From positions 62,001 through 126,000 of the forward strand of contig CAJQUW010007275.1 of assembly GCA_907163375.1 (NCBI GenBank): a stretch of DNA of 64,000 nt, in the 5' to 3' direction. Position 1 is the stretch's first letter; each line of letters begins with the position of its first letter. The notes beneath the pieces are model-generated. The model was given only the letters and a program-made list of their open reading frames with translations, was not told where the DNA came from and did not search any database. The DNA comes from Prostheceraeus crozeri. Its lineage: Eukaryota; Platyhelminthes; Polycladida; Euryleptidae. The translations under genes and the position numbers were made by a program. Of the stretch, positions 1-64,000 are shown piece after piece.

Positions 1-1569
1 TTTGAAATCAAGAAAATCAGGCGCCAAAGTTCGATTGCCGAAAAGTGAATGGCTCCCAATGCTTCCTTCCCAATGTCACCGTGTAGGCATAGGTATATTG
101 TATTGAGTTTATTGTAAAACTGTGCCTATGAATCGGCAGTAGCTGTTTTGGGTTATAGTGTTAAGCTTTCGGACGACCAAAGTGTGGCGAAGCTTAGAAG
201 CATTAGTATGTGATAAGATAGCAAAGACAACTAACAATCCGACCTCTATGATTCCAAGTAATTCAGTTTGCGACACCTGCAAATTATATTAATAAGTAGT
301 ATGGTACATATTATAGTACATTAATAAGTCGTGGATATCAATCCTCAGGCCCGTAAGATATAGTACTAGCTCGGGCACGTAAAACTTCAATTGCTAAACT
401 TCTCCTTATAAGTCTTGAAATTTTGCGGATCAGCACAAATGAGACCTTACACAGGTCTGGAGGAAGTATTTTGACTGACTACTTTACAATTGCATTGTGT
501 GATTAAAGCATGCAAAATTTAAAGAGTGATGCACATGGTCTGCAAACGACCAAGTTTCTTTCTGTATCTCTTCAAACAATTCAACTTCAACTTCTCCGGA
601 TTCACTGTTATGAAGTGCGCAATAATCACACGCAGCAAAAACTTCAAATTTAGAGGAATAGTCCTTTGATTTTCCTATATTAGCCATGGAAATCTGCTTT
701 GAAATAGACTAATCAATGTTGCCACTTTCGGAATTTTTACTGTGAGGATTTTACACTTCCTCACCATATGAGAAATCCAAGGAAATTAAGTGTCGTGAAG
801 TGTTTGAAAAAATGATAGCCCAGTTGACAGGCAGACAAGCATCAATCAGTTTACATTTTCGTCAAGCTGCATCAGATTGAATCAAGCGAAAATTTTCCAT
901 CAATTCAATGTAATCAATCATAGGCAGTCACTAAAATTGATATCTCTGCCAATAATTTGGTAAGTTAAATCCGTGCAAGAATCTTCATAACGAGTTTTGG
1001 CAGAATGATTAACCACTATCATAATTTAGATGTAATAAACTAGTTGCGAATGATGAAAGTTACATGAATTGCAAAGTCTTTGAAAATAGAATGCTAGTTA
1101 AAACGACATGTTCTTTAACCATTTTCAGTCTCAGAGAAAATATTCTGTCATGAAATTGCGCAATCGCAATATCATGAGGCGCATTAATCAGTCAGTTTCG
1201 TCTATATATCTTGACAAAGATTATAAAAAAGTAATCGATCAACAAATGATTAATTAATTAAAAATTGCTTGGACAAATATGGTCAATTGAAAATAAATGA
1301 TGCTTGCAATTAATTGAAATGAACGAAGAAATTGTGCTTCATCATTATTTGCACCATCTCAATGTCTAGCGGCGATGACAGCAAGGTTAGGCATTTCCTC
1401 ATTTTTCAAGTCACTGGCTTGTTACCTGTCATACTACTTTTATTTAATTGCTGTTGAATGTGCGCTGCACCGGCGTCTGATGCAATTGCTATCATTCGGT
1501 CATCGTGCTTTCTACATCTAAGATGCAAAGAATGATAAGAAATAAGCGATAGATCAAATTACCATGCAA
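1..1569. other. AT-rich stretch, no gene recognised
   Basis: I see no coding region here. A 67-codon reading frame on the minus strand at 484-687 has a plausible ATG but no recognisable domain and no supporting splice or promoter context. The rest is AT-rich sequence with short homopolymer runs. Confidence 0.4.
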
Positions 1570-1652
1570 AAGATGTGCAGCTAGCAGGATTCGAACTAAC
1601 GACCCAGGTTAGCTAGACTTCTACTCCACCAACTGAGCTACGACGCGCTTAT
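1570..1652 (-). repeat. tRNA-derived SINE head (A and B boxes)
   Basis: On the minus strand there is a clear Pol III A box (TAGCTCAGTTGG, plus positions about 1629-1640) followed by a B box (GTTCGAATCC, about 1587-1596). The spacing is tRNA-like. The seven bases before the A box do not pair with the seven after the T-arm region, and the T-stem and anticodon stem are also mismatched, so this is not a working tRNA gene. It is best read as the tRNA-derived head of a SINE or a decayed tRNA copy. Confidence 0.6.
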
Positions 1653-1863
1653 ATACGACCGTCAATTGGCACGATCAGACCCTCACCATCACACATCAGC
1701 TGTCATAGCAATTATAATCAATGAATTAATATGTCATCCATGCACTATGCGAAGCCAACACAATGGCATAAGCATAGAAACATGATAGCTTCAATACTTT
1801 GAAGCTGTCATGTTGTGCACAACAATCCATGTACTATGAAGTGTTGTGCAATACTGGCACATT

Positions 1864-2060
1864 GGGCCGTATGCATAAAAATAAGCAAATGCTTTTGCTT
1901 CAATAATCTAACAAAAGCTTAAGTTCGCATGCGTTGGCATTTGCTTTTTCTTTAAGCAAAAGCTTTTGCTTTTAAGTTTAAGCAAAAGCTTCAAAAAATA
2001 GCGTTTGCTTCAATTCGTATGCATAACTCTGACCAATGACTTTATTTCTTAAGCAAAGGA
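1864..2060. repeat. Harbinger left end with subterminal repeats
   Basis: After the GGGCCG terminus the sequence carries several copies of AAGCAAAAGCTTTTGCTT-like palindromes and half-sites. Similar AAGCAAATGC / AAAAGCAAA motifs lie inside the right end. Such clustered subterminal motifs are typical transposase-binding arrays, which is an inference here. Confidence 0.6.
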
Positions 2061-2064
2061 TATT

Positions 2065-2696
2065 CACAGGTGGCCAAAATAAAAAATAATCGAAAAAATA
2101 TGCCCGACTTGAGACTTACATGGCTGATAGGGTTTAGGCATGTAAATAACCCTGTGAAATATTTCCAAAATCCGACGGGTAGTTTTTGAGAAAAATGCAG
2201 AAAACCACTTTTTTGCATGCTTCTTTTTTTGCACTTTTTGTCGGACCATGACCAAAAGTATGCCGAGAGCCAAACAAGTCTTTTTTATTCACATGCATTC
2301 AAATGTTTGAATTTCAAATTTGAAGGAAATCGATCGAGTAGTTTCTGCACAAGAAGCTTTTTAATAAAAAATAAATGTTTTTTTCTTATAAGTAGTATGA
2401 TGAGCTCAAAGCATAACTTAAAAAAATATGCCGAAGCTCTAATCAAAAGTACGTGATAATGATGAACCTGAATGCCTAAAGATTCAATTTGGACTCATTC
2501 GTACGAGTAGTTTTTGAGTTAGTCAACTTTTCTCACAATAAGTAGTGCAATAAGTAGTATACTTCAGTGTCCTAAAAATATAATTCAACAAAACATGCCC
2601 GATTCGAAATTTCTACCAGATGTTGATGAAAGTATGGTTAACAAATCACTTAAATTTCAACAAAATCGGACGAGTACTTCCCGAGATTTGGCGATG
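2065..2696. repeat. CMC-like element, left terminal inverted repeat
   Basis: This is the reverse complement of 5199-5828 with only scattered mismatches. Open frames inside it (2064-2273, 2217-2456) occur identically in the other arm and are not genes. Confidence 0.85.
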
Positions 2697-2722
2697 AGAA
2701 GATTCACTATTTCGGATTCAAT

Positions 2723-3092
2723 CAACAGGCTGCTTCAATCTTGCTTCATCACAAGAAAATTTTGATAGAGAAATCAATTTGAGAAGTCAAGGATTTTGTA
2801 GCCTTGAAGCTTGAAGTGATTAGGAATCAGTCACTTCATTTTTTCTTAACTATAAAGCCCCAACTAAGTTTTCCGTTGGTGCCATGCCATGACCTTGAGT
2901 CAGTTTCTGTTCTAGTCCACTTCAGATAAGTTATACGTTTCTTTGTTGGAAACACTGTGAGTTAGCACAAGCTAACTATAAATAGCTCCGCTGCTGCTGT
3001 GACACAACAGGCTGCTTCAATCTTGCTTCATCACAAGAAAATTTTGATAGAGAAATAAATTTGAGAAGTCAAGGATTTTGTAGCCTTGAAGC
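2723..3092. repeat. 88-bp direct duplication around an inserted promoter-like module
   Basis: An 88-bp segment at 2723-2810 is repeated at 3005-3092 with one mismatch. Between the copies sits a 188-bp module (2816-3003) containing CTATAAATAG. The module recurs at 15101-15283 (about 98% identical by eye, minus 5 bp) and, more diverged, at about 37640-37790 inside the piggyBac. The arrangement looks like insertion with a long flanking duplication, or a segmental duplication. Confidence 0.75.
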
Positions 3093-4831
3093 ACCATGTA
3101 TTCTTTGTCAGAAAACTTCAGAGTTTGAAAATCAAAGCATAGATGCAAGAAGGACATCTAAAAGAACTTTTGGTCGCAAATCCTCTATTGATTTGAACTG
3201 TAACTTTTGTTTCAAGTCATTAACTTCTACAGAAGTAACATCTCCGGCACGTCACATATGTACTTCAGTCAAAAGCAAAGCTATCAACCATGTATTAACA
3301 GGAATTGAAAGTTCAAATATTTCTGATTCTGACGTGCTGAGTGCAACCGTGTCTAGAAATCTCGACCATGAGACTGATCAGCACATTTTTGGTGCTGTTA
3401 GCGCTCTTTCAAACACAACTGGAGTCGGAGGACCCCTAAAAAAGTGATGATATCATCTCCTAGAGCAGATTCGAGGGTCACTCGCGTCCTCCAAATGCGT
3501 AGTTTGATCGGCCTGAAATCCATTTCTCCTTCTGTGTCCAACAATTCATTGAAGCGTCTGAACTTTTATACTGATGTGTCCAGATTTTCAGGACTAAAAT
3601 TTCCACATGTTGCGAGAATGTATTCGGATAGGGAAGCATCAATTAGTCGCTATTTCGTTTGTGAGTCTGTGCTTTTCGAAGACTCCAGTAAGGACTTGGT
3701 TCTTAAACATGTCGTTGTATGCAACGACATATCCAATCTCATACTGAATTGGATTTCTTTGGATGATGAGGGTGAAAATGGCATTTCTCTGAAAATCGGC
3801 ATTGATCATGGGCAAGGTTTCCTGAAAGTTGGAGTTCAAGTGATTGATAAACCAGAATTTTCGAACTCTGTCTCAGATTTCCTTCTGTTGTGCGTGGCTG
3901 AGGTGTCTGAATCTAGACATAACTTGCTGTCACTGCTGACTTTGGAACCTTTCATGACTTTCTTTGAGAATCAGAGATTCACGACTATGCTCAGCGCAGA
4001 TATAAAATGTCTGCAGCTTCTTGCAGGTATGTCGACAGGAAATGCAAAATTTCCTTGTGTTTTCTGCTGCTGACAAAGTGGTGACGGCTTTGATTGTAAG
4101 GCGGACGCTTCCCTGCGCACTGGAGATGATCATAAAGAGAATCTCGAACGTTTCCAGGCGCAATACCGCGGAAATATGTTGAACGCTTCTGAATGCCGCA
4201 ACTGCATTTCCGAATCCTATTTCGAAGGACAGCTGCCAATATTATGCAAACATGCTTTGCCAATCCTTCACCTGACTCTCGGAATCGTGCAGCATTTGTA
4301 CGAGAAGATGACTGCTTCCTTGAGCGATGAAGAGAGTGAAGTGGTTGAGACTCTTCTAAGGGAAATTGGAGCAATGCGTTCACCCTATCATGGCCATGCA
4401 TTTGAAGGTAGGGGAGCACATGCTGTCCTGAACAATTTGGATAAGTTCCCGGTTTGTGTTCTCGCACTTCTGCTTTCAATGCATTGAAACACTACGTGAG
4501 GTTTCTGGAGGCATGTGGAGGCATTACTCGAAAGGATGGTTGGCTGGAAGCTCCTCACGACTTCCTGATTTCTTTCCGGCTAACAGGACTGAGGCCGTTT
4601 CTTAATTTCCACATGATTTCACATGTGGAGCAATATTTAATGATTCTGGACAGTTTTTGTCCATTTGAAAGCCCAGGATTAGCCTGGACTGGAGAGCAAG
4701 CCGTGGAGTCATCGCACTACCACTTCAAAGTGTGGCAGCGATACAAAACGTCTCCAAAATCTAAAAGTGCTTTGCGCCTTGCTGTGGTGGACTTTAACTA
4801 TGTGCGATACCTCACCAGCTTTAAAGAATAA
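3061..4831 (+). pseudogene. Broken transposase of the CMC-like element
   Basis: Four overlapping or abutting plus-strand frames (3061-3447, 3444-4073, 4074-4487, 4454-4831) form one decayed gene of about 590 codons. There is a frame change near 3444, an in-frame TGA at 4071-4073 and another frame change near 4454. Visible features are an N-terminal Cys cluster (CILC, CNFC), an acidic-glycine motif IGIDHGQG that could hold a catalytic Asp, the segment SADIKCLQLLAG ending in a CVFCC cluster, and a late WTGEQAVESSHYHF segment with Glu and His residues. Its position between the 630-bp inverted repeats makes it the element's transposase by context. I do not assign catalytic residues with certainty. 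The last frame has 81 bp of overlap or less with neighbours, so nothing is missing in length. Confidence 0.6.
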
Positions 4832-5198
4832 GAAAGTAGTGTAGGCAGAAGTGTATGTGCTATTCGAAGATGATCACCTTTTCTCATTTCAACGGCTGTC
4901 TCTATCTGACGCTAAATACAATATGACAAAGTTTTAGAGTTGCAAAAGAAGTGATGTTTCTAGTCATACACAGAAAGTGTTTCTTTTTAATCGGTGTACC
5001 ATTGACATCGATCAAGAGGAAAAGTTGATAATTTTTGAACAGCCCTGAATGACAACTTGAATTGTCCTCTCATAAGCGAAGTCAACGAAATACTTCTTTA
5101 TGTAGTTTTGTAGTACCGTTTTTTGTAGCATTCCCTGTTTCATGGGTATGTGGTAAACCGTTAATAGAGTTTCTTGACACTTACATCGATTGTTTTCA

Positions 5199-5828
5199 TC
5201 GCCAAATCTCGGGAAGTACTCGTCCGATTTTGTTGAAATTTAAGTGATTTGTTAACCATACTTTCATCAACATCTGGTAGAAATTTCGAATCGGGCATGT
5301 TTTGTTGAATTATATTTTTAGGACACTGAAGTATACTACTTATTGCACTACTTATTGTGAGAAAAGTTGACTAACTCAAAAACTACTCGTACGAATGAGT
5401 CCAAATTGAATCTTTAGGCATTCAGGTTCATCATTATCACGTACTTTTGATTAGAGCTTCGGCATATTTTTTTAAGTTATGCTTTGAGCTCATCATACTA
5501 CTTATAAGAAAAAAACATTTATTTTTTATTAAAAAGCTTCTTGTGCAGAAACTACTCGATCGATTTCCTTCAAATTTGAAATTCAAACATTTGAATGCAT
5601 GTGAATAAAAAAGACTTGTTTGGCTCTCGGCATACTTTTGGTCATGGTCCGACAAAAAGTGCAAAAAAAGAAGCATGCAAAAAAGTGGTTTTCTGCATTT
5701 TTCTCAAAAACTACCCGTCGGATTTTGGAAATATTTCACAGGGTTATTTACATGCCTAAACCCTATCAGCCATGTAAGTCTCAAGTCGGGCATATTTTTT
5801 CGATTATTTTCTATTTTGGCCACCTGTG
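5199..5828. repeat. CMC-like element, right terminal inverted repeat
   Basis: This is the reverse complement of 2065-2696. It contains the same two mirrored reading frames (5437-5676 minus, 5620-5871 plus), which reflect the repeat and not coding. Confidence 0.85.
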
Positions 5829-5883
5829 TATTATAATTTTGAGCGCAGATAGATGTCGCTCCAGCTTTTAAGAAATCGCAGTC

Positions 5884-6786
5884 ATGGCGGAATACATGAA
5901 AATCCGAGAGACCAAACATTACAAAGTTCGTCGTAATCATGAAAAAGGTGATTCTTTACGATTGCATCGATTCAGAGGATGAGCGATTATTTCCTAGGAA
6001 AGGATTGTGAGAGAAGGGGATCTGCACTGACGTCATTGGAAAAAATGAAAATATTTTGTCGATACATGGCAGATCCAGGTTTTCAAGCGGGTGTTGCTGA
6101 GGATCTATAAGTTCATCAAAGTACTGTTTCTCGGCAAATACATTCAGTAATGGATTCTATAATTAAGAAGAGATATTTGGATTCATTTTCCGACTTCCCA
6201 AGAAGAAATCCCAGAATCAAAAATTTTATGGCAAGAAAATAAATCAATGCCATCAACCATAGGAGCGATTGATTGTACACATGTACGTATTGACAAGCCG
6301 CCTGGTGTATTTGGTGATGAATGCGTAAATAGGAAGGGATACGCTTCGATTATTGTGCAGGCAACTTGCAATGCTAGATTTGAATTAATAAGTCTCGACG
6401 TAAGTTGGCCTGGTTCTGTGCATGACAGTCGTGTACTTCGAAATTCGGACCTTTTTCTCCATTTACATGATTCAAAACCTCCGGTAATCTTGCTTGGTGA
6501 TGAAGGTTATCATTTGTATTCATTTTTAATGACTCCTTTCAAAGTTCCCAGAAGTGAAAAACAGACGTTTTATAATAAAACACACGCGAAGGGACGCGTC
6601 TTTATCGAGCAAACATTCGGCCAGCTGAAGCGTCGATTTCCCATGCTGCGGTACGGACTTCGATTGAAATTGGAAAGTGTTCCAAATACTATCACTTGTT
6701 GTGGCATTTTACACAACACAGCAAAATACTTCAATGAACCCGATCCGATCGATGATGAAGAAAACGTTGAACCTGATGAGACATGA
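5884..6786 (+). pseudogene. PIF/Harbinger transposase (HARBI1-like), interrupted
   Basis: The intact part (6247-6786, 179 codons) is a DDE_Tnp_4-type catalytic domain. GAIDCTHVRI carries the first Asp, SWPGSVHDSRVLRNS the second, and EQTFGQLKRRFP the Glu. An N-terminal helix-turn-helix-like stretch is readable at about 6020-6170 (VHQSTVSRQIHSVMDS) but is separated by an in-frame TAA near 6107 and a frame change near 6180. An upstream ATG at 5884 begins a short frame that ends early. The catalytic triad is preserved but the gene cannot make a full protein. It is the catalytic partner of the Myb/MADF-like protein at 8794-9507. Confidence 0.8.
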
Positions 6787-7158
6787 TTGACATTACTGAA
6801 ATGCTTGAGATTACTAATCAAGCCGAAAGTCGACGCCTAGACATAATGGATATTTTGTTCAATCGCAGAAACATGCGCCTTAGCTGATGCTCTAGGCTAA
6901 ATAGTGTCAAAATCAATGAGCTTTGATGTTGTGTAAAGTTAAAGTTACATTGATATTTGTATTAAAATTAATGATCAGTTAGTCTTTTATGTCGTCTTTC
7001 AAATATGAACTTCCACCACATCCACAAGTTTGAATCTGCATGACCTCATGAAATCATATTTTAGTCGTTAATATACGTACGTGTCTACTTGTAACAAATG
7101 GTTAGCAGGAAAAAAACAGCATTAGTAATGTAGTAACAAATGCATGAGCTAGTGATAT

Positions 7159-7779
<621 letters not shown>

Positions 7780-7864
7780 ATGGAATGGAGATTGTTCTCA
7801 CAAAACAATAAAATGCATAATAAAATAAATGCATAATAAAGCAAGAAGACAAACTGCCTAGCAC

Positions 7865-7869
<5 letters not shown>

Positions 7870-7958
<89 letters not shown>
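7870..7958. repeat. (TA)n microsatellite
   Basis: About 89 bp of AT dinucleotide repeat. The minus-strand frame across it would encode only alternating Tyr-Ile and is not a gene. Confidence 0.95.
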
Positions 7959-7960
<2 letters not shown>

Positions 7961-7979
7961 AAGCTGGGACATTCCCATA

Positions 7980-8780
7980 ACGACGTCTACATGTTTCATA
8001 ATTTCATTCTACATTGTTTCATAATTATAGTTAATAAGACTTAAGGTTTGTCCTTAAGAGGACAGGTGGTGCGTTCCCACCGGCAGACATTAAACGTTCA
8101 AGGCGCGTCAAACTTTTGACTATCCTAGGACTACATTTTAGAGCCAAACTTGACGAGATCGGTGTGGAGGACCTTCCCACTAGTCCATTTTTCACTCAGC
8201 GCTTCTAAAGCGGGGCTGGACCTTACCCCTATTGTTTAAATGAGTGCCGGTATATGTAATATATATATATGTAAGATTCGCACCGATATATCAAGGAAGT
8301 ATTTTTCACTCAAAAATATAATGAACCTTATATTTTAGTAATTACGACGAGATTTTACTATTGCTAAAATAAAGACTAAAAAATAAAGGCTAAAAAATAA
8401 AAAAATAGCATGATAATTCCTAACTGATGAACTGATGCATTATATGGATCAAAGCAAGAATAATTTATTGTTGATTAAGAAACAATCATTTCTCTCTTAA
8501 TAATTTTATTTCAATTAGAAATTTATCAATCAATAATTTGAATTAATTACAATTAAATCCCCATCATCCAATTATCTAGGTATTATTTAGACTGATAAAA
8601 GAGCTATCTCTTCCCCCAAATCGAATTCTTATAAGCTTTGCTGTCCTGTTCCAGTATCGCAGCAAATGTAATAAATCGCTTTTTTTAAAATTCTCAGCCT
8701 GTCTCACAACACAAAACCGCAACATGTGCTCGTATGGTAGCTAATATAAATGTATTCACATAATAAGACAAATTAAAAAG
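7980..8780. repeat. Non-coding interior of Harbinger, dispersed short repeats
   Basis: No gene is seen. The 23-bp string starting ATTGTTTAAATGAGTGCC at 8240 recurs at about 10228 outside the element. The GTCCTTA..GAGGACAG motif at about 8050 relates to one within the probable LTR. Confidence 0.4.
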
Positions 8781-8793
8781 TCCAAGAAAAAAC

Positions 8794-9507
8794 CTAAACA
8801 TTATTCGTTGCAATCACATAAGCGTCATAATCAGCACACTGGTTCATTTCATGAAGAAGCTGTTGACTTTCTTGATTTCTTTTGATAAATATATCAGCAG
8901 ATTTTTCCATTAAATTTCGAGTTTTCATCCGATAGTATTTCAACTGCTCCAAAAGAACAAGACGCTGTAATTCGCTAGTTGTTAGTTTGCTTGTTTCGTC
9001 AGTTTCCTCAACGAGTCGCTTTCTTTTAGGCTTAATTGCCGGTGTGGGTGTAGAGCTATTCGAAGACACCGTTTCCTTTGGAAAATTTACACTATCTGCC
9101 TTTTGTGTTGATTGAAGGCCAGATGAAATAGCACCTTGGATTCGACAGAATATCGGGTTAATATCCCCCTGCAATAATTCGAACATCATCCGTTCCCATG
9201 GCTTCAAAGTTATCTTGCGATTTCCAGTCTTTTTTACATCAGTCTTCTCCTTCACTATCTTCTTCATGTTAGCTATCTTTTTCAACAGTTGCTGTCTCGT
9301 GTAAATCTTTGCGTATTTGGTTTGTAGCAGTTGTCTTAAAGATTCAATAGCGTCAATTTTCTGCACCTTGACGTGAGGATTCTGACTTTTCTCGAGTAGT
9401 ACTGGGTAAGATGATAACAGTTCAACAAACACCATCTGATTATCGTCATTTTGACTATCAACCTCCTCCGTTTCTTGGATAGCATAGCTCAGACTCCTCG
9501 CACACAT
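8794..9507 (-). CDS. Myb/MADF-like DNA-binding protein of Harbinger
   Basis: A 237-codon minus-strand ORF starting at the first in-frame ATG (9507) and ending at 8794. Residues about 25-110 form a helical, basic Myb/SANT or MADF-type DNA-binding region, with FVELLSSYPVLLEK at its start and KPWERMMFELLQ at its end. A Ser/Thr/Pro linker follows, then the basic stretch KPKRKRL (nuclear-localisation-like) and a C-terminal helical segment rich in Leu/Gln. Known Harbinger elements encode such a protein, which escorts the transposase to the nucleus and to the element ends; that role here is inference from context. It lies 2 kb from the transposase in opposite orientation. No stops interrupt it, unlike the transposase. 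Confidence 0.7.
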   Translation of the reverse strand: MCARSLSYAIQETEEVDSQNDDNQMVFVELLSSYPVLLEKSQNPHVKVQKIDAIESLRQLLQTKYAKIYTRQQLLKKIANMKKIVKEKTDVKKTGNRKITLKPWERMMFELLQGDINPIFCRIQGAISSGLQSTQKADSVNFPKETVSSNSSTPTPAIKPKRKRLVEETDETSKLTTSELQRLVLLEQLKYYRMKTRNLMEKSADIFIKRNQESQQLLHEMNQCADYDAYVIATNNV

Positions 9508-9744
9508 AATAAAGGGTACGACTCGTACCACTCATGTCTGACGATAGCAATCTATTCAATCTGTGCTTCCACCAAGTGATATGATTAGACTGAATCGTGG
9601 TTGGTTTTACGTCTGATCACGTGAGGACTGATGAATGAAGATGTTGTTTGTTTCAAACTATAAATAAATCTGATATCATCACTTGATAGCATCAATTGTC
9701 TTCGCTGTCCAACCTTTTACTAAGTCTTGTAGCAAATGCTATTA

Positions 9745-9845
9745 CGTAAAAGCAAACTGTTATACATATGAATTTAAGCATTTGCTTCTCAGAGAGCTTT
9801 TGCTTTTTCTATTTGCTTTTTCCTAGATGTTCGTGCATGCGGCCC
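9745..9845. repeat. Harbinger right end
   Basis: This is the inverse of the left terminus and contains repeated TTTGCTTTT / GCATTTGCTT motifs, ending TGCATGCGGCCC at 9845 and followed by ATT (9846-9848). Confidence 0.65.
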
Positions 9846-9848
9846 ATT

Positions 9849-11713
9849 ATTTAGGTCATGTTTACGATGAATGGACCAGCTAGCATATAGATTATGGGAG
9901 ACATTTTAAATGCTAGGTAAATATGAAAAGAGAGATAGTGTACTGAAGTGAAGGAGTTGTAAAACTATGGTAAACCATTTCTAAAATACTTGAGTCGGCA
10001 TTATTCGAGAAGTTACTCTCAATCGTTCTTTCCGGACCTTCTTATCTTAGTATGATTTATTACACGTGTCGTAGAGTCAGGTCTCTCTGACGAGTTCGAT
10101 CAGACGGATATCAGACATCCTGAGGTTGCGCTCTAGTCTTCATGTAGTATCCACGATGAAATGACGATTTGAAAATATGTAGCAGTGAGTAAATATAGGC
10201 CCTATTGTAGACCAATCCTTTGTACTCGTATTGTTTAAATGAGTGCCGGTATTCTATTGTTGACAAGTAATGAACAGATAATAATCGTGCAAGCTGCATT
10301 TCAGTCATATGAGAGAGCCGAGAGCAGGAGATTCCTAGCATTCATGACGTAAAATAAGATAGCTTCCATGATTCATTTCTATGACAGATGATAAGGCCGA
10401 TGCTTAACTGGCACAATCTCGAATATCACATCGGTTTTGTTGATATCCCTGTAGGCAAATCATTGAAACTATTTTACTTTTGCACCATGAAAAGATCTCA
10501 GTCACTTTTTACATTACTGTAGAATAAATTGCCAAATACATGCAAAAGAACCATTGTATGATATCATCAATTTCATTCAAGCGGGAATATGTGACCAATG
10601 GCTATGATTTTATTCTAAAATCCTTATTTTAATTTCCAACAAATGGTCTGCGGCAAATAAGCTTTCATTCGTTTCTTTATTTACCCTCCTCAAATGACTA
10701 TTATTCCTATATTGATAGTTGATACTCGTCAGGTATGAAAATTTGTTGTGAAAGATTTTTATATTTGATTGATCACATTGCATAAAAAGGTCAGAATTGT
10801 CGGATAGTAGTATCGAAAGTCAGCACGGAGCGATGAAAAGCCCAAGCCTCCTCGCAACTTGACGCGGATAAGAAACTTCATATCTCGCAAGCAAGATGTG
10901 TCATTTCAGAAAGTTTTTGTGAAATTAATTAATAGCGCGATTCAATGCGATAAGGTTCTCATGTTTCCAAACGAAAGTCTTGTCCACGTAAAGACGACCC
11001 AAGTACTGTACCTGTGAATGTAAGTCTTGCAGTATGCCTACAACGTACACGTGTCAAACGTGAATTGAGCATTCTTCAATTTTATGCACAAAATACTATG
11101 AACAATTCAATTATCAGCAACCTGCTTTCTAACCAGATGTGATAATTTGAAATTGATTTCATTCGCTACAATTCGTTGTTCTTGAGCATTGCAATTTCCG
11201 TTGCGACTTTAGTGGACTCCTCATTCAAGATTTCTCTCGACAATGCAATGGACATTTAAATCATGCGTCTACTCTTTTGATTCAATATCTCTTATCCAGG
11301 TTCGTATTTCTTCCTCACATTCTTTAACGGTTTGACTTACATTTTTTGTTTATTTGTCTACTTTCAGTTTTGCTGCATCTTGAAAAAAAGCCTTCGCTTT
11401 TTGATCTCACTGAATTTAAAAGTTCTTCATATCCCTTCAATGTACACTAACAGACACCACACTGTGCAGCACTCCATTTGTTCTTGTCTGTTAAGTTAAA
11501 AAATGCAATCATGACAAGAGAGTGATTGAAAAGGTTCATATCCATCAGAAAGTCATTACTTGTTTATCAGCTTGCTATGTATCTGTGATTAAATGCAATT
11601 AAAAAGCAGAAAAAATGTCTAGACAGTATGCACGAATCTTAGACAAGTCTATGAAATCAGATGTACTCTGTGTTCACAGTGACACGTAATAAAACATGAA
11701 GGACAAGCAGAAC
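9849..11713. other. No gene recognised
   Basis: AT-rich sequence without a supported coding region. The only repeat noted is the 23-bp string at about 10228 shared with 8240. Confidence 0.4.
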
Positions 11714-11715
11714 TA

Positions 11716-13349
11716 CAGTCCGTTTCATAAAAAGTGGATAATCCTAAAATTTGACTAAATAATGATTATTAATTTATTAATTTATAATTAATAAATAATT
11801 AATAATAATAATAATTAATAAATAACTAATTTATTATAATTTATTAATTATTAATTATTTTTTATAATTATGATACAGATAGCATTTTTCATGTTATTTC
11901 ATGTCCCTAATATATTTAAATGTCCTTATATAATCTGATAAGCTATGATACAGTAACGGTTCTTAAGAAGCTAATATTTTGTGGCCCAACCCTTATTGTC
12001 AATGACATTACCAATTCGTCTAGGCATTGATTCGATGATATCGTTGATTTTTGACTGATCTAACTTTCTCCACTCTCTTTTTAACAGTGACGTAAGTTGT
12101 GATACGCCATCTGTAGGTAGCAGTGAACGACGAACGTTAAGTTTTAGAATACTCCATACATTTTCTATGGAATTCAGATCAGGAGAACGAGCTGGCCAAG
12201 ATAATGTCCTAAGCCCTAATTGAGACTTGCATAAGTTGACTCTACTACTCCTGTGACACGTAGCATTATCATCCATAAATAACCAAGTTGATCTATCATT
12301 TGGTCAATGTTCATTCGTAAAACATTCACATAGCGTTCAGAATTCATGGTTCCTTGCTGTATATGAAGTTCAGAGCGGCCATTGGTCCAAATGCCAGCCC
12401 AAATCAGTAGAGTCGCATCACCTTGTACCCGGGGACGATGTAAATGTCTCGGAATTTCCTGATCAGATTTTATCCATAATCTCAATCGACCATCACTATC
12501 CTTCAGACGGACTGATGCCTCATCAGACCAGACAACCCGATCCCATTGATTTCGCCAGTGACAATGACTCATTGCCCATCTGAGACGTCTTTTTGTATGC
12601 TGATCTGATAATTCGATCTGAGAGGGCCTCTTACAGCTCTTGAAATTCGACTCAATAAGTCTTCTACGAATAGTGGACGTAGAAATAGACGAGTCTAGTG
12701 CAGCCATCTCAGTTAACGAGAGACTTGGATCAACTTTAACAAATCTCAAAATTCATTTTGTCGCTTGCTTGTAGCTGGCAAAGAAAATCCTAGTTCTAGC
12801 AAAGCTGACACTTTGCCTTTTGTGAATGCGATCTCGTTATTGTTCATTTGTGCTTTGTATTGTTTTCAACCGGTAAGAGATAGATTTCTAGCTGAAAGCA
12901 ATCAGGAGTGCTGCCACCACCACCGCAACGAAGTCAGGAAGCTATGGAACATGAAGTCCAGTAATCACATGTAGCAGTTACATTATTGTTGATGAATAAT
13001 GGTGCTATACTGACTCTGATTGACCGATTTTCTTTATTTTTGTTTTGCTTGATAGCTTTTGGCTTGTAGAACAACATATTACATAACAAAGGAAACAAAT
13101 GTAATTTTATAAGAGTGAGGTATGATTTTGTGTAACATTGCTAAATGAAGATCAAATTATCTACTACTTTTTTATCTATAACAGGAAAACAACTCAATAT
13201 TCATGCTTGAAATTTCCAACAATGATATTAGTAAGCACAACTGACATATCTTCCAAATTTCAGAGAAATTCGTTCAAGTTTGGCGGAGTTAGACAAAGTT
13301 GAAGTTAAGGCGATGTTTAAGGGTGATTCATTTTTTATGAAACAATCTG
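11716..13349 (-). mobile_element. Tc1-like (DD34E) transposon, copy A
   Basis: The element is bounded by TA on both sides (11714-11715 and 13350-13351). It has CAGTCCGTTTCATAAAAAGTGGAT at the left and its near inverse at the right (about 25-bp inverted repeats with a few differences). It carries a frameshifted transposase on the minus strand. A shorter relative, internally deleted and inverted, lies at 27381-28405. Confidence 0.88.
11971..12749 (-). pseudogene. Tc1-like transposase, frameshifted
   Basis: Two minus-strand frames (12216-12749 then 11971-12276) overlap and form one transposase. The upstream frame has a helix-turn-helix remnant (ISTSTIRRRL) and VVWSDEA with the first catalytic Asp. 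The downstream frame has DDNATCHRS with the second Asp and PDLNSIENVW with the Glu. Counting 34 residues between the second Asp and the Glu gives DD34E, the Tc1 signature. The break lies between 12216 and 12276, just at the second Asp. The N-terminal paired-type domain before 12749 is incomplete or shifted. Confidence 0.85.
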
Positions 13350-13434
13350 TAGTTTGAAGAAGGAACTTTCGACATTATTCGACAGGCATTTAAAGCGCAT
13401 TTCTGTCATTAAAATTCATCATTCAATTGTTCAT

Positions 13435-13890
13435 TGATGGACAAGAAAGGTCTGTCGCAGCATTGAATATTTAAAAAAGAATGACAACTATAAGGTCATT
13501 ACAAGACACCAGCACTTTTGATTCCCCGACCTCACTCACCTGACCTAAGAATAGAGCCGAAGAACGCGGTGGCGGCAAGCTCGCACCTTCTTCACTAGGC
13601 CACGCCGTCGGTGAAGGAGCGCGAGTGAAAGCAATAATCATCTCCAAGTGATGTCGACAGCTTATTGTCCTTTTATAGTGGACAGAATGCTACTATGCTG
13701 CATTAGTTTGTACTGAGACTGCATATGAACATGTCATTCGTTGCGTCACACGATGGATCGACAATAAAGGTCTATCGCAGTATATTGCATATCCAAAGAT
13801 AATGACGGCTATTAAGTCAATAATAAACACAAACACCCTTGATTCCCCGGCCTCACTCGCCTGACCCTGGAATCAAACTGAAGCGCGAGG
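13435..13890. repeat. Diverged direct repeat pair
   Basis: About 130 bp beginning near 13435 (GGTCTGTCGCAG... to CCTGACC) is repeated near 13758-13875 (GGTCTATCGCAG... to CCTGACCC). Both include a shared GATTCCCCGRCCTCACTCRCC block. Nothing coding is seen. Confidence 0.65.
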
Positions 13891-14599
13891 TAAAACTGAA
13901 ATAAAGTCAAATAAAATGATGCTGATAGGCTCCTTGTATAGTAACTTACACAATTTGAAGTGCAACATATACAAAGACATTTATTCTATCGTATAGTCTA
14001 TGATCATTATTTCATTTTATATCCCAAGTTGTCAAACCATGGAAGCATGTTGTTTTGGGCTTTGGTATCTCCTCGTTGGTATGATTGAAATTCATTCCAT
14101 AAATATTTTATAGACAAGGGCATTGTATTGCTGTAAACTATGAGGATCGGACTTTCCAAGTGTCATTTTTACAGTGCAATCTTGCAGCTACGCCGAACAG
14201 AATGCATTACCGTAATGTGTGGATCAATGGTGCAAAAGCCAAACCCGTTAATGGGTTATTTAATGGGTGGTCTAACCTAAACCCATTATTAGATTTGGCG
14301 ACGGTTTGTTGTGAACGAAATGACATGATGGGCCTCCAATACCTACATGCAGCCATCTTTTCAAGGACTCGATTGATACAAATGATTGTGATTCTGACAA
14401 ACCTGAGGACTCATCAACGTATTGAGATATAGCACAGTCATCTCAAGAAAGAATGAGAATTATTTTCTCATGTGTACTTTCCATTATTACTTAAATAATT
14501 ATTGACCTTTTAATGTTCATACAATACCAACAGGTCAATGCAGTGTCTATTAGTGCTTTTTTTACTGTTAGGGGAAGTATTGCGGAATAATGACTGACC

Positions 14600-14965
14600 T
14601 ATCTCTGCAACCTTTTGGCCTTCTCTCGACAGTAAGACAGTAAGTGATCTAAGCGTTTGGGGTCATTCGATAGCAAGGCTCCAATGACCTTGCTGGATCA
14701 TTCGTTTTTCAAGGTCAACCCACCAACTAAAGTGTCAGGGGTCATTCATTATTGAGGGAATTGGGGAGAATAATTTGGCTTTGGTTTCAATCAGTAACCT
14801 TTTGGCCTTATTTACGCTACTTGTTCAGCTTAAGGTCATTTGAGATCGTCTGTCACGGTCAACCCACCAACTAAGAAAGGTCTGTGAGCGGTCATTCAGT
14901 ATTGAGGCAAGCATGAGAAATAATTTGATACAGAATTCAATTGGCAACCTTTTGGTCTAATCTAG
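14600..14965. repeat. Short tandem array, unit about 150-190 bp
   Basis: The motif AACCTTTTGGCC/T occurs at about 14608, 14795 and 14945. GGTCAACCCACCAACTA occurs at about 14713 and 14860. GGTCATTCATTATTGAGG-like blocks occur at about 14740 and 14888. This is an imperfect tandem repeat of two to three units with no coding potential. Confidence 0.7.
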
Positions 14966-15100
14966 CTTAGTTGTGGGGTGTTACATACCAGGCCCCCTAA
15001 ATTTACTCACCACTAATATGCAAAAAATATAGTTTCATGTCATACCCAATTGGCATAAAAGTCATATGCATTTTTACTTAAATACATTGTCGACAGCTGT

Positions 15101-15283
15101 GTGATTGGGAATCAGTCACTTCATTTTTTCTTAGCTATAAAGCCCCAACTAAGTTTTCCGTTGGTGCCATGACCTTGAGTCAGTTTCTGTTCTAGTCCAC
15201 TTCAGATAAGTTATACGTTTCTTTGTTGGAAACACTGTGAGTTAGCACAAGCTAACTATAAATAGCTCCGCTGCTGCTGTGAC
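15101..15283. repeat. Second copy of the TATA-containing module
   Basis: Nearly identical to 2816-3003, including CTATAAATAGCTCCGCTG. It lacks the 5-bp CCATG duplication seen in the first copy. No transposon ends or coding sequence are obvious on either side. The similarity to the piggyBac copy at about 37590-37790 extends about 50 bp further upstream here than in the first copy. Confidence 0.8.
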
Positions 15284-15299
15284 TTAAAGTTCAATTATG

Positions 15300-15965
15300 C
15301 AAACGCTGCAGCTCTTGAGATTGCAATTAGCAAGTTAGTGAAATTTCGAATCACATTCATTAAATATCACTTTAAGCACACTACTGGCAAGTCGCCTAAG
15401 GTTGATTAATCTTTAATAATCACTGGATGCTGTTTTATACAATGCAAATAGAATAGTCAAACACTGAGTTGCAGCCCCGGTTGAAAACTGAGAGCAATCC
15501 TGAGAGGCTTCCATTTCATCCAATATCAGGAATCGGTGGTTCTAGTTCACATCGCTCAACATCGATGCAACCCTCTATTGAAAGTTTAAAGCATTACCCG
15601 GGAAAATTTGAGATTTGCAATAAGTAGCAAGTTAGTGAAATTTCGACGGATATGCATTAAATATCGCTTTAAACACGCTACTAACAAATCGCCTAAGTTA
15701 GTGCATCTGTAATAATCAGTAAATGCTGCTTTTTGAAAACACGGTGGAATAATCAAATATAGAGTTGCACCCTCACCTAATTGCAAATTTCAAATTCACC
15801 TGGCTATGTTTGCAACTCTAAATATGGAGTTGTGTCGATGTTGAGATAGATGAACTAGGCCTGCTGATGATTCCTGATATTGGATGAAGCGGCAGCTATT
15901 CAGGTCTGTTCCCATTTTTCAACTGAGGATGCAACTCAGCTATTATTCTATTTACACTGCTGTTC
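15300..15965. repeat. Complex foldback repeat
   Basis: About 170 bp starting near 15330 (AGCAAGTTAGTGAAATTTCG) is directly repeated near 15625. A block at about 15430-15580 (GAGTTGCA...CCAATATCAGGAATC) is present in inverted form at about 15815-15965 (GATTCCTGATATTGG...TGCAACTC). Combined direct and inverted repeats suggest a non-autonomous foldback element. No ends or target duplication were defined. Confidence 0.55.
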
Positions 15966-18900
15966 TTCTTAAATAAAAAATCAAACAAGCAATTACCATA
16001 CATGTGTATTGTTGCTAGACTTCCATTCCAGACAAATTTCTGCTATCAATTTTATTATGTTGGAAAGTCCAGATGGGATCAGAATCTATTGTTCACATAG
16101 TCTATCCATCGAACTCTAGATTTCATCTTTGAAAATAGAAATCTCGTCAAGGCAGAAAATACAAATGATCAGCAAGTGATGAACGTACTAAAATAATTGA
16201 CAAGAACAGATTCTTTTTTTATTGCATGATGAATATTTGAAAATATCTCTCCAGATAAACAATTTTAATAATAATAAGACAGAAATTTTAAAAAGATCTA
16301 TCCCAGAATATTGATAATCATCTCCATCTCATTGTGTATCAAATTTGAGTAAGAGACGAAGTATCTTAAGCTCCAGTTTCCCGAGGGAATGACCTCAAAG
16401 TTGAAGATTGACTTATTTGAGGAATTCAAGTCACATCACGTCACCTCCTCTTTTGTCTTCTTGACATTTTCGGCTTCAAGTTATCTTCTCGAATCGGTAA
16501 TTTTCCTAAAGCCTAACTGTGAGAAATTTAACGTGGTGACTTTCAACAGTTGGAGATTTTAGAAAAGGAAGTTTGAGAATAACTGGCGGAAAGAATTGTT
16601 AATATTTGGAGTATTGGAAAACAAGAAGGATTGCCAATTAGACTTCTTTCTTCGCTGTCTCTCATTGACCCAAACTGTCCTAAGTTTCTGTCCCAACCGC
16701 ACTTCGTGTCGATTGATTCTCATAATTTCTGTGTTAGTGAAACCCCGGAAGTGAACGAAAGAAGGTTGATCATTCTCTCATTCTAAGGTGGGGATAGAGG
16801 TTTTGTAGACTGAAATTAAATTACGCAAAAGTATAATAGACGTTAGCTAAAGATGCGACTGTCTGTCTTATCGCAGAAAATTGAAGAGGAATTACCGGCA
16901 GAGAGATTATGATGAAGACGCATGTTGACGGGAAAAGTTCATCCCATGTTGCAAGATATCAAGAAAGGTGATTTTGAGCTAAAAAATGGCTGTTGATAAA
17001 GAATTTGTTTGTGTATAGATTCCTTCCGAAAATCAAATGTCAAGTAATTTTCTGCAAATTCAAATTTCAAGGTTATTGCAAATTAAAACAACAAAACGAT
17101 TTATTTTTGAAACATGCGTAGCAGGTAGTCTGCCAAGAAATTCAACGCCGCATAGGGTTTCGTTAATTACAATCGCATATTTGCTGTATTTTCCTTTAAA
17201 TCCTTCGTGCTTCATGCATAGCGAATAAGTGATGCGGCCAGACAGATGGCTATGTGCCTGTACACTGTGCATGCATATTATGATATATGCGAGCATAAAT
17301 ACAATGAATGGAAGCAGTGACGTTTTGTGCTTTAGTTAGTATTTAGTTACCGGGCAAAGATAAGTAAACGGTCACAATGGTGGCTGATGAAAATCAAGGA
17401 TTAATCGTAGAACTTTATTGTTTTGATATAGGTCTGCCGTCATATGTGATACATTACAAATAATTTTCAGGCGCACCATTAGTTAGGCATTTCCCGAGGA
17501 AATAAAGTCTAAAAATTGGAGTATCAACGAATATTGATGCAATTTTCAAACATTTTAGACAGGGAGTGAGTTGAAAAATATTGAACGCTACCTAAAACAG
17601 ATCGCAATCTAACAGGAGGGGTTGAAAAATACATGTACGTGTATAACCATCATGGCGGCACACTAGAGGATTTATGGCATCATTGATAATACTGTATCTG
17701 TTGTAAAAGAAGAACAAATGGGCAATGCGGTTTATAATTTAATTTGTGTTATTCTTTTCATTTGGACAAGTGCATAGAATCCATATGATAAGGAGCTCTT
17801 GGTGATTGAAACAGAAAACTGTCTGTCGTAGATCCAACGCAATTAACTTTAATAGGGACGTTAAACTAGACAAATTTTGAATCAGTGAATGAATGAATTA
17901 GCGCATGTTTGGAAAACAAATTGCATTTCTGACACTTCCAATTGGAATCTCGGAGGTACACAAATATGATAAAATACGAATAATAGGTCTGTCAAATGAA
18001 CACAAAACAGTAACAAATTAGATGGAGTCATCATTGTTTAAAAGAAGCCAGAGATGCTTTGTACAACATACATTTCAAAAAAGAAATATTTCGGTCGGTG
18101 TTAATATCGATGTGGGAGTATCATAAGTCTTTGGTTTCGATTATTATAGAGAGACAAATGGTAGGTCGAAGTGTGTTGGTTGTTCAACGGGGATTGCCTA
18201 AACAGTCTTTGCGTGCGAACATGCTTCTTCGATCAAAAACACCTAACAAATGCGAACATCAAACCTGTATTATGCAAAAAGCCCATTTTACAAAAAAGTA
18301 ACATCCGAAAGACAGAAAGGCATTTTCGGAGTACTAGTGTCTTCTGCGGTTTATTAAAAGACATATTTCTCTGTTGGTGTCATTTTTATCTGAAAGAAGC
18401 CACCAAAATCGTGAAGATCACTTCAGATGATCATGGCGTGAAGTCTTTCTAACTTGTAGCATTAAAAATGCATCGGTTGAAAATGAGCAAATTGAATTCA
18501 AAGAGAGGGCAAAAGTATCATCATTCCCTCTCTCCGGCAAAACTTTAATTGTTATGTGATTGATGCGAGGTTCTAACTTCAAGATAATACAATTTTTAAA
18601 GAGAAATAAAATGCACTTTTTGTATCTCCAAAAGGTGAAAATCACAAAAAAAGGAAAGGTCTGATAGTTTAAGTCATAACACAATTTCCTTAAAAAGCTT
18701 TAAAATTGCGATGAAAGGTAACATTTCGCATGTTAAATCTGCACGTTTCCTAAGTTCAAGTAAAAGATTTCAATTAATTCCAAGAAAATTTAACTTTTTT
18801 CAATCGCATAGTAATCAACAGAGCGACGTCAGAACAGGAGACATGTCAGGGTAAGCATCCCTGCCCTGACACACAGGGGAGGGAGGAGTGTCTAACGCTA
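15966..18900. other. No gene recognised
   Basis: AT-rich sequence with only short unsupported reading frames (for example 18059-18452 on the plus strand). No domain, promoter or splice context is convincing. Confidence 0.4.
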
Positions 18901-18901
18901 C

Positions 18902-19000
18902 TTTAGTCACATTCAATGAGCATCAATAGTCACAATCATAGAATCAATCAACAAATAGTCACAATCAATACAATAGTCACATTCATCGAGCATGGAGATT
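18902..19000. repeat. Short TAGTCACA repeats
   Basis: TAGTCACATTCA and TAGTCACAATCA occur four times in about 90 bp. The outer two are both followed by a GAGCAT motif. Confidence 0.55.
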
Positions 19001-19229
19001 AGAGGTATCAAGGCAATGGTCTCTAGGCAGCGGTTGACAGATATCCAATCGGCACAGCAATATAGTGTTCGCAAGTGGCATCACTGCTGGTGACGCAAAC
19101 GCTCTCCGTGATAGAATCGCGGATCAGTGACCTCTGATCACGTATCAAATAAATTAAAAATTTGTAATTGAAATCTGGTTTTTTGTGATTAAATTGGTCA
19201 CGATTTATTTTTAAAAAAGTAGCCTTATG

Positions 19230-21012
19230 GCAAAGTTTCAAGGCAGTATTGTGAAATAGACACAATGTAATGCACAAAAGGAAATATTATATACATGTAT
19301 AAGAGTGATAAAAAAATTAGTGTCATGAAAAACGTCTTCACTGATAATTTAAAAGCACGAAAGGAGTCTGCAGATTTCACCTTGATGGGCAAATTGTTCA
19401 ATATGTGGGCAGAAGAGGAAAAGAAATGCTTCTTGGTAACTGTCTTCAACCGATGTCCTGGCAAATGGAAAAGAGATCATTGCTGAGGAGCGAAGACGAG
19501 ATCGGGTCGGAGGAGAGCTAACAGGTCAACTAGATATGAGATAATGAGGCGCACAGCCGTGAAGACACTTATATGCAAGAATAACCAGCCGAAGATCAAT
19601 CCTTGATCTCATGGAGAGCCACTCCAGTTCTCTGAGAACAGGCGTGGTATGAGATGAACCAGTCGTGCAGAGGCGTTGATAACACGCTGAAGCCTGGCTA
19701 ACTGGATATTTGGAGTACCTGCCAATAGGGAAACACAATAGTGCAACTTGGGAAATACTAGTGATTTGACTAGTGGCGAGGCAAACGGACGAGTGATAGA
19801 TCGGCGCACTAAACATAGCTGTCTTAGGGTAGCAATGATGAGACTGTTTTTGTTATAGGCTATGTTGTGTGAAAGACCATGTGGAATCAAGTGCAACTCC
19901 AAGACACTGGATACACTAAGTCACTACCAATGGCAATGAGTTTGTCGCATAAATCACCAAGCCGTTGACGTGTGGATAGCCACATGATATTTATCTTTCG
20001 AGTATTTAGATATAGGCCATTTGAGTCAAACCAATCACCAAGTGCACAAATGCAGTTTGACATATAATGCGTCGAAGAAGATATTCGATCCTTGGAACAT
20101 GACACATCTGTATATCATCAGCGAAGACATGCACTTTCAAGTTAAATCTCTGCACGAGTTGAATAATGTCTATGATGTACAATGAGAGCAACGCCGGTCT
20201 GAGGACTGAGCCCTGAGGCACACCAGAAGTCACTGGCGAAATAGATGAAAGCGTGTCACCAGAATGAAAGTATTGGGACCGACTTTTCAAGCATGAATGG
20301 AACCATTTCAAGCAGTACCATCAAATCCATATGGCAGTCTGAAGGATATCGTGCATTACACAGTCAAATGCAGACGATAAATCTAAAGATTAAAACAGAG
20401 TGATATCACCATTATCCATTGCAGTCAGCACATCACTAGAGATCTTTAAAAGTGCAGTCTCCGTACTATAGTACTGTCTATAAGCAGATTGATGTGCTGA
20501 TAGCAGTTCACCAGACGTCAAATATGATACGAGTTGTCTATGAACAACACGCATGATCAGTTTCGAGAGGATAGGCAGATAACTGATCGGGCGGTATGAT
20601 GCCAACTGATCACTATCACGACAAGATCTCTTGAGAATTGGAGACACACAGGATATCGCAAGCTCCTTAGGAAAATTTCAATGAGCAATTGTGGAATTCA
20701 CGATCGTACATAGAAATGGGGATGATAGATTAATGCACTCCTTCAAATATTTCATCGGCAATAGATCTTGAGATAACTGCTTGCTGGGCATTGATGAAAT
20801 CACGGGAGTTATTTCCGAGGGAAAATTGTTTGAAAACCGGTAAATCGCAGGTTGCCGGTAGCGACTGAAAACGTTGGAGGGGCACAATCTCTAATAAAGG
20901 CTTGTCTGGATTTCATTTTTTGAGAAAAAAATCGTTGAAAATCATTAGCATCAAGATAGTCTTCAAATGAAGTCTTGACCGAGTCCAAGTGAAGTACTTG
21001 ACCGAGCTTCAC
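19230..21012 (-). pseudogene. LINE (CR1/L2/Jockey-type) reverse transcriptase, 5' truncated and broken
   Basis: A series of minus-strand frames in 5' to 3' order covers the end of an ORF2 protein. 20809-21012 covers a pre-RT region. 20390-20647 has SYRPISYLPILSK and HQSAYR of the RT fingers and palm. 20006-20311 has SGVPQGSVL and the catalytic VFADD. 19887-20105 and 19609-19902 are thumb and connection. 19526-19816 has LEWLSMRSRIDLRLVILAYKC, typical of the C-terminal region of non-LTR elements. 19225-19464 is the last stretch before the stop. At least five frame changes separate them. The endonuclease domain is absent because the copy stops abruptly near 21012, as expected for 5' truncation. 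Clade assignment is by general motif resemblance only. Confidence 0.82.
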
Positions 21013-21658
21013 ATTTGCTTGGAGTTCCTTTTCCTCCTCTATTACTCTATCTCGACCGATCTCTTGACCCCTGATTACTCTTATCCTCTTGCACCTGACA
21101 GTCCCACGAATTCTTTAGTCACTCACTTCTACGTGGTCCTGGTGCGTATCAGGGCTGGAACAGGCCTGGTTTCTGGCGTGTCTGTAACCTTAGTTAAGGC
21201 TGGTAGCTGCTCAACTTACAATTATATATATTATTCGACTTCTCGATTTCTATATCGCATACGGTAGGTTTACCGGCACTATGAAAAATTCCCTATGAAG
21301 CGCACCGCACTACTGTCTATCCAAATTCATGATCTTCAATCAGATGAAGAAGAACCTTCAGCTCCAATCAGAATCCTCGAACAAAAAGAGCCGAGAATTT
21401 AGCAATAAAGTTATTACCTAAGCCTACTAATGTACCTACATGTACTTCCAAGTAATTGTATCTTTGAAATTTTTACTTAAAAAGCAACAAATGATTTGTA
21501 AATTTTCTTCATGAGTTGCAGCGGTTATTATATGTAACTAAACTGTTTTGTTATCGGTAACTATCAGCAATTTTGTATGTTAAGCAGCCAACTGTTCCGT
21601 CAACGATTTTGAATTCAGATTTGAAGATGAATTTTCAAGTTCTGTTCGCAATATTTAC
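21013..21658. other. No gene recognised
   Basis: Sequence upstream of the truncated LINE. A plus-strand frame at 20989-21267 has no recognisable domain. Confidence 0.4.
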
Positions 21659-21724
21659 GTAAAGGCGGTTTTACACGGTCCAACTTGTTGGGAAACAAGT
21701 TGGACCGTGTAAAACCGCCTTAAC
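21659..21724. mobile_element. Perfect palindromic mini-MITE with TAA duplication
   Basis: Arms of 28 bp (21662-21689 and 21694-21721) are perfect inverse complements, separated by the 4-base loop GGGA. TAA lies on both flanks, sharing the outermost base or bases with the arms, and the arm begins AGGCGGTTTTACACGG. A 3-bp TAA/TTA duplication fits a Harbinger-type miniature element. Transcribed RNA would form a very stable hairpin, so a small-RNA precursor is an alternative. Confidence 0.75.
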
Positions 21725-23476
21725 ATTAATTACTTCATTTGAGTGCTCCTACAGAATGTAATTTTTTAGGCAATAAGTTGTACAATGAATGCCGTCCATG
21801 GTCGATATAAGCCTTGCCTTGCAATAAACACACGGCCAGCCAAACGGTCTTCAAAATTTATGACTGGGCTGGTGGTTGGTTCCAACACTGATGCGCATGC
21901 TGTTACAGTTTTTCTCAAGGCTTTTTGAGCTGATGTTCATGTGAAGTCGTAAAACATGACCGCTCCACCTCAGTCTTCATCACTGCATGATGATATGAAT
22001 CGGATGAATACCGAGCTCAACACGGTTACATGCTTTGCTAATTTTGTCTCCTCCCATTATCCATATCATGTTGCACAACATTCATATTCCTGTTGAGGCG
22101 TTCCTTTTTCGCTTCTCATTTCTCATAGTCCAGCACTCTCTTCCATGCGACAACACTGATCGTACGAGTACCATAGTATTATATACCCTTGCCTTTAACT
22201 TTGGTGGTATCCTCTAATCATGCAATGCCAACAAACTTTCTCCAGTTGCCTGCATGCGTATGAAAGTTACCCGTACTCGCACGTATTACTCTATTAACTT
22301 CACTGAAGTTCTCCAGATTTCGATCTCGGAACAAGGGTTCAATTAAACTTCGTCTGAAAACCTCACGAACAGGACAAAATATGTTATGTAGACTACATGG
22401 AAACTAGAGACCATAGATGCCGTGGCAAAAACCGGGAGCAGGAGCAGCTCGTTATTTTAACTAAATGAAAATTCATAGTTGAACTCAAGCAGCACTTTCT
22501 GATGATAAAAGTAGCAATTGAAGCCTTGTTAATGACAAGGACTGTAATGGCAAATATAAATATGAAGATAAGTTTAGTTTAAAAGCTCTGAATTCATATC
22601 TGATTTGCAAACAAATTGCCGGTATTCATTTTATTGTCTAATTCAATTATTTGTAAGCGTATTACCTTATAATTAATTAAATGTCAAGATGTGTCGTGAA
22701 ATGTAAAAATTTTTGTTATTTTGAGCAAACTGTGATGATTATAAACAATGATGATTCAATTAGCATAATTGATAGCTTCATGAAATGCACTCGGAAGTAC
22801 AGTTTCCACATTTAGTAAAACAATAAGCAGCTGCAAATCTCCCCTCAATTTATTTAAAAGTTTGTATGTAATTATTGTGAGGGAATTCATAATTGAATTG
22901 ATTATTCAATTGCTTTCATTTACAAGAATAAATTTACTCAATTTATTCTTGAAAATTAATTATAAATATTAGGCAAATAATTACTGAAAAATTCACAACA
23001 CACTGAAGATATGAAAAACTTTATTAATAAATAAAAATATCGAACTTTGGCTTATCCATTCAACTAAATAGTCAAGCAACATCAGTAGGGCAATGGTAGG
23101 CCTATTGGCGGCGTTAAATATCAAGCTACTTTTTGTTTTCACCCTTCTGTATGTTGATACATTTTCTCATCATTTCAGTGTTTCATATTCACCGTGTCTT
23201 CGGAGGAATCAGCTTTTTCAGTACAGTCTAATTCTTTAATGTTTAAGTATGCATATAACATATCTCTTTACTTGTAAATTATTTTAAGTAATTGGTAATT
23301 GTGTGCTGTAGCAGCATTAAATTCAAATTTAAATTGATATTACTTAAATTTCAATATACTAAAATATACCAAATTTCTCTTTGTAAATGGGTACATGGCA
23401 TGTAGCTCATAATAATGAAATCAACTTCTGCATTCATTTTGTAGCCTTAAGAATGCTACGGTCAGTTAATTTTGAA
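21725..23476. other. No gene recognised
   Basis: AT-rich with no supported coding frame. Confidence 0.4.
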
Positions 23477-24658
23477 CAGAGTTGAACACGGGTCTAACGT
23501 TCTGGACCCGACCCTCCCCGAGAGCACTTAAGACCCGCCTGGACCCTGATGTATTTTCTAATGCATGCATGATTACCTGATATCAATGTTCCAATGGACA
23601 TATGGTGTGTTAGCCCTGTACGTATATCAGTGGTCAAGAAATTCATGAAGAAACGATTTTTTCCACTCTTTAACTCGAGGGGATTAACTACATCATTGCT
23701 GATGCAAGGTTATATGATATTATTTCTATTACTCGCATATGATATTTCCACACGTGTCTGAAATGTTCTACCAATTCCTGAGCCCAAAAAACGTTTAATA
23801 TTTCATGAAATTATTTGAATATATAGGCTTAGCTACTGTTTTCGACAAATAATGTGCATGTTAGTGCAAGACAAATGAATAATGTGCTATGTTTAATGAA
23901 ATGCATTATGATTCTTTGATACATGAACTCTCTCTGTAGATAGTCAAACTCCCAACTTAGTTGTTTTTTGTCAAACGTACCCATTCCCCCTTGTGAGGCG
24001 GAGGATAAGAAACTAAGAAATAAAATCGTAAATTCAATAACATTTTAAAATTATCACGCATCACAGCAGCATCAGAATAAAGAAGTACTTTTAGACAAAT
24101 CGATCCATTTAGTGACGTCACTTTGATTCAGCCATCGTGTGAGAAAGATTGGTAGAGAAGTTGCGGTAAAACTGCAAAGACCGATAAATGCAATGAATGG
24201 CCATGACTGAAACATGATACTACTCACCTCGAGTCGAGTAAATAACTCACTCGCTAGTGCTTCATTTCAGTGCTCGCCAGTGCTCGGGAATTGCAAACAA
24301 TCGATAGATGTGAGAATGCTTATCCGTCCTTATTCAAGGGATGACAGCTTCTTCAGCGCCCCATTCATGCTTTGACATAACTTAATTAAATATTGCTAAT
24401 CTAGGGACGAAAAGGTTATTTGCTATTTGGAGGGGACTAAGAGAGACATTATCTCAAGAGCCAGGAGCGACATTATCTTAAGAGGCAGGAGCGACATTAT
24501 CTTATGAGCCATGAGCGACATTATCTTAATCATGTCATATTGTTATGTCAACCCCGTGGGCTGACCCACGCGTTTCAAATCTCAGACCCAACCCGACCTG
24601 ATCAAGTGTCGGGTCTGTGCGGATAGACCCATGGGTCCTGAAACCGTGTCCAACTCTG
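23477..24658. mobile_element. Non-autonomous hAT-like element
   Basis: The left end reads CAGAGTTGAACACGGG and the right end, inverted, CAGAGTTGGACACGG. Flanks are ATTTTGAA and CCTTTGAG, matching at five consecutive positions of an 8-bp window, a decayed hAT-type duplication. Both subterminal regions contain GACCC/GGGTC motifs in opposite orientation. There is no transposase inside. Confidence 0.55.
24441..24536. repeat. Four 24-bp tandem repeats
   Basis: Four consecutive 24-bp units, each beginning GAGMGACATTATCT, start at 24441, 24465, 24489 and 24513. The last is diverged in its second half. Confidence 0.9.
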
Positions 24659-24666
24659 CCTTTGAG

Positions 24667-25500
24667 CCTGCATGGTTTTCTTTGCAATTGTGTTGTTCTT
24701 ATTTAGGCATACTATATATATTCAAGCTCACATGCACATGTAATTGGACTTTTAGTGCATTACATATAGGTGTATGCGTGATTGAGAACTCATTCATTAA
24801 CTCATACTTTCATTTGAATGCTTCTGAGATTTAAAGAAATATAGACATTCATGAACAGAAAGTTTCTTCCATAGAAGCATTTCAACTGGCTCACTAACCC
24901 ACAACTTTACAGACAGACAGAGTAGAAGAAATAGAATCATATGAATCTTAATAATTACAGAAGCATAACACAAATGCGCAATTATAAATTTAAGAGGAGT
25001 GGCGCTAATCCATCCGCTTCATTGATCAGCACACTGCTGTTGTTCTCATTTACATCATAGAGTTTGAGGTAGCCTTTAAGATGCTCGCTAATGGACTCTG
25101 AAAGAAACAGTAGAGTAAGCGGATCAATGCTTAATATTTTTATTGGTTGATCGAGTGTCTTCTTTCACTAAAGTAAATAATTTGGTCAATTTGTGTGATG
25201 GAATACGATATATGTTCATTAGATTTATTCATCATAAATCTCAATATGTCGTAATATCTATGCTTAAATGCTGTATTTATAACACCTGTTTTGATTATCC
25301 AACAGATAAGAGTTAAAGGAATTTTTTAAAAATACAGTAAGATATTTAGTCCAACATTGAAATTTTATTTGCCTTAATTTTTATATTACATTTTTACCTA
25401 TATAGCACACAGATTCATTTTGTCTTATATATCATATATTCTTATTCATATATAAGTGAAGAAAATTGTTCAGTTGATCAAATTTAGTCATATATATTGT
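24667..25500. other. No gene recognised
   Basis: AT-rich with no supported coding frame. Confidence 0.4.

Positions 25501-25502
<2 letters not shown>

Positions 25503-25549
<47 letters not shown>
25503..25549. repeat. (TA)n microsatellite used as an insertion site
   Basis: About 45 bp of TA repeat, which continues as TATATATA at 27373-27380 on the far side of the DD41D element. Confidence 0.9.
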
Positions 25550-25552
<3 letters not shown>

Positions 25553-27372
25553 GGTGTCCGTAAATTCGCTTGACTTTTAAATTGAATATCTACATGAGTA
25601 AACAATAAACGTTTACGTCAGAAACCCTGTTATATTACGCAACATGAAGGGGAATTTACGAATCTAACAATAAGAAATTAATATTCGATTATTTAACTGC
25701 TTAATAATTGACATTCTGCATGCAGTCATTTTTGTAATGAATATTATATGTGCAATTATAGTTCTTAAGCTTTGGTGAATTCATTTCAGTTTCAGTAAAT
25801 GTTTAAGTGAATTAGCTGTGCTGTTAATGATGTCAATTAACCTTACCTAGGGCCATAGCTCAAAATTTTCCCCTATTCAATTCTATGAAACTTTCGTCAT
25901 CAGCAATGACGACATGCTTAGTCATTGATTGATTCATATCGTATCATCTTCAATTGAGAACGTCAAATTAATCAGCTTTCATGGCAAAGAATTGCCATAT
26001 CCCATATCTATGACGTGATGTTTTCGCTAACCAATGACAAAGACGCGTGTGTCAACCAATAGTTTAAGTTTGTATCATAGAGTTTCCTCATGCTATGTTA
26101 GAAATCTCAATGTGAAGTGGTACGATCGCTGCCTATCTTATTCACAATGGATCTTCAGACTCGGATAGAGATAGTTCAGTGCTTCTATGCATGCAATAGA
26201 AGTGCTACAGCTGCCCTTCGAATGTTTAAGACTCAAAGACGCATTCACAAAGATCCTTTTACAACAACACATCGATTGCAAATATCATCAAAAAGTTTGA
26301 AGAAACTGGCAGCGTTCATGATAAACCTCGCAGTAGCCGTCCTACAATGGATGACATGACAATTGCCACTGTGAATTGCGTCGTCGAGGAGACTAGTTCA
26401 AAATCAAAGCTAGGAGTCACGTCAGTTCGCAAAGTGTCTGAAGAGGTTGGTATCATTTCAAAGACTAGTGTCCATAAAATCCTTCGGCATGAAATAAAAC
26501 TTTACCCGTACAAATTACAAGTCGTGCAAGCACTTGAGCCGGCCGACAAGCCAAAGCGCTGTGAGTCAGCGAGTTGGCTTCTCGACAATCAGAATGTAAT
26601 CGATGACATTGTCTGGTCTGACGAGGCGCATTTTTCACTCGATGGGATCGTTAACACGCACAATTGCCGTATCTGGTCAGATGTTAAGCCATCAACATGC
26701 ATCTCAAAATCCCTCCATTCACCTAAGTTATGTGTCTGGATGGAATTTTCTGCTAAGTTTGGACTACGACCTTTTTTCTTCTCCAACATAGTGACAGCTG
26801 ATTCCTATCTCCAGATGCTTGAGGAGCACGTGCGTCCTCAACTTGCGCAAATTGTGCTCCTGTATATTTATGCAAGATGGTGCCCCACCCCACTTTGCAA
26901 CAAAGGTACGAAACTTCCTCGTCCAGACATTTGGTGATCGCGTGATAAGTCGAGGATGTGACCGAGAGTGGCCTCCACGTTCACCTGATTTGAATCCTCT
27001 CGACTTTTGGTTCTGGGGATGGATGAAAGCGAAGATATACCATCATGGTAAGCCACATAGCCTGGACCAGTTGAGTGAGAAGATCACTGATATCTGCAAT
27101 GAAGTCACACGCGAAGAACTTGCCGCTGGTGTTTTCGATATTATTCGGCGATTGACTGCAGTGATTGATTGCGATGGCGATCATTTCGAACACTTGATTT
27201 GAACATTTTAATCATCAAATATTGGCTTCTTACTGTTAGATTCGTAAATTCCCCTTTATGTTGTTATCTGACCTTTGTGTTGAGCAATATAACATGGCTT
27301 GTGATAAAAAAGTTTATTGCTTTCTCATGTAGATATTCAATTTAAAAGTCAAGCGAATTTACGGACACCCTG
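25550..27372 (+). mobile_element. DD41D mariner-type transposon
   Basis: Inverted repeats of about 49 bp start CAGGGTGTCCGTAAATTCGC at 25550 and end with the inverse at 27372. TA lies on both sides within a TA microsatellite. The repeat arms are nearly perfect, suggesting recent activity of the family even though the transposase is broken. Confidence 0.9.
26147..27202 (+). pseudogene. DD41D mariner-type transposase, two frameshifts
   Basis: Starts at ATG 26147 with a helix-turn-helix region (TRIEIVQCFYACNRS). The frame changes near 26270, so part of the linker is in another frame, and again near 26865. The first catalytic Asp is in IVWSDEAHFS, the second in FMQDGAPPHFA and the third in SPDLNPLDFW. 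I count 41 residues between the second and third Asp, hence DD41D. GMHT-like linker residues were not assigned. All three catalytic residues are present in the sequence but spread over two frames. Confidence 0.85.
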
Positions 27373-27380
27373 TATATATA

Positions 27381-28405
27381 CAGATTGTTTCATAAAAAAT
27401 GGATCACCCTTAAGCATCGCCTTAACTTCAACTTTGTCTAACTCCGCCAAACTTGAACGAATTTCTCTGAAATTTGGAAGATATGTCAGTTGTGCTTATT
27501 TATATCATTGTTGGAAATTTCAAGCATGAATATTGAGTTGTTTTCCTGTTATAGATAAAAAAGTAGTAGATAATTTGATCTTCATTTAGCAATGTTACAC
27601 AAAATCATACCTCACTCTTATAAAATTACATTTGTTTCCTTTGTTATGTAATATGTTGTTCTACAAGCCAAAAGCTATCAAGCAAAACAAAAATAAAGAA
27701 AATCGGTCAATCAGAGCCGGTATAGCACCATTATTCATCAACAATAATGTAACTGCTACATGTGATTACTGGACTTCATGTTCCATAGCTTCCTGACTTC
27801 GTTGCGGTGGTGGTGGCAGCACTCCTGATTGCTTTCAGCTAGAAATCTATCTCTTACCGGTTGAAAACAATACAAAGCACAAATGAACAATAACGAGATC
27901 GCATTCACAAAAGGCAAAGTGTCAGCCTTGCTAGACTTTGCTAAACTTGGTGATCCATCGACTTGGTTATTTGTGGATGATAATGCTACGTGTCACAGGA
28001 GTAGTAGAGTCAACTTATGCAAGTCTCAATTAGGGCTTAGGACATTATCTTGGCCAGCTCGTTCTCCTGATCTGAATCCCATAGAAAATGTATGGAGTAT
28101 TCTAAAACGTAACGTTCGTCGTTCACTGCTACCTACAGATGGCGTATCACAACTTACGTCACTGTTAAAAAGAGAGTGGAGAAAGTTAGATCAGTCAAAA
28201 ATCAACGCCATCATCGAATCAATGCCTAGAAGAATTGGTAATGTCATTGACAATAAGAGTAGGGCCACAAAATATTAGCTTCTTAAGAACCGTTACTGTA
28301 TCATAGCTTATCAGATTATATAAGGACATTTAAATATATTAGGGACATGAAATAACATGAAAAATGCTTTCTGTTAGGATGATCCACTTTTTATGAAACG
28401 GACTG
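27381..28405 (+). mobile_element. Tc1-like transposon, copy B (internal deletion)
   Basis: Same family as 11716-13349 in opposite orientation, about 600 bp shorter. The left end CAGATTGTTTCATAAAAAATGG follows TA. The right end finishes GGACTG at 28405 but is followed by TC instead of TA. The deletion removes the part of the transposase with the first catalytic Asp. Confidence 0.85.
27883..28278 (+). pseudogene. Truncated Tc1-like transposase (C-terminal part)
   Basis: A 131-codon frame keeps the second Asp (DDNATCHRS) and the Glu (SPDLNPIENVW) but has lost the DNA-binding domain and the first Asp. Residues 1-30 come from sequence upstream of the deletion point. The C-terminal part is almost identical to copy A, with Pro at the ENVW motif where copy A has Ser. 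Confidence 0.85.
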
Positions 28406-31400
28406 TCATATATATCATATTGTAGAGGAACAAAACTGATTAGAAAAAATGATGAATGTCCATCATTGGCAAAATGTCCGGTTAATTTACAAACATTTTG
28501 TCGAAGTAACTGATGAAGATAAATTGGCAAATAATTGGAAAAAAAATCCCATGCTTCTACAATGTTTTCAATGGCTCAGCATTCGCAATTTCATTACCCA
28601 TGCGAATGACTCTTGAAATCGCAACAAAGTTCAAAAACTCAATTTCCGGTTTGCAATTTCATAGGATAAAAAATGCTAAAGACATGTATTTCAGGACATT
28701 AGTTCGCCGTTTATATCCATTGCCGCGTTCACATTTTCGCAGTCTCGAGAGATTTTCAGACATTCTTGTCTCGTACAGTATCTGACCAATTAATCAAACG
28801 ATTTTCATAATTCAAATAAATTTCTCTTAGATAAATTGGAAAACAAAATTAGTTTCTAACATGTGCCATCTCGTTATGATTACGGTTCAACGATTAGAGA
28901 TTTGTTTATCTAACACACGCTTCGACAATCAAATGAACTATTCGTGTTGATAGAATTCCATGGCATCCTAAGATTCAATCTGCCTCGGCTAAGCCTACAG
29001 GAATCGGACGTGTAACCAGCAGCATATTTAATTATTATCCTTATCAGTCATGTTAGCGATGATCAGAAATTCAACTCTAAGATGAAATTCTATCCATTCA
29101 TATCTAGACAGAAAATTATTTGTCAAACGAATATCATCTCTCATTTTTAAACACAAGACATCCATATAAAAAAAATCCAGTGTGTCTTAAATGTTTGTTT
29201 TTATGATATGAATAATGTACAGAACATAAAAACTCCGCCTAAATGAATTAAGTTTTTTCGCCAATTTTTATTTCGACTTCTTAATATTTCTTCTGATTCG
29301 ACAACCTCATGGCGGGATGTATGATCGCATGCGGAGACATGTCTACCGCGTATAATGTTGATGAGAAGTCAAACATTTTTAATCGTTTATCTGTGCTACG
29401 TGTATTTTCGAGGTGAAGCAATTTTGAATACTTCGTTCAAGATAGGCATCGGTGACATGGCAGGGTACCCCGTACCATGCCGTATATAAGGACGCAGCGC
29501 CAAGACATCGCGCTCTCCTGTACGCTGTACTGACTGTTTTTTAATTGATGTTTTTTTTTGCGCTCTTTACCCATGATGAAGCGTGAAAACGCAAAACAGC
29601 AGTCCTATGTGGCTTTTATTGCTGTTTTTTAGCAAATAAATTTCTTGAGTAGATACCTCCGTAGTTTATTGCATCGATGATAAAGACAATGTAATAAGAC
29701 AATGATAAGACATAGGCGATTAAGTCAAAGTACGAAGTACAAAATACGTGTTATATCAAAGCACAAATAATTGCTTAATTCCATATTAAAGATCAAATTG
29801 GATAAAATTGATAAAAATATTTGCTGGCATGCAATATAAGGAGCTCTTGATAGTTCGGAATACCAGAAGGTCTACCAACCATGCATTTCATGCATGTTTC
29901 GAATGCATGTTCACAGACGCCGGACGCTTCGACTGCCAAAAGGCCGGCCGGTTCCAACCCTGTAGCGTACAGCATGGCATATTGCACGTGCACTCTTTCC
30001 AATGGCGGCATTAATTTATTTTTTAATCTGCACTCACTCATCTGCTGCGAAATCTCAATACCAAATCTCAAACTTTTGCGAATTCTTCCTCGACTCCACA
30101 CACTGTCGCGGGCTATCGGGTGGCGAGCATAGTTTGACATAAACGTCAAAGAGTGCTAAATTAGTAATTTTCACCAATGCATCTTTCCAATTCAAACTAT
30201 ATATCATTAAGTAAGGACTTGGGATCATCCCATTCCCTACCTGGAGACATACCCACAGAGGGTCTCTTCCCATTTCTAATGAAGTGCAGCACTTCTGTTC
30301 GCCTATGTTACATCTATTCATAGAAGTGAAAATTGCAATTGTCTTGCCACGAAACTTGGCGACAAAGGTGAACAACACAATTCACCCTCACATACTACGA
30401 AATTTTGTGGCCATCAGAATACTGCTAGCCCTATGATTGGTCCAGTGATCTCCAAGCTGTACTCTGATTACTTGAACTTTGGGGCATCCGTAGTGGATAG
30501 AGTCGAAACTTTAGGACGTTTCGTGGTGACTAGTGGGGCAATCCTTCGACCGCGATCTGGGACTAAAAGTAAACAAAATTTTCGCTGCGTGGTCAGGCAT
30601 CTGCGCTGTATAATATTTTACAGAGCTTTCTCCCTCCCTATTGACTGTTTGTCTAAATGCATGAATTATTTGACAAGAAATGTGCTAGCAAAATTCAGCG
30701 AGTCAGATGAAAGCAACAATCATGATAATTTAAAATGATTGATGGGTCAAGAGCAATCACATTTTCTGATATCCTCACGATTCCTTATATAATGATGCAG
30801 AAAATATTTCCGACCAACTATTCAAGGGTGAATGCTGTTAGTGTCCTTTATTGATGGTGAATATTGCCAAGTTAAAACCCTACACTGATTTACGAAATAA
30901 TTGCAATTCGTATTTTATCAATTGCAATTCTACTTGCAAAGCTGGTCTGTGATTAAGCCGGAGTCAGGACTGGATCCGGCACTCTTATCTTGGCAGGTAG
31001 CCTATTCAGGTCCCGTGACCCAGTTTAATGCTGAACCGAAGCATGGTATACATAGTTTGACTATGCCAAGTGATTCAAATGTCACCATACACACTATCTA
31101 TTGAATGAACTATCTACAGTCCTTAACTGTATCACAGCTTAACGCGGATACCATTATCAAGAGCTCCTTCCTCTGCGTCTCTGTGACCCAGTCGACGTCT
31201 CTCCTTTCCGTTCTGTCGGACTTTATTGCGTCGCAATTCGTTTATCCCAAAGATAAACATATGTCCTCATCTGTGTTTTATGATTGACTGCGATCACTAC
31301 ATATCACTTATTATATAACTTGCATCTCAATTTGCATGGCATTCCGATTGCCATTTAAAGTTTTCAATAAACATCTCTCTCTTCTCAGATTTAATGCTCG

Positions 31401-34107
31401 TTCAAAGTTTGGGAACTTGTGCAAACTTTCTATCAAGATTTATGGAGATCCGATCAACCATTGTGAATATTAAAAACATCTTTCTCATCCCTGCCCAATG
31501 CAATGCTGCGAACTATTATTGGATTATGTCAGTCCCGGAAAGCTTGAACGAGTAGCGTTGAAGTTTTTAAGAATTTCACCCTCTAAAACAACGCCGACGT
31601 AGACAAGCAGAGGATGGGACACAATAAGAAACTGGTTAATGCCGCATAACGGTATCGAGCTTCTGATAAATTTGTAGATGGGTTACTGGCGATGCAAATG
31701 GTGCTACTTTGCTACTTCATTGGACATGGCTATTCCTAGGTTGTATTTACTATTTACTGTTTGTTGTTTAATCAAAAGTGCAACGTTTGTTAATAAATGA
31801 TCTCCTTTAAAAATCAGACTTTTTGTTCGGATCGACTTACTCATTCCTGCATCTTTCGCATTTAGTTATCTATTTGGCAGGTTTTCTTCATTCTGAAGTT
31901 GCAGATGACGAACTCACTTAGAAATTAGAAGCAAAATAACAATCAAAGTGATGTAATAGCCATATAGCGTTTTTTCAAAGGTTGAGATTTGTTGCCTTCA
32001 CGTAATTCTAGACGAGTCCTATCTTGAGTTCCTAAAGTGCGTAGCTAATGGACAACAAGATCAGATGTTACTGTAATGCGATCCTAGTGTATCTTTGATT
32101 ATGATGTAATCAATTCTCTAGACACCAAACACGTTCAGATTATGTCACTCATATTGACCGTCAGTTCATGATACCAATGTAGTTTTAGGAATTTGTAGCA
32201 ATCGCTCCGGACATGACATTTCCGAAAATTACTTTCATAACTGCCTCGTTCCAATTCTATTACTGATATCTATTATCCTTCCGCAGATGTGAGAGGTTTG
32301 ATCATGATAAGATCTGAAGTTCAAAGCCTTTTTCTGTTCTGAAGGTCAATCAATGATCTAGCCCAGCAGTCATCGGTCTACTTCATATCGGACCGCATCA
32401 TGACATGTACATGTAAGTCTCATAACAGCAGCTCATAACAAATGGTCTTGATGCTTTGGCTCGAAGAGTCCAACGTCTCCGTTTGCAAGAGACTCACGAA
32501 GGACATCATGTCTTTCAATTCCGATCTAGGATAGTGAACGGTATTTAATTGATAACAAAACTGAAGCTGCAATTATTCGTCAAAACGAAAATCGATGCAC
32601 AGTCGGAAATTTAAGCGGGTACTCTTCATTTCGATTATCATGTATTCGCTTATTATGCAATTATTCAATCATAAATACGGGTATGTGCAGTATTCAACGC
32701 ATATGTAACGCGTATGTATAAACACGCATGTACTTAATTCAGTTATGTACTCAGCAAGGCTTTGGAGGCAACATTTCCATCATTTCCCCTTTCGTCCCTC
32801 TGCCTGCGATCAAAAAACACTCCTGCGACCCCTTCGCCTCAACAGCCTTGTGCAGCACGAGGCAACTGTTCCAACAGCCGCATCTACCTCTAACACACCA
32901 GAAACCTGCCTCCGATCAAATTGGTCACCAACGCCATTACAGTTCGTGTACTATGTACTAAACACACTGCATTATACCCTGTCATGGAAGCAGATTTGGC
33001 TTGGACCCTAAAGTTTTGACCAGAAACGGCCCAAATAAAGATAGGAAAGTCGTAGGCATATAATTGCGAGGATCGAAATATATTGATTCACATTACGTGA
33101 CGCTGAAGCTTATGTCACAACTGGTGCAACATACATCCCCAGATTGGTTATAATTATAATACACTCACGATTCACGGGAGCTGTCGTTTTGATCCAAAAA
33201 TATGAGGCCCACGATAAAATAATGACATCCCATAGCACAAAATGGGGAATGCCAATATTTTCTCACATTAGAATATCATTAAAAATTTAGATAACTTATC
33301 CTGGAAAGGTAGATAGATATATTGACTCAGCGCTTTTTTGTATCTACCAGTATTCTCATTATTTGAAGTATATTGAATCGATGTGTATTACTGGCCAAGT
33401 TTAGCTTATGTCAGAAATCCAACTACAATTCATCATGTTTACAGATTCAAATGCTAGATATTCAGAAAAATCAACAATAAAGGTATGCACGAGTAGACCT
33501 GCATGTATATCCTATAAGTGACAAATGCAAGGGGCCGAGGGGGCCATGAGCAGGCCGTGCCTGGACTTGATTACTCAGACCGATTTTCTAGTGTAATTAT
33601 GCCCTTGTTCCTGCTGCTTAATCAGCTCTAATAATTAAAATATATTATTTTTCAACACATAATTGATCAACAGTATTACTTACTGTATCAGTACAATTGC
33701 TAAGATTTGATAGAAGGTTGCAGCAACAATTTTACAATGACTACAGGTCAATTGAGAATTCCATGATTGAAATTATTCAATGTGATAATCAATTCAGTAA
33801 ACACTTCTCTCATTACTCGTTATTTTGGGCAAGAAGTAGATAAGACACTTCATTTCACATGACTCAAGTAGCAGTGAATTTCTAGACTGCAAGGGGACAT
33901 GCTGTTCAATCAGAATAATAACATACTTCTCTAAAAAATTTGATCAGCATTATGCGATTTTATTTGATGGGAGAGATTATAGGTACGGAGCGTGGCTCGG
34001 CGATGTTTTCCGGATCTATCCAAAGAGTGTCTAATTGCATTTGACTTCTTAATTGAGATTTTGAATTAGATGGGCTTGGTTGCTGTGCAAATTCCACTGA
34101 TTCAAAA
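28406..34107. other. Long stretch without a recognised gene
   Basis: Several 60-130 codon frames occur (for example 29793-30149, 30433-30738, 32745-33011), but none shows a domain or a consistent splice context. A TATA-like GTATATAAGG at about 29482 is followed within 160 bp by a GCGT-GAAA-ACGC hairpin and an AATAAA at about 29635, so a short transcript or a transposon tail is possible. This could be host intron or intergenic DNA. Confidence 0.4.
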
Positions 34108-34248
34108 TTTTGAACAGACTTGTGTCAGTTACTCATGAAATGTAATTGATTACAATTATCAAGTACATCTTTATCAATGTAATTGATTACAATTACAGAT
34201 TACTAAGCTTTTCTTCAATTACATTTCAATTACTTTAATATTGCCGGC
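34108..34248. repeat. TAATTACA-rich repeat, left of the Polinton
   Basis: Repeated TGTAATTGATTACAATTA palindromes. The same kind of sequence lies beyond the right end of the Polinton at about 53965-54120, so the Polinton may have inserted into one older repetitive element. Confidence 0.5.
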
Positions 34249-34254
34249 ATTGCA
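34249..34254. repeat. Target-site duplication ATTGCA (left)
   Basis: ATTGCA directly precedes the left terminus AGTAGTAAGAAAACGG and is matched by ATTGCA at 53505-53510. Confidence 0.9.
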
Positions 34255-34795
34255 AGTAGTAAGAAAACGGCGAACACCCGACCGGCGCGCCCCCCCTCTG
34301 GAACGACAGAGGTCTGTCGTGGTGTGCCGGCCAGGTTGGTCCAGGTTCGCTGACGTCCCCCCCCCCTCTGGAACGACAGAGTGTCGTGGTGGACTTGGGC
34401 GACCGCCAGGTTTTGTCTTGAGGCTATAGTGTGTGATGATTTTCGTGAAATCTGATGAATGTTGTGTTGAAAATGGGATGTTTCGAGTGGAAGCAGTGCT
34501 CGGATATGAAAACGGAGGCCAGATTTGGATTCAGCGTGAAATTCTGCATCTGTATGGTGAATTTGAAAGCAATCGGAGAGAAAAAATTTCGCTGACGTCC
34601 CCCCCGCCCCGGCACCGACCTTCCAACTTTGCTTCTAGAGGACGGATTTTGTCGTGCAATAGCTCGTTTGAAAGCTAAGAGTAAGACAAATTCACTGAAA
34701 GAAACGGCTTGTTCATATCTGTCTTCGTTTAGATGTGAGACGCCATTTAAGATTTTGGGAGATTGGCGAAAAACGAGAGAGTTAGAATTTTGGAC
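34255..34795. repeat. Polinton left terminal inverted repeat
   Basis: Matches the reverse complement of about 52968-53504. It contains two tracts of about 7-10 C followed by TCTGGAACGACAG. Each is followed by a small inverted pair (CGACAGA/TCTGTCG; CGACA/TGTCG). Open frames across it are mirrored in the other arm and are not genes. Confidence 0.9.
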
Positions 34796-35080
34796 GTTTT
34801 GGGCTCTAGCGTCAAAACGAAGCATCGGATGGGAAAACGGATTTCAGATTTGGAATCAGCATGAAATTCTCTATCAACATGGTGAGTTTCAAGTCAATCG
34901 GAGAGAAAAAATTTTTCTTCACGAAATTTTTTCGAAAAAACGAGTTAGAATTTTTGCGATGGCTGTGGGCTGTAGAGCCGAAACGAAGCATCGGATGGGA
35001 AAACGGAGGCCAGATTCGGATTCAGCGTCAAATTCTACATGGAAATGCTATATTTTCAGCTCAATCGGAGCACTAGAACC
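34480..35080. repeat. Subterminal direct repeats, three units
   Basis: A module with GGAAAACGGAGGCCAGATT and GGATTCAGCGTGAAATTCT followed by CAATCGGAGAGAAAAAAT occurs at about 34490, 34816 and 34980. The last two begin with AAACGAAGCATCGGATGGG. Only the first lies wholly within the inverted repeat; the right end has fewer copies. Confidence 0.75.
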
Positions 35081-35143
35081 GGAGATAGACGGATTTAAAG
35101 ATTTGGATGATGGGTATTACGTCATCAGCTGATCGCCACACAC

Positions 35144-35150
35144 TATATAA
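35144..35150 (+). promoter_or_regulatory. TATA box of the left, rightward transcription unit
   Basis: CACTATATAAGCTGGG lies just inside the subterminal repeats, about 30 bp after TTACGTCATCAG (CRE-like). It points rightward into the element. A piggyBac insertion begins 34 bp downstream. Confidence 0.6.
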
Positions 35151-35437
35151 GCTGGGAACCGACAGACAGAGACTTGTCATTAGCCCTTTCGATCCTGTTT
35201 CGCATCTATGGCTTCCTCCCCTAGCTGCCTGTAAAAATCCTAAAATTTCGGGATTTTTCAAATGCTGTTTACTCGACCAAAAAGTGTTGTCCTGACCCCA
35301 ACCAACACTAAATAAGATGCCAAATAAATCGAATAGTCCCCTAACATCAGAAAACATGCAAAAACAGTCAAAATTATCCAAAAAATTTATATTTTTTTAA
35401 AAATACAAAAATCATTAAATTTTCACCTAGTGGGACA

Positions 35438-37157
35438 TTAGTCATGTTTAAACTTATTGAAACAGTCACCCAGGCAAAGCCCAGGTTTGTCAGGGCACGA
35501 ATCACAGATGTATCGTGATTCTCTTCTGATTCCGTTGTTGAAACAGACACGGCAACGCTTCAATGGATTTTTCTTGCCAGTTGTGGATGGGATTTTTTTT
35601 TGCACATGTGTAGTCGTGCGCTGTTCCTCTGATGGTCGTCTTTTTCTTCTGGCTCCCTTTGGTGTTGATTGCAAATCTGTCAAGACTCGTATGGCATCCC
35701 TTAGGAAGTCAAAGAAACTCACGTTGCTTTCTTTCTCTTTTCTGTATACAGCCCATGAATTGAAAAGTATCCGAAGAATGCAATTCAGGCCAATCTTCTT
35801 GTACCAGGCATGCGATTTGCGAGCGCAGTTGTATTGACGAATAACTTGGTCTGAGATCTATCCCTCCCATTTCTTGATTGTAATTCTCGACAATTGATTG
35901 CTTGAGCACATTGGTTCGAACATTGCCCTTGGAAATCCTTTCTTTTTGCACCAGAGAAGCATTGTCACACGTGGACATCAGATAAACATCCTTTCTGTCA
36001 CAGAATTTTACCGCTATTATTCGGTCCTTTTCAGCGAATGCCGATGACACAGGTTGCAGTTTCTTTTAAATAAGAATTTTTGGAATTCCTCTTTGCGGTC
36101 TGACTGTTCCACGAACACCCGTATTTCTCGAAAGAAGGTACTATATCAGCCGCAAGCTTGTAAACCAATTGTCTATATTCAGGACGTATCCCCTGTCAAG
36201 CATGTCAGCCTTTGAAAGTAATCGAACAACTATCTTTTCACTATTCGAAAGCGCCTCAGTACCAGGCTCGCCGGTTTCATAGCAGGTATCCTTGCCAACA
36301 TAGATTTGAGAATAAATCATGTATCCCGTTCTATCTGCAAGAATGAATAACTTCACACCAAACCTGGATCTTTTCGTCCGAATAAACATCTTGATTGAAA
36401 GCCTTCCCTTGAATAATACAAGACTTTCATCCAAACTCAGAGATTGAAGTGGTCGGTACTGAGAACAAAGATCATTCACAATAGAGAAGAAACCACTAAG
36501 TCTGCTTTCCTTCTTGGATGGGTCCACCGCAAATGGATCCGAGAATCTCAGGAATCTCAGAATAGCGATGTATCTGTCACGACTCAGACACTTTGGTTGC
36601 AAAAAGAAGGGAGTTGTCATCATTTCTTCGGTTTGCCAGTAAGATCTGATTGTGGGTTTCTTTACGATGCCCATTAGAAGAGTAATACCAACAAATGTCT
36701 TCATTTCTAAAATAGTAACATTTTTCCAGTGCATTTGTTATTGCTCTTCCTCCATTATTCGAACATTTTCAATAAGGACACGGTCATTCACCCATTTTGT
36801 GAGGGTTTCAAACAAATTGTCTGGTAGAAATTTGATTATGTAATCTCTCACAGTAAATTCGGTACTGTCAATCTCCGTATCTGTCCAGCCCCACTCTCCA
36901 AGAAACACAAAGTTAGTTGCATCACTGACATCTGTCGGCTCGATGATAGTCCACCCATCTTCGGCACTCGCTTCTAGATCTTCACTGCCATCAGAATCGG
37001 TATCAGAAGACGACTCATCTGTAATATGGGGAGGATCAAAAGTCGTATCTTCATTGTCAGAATCGTCTTCACTGTTATCGGAATCAAAACCATAGCGACG
37101 GACTGGCTGCACTCGGCGTGTTGAGTGCCTGGTACTACTTGATGGTGCCGCTGCCAT
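35438..37157 (-). pseudogene. piggyBac transposase, broken
   Basis: Begins at ATG 37157 with an acidic, Ser/Asp-rich N-terminus. After an in-frame TAA near 36738 it continues in the same frame (36734-36141) with the DDE_Tnp_1_7 core: SLDESLVLFKGR holds the first Asp and GYVLNIDNWFTS the second. Frames change near 36140 and again near 35715. The frame 35709-36050 contains YNQEMGGIDL with the third catalytic Asp. The last frame (35438-35722) ends in a Cys-rich zinc-binding tail (CRVC..C..C..KPGLCLGDC), the usual piggyBac C-terminal DNA-binding domain. All catalytic residues survive, but at least three interruptions prevent a full product. Confidence 0.85.
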
Positions 37158-37589
37158 TGAAAGAATGATCAGAAATTAGTTGTGACAAATGACAATATAC
37201 CGTGCAAGCTGCTCTACCTAACAACGAATCAGCCACGCGCAATCTTTACCGGACGTCATTATACAATCACCATCAATCAATACTTTGAATATGCTTCATG
37301 TGTGGCTCGACTGAATGCAGGTGACATCGCACTGCAACCGCTGAGTTGTATTGCCGACAATCAGATCATGTAAAGACAGCAGAAACACAAGACACAGCTG
37401 ATCGCAGCAGCATGAAACTAATGCATTACTTGCCCTTAATAGACTTGATGTACGTGTACATGTAACCTACTACATGTACATGTACCATTACAGCGGTTAA
37501 TTCTATTAAATATAGTTGGTTTGCACCATAGAAATCGACAACAATAAAACCTCTAGAACGGAGGTTAAGCTTCATGCAATACACAATAG

Positions 37590-37790
37590 TGGCACATAAA
37601 TCGCACGCATTTTCACTTAGATACACTTGTCAAAGGCTGCATCGTTGGGTCAGAATCAGTCACATGTGTAAATCTAAGCTTTTCATTGGTCATTCATGCC
37701 CCAACTTAGTTCCCCCGGCGGTGCCGCGACCTTGAGTCAATTTCCATTCTAGTCAACTTCAGTTAAACAATCTATTTCTATGGTTTGCAC
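37590..37790. repeat. Third, diverged copy of the TATA-containing module
   Basis: Shares CAGAATCAGTCAC, GCCCCAACT..GTT and CCTTGAGTCA blocks in order with 2816-3003 and 15101-15283. It lies in the piggyBac upstream region between the transposase start and the right terminus, so the module may have originated as piggyBac-type upstream sequence. Confidence 0.6.
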
Positions 37791-37944
37791 ATAATATGCG
37801 CTAAAGACAACATCTAACGTGTTTTACAAGCAACTGGAATACTTCACGCCTAAACAGTTAGCAAAATTTCTCATGACGACACGCTGTCGTCATAGCGCAT
37901 GTAAGCGTGACGACAACGTTTCGTCATAGGATCGAAAGGGTTAA

Positions 37945-38990
37945 TACGAGAGATTGTCAAAGGTAGGTCGTCTCTTTGAGCTCCGATGATAGCTTCGGAC
38001 ATTCCAAATTCCGGGTTTCTGTAAGAAACCGACTTAAAAAATTTCATTGCTGATATCAGCTAAGGCGTCAGACTTAGAGGTTAGCCAGGAGATGGCCTTC
38101 GTCTCCAGGCCATAAAATACTCCAAAACTTTAAAGGCTTGTAACTTTGCTTCTACAAGTCCGTTTGACTTGATTCAAAAAAGGTTCGGTCGCTATTGACC
38201 TGCCCTAAGTGATAGACTACTTATAAAATTTCATAAGTAGTACTAAAAAGTTGAAAAATTTAAATTCACTAGTTTTGGAGGTTTTCTGGGGTCTTCGACC
38301 CTGCTGAAGTCAATGAAAGCATTTTTACTGATGTCTGAGCCAGTCTTCTCATGTTACAAGCAGCTTTTTACTGAAAGCGAGCAAGACACGGAGAGTTTTG
38401 CTGTAATATTCCACTGACAGGGTGTTCCTTCGGGACGGCGGATGATGCCGTAGCGATAAGTGTGGCAAGGGAGTGTGTCATAGTTTAGACCGAAACCGCT
38501 GGGGGAACTCATGTTGGGCATTTGACACAGTTCTCAACGTAGCACTTTGAACGCCAATTGGTTGAGTCTTAGCTATTTTGTCATGGGTAGCCTCTAAACA
38601 TCTCCATTGCAAAACGCTGGTGAATCAAGCTCTCTACCGCTTGCTATCAAGCTGATCAAAGCAGTGACTTGGGATGTTTCCTCAACGTTTTCAAGTATGC
38701 TGAGTTCAAATCTGCTATCAGATTTCAAATTTAACTAAGTCTAAGGCAGCTTTGAGGGGCTAGATCCCAGCTACTGTTCACTACCTTTGACTCGGCGTTG
38801 CTGTTACCACTTCGGGGCAGTGACAATGATGTCTTCAGCTGTAAATAGCGGGTATCGGGGAAGATCTTTCACTTCCCTAGTGATCAGTACAAGGCCTTCG
38901 GGCTGTCGACGTGATCGAGTGTCACTCACTATACTCAAATCTATCATTCCACACTAAGTGTAAAATCATTGTTTTCCGTTTTTCGCTTCA
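37945..38990 (+). other. Probable leader intron before the zinc-finger/coiled-coil gene
   Basis: A donor CAAAG|GTAGGT at 37963 and an acceptor TTCGCTTCAG at 38991, three bases before the ATG at 38994, would define a 1.03-kb leader intron of the left transcription unit. No coding frame lies within. A block at 38403-38475 resembles 40341-40415 (direct repeat, roughly 75% by eye). Confidence 0.45.
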
Positions 38991-38993
38991 GAA

Positions 38994-40166
38994 ATGCCGA
39001 AATACAATAATGTCAAGACCAGTTTCAAACTGTGTCAATGCCGGAAGGTATTCCGAGCTGACGCCTTCAAGAAACACGCTTGCACTAGCAAGAAACAGAT
39101 AGGGGTCGCTAGCTACTATTGCGGAGCCCACAAAGTCAGTCGCTTAAGTGAGCGGCTGGATGATTGGCACTCACAACACAGCGAGTGTCAAGCAGGGGAA
39201 GTAGGCGAAGAAGAACGGAGTTCACTCTTCGCCACTGAGCTCCGTTCTTTGGAGCTACAATCCGTCAACAAACAAGTACGGAGCTCACTCTTCGCCACTG
39301 AGGCCACTGAGCTACAATCCGCCATTGAAGCGATTGCCGCTGTATCCTCACTTAGTAGCGAGAGCTCGCTGTCCAGCAGCGATAGTGAGGAGGAGGAGGA
39401 GGGAGACCTACAGTCGCAACTTATCGAGGACGTCGACCTCGATCGCGAGACCGCTGCAGCCGTGACTGCGAGCGGAATTGCAACGCAATGTCGCAATTTT
39501 GTCAAGCGCCCGCCGGTGATCGCCGAACGGGAGAGACTAAAGAAAGAGGTGGAGAAGTTGAAGGAGGAGGCCTTCTCATACAAGGCAAAGTATGAGGACC
39601 TAAAGAACGTGGCCGGAGAGATGAAGAAGGTGAAGGAGAGATTAAGCTAGCGGGATGGCGAGTTGGAGCAGGAGAGGCTCAAGACTCTCGAGGGGAAAGC
39701 CAGAGAAGAGGCTTTGCTAGCATAGAGGGAAAGTAGGGAGAAGGAGATACGAAGGTTGAAGGAGGAAGTGGAGAGACTCCGTGTGCAGATGGCTAAGGTT
39801 GTCGAGACGAACCACGAGCTGCACCGTTCGGCGCAGCTGGTGGATCGCGATCGAAGGGTGCGTTCCAGTCGTCTGCACATCCCTATTAGAAAGGGGAGAG
39901 TAGCAGAAACTCCTCTCTTGTACGAGCGTGATAGAGGGGAGAAATGCTACTCTCGGGTGAAGAAAGGGGTGGAGTGTCTACACTTCACCTTCGATCATCG
40001 TGATCCGATCTAGAATTTCCTTTATGAGGAAGCGTCCGAGAAGATCTGTAAGTAAAAATGACTAAATTAAAATGTAAGATGATAACTCACTACTTCTTTC
40101 TTTACAGACATCCAAGAGAAGCGACTACCCGCCCCGTTGCCGGAGCCGCAGTCGAAACAGCAAGCC
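38994..40166 (+). pseudogene. Zinc-finger/coiled-coil protein with in-frame TAG codons
   Basis: The reading frame starts at ATG 38994 and stays open in one frame for over 1 kb, apart from TAG codons at 39648-39650, about 39720-39722 and 40011-40013. Near the start is CQCRKVFRADAFKKHAC, a C2HC-like finger, with a second Cys/His cluster around residue 42-65. A repeated RSSLFATE block follows, then an acidic Ser-rich region, then a long Lys/Glu coiled coil (about residues 180-300). The 3' end shows a good intron: donor GATCT|GTAAGT at 40048, acceptor TTCTTTACAG at 40107 (60 nt), after which the frame ends in TGA at about 40164. The function is unknown. It is the first gene of the left, rightward unit. 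All three stops could be single C-to-T changes of CAG. Confidence 0.6.
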
Positions 40167-40340
40167 TGAGTCCCTATCACACACCCCGAGAACGCCACAA
40201 ACGGTCCTTATGGGGCCACCATGGGGCAAGACATGATAGAACCTCCTCGCGGTTCGCCCTGGGCAGTCTTCGGACTGGCGAATACTATCATTAAGTTGAA
40301 TCTGCTATCAGTCAACTTGAACGTTGCAAATGAAGTTCGG

Positions 40341-40925
40341 TGTAATACTTCCTTTCGACGGGCGTTCCTGTAAAGGGCGGCGGTGAAACCCGTAGCTATG
40401 TATACCGCAAGGGACATTCGGCAATGGTCAATCTTGTTAAACCTCTCTGCGTCATGTTTGCAAGTGATTGCCTCTGTCTCAGCGTAGTATGCATTCGCGC
40501 CAGGGCGACATTTAGCCAACTGTCGAAGGTTGCCTTATAAACTATCCATTGCATACGTTATGAGAACCATGAGTTCTACTTGCCTCTATCAATGAGATGA
40601 ATTGATGAATGGAATGAAATGGGAGGACACTCACGCGCCACACGCAACATAACACACTTCTCTCTTCCGTAGTCTAACAAGCTCTTTACACATGGATCGC
40701 AGTCGATTGCTATCCCTGTATCAGAAGTGTAAGCCATCTTAATTTTATTTAACACTATTTCATCTACCATTATCATCCATATGAAATGTTATAAGAATTG
40801 CAAGTTAAACTAAGTGTGCTACTATTTCCAAATGAAAAAGTATACATGGTTAAATCATCCACTGGAGCCCCATTCAAGTAAGTCAGTATGAAAGCAAAGA
40901 TAATACGAAATAAAAATTTATTATG
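40341..40925. other. Spacer with a direct repeat
   Basis: 40341-40415 resembles 38403-38475. The minus-strand frame 40208-40519 has no recognisable domain and I do not call it a gene. Confidence 0.4.
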
Positions 40926-41410
40926 GCATGTATTTCAAAAGGTCTTCATCGTCAATATCGTCCCAGAGTCTGACTTCACATAGATCACAAAAACAGTTCA
41001 CTTGCTTCAATCGTTCTTCTACCGCGAGCCTCACTTTGTCGATGTACTACCACTCCGCCATAGTTCGTGGCTGGGAGTTAGGGGTGTACCATTCCCATAA
41101 TTGGTGGAGGAATTTGGTGCTGGTGATCTCCATCACATCATCAGTATCGTACTGCAGATACTTCCACCTCACGCCTGTTAAGTCGGGATACTCCTTCTCA
41201 CATACACTCTCCTCTTCGTCATCCGCTGCTAATGACAACTTTCTGATATTGTCGAGTCGGTACACCTTCTCTACCTTCCCCTTTGTTGGAGCGTTTGGTG
41301 CAACGAGCGCCTTTGGTGATGAGCATGGAGAAGAGAATTTTGTATTCGGTGTTTTTGGAGGGCTTGTCGTGTTGACTGTGAATAATAACTTTGAAATGTT
41401 TCCTAATTCT
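40923..41410 (-). pseudogene. Small minus-strand Polinton gene, start undefined
   Basis: A minus-strand frame runs from about 41410 to a TAA at 40923-40925, with a single in-frame TAG at about 41045-41047. It has no ATG at its start. A splice acceptor TTATTATTCACAG lies near 41390, so the first exon may lie elsewhere. The N-terminal part is Pro/Ser/Lys-rich. The middle is acidic (DDEEESVCEKEYPD) and contains a Trp/Tyr-rich region (WKYLQYD, LHQLWEWY). The tail has CFCDLCEVRLWDDIDDEDLL with a Cys trio. A minus-strand AATAAA overlaps the stop. It is divergent from the polymerase gene, sharing the 41.4-41.6 kb promoter region. Function unknown. Confidence 0.45.
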
Positions 41411-41471
41411 TAAGTATAAACAAGCAACCAATCAAAATCAACAGCCAATGAATGATGAATATGAAAGTATA

Positions 41472-41481
41472 TATGTAAAGT
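41472..41481 (+). promoter_or_regulatory. TATA-like box upstream of the polymerase gene
   Basis: GTATATATGTAAAG lies about 190 bp upstream of the start codon at 41659, in the gap between the divergent small gene and the polymerase. Confidence 0.4.
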
Positions 41482-41658
41482 GACATCCGTATCATTTCAC
41501 TCTGTCTTTGAGACGTGTAAGTAAAGTGTTCTCTAGCGAATTCTATATTTGAGGCGTACAAGTGAGCTGCTCTCTAGTAAAATCCAAATTTAAGACGTAT
41601 TATTTCAGTGAAGTCTCTATCTTGTTGAAGAATCAACCTTAAACATAATTTTGTTGAA

Positions 41659-44600
41659 ATGGTAAGTTAAGGAATTCATCAGTCATCTACCTCAAACGTG
41701 TGGCTAATAGCATCTTCCTCAATTTCAGGCATCAACTTCATCACCAACGCCCTCCCTTCTCGAGGAAAGTTTAGAGTTGTTGAGTCAAGGTAGGTTGTAA
41801 CATTACACTGAGACTTGAACAGAGATGATAGAATGATTTCTCTTTCAGGCGATACCAGTCCCATCTCGAGCGAGTCGGATAACAACAGCGACTCCATGTC
41901 AACATTGTCGCGGGAATGCAACGATCGGGAATGTGCTGACTGTGGACACATCTTCACGAGGAAGCGTGATCTCGTCCGACACATCAAGCGAGGTGTTTGT
42001 AGACCTAAGTCAGCATCAATCTCCGAAGGTGGTGATGATTCTGTTAACGATGTCTCCTTTTCTTGCGATTTATGCATTCAGTCTTTTGAGTCACATTTTG
42101 AACTATCTTCACATAGACATCGACATACACACAGTGACGATAGTTATACTAACAGCACCTCCTCTATCCGACTCTCTGAAGTGTCGATAAATAATTTAGT
42201 GAGGAACTACCAGATGGAATCCTCAGAAACCATTACTGACTTTGAAGAATGGTTTCATCAAAATTCATCTTTCATTGGTGCGCTCTTCAACAATTTAGCC
42301 AATTTTAGAATGAAGGCGCTCATCTATCTCAAAATAAAATATGCAAAAATCGACCACCATACTGGTCAAATAGTAGAGAGGTTGGAGTTTCACATACCTT
42401 CCTCTCCTGCAACCGAAGTTGTAGACTGCAAGTCTTGGATAAATTTTCATATCCGAGGGTTAAAATTAAACATAGATAAATTTAACGAGCGTGATAGTGG
42501 TCTCGTTTTTGATGGTATTGAGACCGCCATGATTAAAATAACTTAACTAGAGAACTACTCTGGACGAGGCTCCTTTAAACTTCCGAAAAATTTAAAAAAT
42601 AAAACAGCAGTCATTTCTGTAGATTGCGAATCGCACTGTTTTAAGTATGCCGTCCTCTCCATTCTCCACTATAATGATGTACATAATAGCCGATACCGTA
42701 AGAGTAAGTATCAACAGTGGGAGAATGAATTAAAGTTTGATGACTGCAATAGTGAAGATATGAAAATTAAAGATATAGAAAAATTTGAAAAATTGAACAA
42801 CATCAAAATAGTTCTCCATGTTTGGGAAAAAGGATTGAAGTGTGTCCGCTACAACTCGCGTTCGAGTTGTTATGACCACGTTGTCAACCTTTTATTAGTA
42901 AGACAGGATGATAGTGAGGAATGGCACTACTGCGGTATTCCCAAAATTTCTCGCTTATACCACTACTCAAGAAATTCTAGCTCATGAGAGATTTATTACT
43001 GTGACCGATGCATTCGGAACTTTAGGAGTAAAAAAAAATTTGAAACTTTTTACGAATGGTGTAAGCGAGGTAAACTACAAATGGAGCGCATGCCCAAAGA
43101 TAAGGAGTTTTCATATAGAGAGAATGGCGATGAGCTAAGTCCTCTTCGTGTCATCTATGCTGACATCGAATGCTATATCGATGATAACACCCATCGAGCA
43201 GCAGCCATTTCCTGCTATGAAGTATGGCATGACCATTTCCAAAATAGAAAAAATAAAATGCACGTCTGGCAAGGTGAGGATTGTATTTACCAATTCCTAC
43301 AATTCCTCGAACAGGCTGTAAAATTTCAACAAAAGTATGATGGTGAACTCTATCGCAGATCATTGCATATGACAGCAGATGATCAAGCAAAATTTGATAG
43401 TTGCAACGTTTGCCTCAAATGTAGGAAAACATTTAATGATGATAAGATTAAGAAAGTGCGCGACCATGATCACATCACTGGTAAATTTAGAAACGCACTA
43501 TATTCAAAATGCAATTTTTCACTTAGTATGAAACGGCGTACATTACCACTTTTTTTCATAATTTCAAGGGCTACGACAGCCATATGATAATAAAAGGAGG
43601 TTTAGGTCTAATGAAAGGGTGGAAGCTTGATGTAATAGCACAAACGAGAGAGAAGTTTATGGCCATGACAGCAAATGTGCCTGTTGACAAAACTAAAGAA
43701 AATAAGACGGTCTATTTTGATATAAAAGTTTTAGATTCCTACCAATTTATGACTGCATCACTGGCCTCTCTCGTGCAAAATCTACAGTCTCTTCCACTAA
43801 CACAAAATCTTAAGAAACAATATCCAAATCTAACCGATGAAGTCATCACACGGAAAGGAGTCTTTCCATATGCATATTTTGATGCGATTAGTAAACTCGG
43901 CGAGACTTCTCTTCCGCCCATAGATAAATTTAGAAATGATTTGACCGGCGCAGAATGTAAGACCGAAGATTATGATCATGCACAAGATGCATGGATAAAA
44001 TTTGACTGCCATACATTTGGCGAATATATGATTGCCTATCTTAAGTTAGATGTATTTTTGCTGGCTGATGTATTTCAGGAATTTTGCCGAGTGGCATTAG
44101 AAGAAGATAAGTTAGATCCCGTCCACTTTGTCAGTCTGCCAGCCATGTCATTTAAGTCTGCTTTTAAAATGACTGGTGAGACCATTCATCTCTTACAAGA
44201 TCAAGAGATGTATAATTTATTTGAGCGAGGAATTCGCGGTGGTCTCACATTTGTAAATAAACATAGGTTAAAATCAAAATTAGTAGGCAATGATCAGACT
44301 CATCTTAAGTATTATTGACCAAATAATTTATATGGTAGTTCACTATCCAAACCACTCCCTCACTCTGAGTTTAGCTGGTTAGATGATAGTGAAATTCAGC
44401 ATCTCTCCAACCCTTCTAACATACTAGCAATTCCAGATGAAGGTGATTGGGGATATTATTTTGAGATAGATCTAATCTATCCAAATAATATTAAACATAA
44501 AACCGTAGATTTTCCACTCGCACCCGAATCAGGTGAAGTGACCAAAGATATGTTTTCGGACTTTATGAAACAATTTCATAAAGATTTAGAATCATGCGGT

Positions 44601-45628
44601 CAACCCGACTATAAGCCTTGCCGCAAACTTTTACTCACCCAATATGATAAGGAAAACTATCTAGTTCACTTTAGCATCTTAAAATTTTAATTAGAAATGG
44701 GTATGATTTTAAAAAGAGTTCACCGCATTATTAAATTTAGACAGAAAGCCTTCCTCAAACCATATATTGATAGCAACAGCCAGAAACGTGCACTAGCCCA
44801 AAATAATTTTGAAAAGGATTTTTATAAGTATAAGAATAATAGTCTATTTGGTAAGACGATGGAGGATGTTAGAAAACGTGTAAACTATAAACTAGTCAAT
44901 GATGTTACAAAATTTAAGAAATTGGTCTCATCACCTCTATTCATCGATAGAGACATTATCGATGAGGACCTTGTAGGTGTTAAAATGATAAAATCTGAAG
45001 TTGAGTTGTGCAAGCCCATCTATATTGGCCAAGCTGTACTAGATTACTCTAAGCTTGAAATGTACCAACTCTTTTATAAAATACTAAAACCATGTCCTCT
45101 CGTAAAAGAGGTTCGTTTGTTGGGTGGTGATACAGATAGTTTCTTCTTAGGTATTACCACTCAAAAAGATTTAAATTTCAATGAAGTAGGAAAATCTTTA
45201 GAAAGATATTTTGATACATCAAATTATCCTACTGATCACCCACTCTACTCCATCAAAAATAAGGCAAAACTTGGCTGCTTTAAGGATGAGACAGCAGGGA
45301 AGGAAATAGATGAAATGATTCTCCTCCGCCCTAAAATGTATTCCATGAAATTAAAGGATAGAGACGATAGTATTAAGCGCGCTAAAGGCATATCAAGATC
45401 ATTGGTCTCTAACATGAAACATAAAAATTTCAGGGAAGCCTATAGAAATAAAAATATAAGTTTGTCAATATGACAATCTTAAAATCTAAGTCGCATGAGA
45501 TCAAAACTCATACTTTTAGGAAACGGGCGCTTTCAGCATGGGAGGATAAGAGGTGTTGGATAGGACATTACACATCTCTTCCACATGGACATCCTGACAC
45601 AAACATACCACCACCCAAAAGAATTTAA
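41659..45628 (+). pseudogene. polB: Protein-primed family B DNA polymerase, spliced and multiply broken
   Basis: The ATG at 41659-41661 is followed at once by a 67-nt intron (41662-41728, GTAAGT...TTTCAG). Exon 2 (41729-41789) starts Ala-Ser-Thr. A 59-nt intron (41790-41848) follows, then a long exon. Early there are two C2H2 fingers (CADCGHIFTRKRDLVRHIK; CDLC...H). Polymerase landmarks follow: an exonuclease-type VIYADIECYID, an HNH-like DHDHITGKFRNALY segment, an Exo II region near 43560, NNLYG of motif A near 44330, KNNSLFGKTM of motif B and GGDTDSFF of motif C. Breaks are an in-frame TAA at 42544, frame changes at about 42960-43010 and 43555, a TGA at 44316 at the motif A Asp position, a TAA near 44686 and a frame change near 45470. 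The tail runs to TAA at 45626-45628. The normal role is replication of the element primed by a terminal protein. This copy cannot be functional. Confidence 0.88.
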
Positions 45629-45814
45629 CTCACACTACCACATTCAGGAGACGTCTTAGCATAATCATCCTTAACTTAGAATTTTCATGTTGATTTCTGT
45701 AGATAAACATTGCTGTTATATGTATCGCATGAAATCGTTTCTTCCTTGTGAATATATGCCTACAGTCAGCCCATTCCCCCTATATCTGTGAAAAGACTTT
45801 TTCATACACATATT

Positions 45815-45828
45815 TTTATTTCAATAAA
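45815..45828. terminator. Shared bidirectional polyadenylation signals
   Basis: Plus-strand AATAAA at 45823-45828 and minus-strand AATAAA (plus 45815-45820) lie within 14 bp of each other, between the 3' ends of the convergent polymerase (45628) and structural-protein (45844) genes. Confidence 0.7.
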
Positions 45829-45843
45829 CATATCACAATGACT

Positions 45844-47368
45844 TCATTTTGTTTTCCGAAACACTAAAGTTACGAGGGATTTAGTATCTTTCACATGGAT
45901 GCACTCTTGTAAACCATTGGTAATTTTGATAGCAATAGAGGGTATAGTTTGTTTGACGACGGGATGATAGAAAATAGATTCAAACATCTCGACTATTCCA
46001 TATGAAGCGTCTTTATCATGAATGAAATCACGTAAAATGTATTCTTTTTTCTCACCAACAGAAATAGGTAGAATCAAATCACTTTGAATGTAAAGGCGCT
46101 GTTCATGTTTATCAAGTGTCATTGGTGTTTCTATACCAATCGTATGCGCAGCAGTAAACACAGTTTGTAGCATTGAAAAACCAAAGCGTTTTTTAAAATT
46201 TTTACTCAATTGACATTGAATGTCATCACCCAGTTTCAGAACAACGCGTTGATTTTCAATTGAAAACGAAATGTGGTGTGTCTTTACATCATATTTACTT
46301 TTCATCACATGCTTCAACTTCTGTTGTACATATATAAGGATTTACTACATGAATGAAGCTTTCAACTGTATGATATAGACGCGGCATTATATTGATAGCA
46401 ACTTTAGATTCTTCATAAGACTGGTAAATTTTCTTGATGCGATCGCCATAGATGTCCACCCACCATTCATCATTAACTGAATCAGCTTTATTGTGATATT
46501 CATGAGAAGCATACACCACACCGCTTCCAATAATAGGTGTATAATGTCTTACAAAATGACGCAAGGTTGGAGAGAAATAAACTGTAAGTTTGTCATTATA
46601 TTTCTGAATAACCAACTTATTTTTGTCCGCCATAATTTTCTCTCCATACTTCTTACCCACAGTCCCATTCCATCGTTTTACTAACTCAATAAGTGATAAA
46701 GGTTGAACACCACGCTTTTTCAAAATGATGCGTTCTTCGCATTCTACAACATCTTCATCAAATATTTTAAATTTATAATGAAATTTGTTGATTCGATTTG
46801 AATAAACTTTTTTAGCATTTGCAGTAGCAATTGACGTTAGACGTAGTCCATGGCCAAAACCGAGATGTGGATAGAATTCATTATCCAACCTCAGTGTAAG
46901 ACCTTTAGTAAAAGAATGAAAGCGAAGGAACTGTCTCCCACTCCAATGATAGATAGTAAACTCATAAACTTTCTGATCCTTATTCTTCATGATGGAAGTA
47001 TTACCACTGTTGAATGCCTTAATAATTTTCTCCTTCCCAAATGGACCATAATAATCTGATTTTATCTGAATCCATTCATAGTTCCACTTTCCATCTGACG
47101 TTAAATTGTATGGGATCTGGAATGCATTATTCATCGTTATTCCATCATGGGTGCGAGGAGTCAATATCATTTCTTCCAAATCATTCACATTCTGAATATT
47201 GCTATCATAGCAAATACTAGAAGCGCCAACCTCCCATTCACCTTCTAAATGTAGTGGGCGATTTAATTCTACTCGATAGTCTGATGGTTTATTTTTGGGA
47301 AATTTATTCATAGAAGCATTACTGGGCAAGTAGATTAGAATGAGGCAGTTGGATTCATAGCTCAAACC
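45844..47368 (-). CDS. Probable Polinton structural protein, split by a frameshift
   Basis: Two minus-strand frames, 46295-47368 (about 357 codons) and 45844-46317, overlap by 23 bp in different frames and together give about 510 residues. The first begins without ATG. It follows a splice acceptor (AACAATGTTTAG, exon from 47368) preceded by a CTAAC branch-point-like motif, in phase with a leader ATG. The N-terminal part has LPSNASMNKFPKNKPSDYRV and HLEGEWEVGASSICYD. The C-terminal frame has LYIQSDLILPISVGEKKEY and a final beta-rich segment. I recognise this pairing as a family repeatedly found beside Polinton integrases and capsid genes. A capsid or penton-like role is inference. Beta-rich composition fits that. 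It is the last gene of the leftward set. Confidence 0.6.
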
Positions 47369-47399
47369 CTAAACATTGTTAGTTACAACTTTGCATGAA

Positions 47400-48488
47400 T
47401 CACTGTCGATCACATAGATGAAAGATGTCGGCACGACGCATCCAAGAATTCATACTTGAAGGATAACCAGTCCATTTAACAAGACACCATTCTTCACCTT
47501 GTCTTTTTTTACATCGAATGATTTTCTCTACCAAATATGTTTCACTTTCAGTGACTACCTCAATCTCATCGCGGTAAAAGCTACCCTCAATTTCTTCATT
47601 ATCGTAATCTTTCAACTTGTAGGTGGTCGGAGAGTCTTTTTGATCAATCCTTGATACTGTAAATACCTCCTCTGTCCAATTCGGAAGGTACCCTTTAGCG
47701 AAAACACTTTTCACTTTTGAGATACGAACTTTATCACCAATTTTCACATCACTTTTCACATGAGTGCGTTTACGTTGGAATGATTCGTGCACTTTATCTA
47801 CATTGTCAGCATTTACATCTACTGGTCTGAGTCCAATAAAACGATGGATAGAGTGATTGTAGGCATGGAGTGTATCTTGTAGAAACTTTGTCCAATTTTG
47901 TGTCAAGTTCGCAGTAAAATGTCGCCACAAACGATTTTTTAATGTGCGATTAAAACGTTCAACGAGTGCAGCTTTATAAGCACTCTTTACACTAAACAAC
48001 TCAATGTCATGCCTCTCAAATAATCTTCTCACATGCTGATTTTCGAACTCTTTTCTTTGATCACTCTGAATTCTTTTTAGAATGCGACCTTCTCGAAAAA
48101 TTGTTTGGAATGCTTTTGCTACTCCTTTCCCTTCTTTAGTTTTTAAAGGTTGAGCCCATGCATAACGCGAGAAAATATCAATGACGGTTAAAATAAAATT
48201 ATTACCCGAGTTATGTTTTGAAATGGAGGCAACATCACACAAATCTGCTTGCCACTGCTCATCGATGTCATGAACAATATAATGGCGGGTGCGGTACTTC
48301 TTTTTCGCTTGTTTGTGGAGTGTATAGGTAGCCTGACCCTTTGACCATCGTTTCACTTGTGATTGTGGAAGACCACTCGCTTTTGATAATTTCTTGATAG
48401 ATGCAAATCCTGCCGGATGTTTTACATCATAAAAGATTGACTTCAAACGTTCAGTCGATGACGACTGACTCTTTTTCCTCCTTCTCAT
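47400..48488 (-). CDS. int: Polinton integrase (DDE, rve) with chromodomain
   Basis: Starts at ATG 48488, chosen because codons further upstream overlap the Cys-rich gene and look unlike an integrase; 362 residues. A basic N-terminus with a helix-turn-helix-like SIKKLSKASGLPQSQVKRW precedes the rve core. The first Asp is in QWQADLCDV, the second in RIQSDQRKEF and the Glu in AALVERFNRTLKNR. The C-terminal part has an SH3-like segment (GDKVRISK) and a chromodomain (YLVEKIIRCKK, WCLVKWTGYPSSMNSW). The enzyme would insert the element and make the 6-bp duplication, and the chromodomain may guide it to marked chromatin. The reading frame is intact. It overlaps the preceding gene by 38 bp. Confidence 0.9.
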   Translation of the reverse strand: MRRRKKSQSSSTERLKSIFYDVKHPAGFASIKKLSKASGLPQSQVKRWSKGQATYTLHKQAKKKYRTRHYIVHDIDEQWQADLCDVASISKHNSGNNFILTVIDIFSRYAWAQPLKTKEGKGVAKAFQTIFREGRILKRIQSDQRKEFENQHVRRLFERHDIELFSVKSAYKAALVERFNRTLKNRLWRHFTANLTQNWTKFLQDTLHAYNHSIHRFIGLRPVDVNADNVDKVHESFQRKRTHVKSDVKIGDKVRISKVKSVFAKGYLPNWTEEVFTVSRIDQKDSPTTYKLKDYDNEEIEGSFYRDEIEVVTESETYLVEKIIRCKKRQGEEWCLVKWTGYPSSMNSWMRRADIFHLCDRQ

Positions 48489-48666
48489 CTTTTTGTTTTC
48501 TTGCCTTTCTACATTTACAATAACTGCAGCATTTAGCTTTAGCGGTTTTGCGATCGTGTTCACATTGCTTAGGAGTTTCATTGTGAGAGCTGGCGCAGCA
48601 AGTGCAAGTGACAACGACACTCACCTCTGGCGGTTCATTACATGGCAAGCAACACATCTGCTTCAT
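48451..48666 (-). CDS. Small Cys-rich protein
   Basis: 71 codons from ATG 48666. It has about 14 Cys, in CCLPC, CTCCAS and CCSYCKCRK clusters, suggesting metal binding, and a Lys/Glu-rich tail. It starts 2 bp after the previous gene's stop and overlaps the integrase start by 38 bp, a virus-like packing. Function unknown. Confidence 0.5.
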   Translation of the reverse strand: MKQMCCLPCNEPPEVSVVVTCTCCASSHNETPKQCEHDRKTAKAKCCSYCKCRKARKQKDEKEEKESVVID

Positions 48667-48667
48667 A

Positions 48668-49344
48668 TTAATAGTCTGAGAACATGTATTTCTTGGGAGG
48701 AGCTGTTTTACGTTTTCCTTTTACTAGTTTTAGTGGTGGCGTAGATCTACGTCGAGTTCTTCCTCTTGTTTGCTTAGTGAGTGTGGGAGGGGATATAGCA
48801 GGTGACGTCTTAAACCAATTTGTTGGCATTTTCATCGTCTGAAGCATTGGAGCAGTAGCTACTGTTGAATCAAGTTCTTTCAATGTCTCATTATTCAAAG
48901 CAAATTTTGGTACATTATGCTTTTTCAATAGTTTAAGAAAGTATGACCAACCAGGTGGAACATAGCCCTGACGGCGCTTTCTACGTGTCGCATACTGAAT
49001 CAAGCATCAATCACTTTATTTTCATCTGTAATGATTTCTCCTCTATCATTTGCATTGAGATGGGGTTCAATACTATTGAAAAGAGATATGGCATGTGCGC
49101 GAGATGCTAAAGGTGTAGTAGTCGATACAGAGTCACGCATCTTATTCTTCAAGTTTTGCAATTGCTCAACAGTTTCCGATTGTAATAATACAGCACGATG
49201 TGGATCTTTGATGTGAACATTTTGCTGATAATCTATTTCTTTCCTATACATTTGATTTGCAAGAGGTTGCTTTACTTGCTGCATGGCAGTCAATTGTACA
49301 TATTCATCCTGAGGAATAACAATCATGCGAGAATAAGAACTCAT
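48668..49344 (-). CDS. Conserved Polinton accessory protein split by a -1 frame change
   Basis: The first frame (49344-49000, ATG 49344) and the second (from the codon at 49003 to 48668) overlap by 4 nt. The second has no ATG near its start. They probably represent one protein of about 225 residues, interrupted at GCTTGATTC, where stepping back one base continues the second frame. The first part is Gln-rich and helical (MIVIPQDEYVQLTAMQQ). The second starts with a basic YATRRKRRQGYVPPGW segment and ends in an Arg/Lys/Pro-rich tail (TRGRTRRRSTPP), suggesting nucleic-acid binding. The ATPase stop and this gene's ATG overlap as ATGA. Function unknown. Either a programmed frameshift or a one-base loss would explain the break. 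Confidence 0.5.
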
Positions 49345-49958
49345 AGTTTGTAGATAATCATGGGAGTTTTCAAAATATCACTTCGAAATCTAAATTTTTC
49401 CGGAAACTCTTGCGTAAAGTCAATGAATAAGTAACCGTGTGGTTTTTCAGTAGCTGCTTGAAAAATTTCAATTAAGGCTTTTGATCCTCTTGGTGCAACT
49501 TGTCGCGCTAAAATTTCAAATTGACTTTTATCTCGCGGATTCTTGAAAATATCATAATAGTGTGTATTCAGGTTTCGTGTACGAGCTTCTTTTCCATCAG
49601 GAAACAAATTTTGTGTGATATAGATGATAAAGCACCTTTTATGGTGTGCTGCGCGAGTGAACATATCTGTAACATCTTTTGAATTCTCACTTTCTTTTAA
49701 TAAATCATCCAATACAACAACATCATTAGACTGAAGTTTATCCACTGCAATAATTCCTTCATGTCGAATAAAGTTGCGACTTTGCAATTCCTGAAACAGC
49801 GACGGTTGATAAATACCATAACACCAAATCACTCGATTGATAGGTTCCTTAAACAACTCCCTTCTTTTATTCAATAAATTCAGCGTGAAAACAGTTTTAC
49901 CTGCATGAGATGGACCTGATACAGTCAGAACTTTATCACATTGAAGTCTGAAATCCAT
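49341..49958 (-). CDS. Packaging-type ATPase (A32/FtsK-like)
   Basis: Start ATG 49958 (A at -3, G at +4), 205 residues. Walker A is SGPSHAGKTVF at about residues 14-24. Walker B is NDVVVLDDLL. ITQNLFPDGKEARTRNLN and FKNPRDKSQFEILARQ further on match the arrangement of the Polinton/poxvirus A32-type genome-packaging ATPases. An open in-frame extension runs upstream to 50006 but has no ATG and overlaps the pX-like gene. The protein would power DNA packaging into capsids, and its intact frame contrasts with the ruined polymerase. The stop overlaps the next gene's ATG by one base pair step (ATGA). Confidence 0.85.
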   Translation of the reverse strand: MDFRLQCDKVLTVSGPSHAGKTVFTLNLLNKRRELFKEPINRVIWCYGIYQPSLFQELQSRNFIRHEGIIAVDKLQSNDVVVLDDLLKESENSKDVTDMFTRAAHHKRCFIIYITQNLFPDGKEARTRNLNTHYYDIFKNPRDKSQFEILARQVAPRGSKALIEIFQAATEKPHGYLFIDFTQEFPEKFRFRSDILKTPMIIYKL

Positions 49959-49989
49959 TATAATACTTTGAGATTCAACATTTGCATAA

Positions 49990-50355
49990 TTAACGTCTAG
50001 AGCCAAAGATATTACCCAATACGTTGCCCACGATAGGAGCTAGCATCGGTAGTAACGCTGGAAGGAGACCACCCTTTTGTGTTAGAGTTTCCCTCTTTCT
50101 TTGAAGGGTGACTTTAGGATTGGAGATGAAACGAAATTTCGTAGCATATCGCTTAAGTAACTTTCGTTGTTTTGGTGCTAATTTCTTCGTCCTCAACTTT
50201 CTCACATGAGAAATAATTTCACGAATGAATTTATCGTTAGCATGTCGTATAGCATTGTATCGCTGATTTGCTTTCATTCGTCGGAGAGCTTGAATGGCTG
50301 AAGAAAACTTTGAAAACTTTTGACTTTTACGTTTCATCATTTTACGTTTCGCCAT
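49990..50355 (-). CDS. Adenovirus pX/pVI-like basic membrane-active protein
   Basis: 121 codons from ATG 50355. The first 90 residues are strongly basic (KRKMMKRKSQK, RKLRTKKLAPKQRKLLKR). After a Gly-Gly pair comes the hydrophobic segment LLPALLPMLAPIVGNVLG and a short IFGSRR end. A basic DNA-condensing part joined to a Gly-Gly and a hydrophobic tail is the layout of adenovirus pX/mu-type core proteins, known also from Polinton relatives. The Gly-Gly could be a protease cleavage site, although I found no protease gene here. Stop at 49990, inside the ATPase upstream frame. Confidence 0.65.
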   Translation of the reverse strand: MAKRKMMKRKSQKFSKFSSAIQALRRMKANQRYNAIRHANDKFIREIISHVRKLRTKKLAPKQRKLLKRYATKFRFISNPKVTLQRKRETLTQKGGLLPALLPMLAPIVGNVLGNIFGSRR

Positions 50356-50406
50356 TTTCCGTGTTAGTCTTTGCTAAAACCTGTCTTTACCACATTTGCA
50401 TAGGTA

Positions 50407-50730
50407 CTAACTATTGCGGCATAAGTGACACTCGAAATGAGCAATATCACAGTGGTTACATTTGCAAAGTTGAATGCAATTACGTATGAAACAGCGTTGA
50501 CAAAAAGCATGCTTACATCTCTTGAAGATGCGCTTTTCATTTCCATCCTTTCGCTTACATACATCGCAACACACAGTTTCACCGTTACTGATGTCTATAG
50601 CAAGTCTTTTTGAAGATATGAATTTGCTAGCCTTTTCTAAATAATAGACGCATGTACAGAAGGAATATACTTCGAGAGTGAGCAGGCATAGCTCGAAAAC
50701 CAGTTGTGCTACAATCAAGTACCACTGCAT
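50407..50730 (-). CDS. RING-like protein with N-terminal hydrophobic segment
   Basis: Starts at ATG 50730, two bases after the upstream gene's TGA; 107 residues. The N-terminal 35 residues are hydrophobic (WYLIVAQLVFELCLLTLEVY), possibly a membrane anchor. Residues about 52-95 carry CCDVC, then CKHAFCQRC and CKCNHC, a C3HC4 RING spacing. A RING ubiquitin ligase acting on host factors is plausible for a virus-like element, but that is inference. Confidence 0.6.
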   Translation of the reverse strand: MQWYLIVAQLVFELCLLTLEVYSFCTCVYYLEKASKFISSKRLAIDISNGETVCCDVCKRKDGNEKRIFKRCKHAFCQRCFIRNCIQLCKCNHCDIAHFECHLCRNS

Positions 50731-50732
50731 TT

Positions 50733-51143
50733 TCAATTTTTCTTTATAGAAAGTTGAATGTGAATATCTGAAATCGCTTCAATCACTAGACTGCTGCCAT
50801 GATGGTTAAATGCGTTAAGACGTTCAGCAATTTTTATCATATGTCTTTTAAAAAATTCTTCGGGGTGATCTACTACTTCCATTGAATAAGAAGCAAAATG
50901 GAAAGAGCGACTTTCCACCTCTTCCTTTCCAAAATGACTAAACTTAATTTTCGCAACTAATCGCGCCATGACAATGCTATCAGAGAATGTATTCATTAAC
51001 TCTAGAAATAGAGTGCTAGCATTATCGACCACTGCTTCGATGTCGGTCTCATCTTTATGAAAATTTATCACATAATCTTGAACAGCTCCTTTTAAACTTT
51101 GCCTATGAAAATGTAATGTTCCGCAGTCGTTTGAGAAAGACAT
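50733..51143 (-). CDS. Small conserved-looking protein of unknown function
   Basis: 136 codons from ATG 51143 (A at -3). Mixed alpha/beta composition, with TLFLELMNTF and the segment VARLVAKIKFSHFG in the middle and a final SLVIEAISDIHIQLSI beta-like end. There is no catalytic motif. Its TGA is followed two bases later by the ATG of the RING-like gene. Position between exonuclease and RING genes suggests an early or replication-linked role, which is inference. Confidence 0.5.
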   Translation of the reverse strand: MSFSNDCGTLHFHRQSLKGAVQDYVINFHKDETDIEAVVDNASTLFLELMNTFSDSIVMARLVAKIKFSHFGKEEVESRSFHFASYSMEVVDHPEEFFKRHMIKIAERLNAFNHHGSSLVIEAISDIHIQLSIKKN

Positions 51144-51227
51144 GATCGCCCTTTATCTAACCCATCCATTGCATGAAAACAACTCTTCTCATAGTAACAT
51201 TTATTGAATAACGGTAACAAGCATGCA

Positions 51228-51776
51228 TTATAAATCAATGGTTTGAAAGAGATAAAACAGATACAGCTGGTAACTATCATACAGCGAGCAATGATAACCA
51301 TACAGGACTTTGGCAGTGTTGAGGTAAGGAGGAAAGAAGCATTGGTTATGAACGTAGCTACTACAACGAACAGACAAAATAGGAACACACAAATCCTTAA
51401 AATGTTTCGTGACTTCATGGTAATGTTGATTCACTCTACTATCCCAAGGTGGGAGCAAAATGTCATCAATGATTAGATTGGGAAATACTTTCCTCTCCTT
51501 ACCAGGATTATTACAAAAGATGCGTATAACATTGAAAGCAGCTAACCATCGTTTAAAGTCAATAAGAAGAGCACTCTCACAAGAAAAGCCATAGTCTTGC
51601 AAATATTTCAGATTAAGTCCATGAATGTGTTTTCTCGCCCATTGATCAACATTGGGATCGCATTTGGCATGTTGATGATAGACACTAACAATCTGATATG
51701 TCCAATTGTTCATAGCAATAGCGCTGAGCTCCTGTACAGGTTCACCCTCACAATCCATAAAAATGATGATAGAAGC
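51228..51776 (-). CDS. DEDDh exonuclease-like protein
   Basis: The exon starts after the acceptor CCGTTTTAG (exon from 51776) and reads in phase Ala-Ser-Ile-Ile-Ile-Phe into MDCEGEPVQEL. The ATG at 51758 would cut into this beta strand. The pattern fits the DEDDh 3'-5' exonuclease fold: Asp-x-Glu (DCE) as Exo I, HGLNLKYLQDYGF and the DFKRWLAAF helix in the middle, then HCSLYD with His and Asp five apart as Exo III. Total about 182 residues. No thumb or fingers are seen, so it is a stand-alone exonuclease, separate from the polymerase's own exonuclease domain. Proofreading, end trimming or RNA decay are possible roles. The middle catalytic Asp is not certain by eye. Confidence 0.6.
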   Translation of the reverse strand, partial: ASIIIFMDCEGEPVQELSAIAMNNWTYQIVSVYHQHAKCDPNVDQWARKHIHGLNLKYLQDYGFSCESALLIDFKRWLAAFNVIRIFCNNPGKERKVFPNLIIDDILLPPWDSRVNQHYHEVTKHFKDLCVPILSVRCSSYVHNQCFFPPYLNTAKVLYGYHCSLYDSYQLYLFYLFQTIDL

Positions 51777-51810
51777 CTAAAACGGAAATTTACACATCTA
51801 AGGAAACGTT

Positions 51811-52011
51811 CTATAACATATTACAAAATGAAGAGTTACATCGATGCTTTTCACGACAAAATACACAAATGATATGATGGCAACGAAGAAGTAAAATGTA
51901 TCTAATAAGACCACGTCTACGACACTCAAAGCACATAAGCGAATTGTCATATGGTAGAGTTAGGAAAGGACTACTAATTCTCCTTCTTTGATTTGCGTTT
52001 TGAGGCAGCAT
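51811..52011 (-). CDS. Second small RING-like protein
   Basis: 66 codons from ATG 52011, overlapping the end of the upstream gene by 38 bp in another frame. CFECRRR, then CHHIICVFC and CNSSFC give C-x2-C ... C-x-H-x2-C-x2-C ... C-x4-C, a RING-type ligand pattern. The N-terminus is basic. Small size and overlap make it less certain than the RING-like gene at 50407-50730. Confidence 0.45.
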   Translation of the reverse strand: MLPQNANQRRRISSPFLTLPYDNSLMCFECRRRGLIRYILLLRCHHIICVFCREKHRCNSSFCNML

Positions 52012-52745
52012 TCTTCTCCGACTTGCGCTTCGTACCACTGCTGTTAAGGATTTGATCAATTATGTCGTCCACGTTGGGTGGTTTTGGAATATATAGGATG
52101 GATTCCATATGCATGGAGAGAGAGGCTATTTTATTATCCTTGTGTCGACCATAATATAGCCCATTCACTTTGAAAAGGATATCCCAAGTACCTTCTCCGA
52201 GCTCATCACATCTGATGGGTATTGATTGATCTCCCTCCTTCTTATAGTAAGTACACCAATGTGATACCGGTAGGCAAATGTGATTACCATCCCAAATCTT
52301 TCTATACGGAGTATCCTTGTCATCTCTCGCCTTCCACTCTTGAGCAAGAGGAGTAGGAATGTCCATATTTAGTGTCACGTACTCCTCAATAATATCAAGT
52401 TGGCGGCGAATGTACGGACTCACGGGGATCAGTATGTAGTCCCCATACTGATTGTGCATTATCTTGACATCCGTGGAAGGGAGCATTCCCGTTTGGAGTA
52501 CTACGCTATGATCGTCATAACGCAAGACTTGTTTAAATTTACGCTGTAGCGGTGTAGGATTATGTACCTTGGTTGTTTCTTCTACTGGCGTCAGTTGTAG
52601 ATGATCTGATCGTAGAGAACCTTGTAACGTTTGACCGCCATTTTGTCCTACTAGTGCAGCAGATGGAGTAGATGCCTGAAAATGAAAAAGATTGTATTAA
52701 GTTTACGTTCAAGGGAGGAGAGGGAGGGAAGTAGCGACTTACCAT
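51974..52745 (-). CDS. First gene of the leftward unit; ATG split by an intron
   Basis: ATG at 52745-52743 is followed directly by a 67-nt intron (52742-52676, GTAAGT...CATTTTCAG). Exon 2 (52675-51974) continues in phase with Ala-Ser-Thr-Pro and stays open to the stop, giving 234 residues. The N-terminal 60 residues are Thr/Gln-rich. The middle has YGDYILIPVSPYIRRQL, WDGNHICLPVSHW and FKVNGLYYGRH, beta-rich and possibly an OB-like single-strand DNA-binding fold (low certainty). The C-terminus is KRKSEKNAASKRKSKKEN, nuclear-localisation-like. A TATA box lies about 95 bp upstream. This is the promoter-proximal gene of the minus-strand set. Confidence 0.65.
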
Positions 52746-52842
52746 TTTAGTTGGATAATAGAATAGAGAGAGAGAAAAAATGTGCGTCCGTCACTCGTGT
52801 GATTCAACGATGGAATGATTCTCACTGTGGAAGGCTCGCTAT

Positions 52843-52850
52843 TTATATAA
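52843..52850 (-). promoter_or_regulatory. TATA box of the leftward transcription unit
   Basis: On the minus strand TTATATAAATAGCG lies about 95 bp upstream of the split ATG at 52745, just inside the right inverted repeat. Repeated TCATTGGA-type motifs (CCAATGAG on the minus strand, CCAAT-like) lie directly upstream. Confidence 0.65.
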
Positions 52851-52967
52851 AAATGCTTGATTCTCATTGGATGATGATCCTCATTGGACAATAACATCAA
52901 GCTGATTCCAAATCTGGCCTCCGTTTACCAATCCGAGCCTTCGTTCGCCCGCTGGAGCTGTTTCTTG

Positions 52968-53504
52968 GGAAATTCTAACTCTGTCGTTTTTCGCCAATCT
53001 CCCAAAATCTTAAATGGCGTCTCACATCTAAACGAAGACAGATATGAACAAGCCGTTTCTTTCAGTGAATTTGTCTCACTCCTAGCTTTCAAACGAGCTA
53101 TTGCACGACAAAATCCGTCCTCTAGAAGCAAAGTTGGAAGGTCGGTGCCGGGGCGGGGGGGACGTCAGCGAAATTTTTTCTCTCCGATTGCTTTCAAATT
53201 CACAATACAGATGCAGAATTTCACGCTGAATCCGAATCTGGCCTCCGTTTTCCCATCCGAGCACTGCTTCCACTCGAAACATCCCATTTTCAACACAACA
53301 TTCATCAGATTTCACGAAAATCATCACACACTATAGCCTCAAGACAAAACCTGGCGGTCGCCCAAGTCCACCACGACAATCTGTCGTTCCAGAGGGGGGG
53401 GGACGTCAGCGAACCTGGACCAACCTGGCCGGCACACCACGACAGACCTCTGTCGTTCCAGAGGGGGGGGGCGCCGGTCGGGTGTTCGCCGTTTTCTTAC
53501 TACT
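52968..53504. repeat. Polinton right terminal inverted repeat
   Basis: Reverse complement of 34255-34795, ending CGCCGTTTTCTTACTACT at 53504. Frames 52884-53336 and 53082-53327 mirror those of the left arm and are not genes. Confidence 0.9.
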
Positions 53505-53510
53505 ATTGCA
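53505..53510. repeat. Target-site duplication ATTGCA (right)
   Basis: Perfect match to 34249-34254. Confidence 0.9.
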
Positions 53511-55101
53511 CTATTCGTTTTCCCAACAATTCTTTTTCTTGACGGATGTGGAAAAGTGAATCATTACTGCTCCCTGGAATACAGAACATGCTTGTAGCTT
53601 TGATGATATTTACTACAATTCAACTGAATTCTATTACAATACTGAAGATGCAGTGCTGTGATATCGAGACTTGTGTCTTCTAGGAGACTCTATTAAGATT
53701 GAAAAAACATCTCCGTTAAGATCTAAATTGATTTAGAGATTTAAACTGTGGCTTCTTCATTTCTCGAGGGAAAGTTAATAGTAATGGTTTTTTGATTTAT
53801 ATTTTCCGATCATTAGCTATTAGAGGGTGGAAAGAATATCAGAACACTGGTACTTAATTTAGATTTTGACAATCAGTTTTGCAGCAGATTTCTTCGACAA
53901 GTTTCTGGTAGTTGTACACTCGGTGACGAGGAGAAGAAGGTAATGATAATGAACATATCTGACCGCAAAGTAATTGCAATTACATCTCAATTACATGACT
54001 AAAATGTAATTGATTACAATTACAAATTACTCATCAGAAAATGTAATTGATTATAAATACAAATTACAGTAATTGTAATTGAAATTACGTAATTGTAATC
54101 GCAATTACAATTACAACAGAAGTGTGATTTTGAAGCTCCACTTTGCTAAATACGAGTTTATACATGTATGAGTACAAAGATCCATTGCATCTACTTCATT
54201 GCTAACTGGTTTATGGAGTTTGAAACAAAAAACTTGAAACCGGAACAAATCCTCGACTTCAAAGTCGTCAAAAGCGACCTACACAAGCACCTTGGAAATC
54301 GAGTTCTGTTTGCACACATCTTGCATGTAGCTTATGATATACGATAATCAATGCGTGTGCCGTGATCCTATGAATCAGCTTAGTTTTGCTATTTCATTTA
54401 ATCTACATTATGCATTGTATTGTGCAAATGCTTGATAAAATACTAATGACAATGCTGATATTGGTAATACTGGAGAAACCCGCCATTTACTAGATAGAAT
54501 AGGATAGAGACTTTATTCAGTTCGCAATGTGCGGTGAACGTGTTGCAGAGACATCATGAAAAATCAGGCAAAGTGATAAATGTAAGGATCAGAAAAGAGA
54601 CAATTACGTGCAACTGCTAAAACGAATTAAGAAGCGACTAACACGACTAGTTGCCGCTGATGGTGTTGCTGTTGTCGATCGCCTACGGTCGTAGCCTCAC
54701 CCGCCTCCACCATTTCCAATACGCCAACGCTTCCCGAGGTCGACCGTAAGAAGCATCCATTTCGTCCCTCGTGTGAGGGTCCGCACCGTGTGAAGGCCTG
54801 GGGGTTGTCGTGCACCTGGTGGTGTTGTCAAAGTCGCGATTGATTTCTACTAGAGCGAGATCTCTCACGAAAAATAGGTCGCAACACATGGTCTGGATGG
54901 TTCTCAGTCCATTTGAAGAGCTTAATACATTTATTTTCTAAATGATGGGCAGAAGACAGAGGGCAGAGGGCAGCCGCTTCAGAGGACGCGTGGAGTGGAC
55001 CGGAGATGGCAAAATTATACCGCTTATGATCCCTGATAGATGCAAATACAAATCATTTTTCTTAATAACTTTTATCATTTAATCCAAATTTGAGTCGAGA
55101 C
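53511..55101. other. No gene; TAATTACA-rich repeat at 53965-54120
   Basis: The block at about 53965-54120 is made of TGTAATTGATTACAATTACA-like palindromes similar to 34108-34248. A GC-richer patch at 54640-54900 has no recognisable coding domain. Confidence 0.45.
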
Positions 55102-55870
55102 TAGAGCTGAAACGATTAGCCAATATTCAAAAATTTGAGATTATGATTAAGGCGGCCATGGGCTTGATTATGATTATGATTGATTAATGTGTTCAAAATT
55201 GTGACTATGATTAATGTGGTCAGACGCTTTATCATGAACGCTGGATGGGTTGAATGTGATGTTTATTACGACTTTCAGGCACTTAGTGAGTCAAAGTTAA
55301 TTTTAGTGCGTTTAAGCAATAATCTGAATCGAGATAAAAATGCTAAATACTGGGCAGTGATAGCAGTTTTTATTTAAACTCATCTCTTTGTTCAATTAAT
55401 AAGCTCACTTAATTAGTATTGCCGTCATTATTCGATTTTGTCATCGACATCATAGCGTACAAATTGACAAAAATATTGAATCCAGTGGTCAATTGAGTAT
55501 GATTTGATTATCTAAGGTGCACGTAAAGAGAAAACATCAGAGGGAAGATATTCCATGACGAGGCGTGAACGCATGTTCATGACCATGCATCAACAATTGG
55601 TACTCTGGACGACATTGTGCACTTTCCGTCCTCCGAATACGTAAGACATATAATGAAGCCGTCACTCTGCCATTGGCGGCCGAGTTCTGATCTCAACTGA
55701 TGTTCGGATGAATCATATTAAATTTAATCAAATTTGCTGATTAATTAACTTGATTTTGGTTGAGATTAATGATTGAACTAAATTTCAATGACGTGATTAT
55801 GATTGTGATTATCAAAAAAGCTAATTGATTAAGATTTTGATTGATTAAATGATTGATTAATCCAGCACTA
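55102..55870. mobile_element. Non-autonomous hAT-like element
   Basis: The left end is TAGAGCTGAAACGATTA and the inverted right end is TAGTGCTGGATTAATCA. Flanking 8-mers GTCGAGAC and GTCAAGGC match at six of eight positions. The interior has GATTATGATTAA-type low-complexity repeats near both ends and no transposase. Confidence 0.5.
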
Positions 55871-55878
55871 GTCAAGGC

Positions 55879-58541
55879 ACTTTCTATCTTGTGCTGGGTC
55901 GCATACTTTGACAGTTTTAAGGGCAGATATCATTTATTAAATTCTAACAGTGGTTTGGCTGCTATACCTCCTGTACATTTTATGACTTCTTCCACTAGAA
56001 TTTCAACTTTACAATCAGTCAATTGAATAGCAGTCCTGAAAATGACATGATAAATCGAATGTAATCAAAAATTGAAAGGAAGTTGTCGCTATTTAATGAC
56101 AGCCGCTCTCTTACCACTTCGATTATTTTATGCTTCACACCTACATAAAATGAGGAAACGAATCTTTGAATTCTTATGTCAAATTACATGTCAATTTTCC
56201 CGACTTCTGTCAGATGGCAGCAGGAACAGCTGTACATTCACAGCATCTCAATTCCTCTTCGTGTTTAATTGGAGCGATAGCGAATGAATTTATCGCTAGA
56301 TTGAATTTCGTGATCATCGATTATGATTATATTTTACACTTGTATTTCAACTTTTTCCAAAAAGAGAACTATCTGCTGAACTTTCACGTCAAGTAGCAAC
56401 AATGTCAAATGAACGGTTATCATAGAATTTCTATCTTAGATGATTTATGGTGGAACTTACAAGCAGAATACATGACAACTGCTACTTCAAATAATTATCC
56501 TTACCCACTGCAGTCAAAGCAACGATAAAATCTCTCCGGTGTTGTCCTCTATAAATAAACCTGTGTTGATGAAAACAAACGAGAACATGAAAATGATGAG
56601 GTAGTTTCGCCATAAATAAGTAAACTAATTATGTATGAGATTGTCACAATATTTATTGCTGTTTTGAACTCCAGCATTTCATCTAAAAGAATTTACAAAT
56701 TTACAGCAAATAGATATTATGAAGTACGAATTTTGACTTGCCGCAAGTGCAATTCTGTTTGCAAGCATACTTAGCGACGGTTGCAGAGTACGTGCCTCTG
56801 GACAACTTATTAAGGCATTGAAATTACGATATGAACCAGAAACGAGCAAACTAACCAAAGTTGCAGTGGGAATGGGAATAGATTTTAGTATAATTGGAAT
56901 TCCCGTATGTGGGGATCATGCAAGTCAAAAATGCATCAAAAGCGCTGTACTATGACTCAGATAAAACCAAATGTAATCGTTGGCTAAGTACAAATATGCC
57001 ATGAATTAAGGAGTATCCTTGCACTTTCCACAGTTAAAAGTCTATTGGCTTAATGATCATCTGGATCAAATAGAAAACTTCTGCTAAAAGTTTACTCTTG
57101 TATTTGTCAATCACTCTCATTAACCTTTGAACGTAGTTGAAAGCATTTACTGCTTATGTGATCAATCTTGCAATAAGCAAGAGCATCCATAAATACAAGC
57201 CAAAAAGCTTGCCATGTCTAAAAAGCGCTAACCTGCACATGCATGTACGTGTATGAGGCTGTAAGGAGGGCGTGACGGGACTGCTACCAGGCTAATTACA
57301 TCATTATCGCAGACATAATACAAATGAGGCATTAATATTATTCATAAATTTTGCATAAGGGATGTGCAGTGGATCATGCCATGAAAGTCGATGCGCCAAT
57401 GTGTACTGCAGAGAATCTGTTATTGGCTTTGCAATGTGGAAAAGGCATCCACACAAGTCTATACAATGCACGCCTCAAAGCAAGCAACAAATACACATTG
57501 CCTACCTGCACGTATTGTGGTCTTGCTCAACCTTACTATGGAGTCTAGGTTACCTTTTGTGCAACATTTATACAAATAAAAATTCATAATAGCCACATTC
57601 ATGCGCCGCATATTTGGACATCTTAGGGTCACTGAAACCACTGACATTTTGCATATACACGCATATGTTTAGAAATGAGGTCAGGCAAGCACTTATTTGA
57701 CCTGACGACACGAGCAGTTAGCCATAATATCAGTAAATGTAGAAAAGGAGCAAAATATATACCTCAATTGAGAATATTTTCATTAGAAAGATAGATCAGA
57801 GACTGGATGTCAATTTTCCCAGGTTTTCGGCTTCCTAAACCTTCTAGCGGACAGTGGAAAGTTGTGTCACCGATTAATCTATTGAAATATTTTACATTCA
57901 TGTAATTTTCGGAGACGCGTGATGAAATGGGACGACGTCTCTGCTACTCCGACACCACGGTTGCTACTGTCTCATATATAGATGGATAAGCGGCAATAAT
58001 GGTTCTGATATTTTTTCGTAAAGGATAAAATGAGACCATAAAACTAGGAACAGATATTCACATGAGGCATGGTCAAATGTCTTACATCCCGCCTTCATAA
58101 AGTGGTTTTGAGAAATGCATGTCACGCTATGTGACATAATACTGGTATACTTGACTGAGAACTTGCACGACTGCAGGTACAATATACTCAATCTGTAGAA
58201 CTTTGTAATTTAGTACGACTGTCATGGGTGTTGTACTCATTATCCAGGTAGTGGCAACAAAACATTTTTCAAGCAATCTCATCATTTTCTCGCTTTTTCC
58301 GCTTTTTACCGGTTATTCTGTAGGGGTTGTGTTGAACGGTGGTGCACAAGCTCTCTTTCTACACTGTCATTTATAAGTCCCAAATGGGTACTAGAAAGAG
58401 TGCTGAAGCTGAGTACTACCTACGACTAGGAAATGAGTCCCAGAATATAGTACTCTTTGAGTTTGAAGATGTTAGTACTTATTTTAGAACTCTTTTGGCT
58501 CGAAAGCACAGTAATTAGTTCGCACTAATTTTAGTACTCAT
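55879..58541. other. No gene recognised
   Basis: AT-rich with short unsupported frames. 58380-58540 contains repeated TAGTACT motifs before the Kolobok-like end. Confidence 0.4.
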
Positions 58542-59252
58542 TTAAAGGGGAATTCCACGCATTTTACAACATGGGCTGAAATGAAAGCTATTATCGAGTA
58601 GAACAATGAGTGGCGATTCGTTTTTGCGCTAGCGATGTTGTTAGCGCTAAAAATAGCTTTAACTGGTGACGTGTGACGTCACTTCGCTGAACAGATGAAC
58701 GCCTGCCGTCGAGTCGATTTACTTGCTGCTCTGCGTCAAACAACAGTTAGCTGATGCGTTATTCTTTGTACGTTGATGGAATCGGATGAAAATCATCTGA
58801 ATCATAGGTGAGTAGACTGAATTGATTAATTTATTATTACCTACTTTACTGTAGATATTTTCAATTCCATAAGGTGCTCAGAATTGTGATTTAGTCCTTC
58901 AAAACCTATTATGATTCTTATATGATTCTAAATTCGGATTCACATTACCCGAAGTTCGACGCTTGCGTCGAAAAATCTTATTGACACTCTATTGACAAAA
59001 TCATTGTCGAAAGTCTACGATGTTCAATGTGAATGTGAACCAAGCTTAACTTTTAATGTTGGCAATAGATATAACACATAACGTAATAACATGAAATTAA
59101 CTTAATATACTCGTATTCAAATTAGTATATTTTGATAAGCAGTGAAAATGACAGTGAAGTATGAAAACACTTATCAAGTGAATCAATGAACATCTATTAT
59201 TACAGCAGCAGACTCATTTTGCAATAGACTTACTGTTCACTTGCATCCAAGC

Positions 59253-60153
59253 TCAGACAATGTCCGATCCCGAATGTAATATACGCAAGCGTAGGACTTC
59301 TAAAAATATTGCCTGTCGCCACTTGAATGTCTTTGGTTCAGAAATACGCCTTCTAATCCATCGTTTTGTTGACTTCCGCCATTCATTCTTGAATTTCGTA
59401 TTATCACTTTGGCTACCGATATTGAAATTATGATCCATAATAGCCAACATGACACGACATCTATAATAATCTTGGCGAAAATGAAGTCTTTTAGGAGCAT
59501 ATTTCAGAAGTACAGAATGGAAGCACTCCAGAGCTGACGTATGAATGAACATACTCATTTGTCGAATGTCTTTTACTAATTTTCGGTCCGTCACTATTTC
59601 GAAAATCTTTTGGAAAGCTTTAGAGTTAGGGTCTAACCAAAGCCGATCCTCCTCCAACGGCTCATGAGCACACTTCAAGAAATATTGTCCTGTCGACCAT
59701 TCATGAACATTGGCTATATGTTTACTGATCGATTGAAATTTTTCGATCAAAACATCACGATGTCCATCACAAGAGGCGGCGGACCACCACAGGTGGTTAC
59801 AAATCGATTTCGTCCACAAAGCAATATCTTCGCAATCGGATGATGACGCTGCCATGTGAAGTCGCTTTTTAAGACTTTTGGCTATATGCCAAGGGTCAAA
59901 CTCATGACGAATGAATGAAAAATCTTTTTCTATCAACTTGCGAATACCTGTGTGGCGATCTGTTGAAATAGCGTAAATATCATCCAAACAAACAGACAAG
60001 CGACGCAATAGTCGCTCACAAGCTAATTTTTCCATTCTAACACTGCTCGAAGTTTCAGAAACATCAATATTTTCAAAATCAACTATCAAACCAGTTTTTG
60101 CACACATGGCTGAATAAGTACAATACTTGGCGCTAAATCCGGGGGAATCGCAC
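59253..60153 (-). CDS. Kolobok-like transposase, main exon
   Basis: An uninterrupted exon of about 300 codons. It starts at a splice acceptor (CATTTTATTTCAG, exon from 60153) and reads CDSPGFSAKYCTYS across the internal ATG at 60107, so that ATG is probably not the true start. Further motifs are AISTDRHTGIRKLIEKDF, FDPWHIAKSLKKRL, SICNHLWWSA, ISKHIANVHEW and ALECFHSVLLKYAPKR. I recognise this order from a widespread family of animal DNA transposons that I believe is Kolobok. The Asp in CDSPG, Asp in STDRH and Glu in ALECFHS are candidate catalytic residues. The N-terminal exon(s), usually with a THAP-type finger, were not located. No stops, so potentially functional. Confidence 0.65.
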
Positions 60154-60780
60154 CTGAAATAAAATGGGGTTTATCTAATATCTACTTATACTAAATAACT
60201 AAATATGCTCATGAGATAAATGAATCGAGTCTACTACGTGTACGTACATGCACCGTACCTCATAATTGTGGGTTTCTGCTGTCGGTTATCGGTTCGATAG
60301 CTTTTGCGATTTTAGGAGACATTTTCTTGGACTAATAAAAACCATTCGTTTCCGCAGCCCTGGATAATACATTATTTGAAACGCTAAGTATTTTAAAGTC
60401 ACAACTTATTTTTCATTAATGAAAAGTAGCACATAGTGTTATCTATTAGCTTTATATCTGCAAAAATATCCGAATAAATTAAAAACATTATTATCTATCG
60501 TGATCGTTACCGCTCCTGTGAAAGGATGTGTTAATATGATTAATCTATTATTTTATTTTTCTGATAAATAAGAAGGAAATTAGAGTATACTACTTCTCCT
60601 TATTTATGAAACCTCCAGATCACAACCATAATGTATCTGTCATTTGAATCACTGTTTTTTATTTATGGCTTCTATCCTTTACATTTTAGGATTGCTCCGT
60701 ACCTGCATGAACCTCGTGCACCGATGGATTCAATGTAAGTTCGTCAAAATTCATCGAGGAAAGAAGATACTCCTTCCATA
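60154..60780. other. Intergenic/intron region between divergent genes
   Basis: AT-rich. It should contain upstream exon(s) or the intron of the transposase on the minus strand, but none is recognisable. Confidence 0.4.
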
Positions 60781-61191
60781 ATGTCTCCGATGCCTCTTGA
60801 AAGCTGGTGTTGGTGTGGTCGATGTATGATAATGCCAAATCTCAAAGAAAATAGCTGCTGTTGGCCACTGAAAGAAGCATCTGAGCGTCGCGGAGAAGCA
60901 GCTTGTGTAACGTTGGTTGAAGGCTTCGAAGCTTGTTGTCTCAATCAGGAAGTTTTACGAATGTGTATGGCGCGAGACCGAATCAGCCGATCATTACCTC
61001 CAGGTGTTCGAAACCCACAAAATATAGATTACAGACATAATGCACATGCAAATTTCATTAATTGGATTTTCAGCCATTCTTCACGTCCATCTGTACGAAT
61101 TGTGATTCCTTCTTGTTGCGTACTAATCATCCGTGAACATTTCCCGAATCCTGCTGATGTTCCTTACGTTGGCTTTTGTGATATGTACTGA
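60781..61191 (+). CDS. P2X7 C-terminal 'ballast'-type domain protein
   Basis: 136 codons from ATG 60781. Landmarks are WCWCGRC, then SCCWPLKE, a central FEACCLNQEVL, the segment YRHNAHANFINWIF and RIVIPSCCVLIIREHFPNP near the end, finishing VGFCD. These Cys clusters and the IPSCC...IR..FP order match the zinc- and nucleotide-binding ballast domain known from the intracellular tail of vertebrate P2X7 receptors, which also occurs alone in many invertebrate genes. There is no membrane segment or receptor part. It lies head to head with the transposase, 630 bp apart. Whether it belongs to the transposon or is a captured host-type gene is open. Confidence 0.75.
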   Translation: MSPMPLESWCWCGRCMIMPNLKENSCCWPLKEASERRGEAACVTLVEGFEACCLNQEVLRMCMARDRISRSLPPGVRNPQNIDYRHNAHANFINWIFSHSSRPSVRIVIPSCCVLIIREHFPNPADVPYVGFCDMY

Positions 61192-61850
61192 TAGTGTGAT
61201 TATATGCATAATCGTTTTGGAAATACGTAAATTACATAGGTCTATTACTGTATCTTCCTGTTTTATATTATTAGTCACAGAATAATTATATCTCCATTGA
61301 AAATTAACTGGATACTGTGAAGTATTTAGCCTACATTATTATTAAGTACCGTCACGTACTCATGAATATGCCTAATTAATTTGAGTGTAAGGCATGTTTC
61401 GTTTAAAAATATAATTCATTTTTTTCATAAACCCGTAGGTAAAATTGCCACGTATGATAACGAATATCTCAACAGACTATGCCTATTCTCGAATCTCTAC
61501 CATTATCGGACAATGAAAAATTATCAAAATGATATTGATAAGTGTTAGTATTTGATAATCATTAGATATCTGCTAGCTAATAACTTTGATTCTTGTTAAA
61601 AGATACTATTAACATAGATCGGATTACTAGGATAATCGTTTTGTATTTGCTTTATATGAAGACTTATTAGTAAAATAACTTCAAATCCATACTTCGTTGT
61701 TATAGCTTGATGTAGTTTTGAAATAGATGTACATCAAATCCAGACAAATTGAATGTCATACTCGTAAGTTAGAAATTCGTGGACAGCCCACTAACAGATT
61801 AGTAAGTTTAAGTAGTGTCACTATACGCCAGAACAACGTTACGGAATGCG
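61192..61850. other. No gene recognised
   Basis: AT-rich sequence; composition changes sharply to GC-rich near 61850. Confidence 0.4.
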
Positions 61851-61889
61851 TGGGCGTAGCTTCCGTTCCGGTGCATGGGTTTTGCGTGG

Positions 61890-62007
61890 GCGTGGGGCGG
61901 TTGGCTGAGTCAGCGGGGCGGTGGGGCTGAGTCACCGGGCCGGGCCATCGGCGCGGTGTGAGTGAGTCATCGGGGCGGGGCGCGCCCCGATGTCTCTAGT
62001 ATATAAA
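61890..62007 (+). promoter_or_regulatory. GC-rich promoter with three AP-1 sites and a TATA box
   Basis: TGAGTCA occurs at 61906-61912, 61928-61934 and 61963-61969, each next to a GC box (GGGGCGG or similar). TATATAAAG follows at 62000-62008. The downstream leader (62035-62120) repeats CTGACTCTAYT four times. Confidence 0.75.
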
Positions 62008-62124
62008 GCCTAGTGCTGGATGGGTCTGGTACCACTTGACGACTCTACTGTCTGACTCTACTATCTATCCGTCTGACTCTATTGTCTTACCGTCTGACTC
62101 TATTTTACACCAATCGATTCTACT

Positions 62125-62808
62125 ATGACGACTTGCGAAGGTCCCAGTTTCGACGCTCCACACGTCTGTGAATATGCTGAGTGTGTGCGCGAGCACACGC
62201 AGTGTATCGGCTCAGCATGTCACATGGATCCCCAGGTGGACAATTTGTGTGTAACCCATTCCGTAACTGTCTGTTGCCGTGACGGCTCATTCATCCAGGA
62301 CTATCAAAATGTGCTACGCTGGATCACATACCCGGACCATTGGCTCACGCGCCAAGAGCAGAAATGCTTATTCAGGGACATCCCCATCTTCTATGGGGAT
62401 GAAATTCTGTTAGACACTGATACTTTCGTCGTGATTCAGCGTAGTCGTATGTATATGGACACATGTACCATAGAGACATTTTATTTTACGAATGAGATGA
62501 CGCATACAAGTGACGACGCAGATCTCCCCCTCTACACCGATCCCCGTGGATTTTATATGTATCCCGGGGATACAATAGTGTGGTACAACTGGAACAAGAC
62601 GGTGGTGCGTCGGACGAGAAAAGGTGATGCTCAGCAACCTATTATTGTGGAATTGGAGGAGGCCAAGCCGACAGACATAGATCCCTATGCCACCCGACGT
62701 TTCCGGAGGGATACACGCAGACGTGAGTGGGTGGAGATAATTCCCATTGGCATGTGGGAAGATGAGGAGATTCCCCGCGAGGAGGAATTGAGTGAAATCC
62801 TTATCTAA
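62125..62808 (+). CDS. Virus-like paralogous protein 1
   Basis: 227 codons from ATG 62125, 118 bp after the TATA box. The N-terminal 60 residues are Cys-rich (about 9 Cys and several His). The remainder shares a string of motifs with the protein at 63325-63798: FRDIPIFYGDE, VVIQRS, MYPGDTIVWYN, TRRF and WVEIIP..MWEDEE. The C-terminus is acidic. I do not recognise the family. Short TATA-driven tandem paralogues with a sudden GC rise suggest an endogenised large DNA virus or virus-like element. There is no signal peptide or membrane segment. Codons are more GC-rich than in the rest of the window. Confidence 0.65.
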   Translation: MTTCEGPSFDAPHVCEYAECVREHTQCIGSACHMDPQVDNLCVTHSVTVCCRDGSFIQDYQNVLRWITYPDHWLTRQEQKCLFRDIPIFYGDEILLDTDTFVVIQRSRMYMDTCTIETFYFTNEMTHTSDDADLPLYTDPRGFYMYPGDTIVWYNWNKTVVRRTRKGDAQQPIIVELEEAKPTDIDPYATRRFRRDTRRREWVEIIPIGMWEDEEIPREEELSEILI

Positions 62809-62829
62809 GAGAGAGCATTGATCCACAGG

Positions 62830-63141
62830 ATGAAGGAGACGAGACATGTGAAATTGAGGCGTGAATGGGGCCTGTCAGCTCATTTACCTCTAATGACGTT
62901 TATGAAAGGCTCCACCGTACAGAAAGAACAATGGGAAGAATTGGAAAAGCGAATGCGGTCGATGGATGTCGAGCAGATTGAGGAGGAAATTCTCCAGCGG
63001 GAGCGAATTGTGAGAGATATGAAGAAGAAGGAGCGAGAAATAACACGTATGCTGAAAAGTGAGGAAGACAAGTGGAAGGAGGACGAGAGCGAGGAAGATC
63101 CATCGTGGGTGCAGTCAACAAGCCAGGCAACGTGGGTATGA
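62830..63141 (+). CDS. Small coiled-coil protein
   Basis: 103 codons from ATG 62830. A basic N-terminus (KETRHVKLRREW) is followed by a long charged helix (EEEILQRERIVRDMKKKERE), almost certainly a coiled coil, and an acidic end. It starts 21 bp after the first gene's stop with no promoter of its own. TTGATCCACAG|G immediately before the ATG could be a splice acceptor, so it may be made from a spliced version of the same transcript. Function unknown. Confidence 0.5.
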   Translation: MKETRHVKLRREWGLSAHLPLMTFMKGSTVQKEQWEELEKRMRSMDVEQIEEEILQRERIVRDMKKKEREITRMLKSEEDKWKEDESEEDPSWVQSTSQATWV

Positions 63142-63150
63142 TTGTGATAG

Positions 63151-63215
63151 TGACCTTGACTTTTTTTTTTTAACAGACATGGATGTGACCTTGACTTTCT
63201 ACCAGACATGGATGT
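63151..63215 (+). repeat. Two-copy direct repeat in the 3' region
   Basis: TGACCTTGACTTT...CAGACATGGATG occurs at 63151-63185 and 63186-63215. The first copy has a run of T expanded by several bases. Confidence 0.85.
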
Positions 63216-63228
63216 GATTGTCTTAATG

Positions 63229-63234
63229 AATAAA
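63229..63234 (+). terminator. AATAAA polyadenylation signal
   Basis: AATAAA about 90 bp after the coiled-coil gene stop and 54 bp before the next TATA box. Confidence 0.6.
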
Positions 63235-63287
63235 CGTACATGACACTTGTTTGTATGTTCTGTGTTTGGAAAAGCATAGGAGAGGAG

Positions 63288-63295
63288 TATAAAAG
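63288..63295 (+). promoter_or_regulatory. TATA box of the second paralogue
   Basis: TATAAAAG lies 30 bp upstream of ATG 63325, leaving a leader of only a few bases if initiation is at the usual distance. GGTTAGGGGTTAGG lies between them. Confidence 0.7.
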
Positions 63296-63324
63296 GAAAG
63301 GGTTAGGGGTTAGGAGAGTGAAGA

Positions 63325-63798
63325 ATGATTAGGTTTCCAGAGCTGTGTGTAGAAGGACGTGTACTAGAGAGTTATTATCGCGATTTTCCCATGTGGGAAG
63401 GAGATAGGTGTATATGGGATAAAGAAGAATGTGCCATTATTCAGCGAGCGGAAGTGACGATTGGAGAGGAGCTATTGAGACAGTGTATTGATATATTCTT
63501 CTTTGATAGAAAGGGGAGTGGTGTACATGAGATGGTGTATCAAGAACGAGATGGGATAATCATGTTTGAAGGTGATACAATAGTGGAGTATACAAAAGAC
63601 TGTACATTTATTCGTCGAGAGAGTTTCCCACCATATAACGTGGTGTATCAAGTGGGCTACCTTCACGATCCTCCAATTACAGATCGCCCTCCGATGCGCA
63701 CGCGCCGTTTTGAGATGAATAATGAACGAAAAGTATGGAATGAGATACGTCTACGAAATGGCAGTTGGTGGTGGGATGAAGTGATAGAGACTTATTAA
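63325..63798 (+). CDS. Virus-like paralogous protein 2
   Basis: 157 codons from ATG 63325. It aligns by eye with residues about 70-225 of the protein at 62125-62808: YRDFPMWEGDR, AIIQRA, IMFEGDTIVEYT with IRR, MRTRRFEM and a final VWNEI...WWWDE. It lacks the Cys-rich N-terminal part of its relative. Family unknown. Its own promoter lies directly upstream and the next unit's repeat array starts 13 bp after its stop. Confidence 0.65.
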   Translation: MIRFPELCVEGRVLESYYRDFPMWEGDRCIWDKEECAIIQRAEVTIGEELLRQCIDIFFFDRKGSGVHEMVYQERDGIIMFEGDTIVEYTKDCTFIRRESFPPYNVVYQVGYLHDPPITDRPPMRTRRFEMNNERKVWNEIRLRNGSWWWDEVIETY

Positions 63799-63810
63799 AG
63801 TCCCCAATTG

Positions 63811-63900
63811 GACCCGGGCCGATTTGACCCGGGCCGATGTGATCCGGGCCGATTTGACCCGGGCCGATTTGATCTGGGCCAATCTGACCCGGGCTATGTA
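63811..63900 (+). repeat. Six 15-bp tandem repeats upstream of a third promoter
   Basis: Units begin at 63811, 63826, 63841, 63856, 63871 and 63886; the consensus is GACCCGGGCCGATTT. The fifth and sixth are diverged. Each contains a CCCGGG palindrome. The phased array ends 50 bp before a TATA box, so it may bind a regulatory protein cooperatively. Confidence 0.9.
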
Positions 63901-63949
63901 TGGCTCCGGGGCATACATTCAACTCCGGGGCAATGGACCCATTAAAATG

Positions 63950-63957
63950 TATATAAG
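63950..63957 (+). promoter_or_regulatory. TATA box of a third, off-window unit
   Basis: TATATAAGGAGAGCTG with the same spacing style as the two preceding promoters. The gene it serves lies beyond 64000. Confidence 0.6.
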
Positions 63958-64000
63958 GAGAGCTGATGAGAGCAGTTGTATCAGTTGAGTTTGGAATGTG

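Follow-up and report, generated by a model that had tools for sequence, protein, structure and literature searches.

Vertebrate Mavericks/Polintons carry polymerase and integrase genes, and the adenovirus E2B genes for pTP and DNA polymerase have a small start exon in common. In the excerpted accounts, the two E2B products are replication proteins whose genes are expressed via alternative splicing (PMC9499273), and the genes of intact vertebrate elements are those in which introns were not observed (PMC8097293). Our literature search on E2B start exons and introns after an ATG found no statement of a common E2B start exon, and no start-codon introns in Polintons were found among titles and abstract starts. 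Elsewhere in adenovirus, as far as the excerpt extends, the tripartite leader lacks AUGs, while Ad2 IVa2 begins with a short coding exon close to its promoter, which is joined to the main part of the gene by splicing, with low-frequency alternative 3′ splice sites that preserve the first four residues (PMC7851563). Flatworm spliced leaders, again from an excerpt, end with few exceptions in an AUG directly before the GU donor and can provide the start codon (PMC12582326).

Results

A degraded Polinton with two predicted split start codons

The window (the whole 64-kb stretch of DNA that was analyzed) contains a 19.25-kb Polinton/Maverick element. Specifically, the element has long terminal inverted repeats (TIRs; arms of 433 and 111 nt with complementarity of 98 and 99%), ends that read 5′-AGTAGTAA, matching the 5′-AG ends of Polintons, and a 6-bp target-site duplication, ATTGCA, flanking both ends. 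It also encodes a family B DNA polymerase, interrupted in the present copy (DNA_pol_B_2, E 5.4e-09, in the ORF at 43527-44315), and a retroviral-type integrase (rve, 5.4e-09; Chromo, 6.7e-07). The ORF at 49341..50039 is packaging-ATPase-like, a label that we base on its P-loop, GPSHAGKT; Pfam gave no match for it and its PHROG and NCBIfam ATPase matches were weak. No protease or capsid was matched among the element ORFs scanned, which are a subset of all ORFs. NCBIfam and PHROGs returned weak matches at most for six proteins (best E 0.0037), tblastn with 11 element pieces found no further copy in the 64-kb window (E 1e-3), and neither Rfam families at gathering score nor tRNAs were found in it. 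The features are as follows.

34255..53504: Polinton/Maverick element, 19.25 kb, degraded copy
about 34255-34790: left TIR
41468..41475, plus strand: TATA-like box TATATATG before the polymerase start exon
41659..41661, plus strand: polymerase start codon, the last three bases of exon 1 (ATG-GTAAGT junction)
41662..41728, plus strand: polymerase intron 1, 67 nt, phase 0, ends CAG
41729..41789, plus strand: polymerase exon 2, opens GCATCAACT (Ala-Ser-Thr)
41790..41848, plus strand: probable polymerase intron 2, 59 nt, phase 1 (donor 41790, score 10.1)
41849..45473, plus strand: rest of the polymerase gene, interrupted
46295..47368, minus strand: structural-type ORF, N-terminal frame disturbed in the present copy
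47400..48620, minus strand: integrase, rve core and chromodomain
49341..50039, minus strand: packaging-ATPase-like ORF, first ATG 49958
51228..51776, minus strand: exonuclease-like ORF behind TTTTAG, a phase-0 acceptor; the gene1 leader may be spliced to this ORF as well
51974..52675, minus strand: gene1 body, conserved ~240-aa protein, opens GCATCTACT (Ala-Ser-Thr)
52676..52742, minus strand: gene1 intron 1, 67 nt, phase 0, ends CAG
52743..52745, minus strand: gene1 start codon, the last three bases of the leader exon (ATG-GTAAGT junction)
52840..52849, minus strand: TATA-like box TATATAAATA before the gene1 start exon
about 52970-53504: right TIR

A first-pass annotation of this DNA had described, at both 41659 and 52745, an ATG followed directly by GTAAGT, an intron of exactly 67 nt and an in-phase Ala-Ser-Thr, and our analysis confirmed each point exactly: in both genes the ATG is followed by a 67-nt intron that opens with GTAAGT and ends in CAG, and then by GCATC(A/T)ACT. 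When splice sites of the element were scored with consensus matrices, the polymerase donor (10.0) was 5th of 1017 on the plus strand and its acceptor, 41729, ranked 11 of 1151; the gene1 donor (10.0) was the third listed of 1057 on the minus strand and its acceptor, 52675, ranked 2 of 1147. From this anatomy we infer that splicing at both predicted introns occurs. For the polymerase, the window copy supports a separate leader, equivalent to that of gene1 and ending in the start codon; relatives were gathered for the structural ORF, gene1 and the exonuclease-like ORF, and the polymerase leader was read from the window copy. Downstream, the polymerase has stops at 42546, 42987, 44318 and 44690 and a frame change near 43527-43587, which we read as decay, though unrecognized introns may contribute. 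Endonuclease_7 and DNA_pol_B_2 matched different polymerase pieces, which were searched apart, and a C2H2-like finger in the pieces scored below the cut-off. Because the polymerase is interrupted, the present copy is ill suited to functional testing.

Relatives of gene1 keep the acceptor position

Conservation of gene1 was read from translated ORFs, in which the first M could be ATG, GTG or TTG. The earliest in-frame ATG of the gene1 body, 52486, is ORF codon 71 and lies within the region common to the relatives. The ORF reaches upstream in three of the nine relatives (P0027, P0031 and P0032), and all three read Q-(A/S)S across the boundary, with Q corresponding to CAG or CAA. In P0032, which is 46% identical to gene1, the protein reads M-V-S and later F-Q then S-S-T-S at the boundary, with 20 codons from the V to the boundary Q. 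This is the reading expected of ATG-GTAAGT...CAG, and P0032 is alone among the 64 relatives' proteins collected in having an M-V-S start. Three other relatives (P0030, P0033 and P0034) begin close to the gene1 N-terminus, and local starts are possible in these. The boundary residues and the M-V-S of P0032 support a gene1 leader exon that ends in the start codon and an acceptor position that is kept in relatives.

Searches for further relatives used alignments of the structural ORF (A1; 21 of 25 relatives), of gene1 (A2; the window piece and all 9 relatives) and of the exonuclease-like ORF (A3; the window piece and 28 of 30 relatives, leaving out P0044 and P0053). No relative was found in IMG/VR scans with the structural ORF, A1, A2, a polymerase piece or A3, in phage records searched in protein mode with one polymerase piece, or in GTDB contigs searched with A2. 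The pattern ATG-GT...CAG-GCNTCNAC retrieved nine IMG/VR stretches, none matching the 11 pieces (tblastn, E 0.01). Against solved structures, the exonuclease-like ORF, A3 and A2 gave best E values of 0.087 or worse, and A1 gave none.

The two leaders are probably related

The opposite strands, and a TATA-like box for each gene, make one cis leader for the polymerase and gene1 impossible. Thus, the single leader of the first-pass annotation gives way to two distinct, parallel leaders. The sequence ATGGTAAGT occurs twice in the 64 kb, exactly at both split starts (0.40 expected). When the 55-nt intron cores were compared ungapped in fixed register, 29 of 55 positions were identical, whereas shuffled sequences averaged 14.6-15.6; p ranged from 0 to 4e-5 across five block-shuffle controls (50,000 shuffles in each), and 0 of 20,000 dinucleotide shuffles equalled the match. 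Moreover, among 384 GT-N63-AG stretches the two introns were mutual best matches, with the next best at 26 and 23. This register match, well above the shuffled controls, indicates that the two leaders are probably related and probably have a common origin.

Convergence or chance would account for the resemblance without common origin, and we judge this unlikely, though not negligibly so. Two copies of ATGGTAAGT arose in 4 of 100 shuffled windows, the stretches before the two ATGs have no clear similarity, and an unregistered scan of the window found other 55-nt stretches matching either core at 30-31 of 55, so that relatedness of the cores rests on the register set by the splice sites. It is in that register, however, that the block shuffles and the mutual best matches tell against chance, and both introns are first introns, identical in length, phase and the first three exon-2 residues.

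Candidate further targets of the gene1 leader

The name of the exonuclease-like ORF comes from the first-pass annotation and no library match stands behind it; its D-x-E we take to resemble a DEDD motif. Its acceptor, 51776, is moderate (score 5.4, rank 56 of 1147 on the minus strand of the element, with the same matrices). Among the 56 GT sites upstream of it, 52742 scores 10.0 and the runner-up 6.2, which bears out, for this stretch, the claim that there is no other well-placed donor. The in-phase AG before each ORF, which had been offered as evidence, carries little weight, since every stop-to-stop ORF after a TAG has one; such an AG precedes 14 of the 72 window ORFs of at least 100 aa, and directly precedes 4 of 14 minus-strand ORFs examined.

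Comparison of the relatives P0047 and P0063 showed that 54 of 75 residues match past the boundary Q and 2 of 23 before it. Their upstream peptides contain no G, W or MV, and therefore no ATGGT is present in any forward frame in the 69 and 99 nt upstream. Among the 30 exonuclease relatives, the called start lies past the first D in 4 and at most three residues before it in 13. A Met immediately precedes the first D in 10, and Met 51758 of the window is placed likewise. In eight (P0048, P0052, P0054, P0056, P0057, P0061, P0062 and P0064), a Met located no later than the first strand is a plausible local start; the boundary of P0048 and P0057 reads M-Q. The acceptor position of the exonuclease-like ORF is supported in that it agrees with some relatives.

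The structural-type ORF, for whose family Pfam and PDB gave no match, was rejected as a target of the gene1 leader. Its own Met lies 9-14 residues before a conserved SNAS motif in 21 of 25 relatives, acceptor 47368 is poor (score −0.8, rank 453 of 1147 on the minus strand of the element), and the window ORF is out of frame relative to P0002. Hence, of the two additional targets that had been proposed, 51776 finds support in some relatives and 47368 does not.

Discussion

On the evidence of anatomy, boundary residues and the M-V-S of P0032, we consider it fairly probable that the element carries related split-start cassettes, with sharing by the exonuclease-like ORF as a possible addition. In the polymerase and in gene1 on the opposite strand, a promoter-proximal exon would stop exactly at the initiator ATG, with a 67-nt spliceosomal intron directly after it. 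The cassettes probably arose by duplication or gene conversion spanning the ATG through the first exon-2 codons, the promoters being different. Intron removal in the host nucleus would join the ATG to Ala-Ser-Thr and open the frame, such that correct initiation of either protein would require splicing. The gene1 donor may also be spliced alternatively to the start-poor exonuclease-like ORF at 51776.

This last step is the most tentative. As a single start route for the exonuclease-like ORF it appears the likeliest, favored by the only strong donor upstream, the many relatives without a convincing local start and the acceptor-like phase-0 boundary, yet we give it somewhat less than an even chance. 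Nearly even are the chances that the split starts are real and the exonuclease-like gene begins in some way of its own, without a shared leader, a reading that jointly covers a start at Met 51758, another upstream exon or entry into the frame without splicing. The relatives with a plausible local Met or with a Met directly before the first D, the window Met before D and the moderate acceptor all fit an own start; however, starting at 51758 would drop the hydrophobic stretch ahead of D, four relatives have called starts past D, and the conservation between P0047 and P0063 stops at the acceptor position. Host trans-splicing, in which an AUG-ending spliced leader of the flatworm kind is joined to the phase-0 acceptor 51776, seems improbable, given that the polymerase and gene1 have their own cis donors and that Rfam gave no family at gathering score in a search confined to the 64-kb window. 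Least probable is the complete first-pass scheme, in which alternative splicing would let the gene1 leader serve the structural ORF in addition to gene1 and the exonuclease-like ORF. An in-phase AG does precede all three bodies, one strong donor lies upstream of 51776, and four structural relatives (P0001, 96% identical, P0014, P0015 and P0016) start only at a later Met, but the own Met in the other relatives, the poor acceptor and the disturbed frame all speak against it.

If the split-start cassettes are real, ORF-based annotation of such Polintons would miss true N-termini, and the start codons of the polymerase and gene1 would depend on host splicing, making expression of the element nuclear and spliceosome-gated. 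It would also connect the way Polintons are expressed with coding start exons of the adenovirus type. The present element resembles vertebrate Mavericks/Polintons in its TIRs, 6-bp target duplication, polymerase and integrase; its predicted start-codon introns would set this lineage apart from the intact vertebrate elements, intronless in the excerpted description (PMC8097293).

The adenovirus major late leader, to which the locus had been likened, joins one leader to many bodies, but it does not donate a start codon, since the tripartite leader is AUG-less in the excerpted source (PMC7851563); it is thus the wrong parallel for the gene1 leader exon, which ends in ATG. IVa2 is nearer, yet its start exon holds four codons rather than one, its variants belong to one gene rather than separate genes, and the Polinton leaders are predicted from sequence anatomy. 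Relative to E2B, the Polinton start exons are similar but unshared, on opposite strands and with separate TATA-like boxes. The flatworm spliced leader comes in trans from a host RNA, whereas the Polinton leader would be encoded in cis by the element. The coding start exon type represented by IVa2 and the AUG-ending spliced leaders of flatworms are closer parallels than the major late leader. We regard as doubtful the broader notion of a portable leader cassette in this Polinton clade, one that ends in AUG, was copied ahead of the polymerase and gene1 on opposite strands and, in the gene1 unit, also serves a start-less exonuclease-like gene by alternative splicing; a single cis leader would then provide start codons in a manner comparable to the AUG-ending spliced leader that flatworms use in trans.

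Probable split starts of polymerase and gene1

The family B polymerase gene and gene1, a conserved gene of ~240 aa, lie on opposite strands of a Polinton, as follows:

34255-53504: Polinton, 19,250 bp, with terminal inverted repeats, identical ends and a 6-bp duplication
41468, plus strand: TATA-like box of the polymerase gene, from sequence
41659-41661, plus strand: polymerase ATG
41790-41848, plus strand: further, probable small polymerase intron (donor score 10.1)
46295-47368, minus strand: structural ORF
51228-51776, minus strand: exonuclease-like ORF
51974-52675, minus strand: gene1 body
52745-52743, minus strand: gene1 ATG
52849, minus strand: TATA-like box of gene1, from sequence

The first-pass annotation described ATG|GTAAGT starts, 67-nt introns and Ala-Ser-Thr continuations in both genes, all of which are exact in the sequence. 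The motif ATGGTAAGT occurs twice in the window, each time at one of these starts; because at least two copies arose in 4 of 100 shuffles, the motif by itself is only suggestive. Scored with matrices of consensus values, the intron 1 donors both reach 10.0, and the acceptors rank 11/1151 (polymerase) and 2/1147 (gene1) within the element. The intron cores are identical at 29 of 55 positions in register, whereas five block-shuffle controls averaged 14.6-15.6 (p at most 4e-5), and the two introns are reciprocally best among the 384 GT-N63-AG stretches of the window (runners-up 26 and 23). Since an unconstrained window scan with the cores reaches 30-31/55, this relatedness depends on the register that the splice sites impose. 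The stretches preceding the two ATGs show no clear likeness. We read the two genes as carrying two related leader cassettes (a short start exon ending at the ATG plus the 67-nt intron), not one leader.

The gene1 start in relatives

The gene1 ORF has no in-frame ATG before codon 71, which falls within the region shared by its relatives, so the true start should be upstream. Three of nine gene1 relatives have ORFs that continue past the boundary, the residue position at the proposed acceptor, and all three, P0027 (68% identity), P0031 (46%) and P0032 (46%), have Q directly before Ala-Ser or Ser-Ser. The P0032 N terminus reads M-V-S, with 20 codons from V to the boundary Q. As ATGGTAAGT encodes M-V-S, this start looks like the same leader followed by a 60-nt intron that stays open by chance; it is unique among the 64 proteins fetched. 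The remaining six relatives start inside the protein; P0030, P0033 and P0034 start near the gene1 N terminus and may use a local start.

Possible reach of the gene1 leader

It had also been proposed that the gene1 leader is alternatively spliced to the exonuclease-like and structural ORFs. The in-phase AG directly ahead of the exonuclease-like ORF (TTTTAG) is present but carries little weight by itself, because a TAG stop itself creates an in-phase AG: 14 of 72 window ORFs of at least 100 aa are alike, as are 4 of 14 minus-strand ORFs examined, including the ATPase-like ORF and the ORF at 50373, each with an ATG of its own. The absence of a rival donor was borne out, as 52742, at 10.0, tops the 56 GT sites that precede 51776, the runner-up reaching 6.2. 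Thirty relatives of this ORF were classed by start: ten begin at M immediately before the first D, three with M-F-x-D, four after the first D, and three later or as fragments (P0045, P0046 and P0053); in eight, a Met that could be a local start lies at the first strand or ahead of it, and in two (P0047 and P0063) the ORF runs upstream. The latter two match at 54/75 positions after the boundary Q versus 2/23 before it, and conservation thus stops at the acceptor position. The M-Q boundary of P0048 and P0057 fits an acceptor or a plain start alike. Neither G, W nor MV occurs in the peptides upstream of the boundary in P0047 and P0063, which excludes ATGGT in every forward frame over 69 and 99 nt upstream, and an ATG|GT start exon would need to be farther off. 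A gene1 leader shared with the exonuclease-like ORF is a real possibility that falls somewhat short of an even chance.

Leader splicing to the structural ORF was rejected, given an acceptor score of -0.8 (rank 453/1147) and an own Met 9-14 residues before SNAS in 21 of 25 relatives; P0001, P0014, P0015 and P0016 start at later Mets. In 7 of the 21 (P0002, P0003, P0006, P0010, P0012, P0024 and P0025) the called ORF begins before this Met, which is therefore a true ATG, and P0013 has M-M there; for the rest, the caller's M may stand for another start codon. P0002 (85% identical) is open from its own ATG, whereas the ATG of the window at 47358 is in a different frame, indicating that the N-terminal frame of the window copy is disturbed. 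Its missing start is most simply explained by decay rather than splicing, and P0001 (96% identical) may have the same change.

State of the Polinton

The terminal inverted repeat arms (433 and 111 nt) are 98 and 99% complementary, and both termini are AGTAGTAA, flanked by ATTGCA duplications. The element encodes an integrase with a chromodomain. Its polymerase gene has Endonuclease_7 and DNA_pol_B_2 matches on separate pieces, and a C2H2-like finger (22.6 bits, under the Pfam cut-off of 25.2). The Endonuclease_7 match (E 6.4e-06; 42988-43584, plus strand) lies on the N-terminal side of the polymerase domain.

This copy is degraded, as the polymerase and structural gene readings are broken. Stops and one frame change interrupt the former; we read these as decay, although they may instead be unrecognised introns. 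The structural gene has a frame change near 46295-46341, where P0001 is unbroken. The top minus-strand donor-like score in the element (11.6; 48624, CCAGAG|GTGAGTGT) coincides with a frame change of the integrase reading, which may be an intron or frame damage; the best acceptor-like site beyond it, 48589 (5.9), would imply a very short intron.

A piggyBac-type transposase is nested within the element at about 35180-37944 (DDE_Tnp_1_7, E 4.5e-31 on 36141-36734), with CCCTTTCGATCC-like inverted ends adjoining TTAG and TTAA. Two small cysteine/histidine-rich ORFs, RING-like by eye (51811-52059 and 50407-50778, minus strand), have their first ATG at codon 17, and the former overlaps the gene1 end in a different frame. 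ORF 41047-41409 (minus strand), divergent from the polymerase, has its first ATG at codon 93 and is possibly another spliced or damaged gene. Elsewhere in the window, ORFs 62098-62808 and 63322-63798 (plus strand) share the motifs MYPGDTIV/MFEGDTIV and may be related genes in tandem; a tandem repeat at 63789-63908 has a 15-nt unit of CCGATTTGACCCGGG type, in six overlapping 45-nt copies spaced by 15.

Proposed mechanism and known parallels

Host RNA polymerase II would most likely initiate at each TATA-like box, and the spliceosome would most likely excise the 67-nt intron, joining the ATG to the gene body. Such an arrangement might restrict expression to spliced nuclear transcripts and make one start codon available to several bodies.

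Adenovirus pTP and polymerase have a small start exon in common. Passages from PMC11071296, PMC7070027, PMC13148777 and PMC8363768 do not address start exons, and PMC8097293 states that introns were not observed in intact vertebrate Mavericks. The adenovirus tripartite leader is without AUGs, according to PMC7851563, which also describes alternative 3' splice sites in Ad2 IVa2 that retain the first four residues. E2B pTP and polymerase are produced through alternative splicing (PMC9499273), and flatworm spliced leaders, with few exceptions, end in an AUG before GU (PMC12582326).
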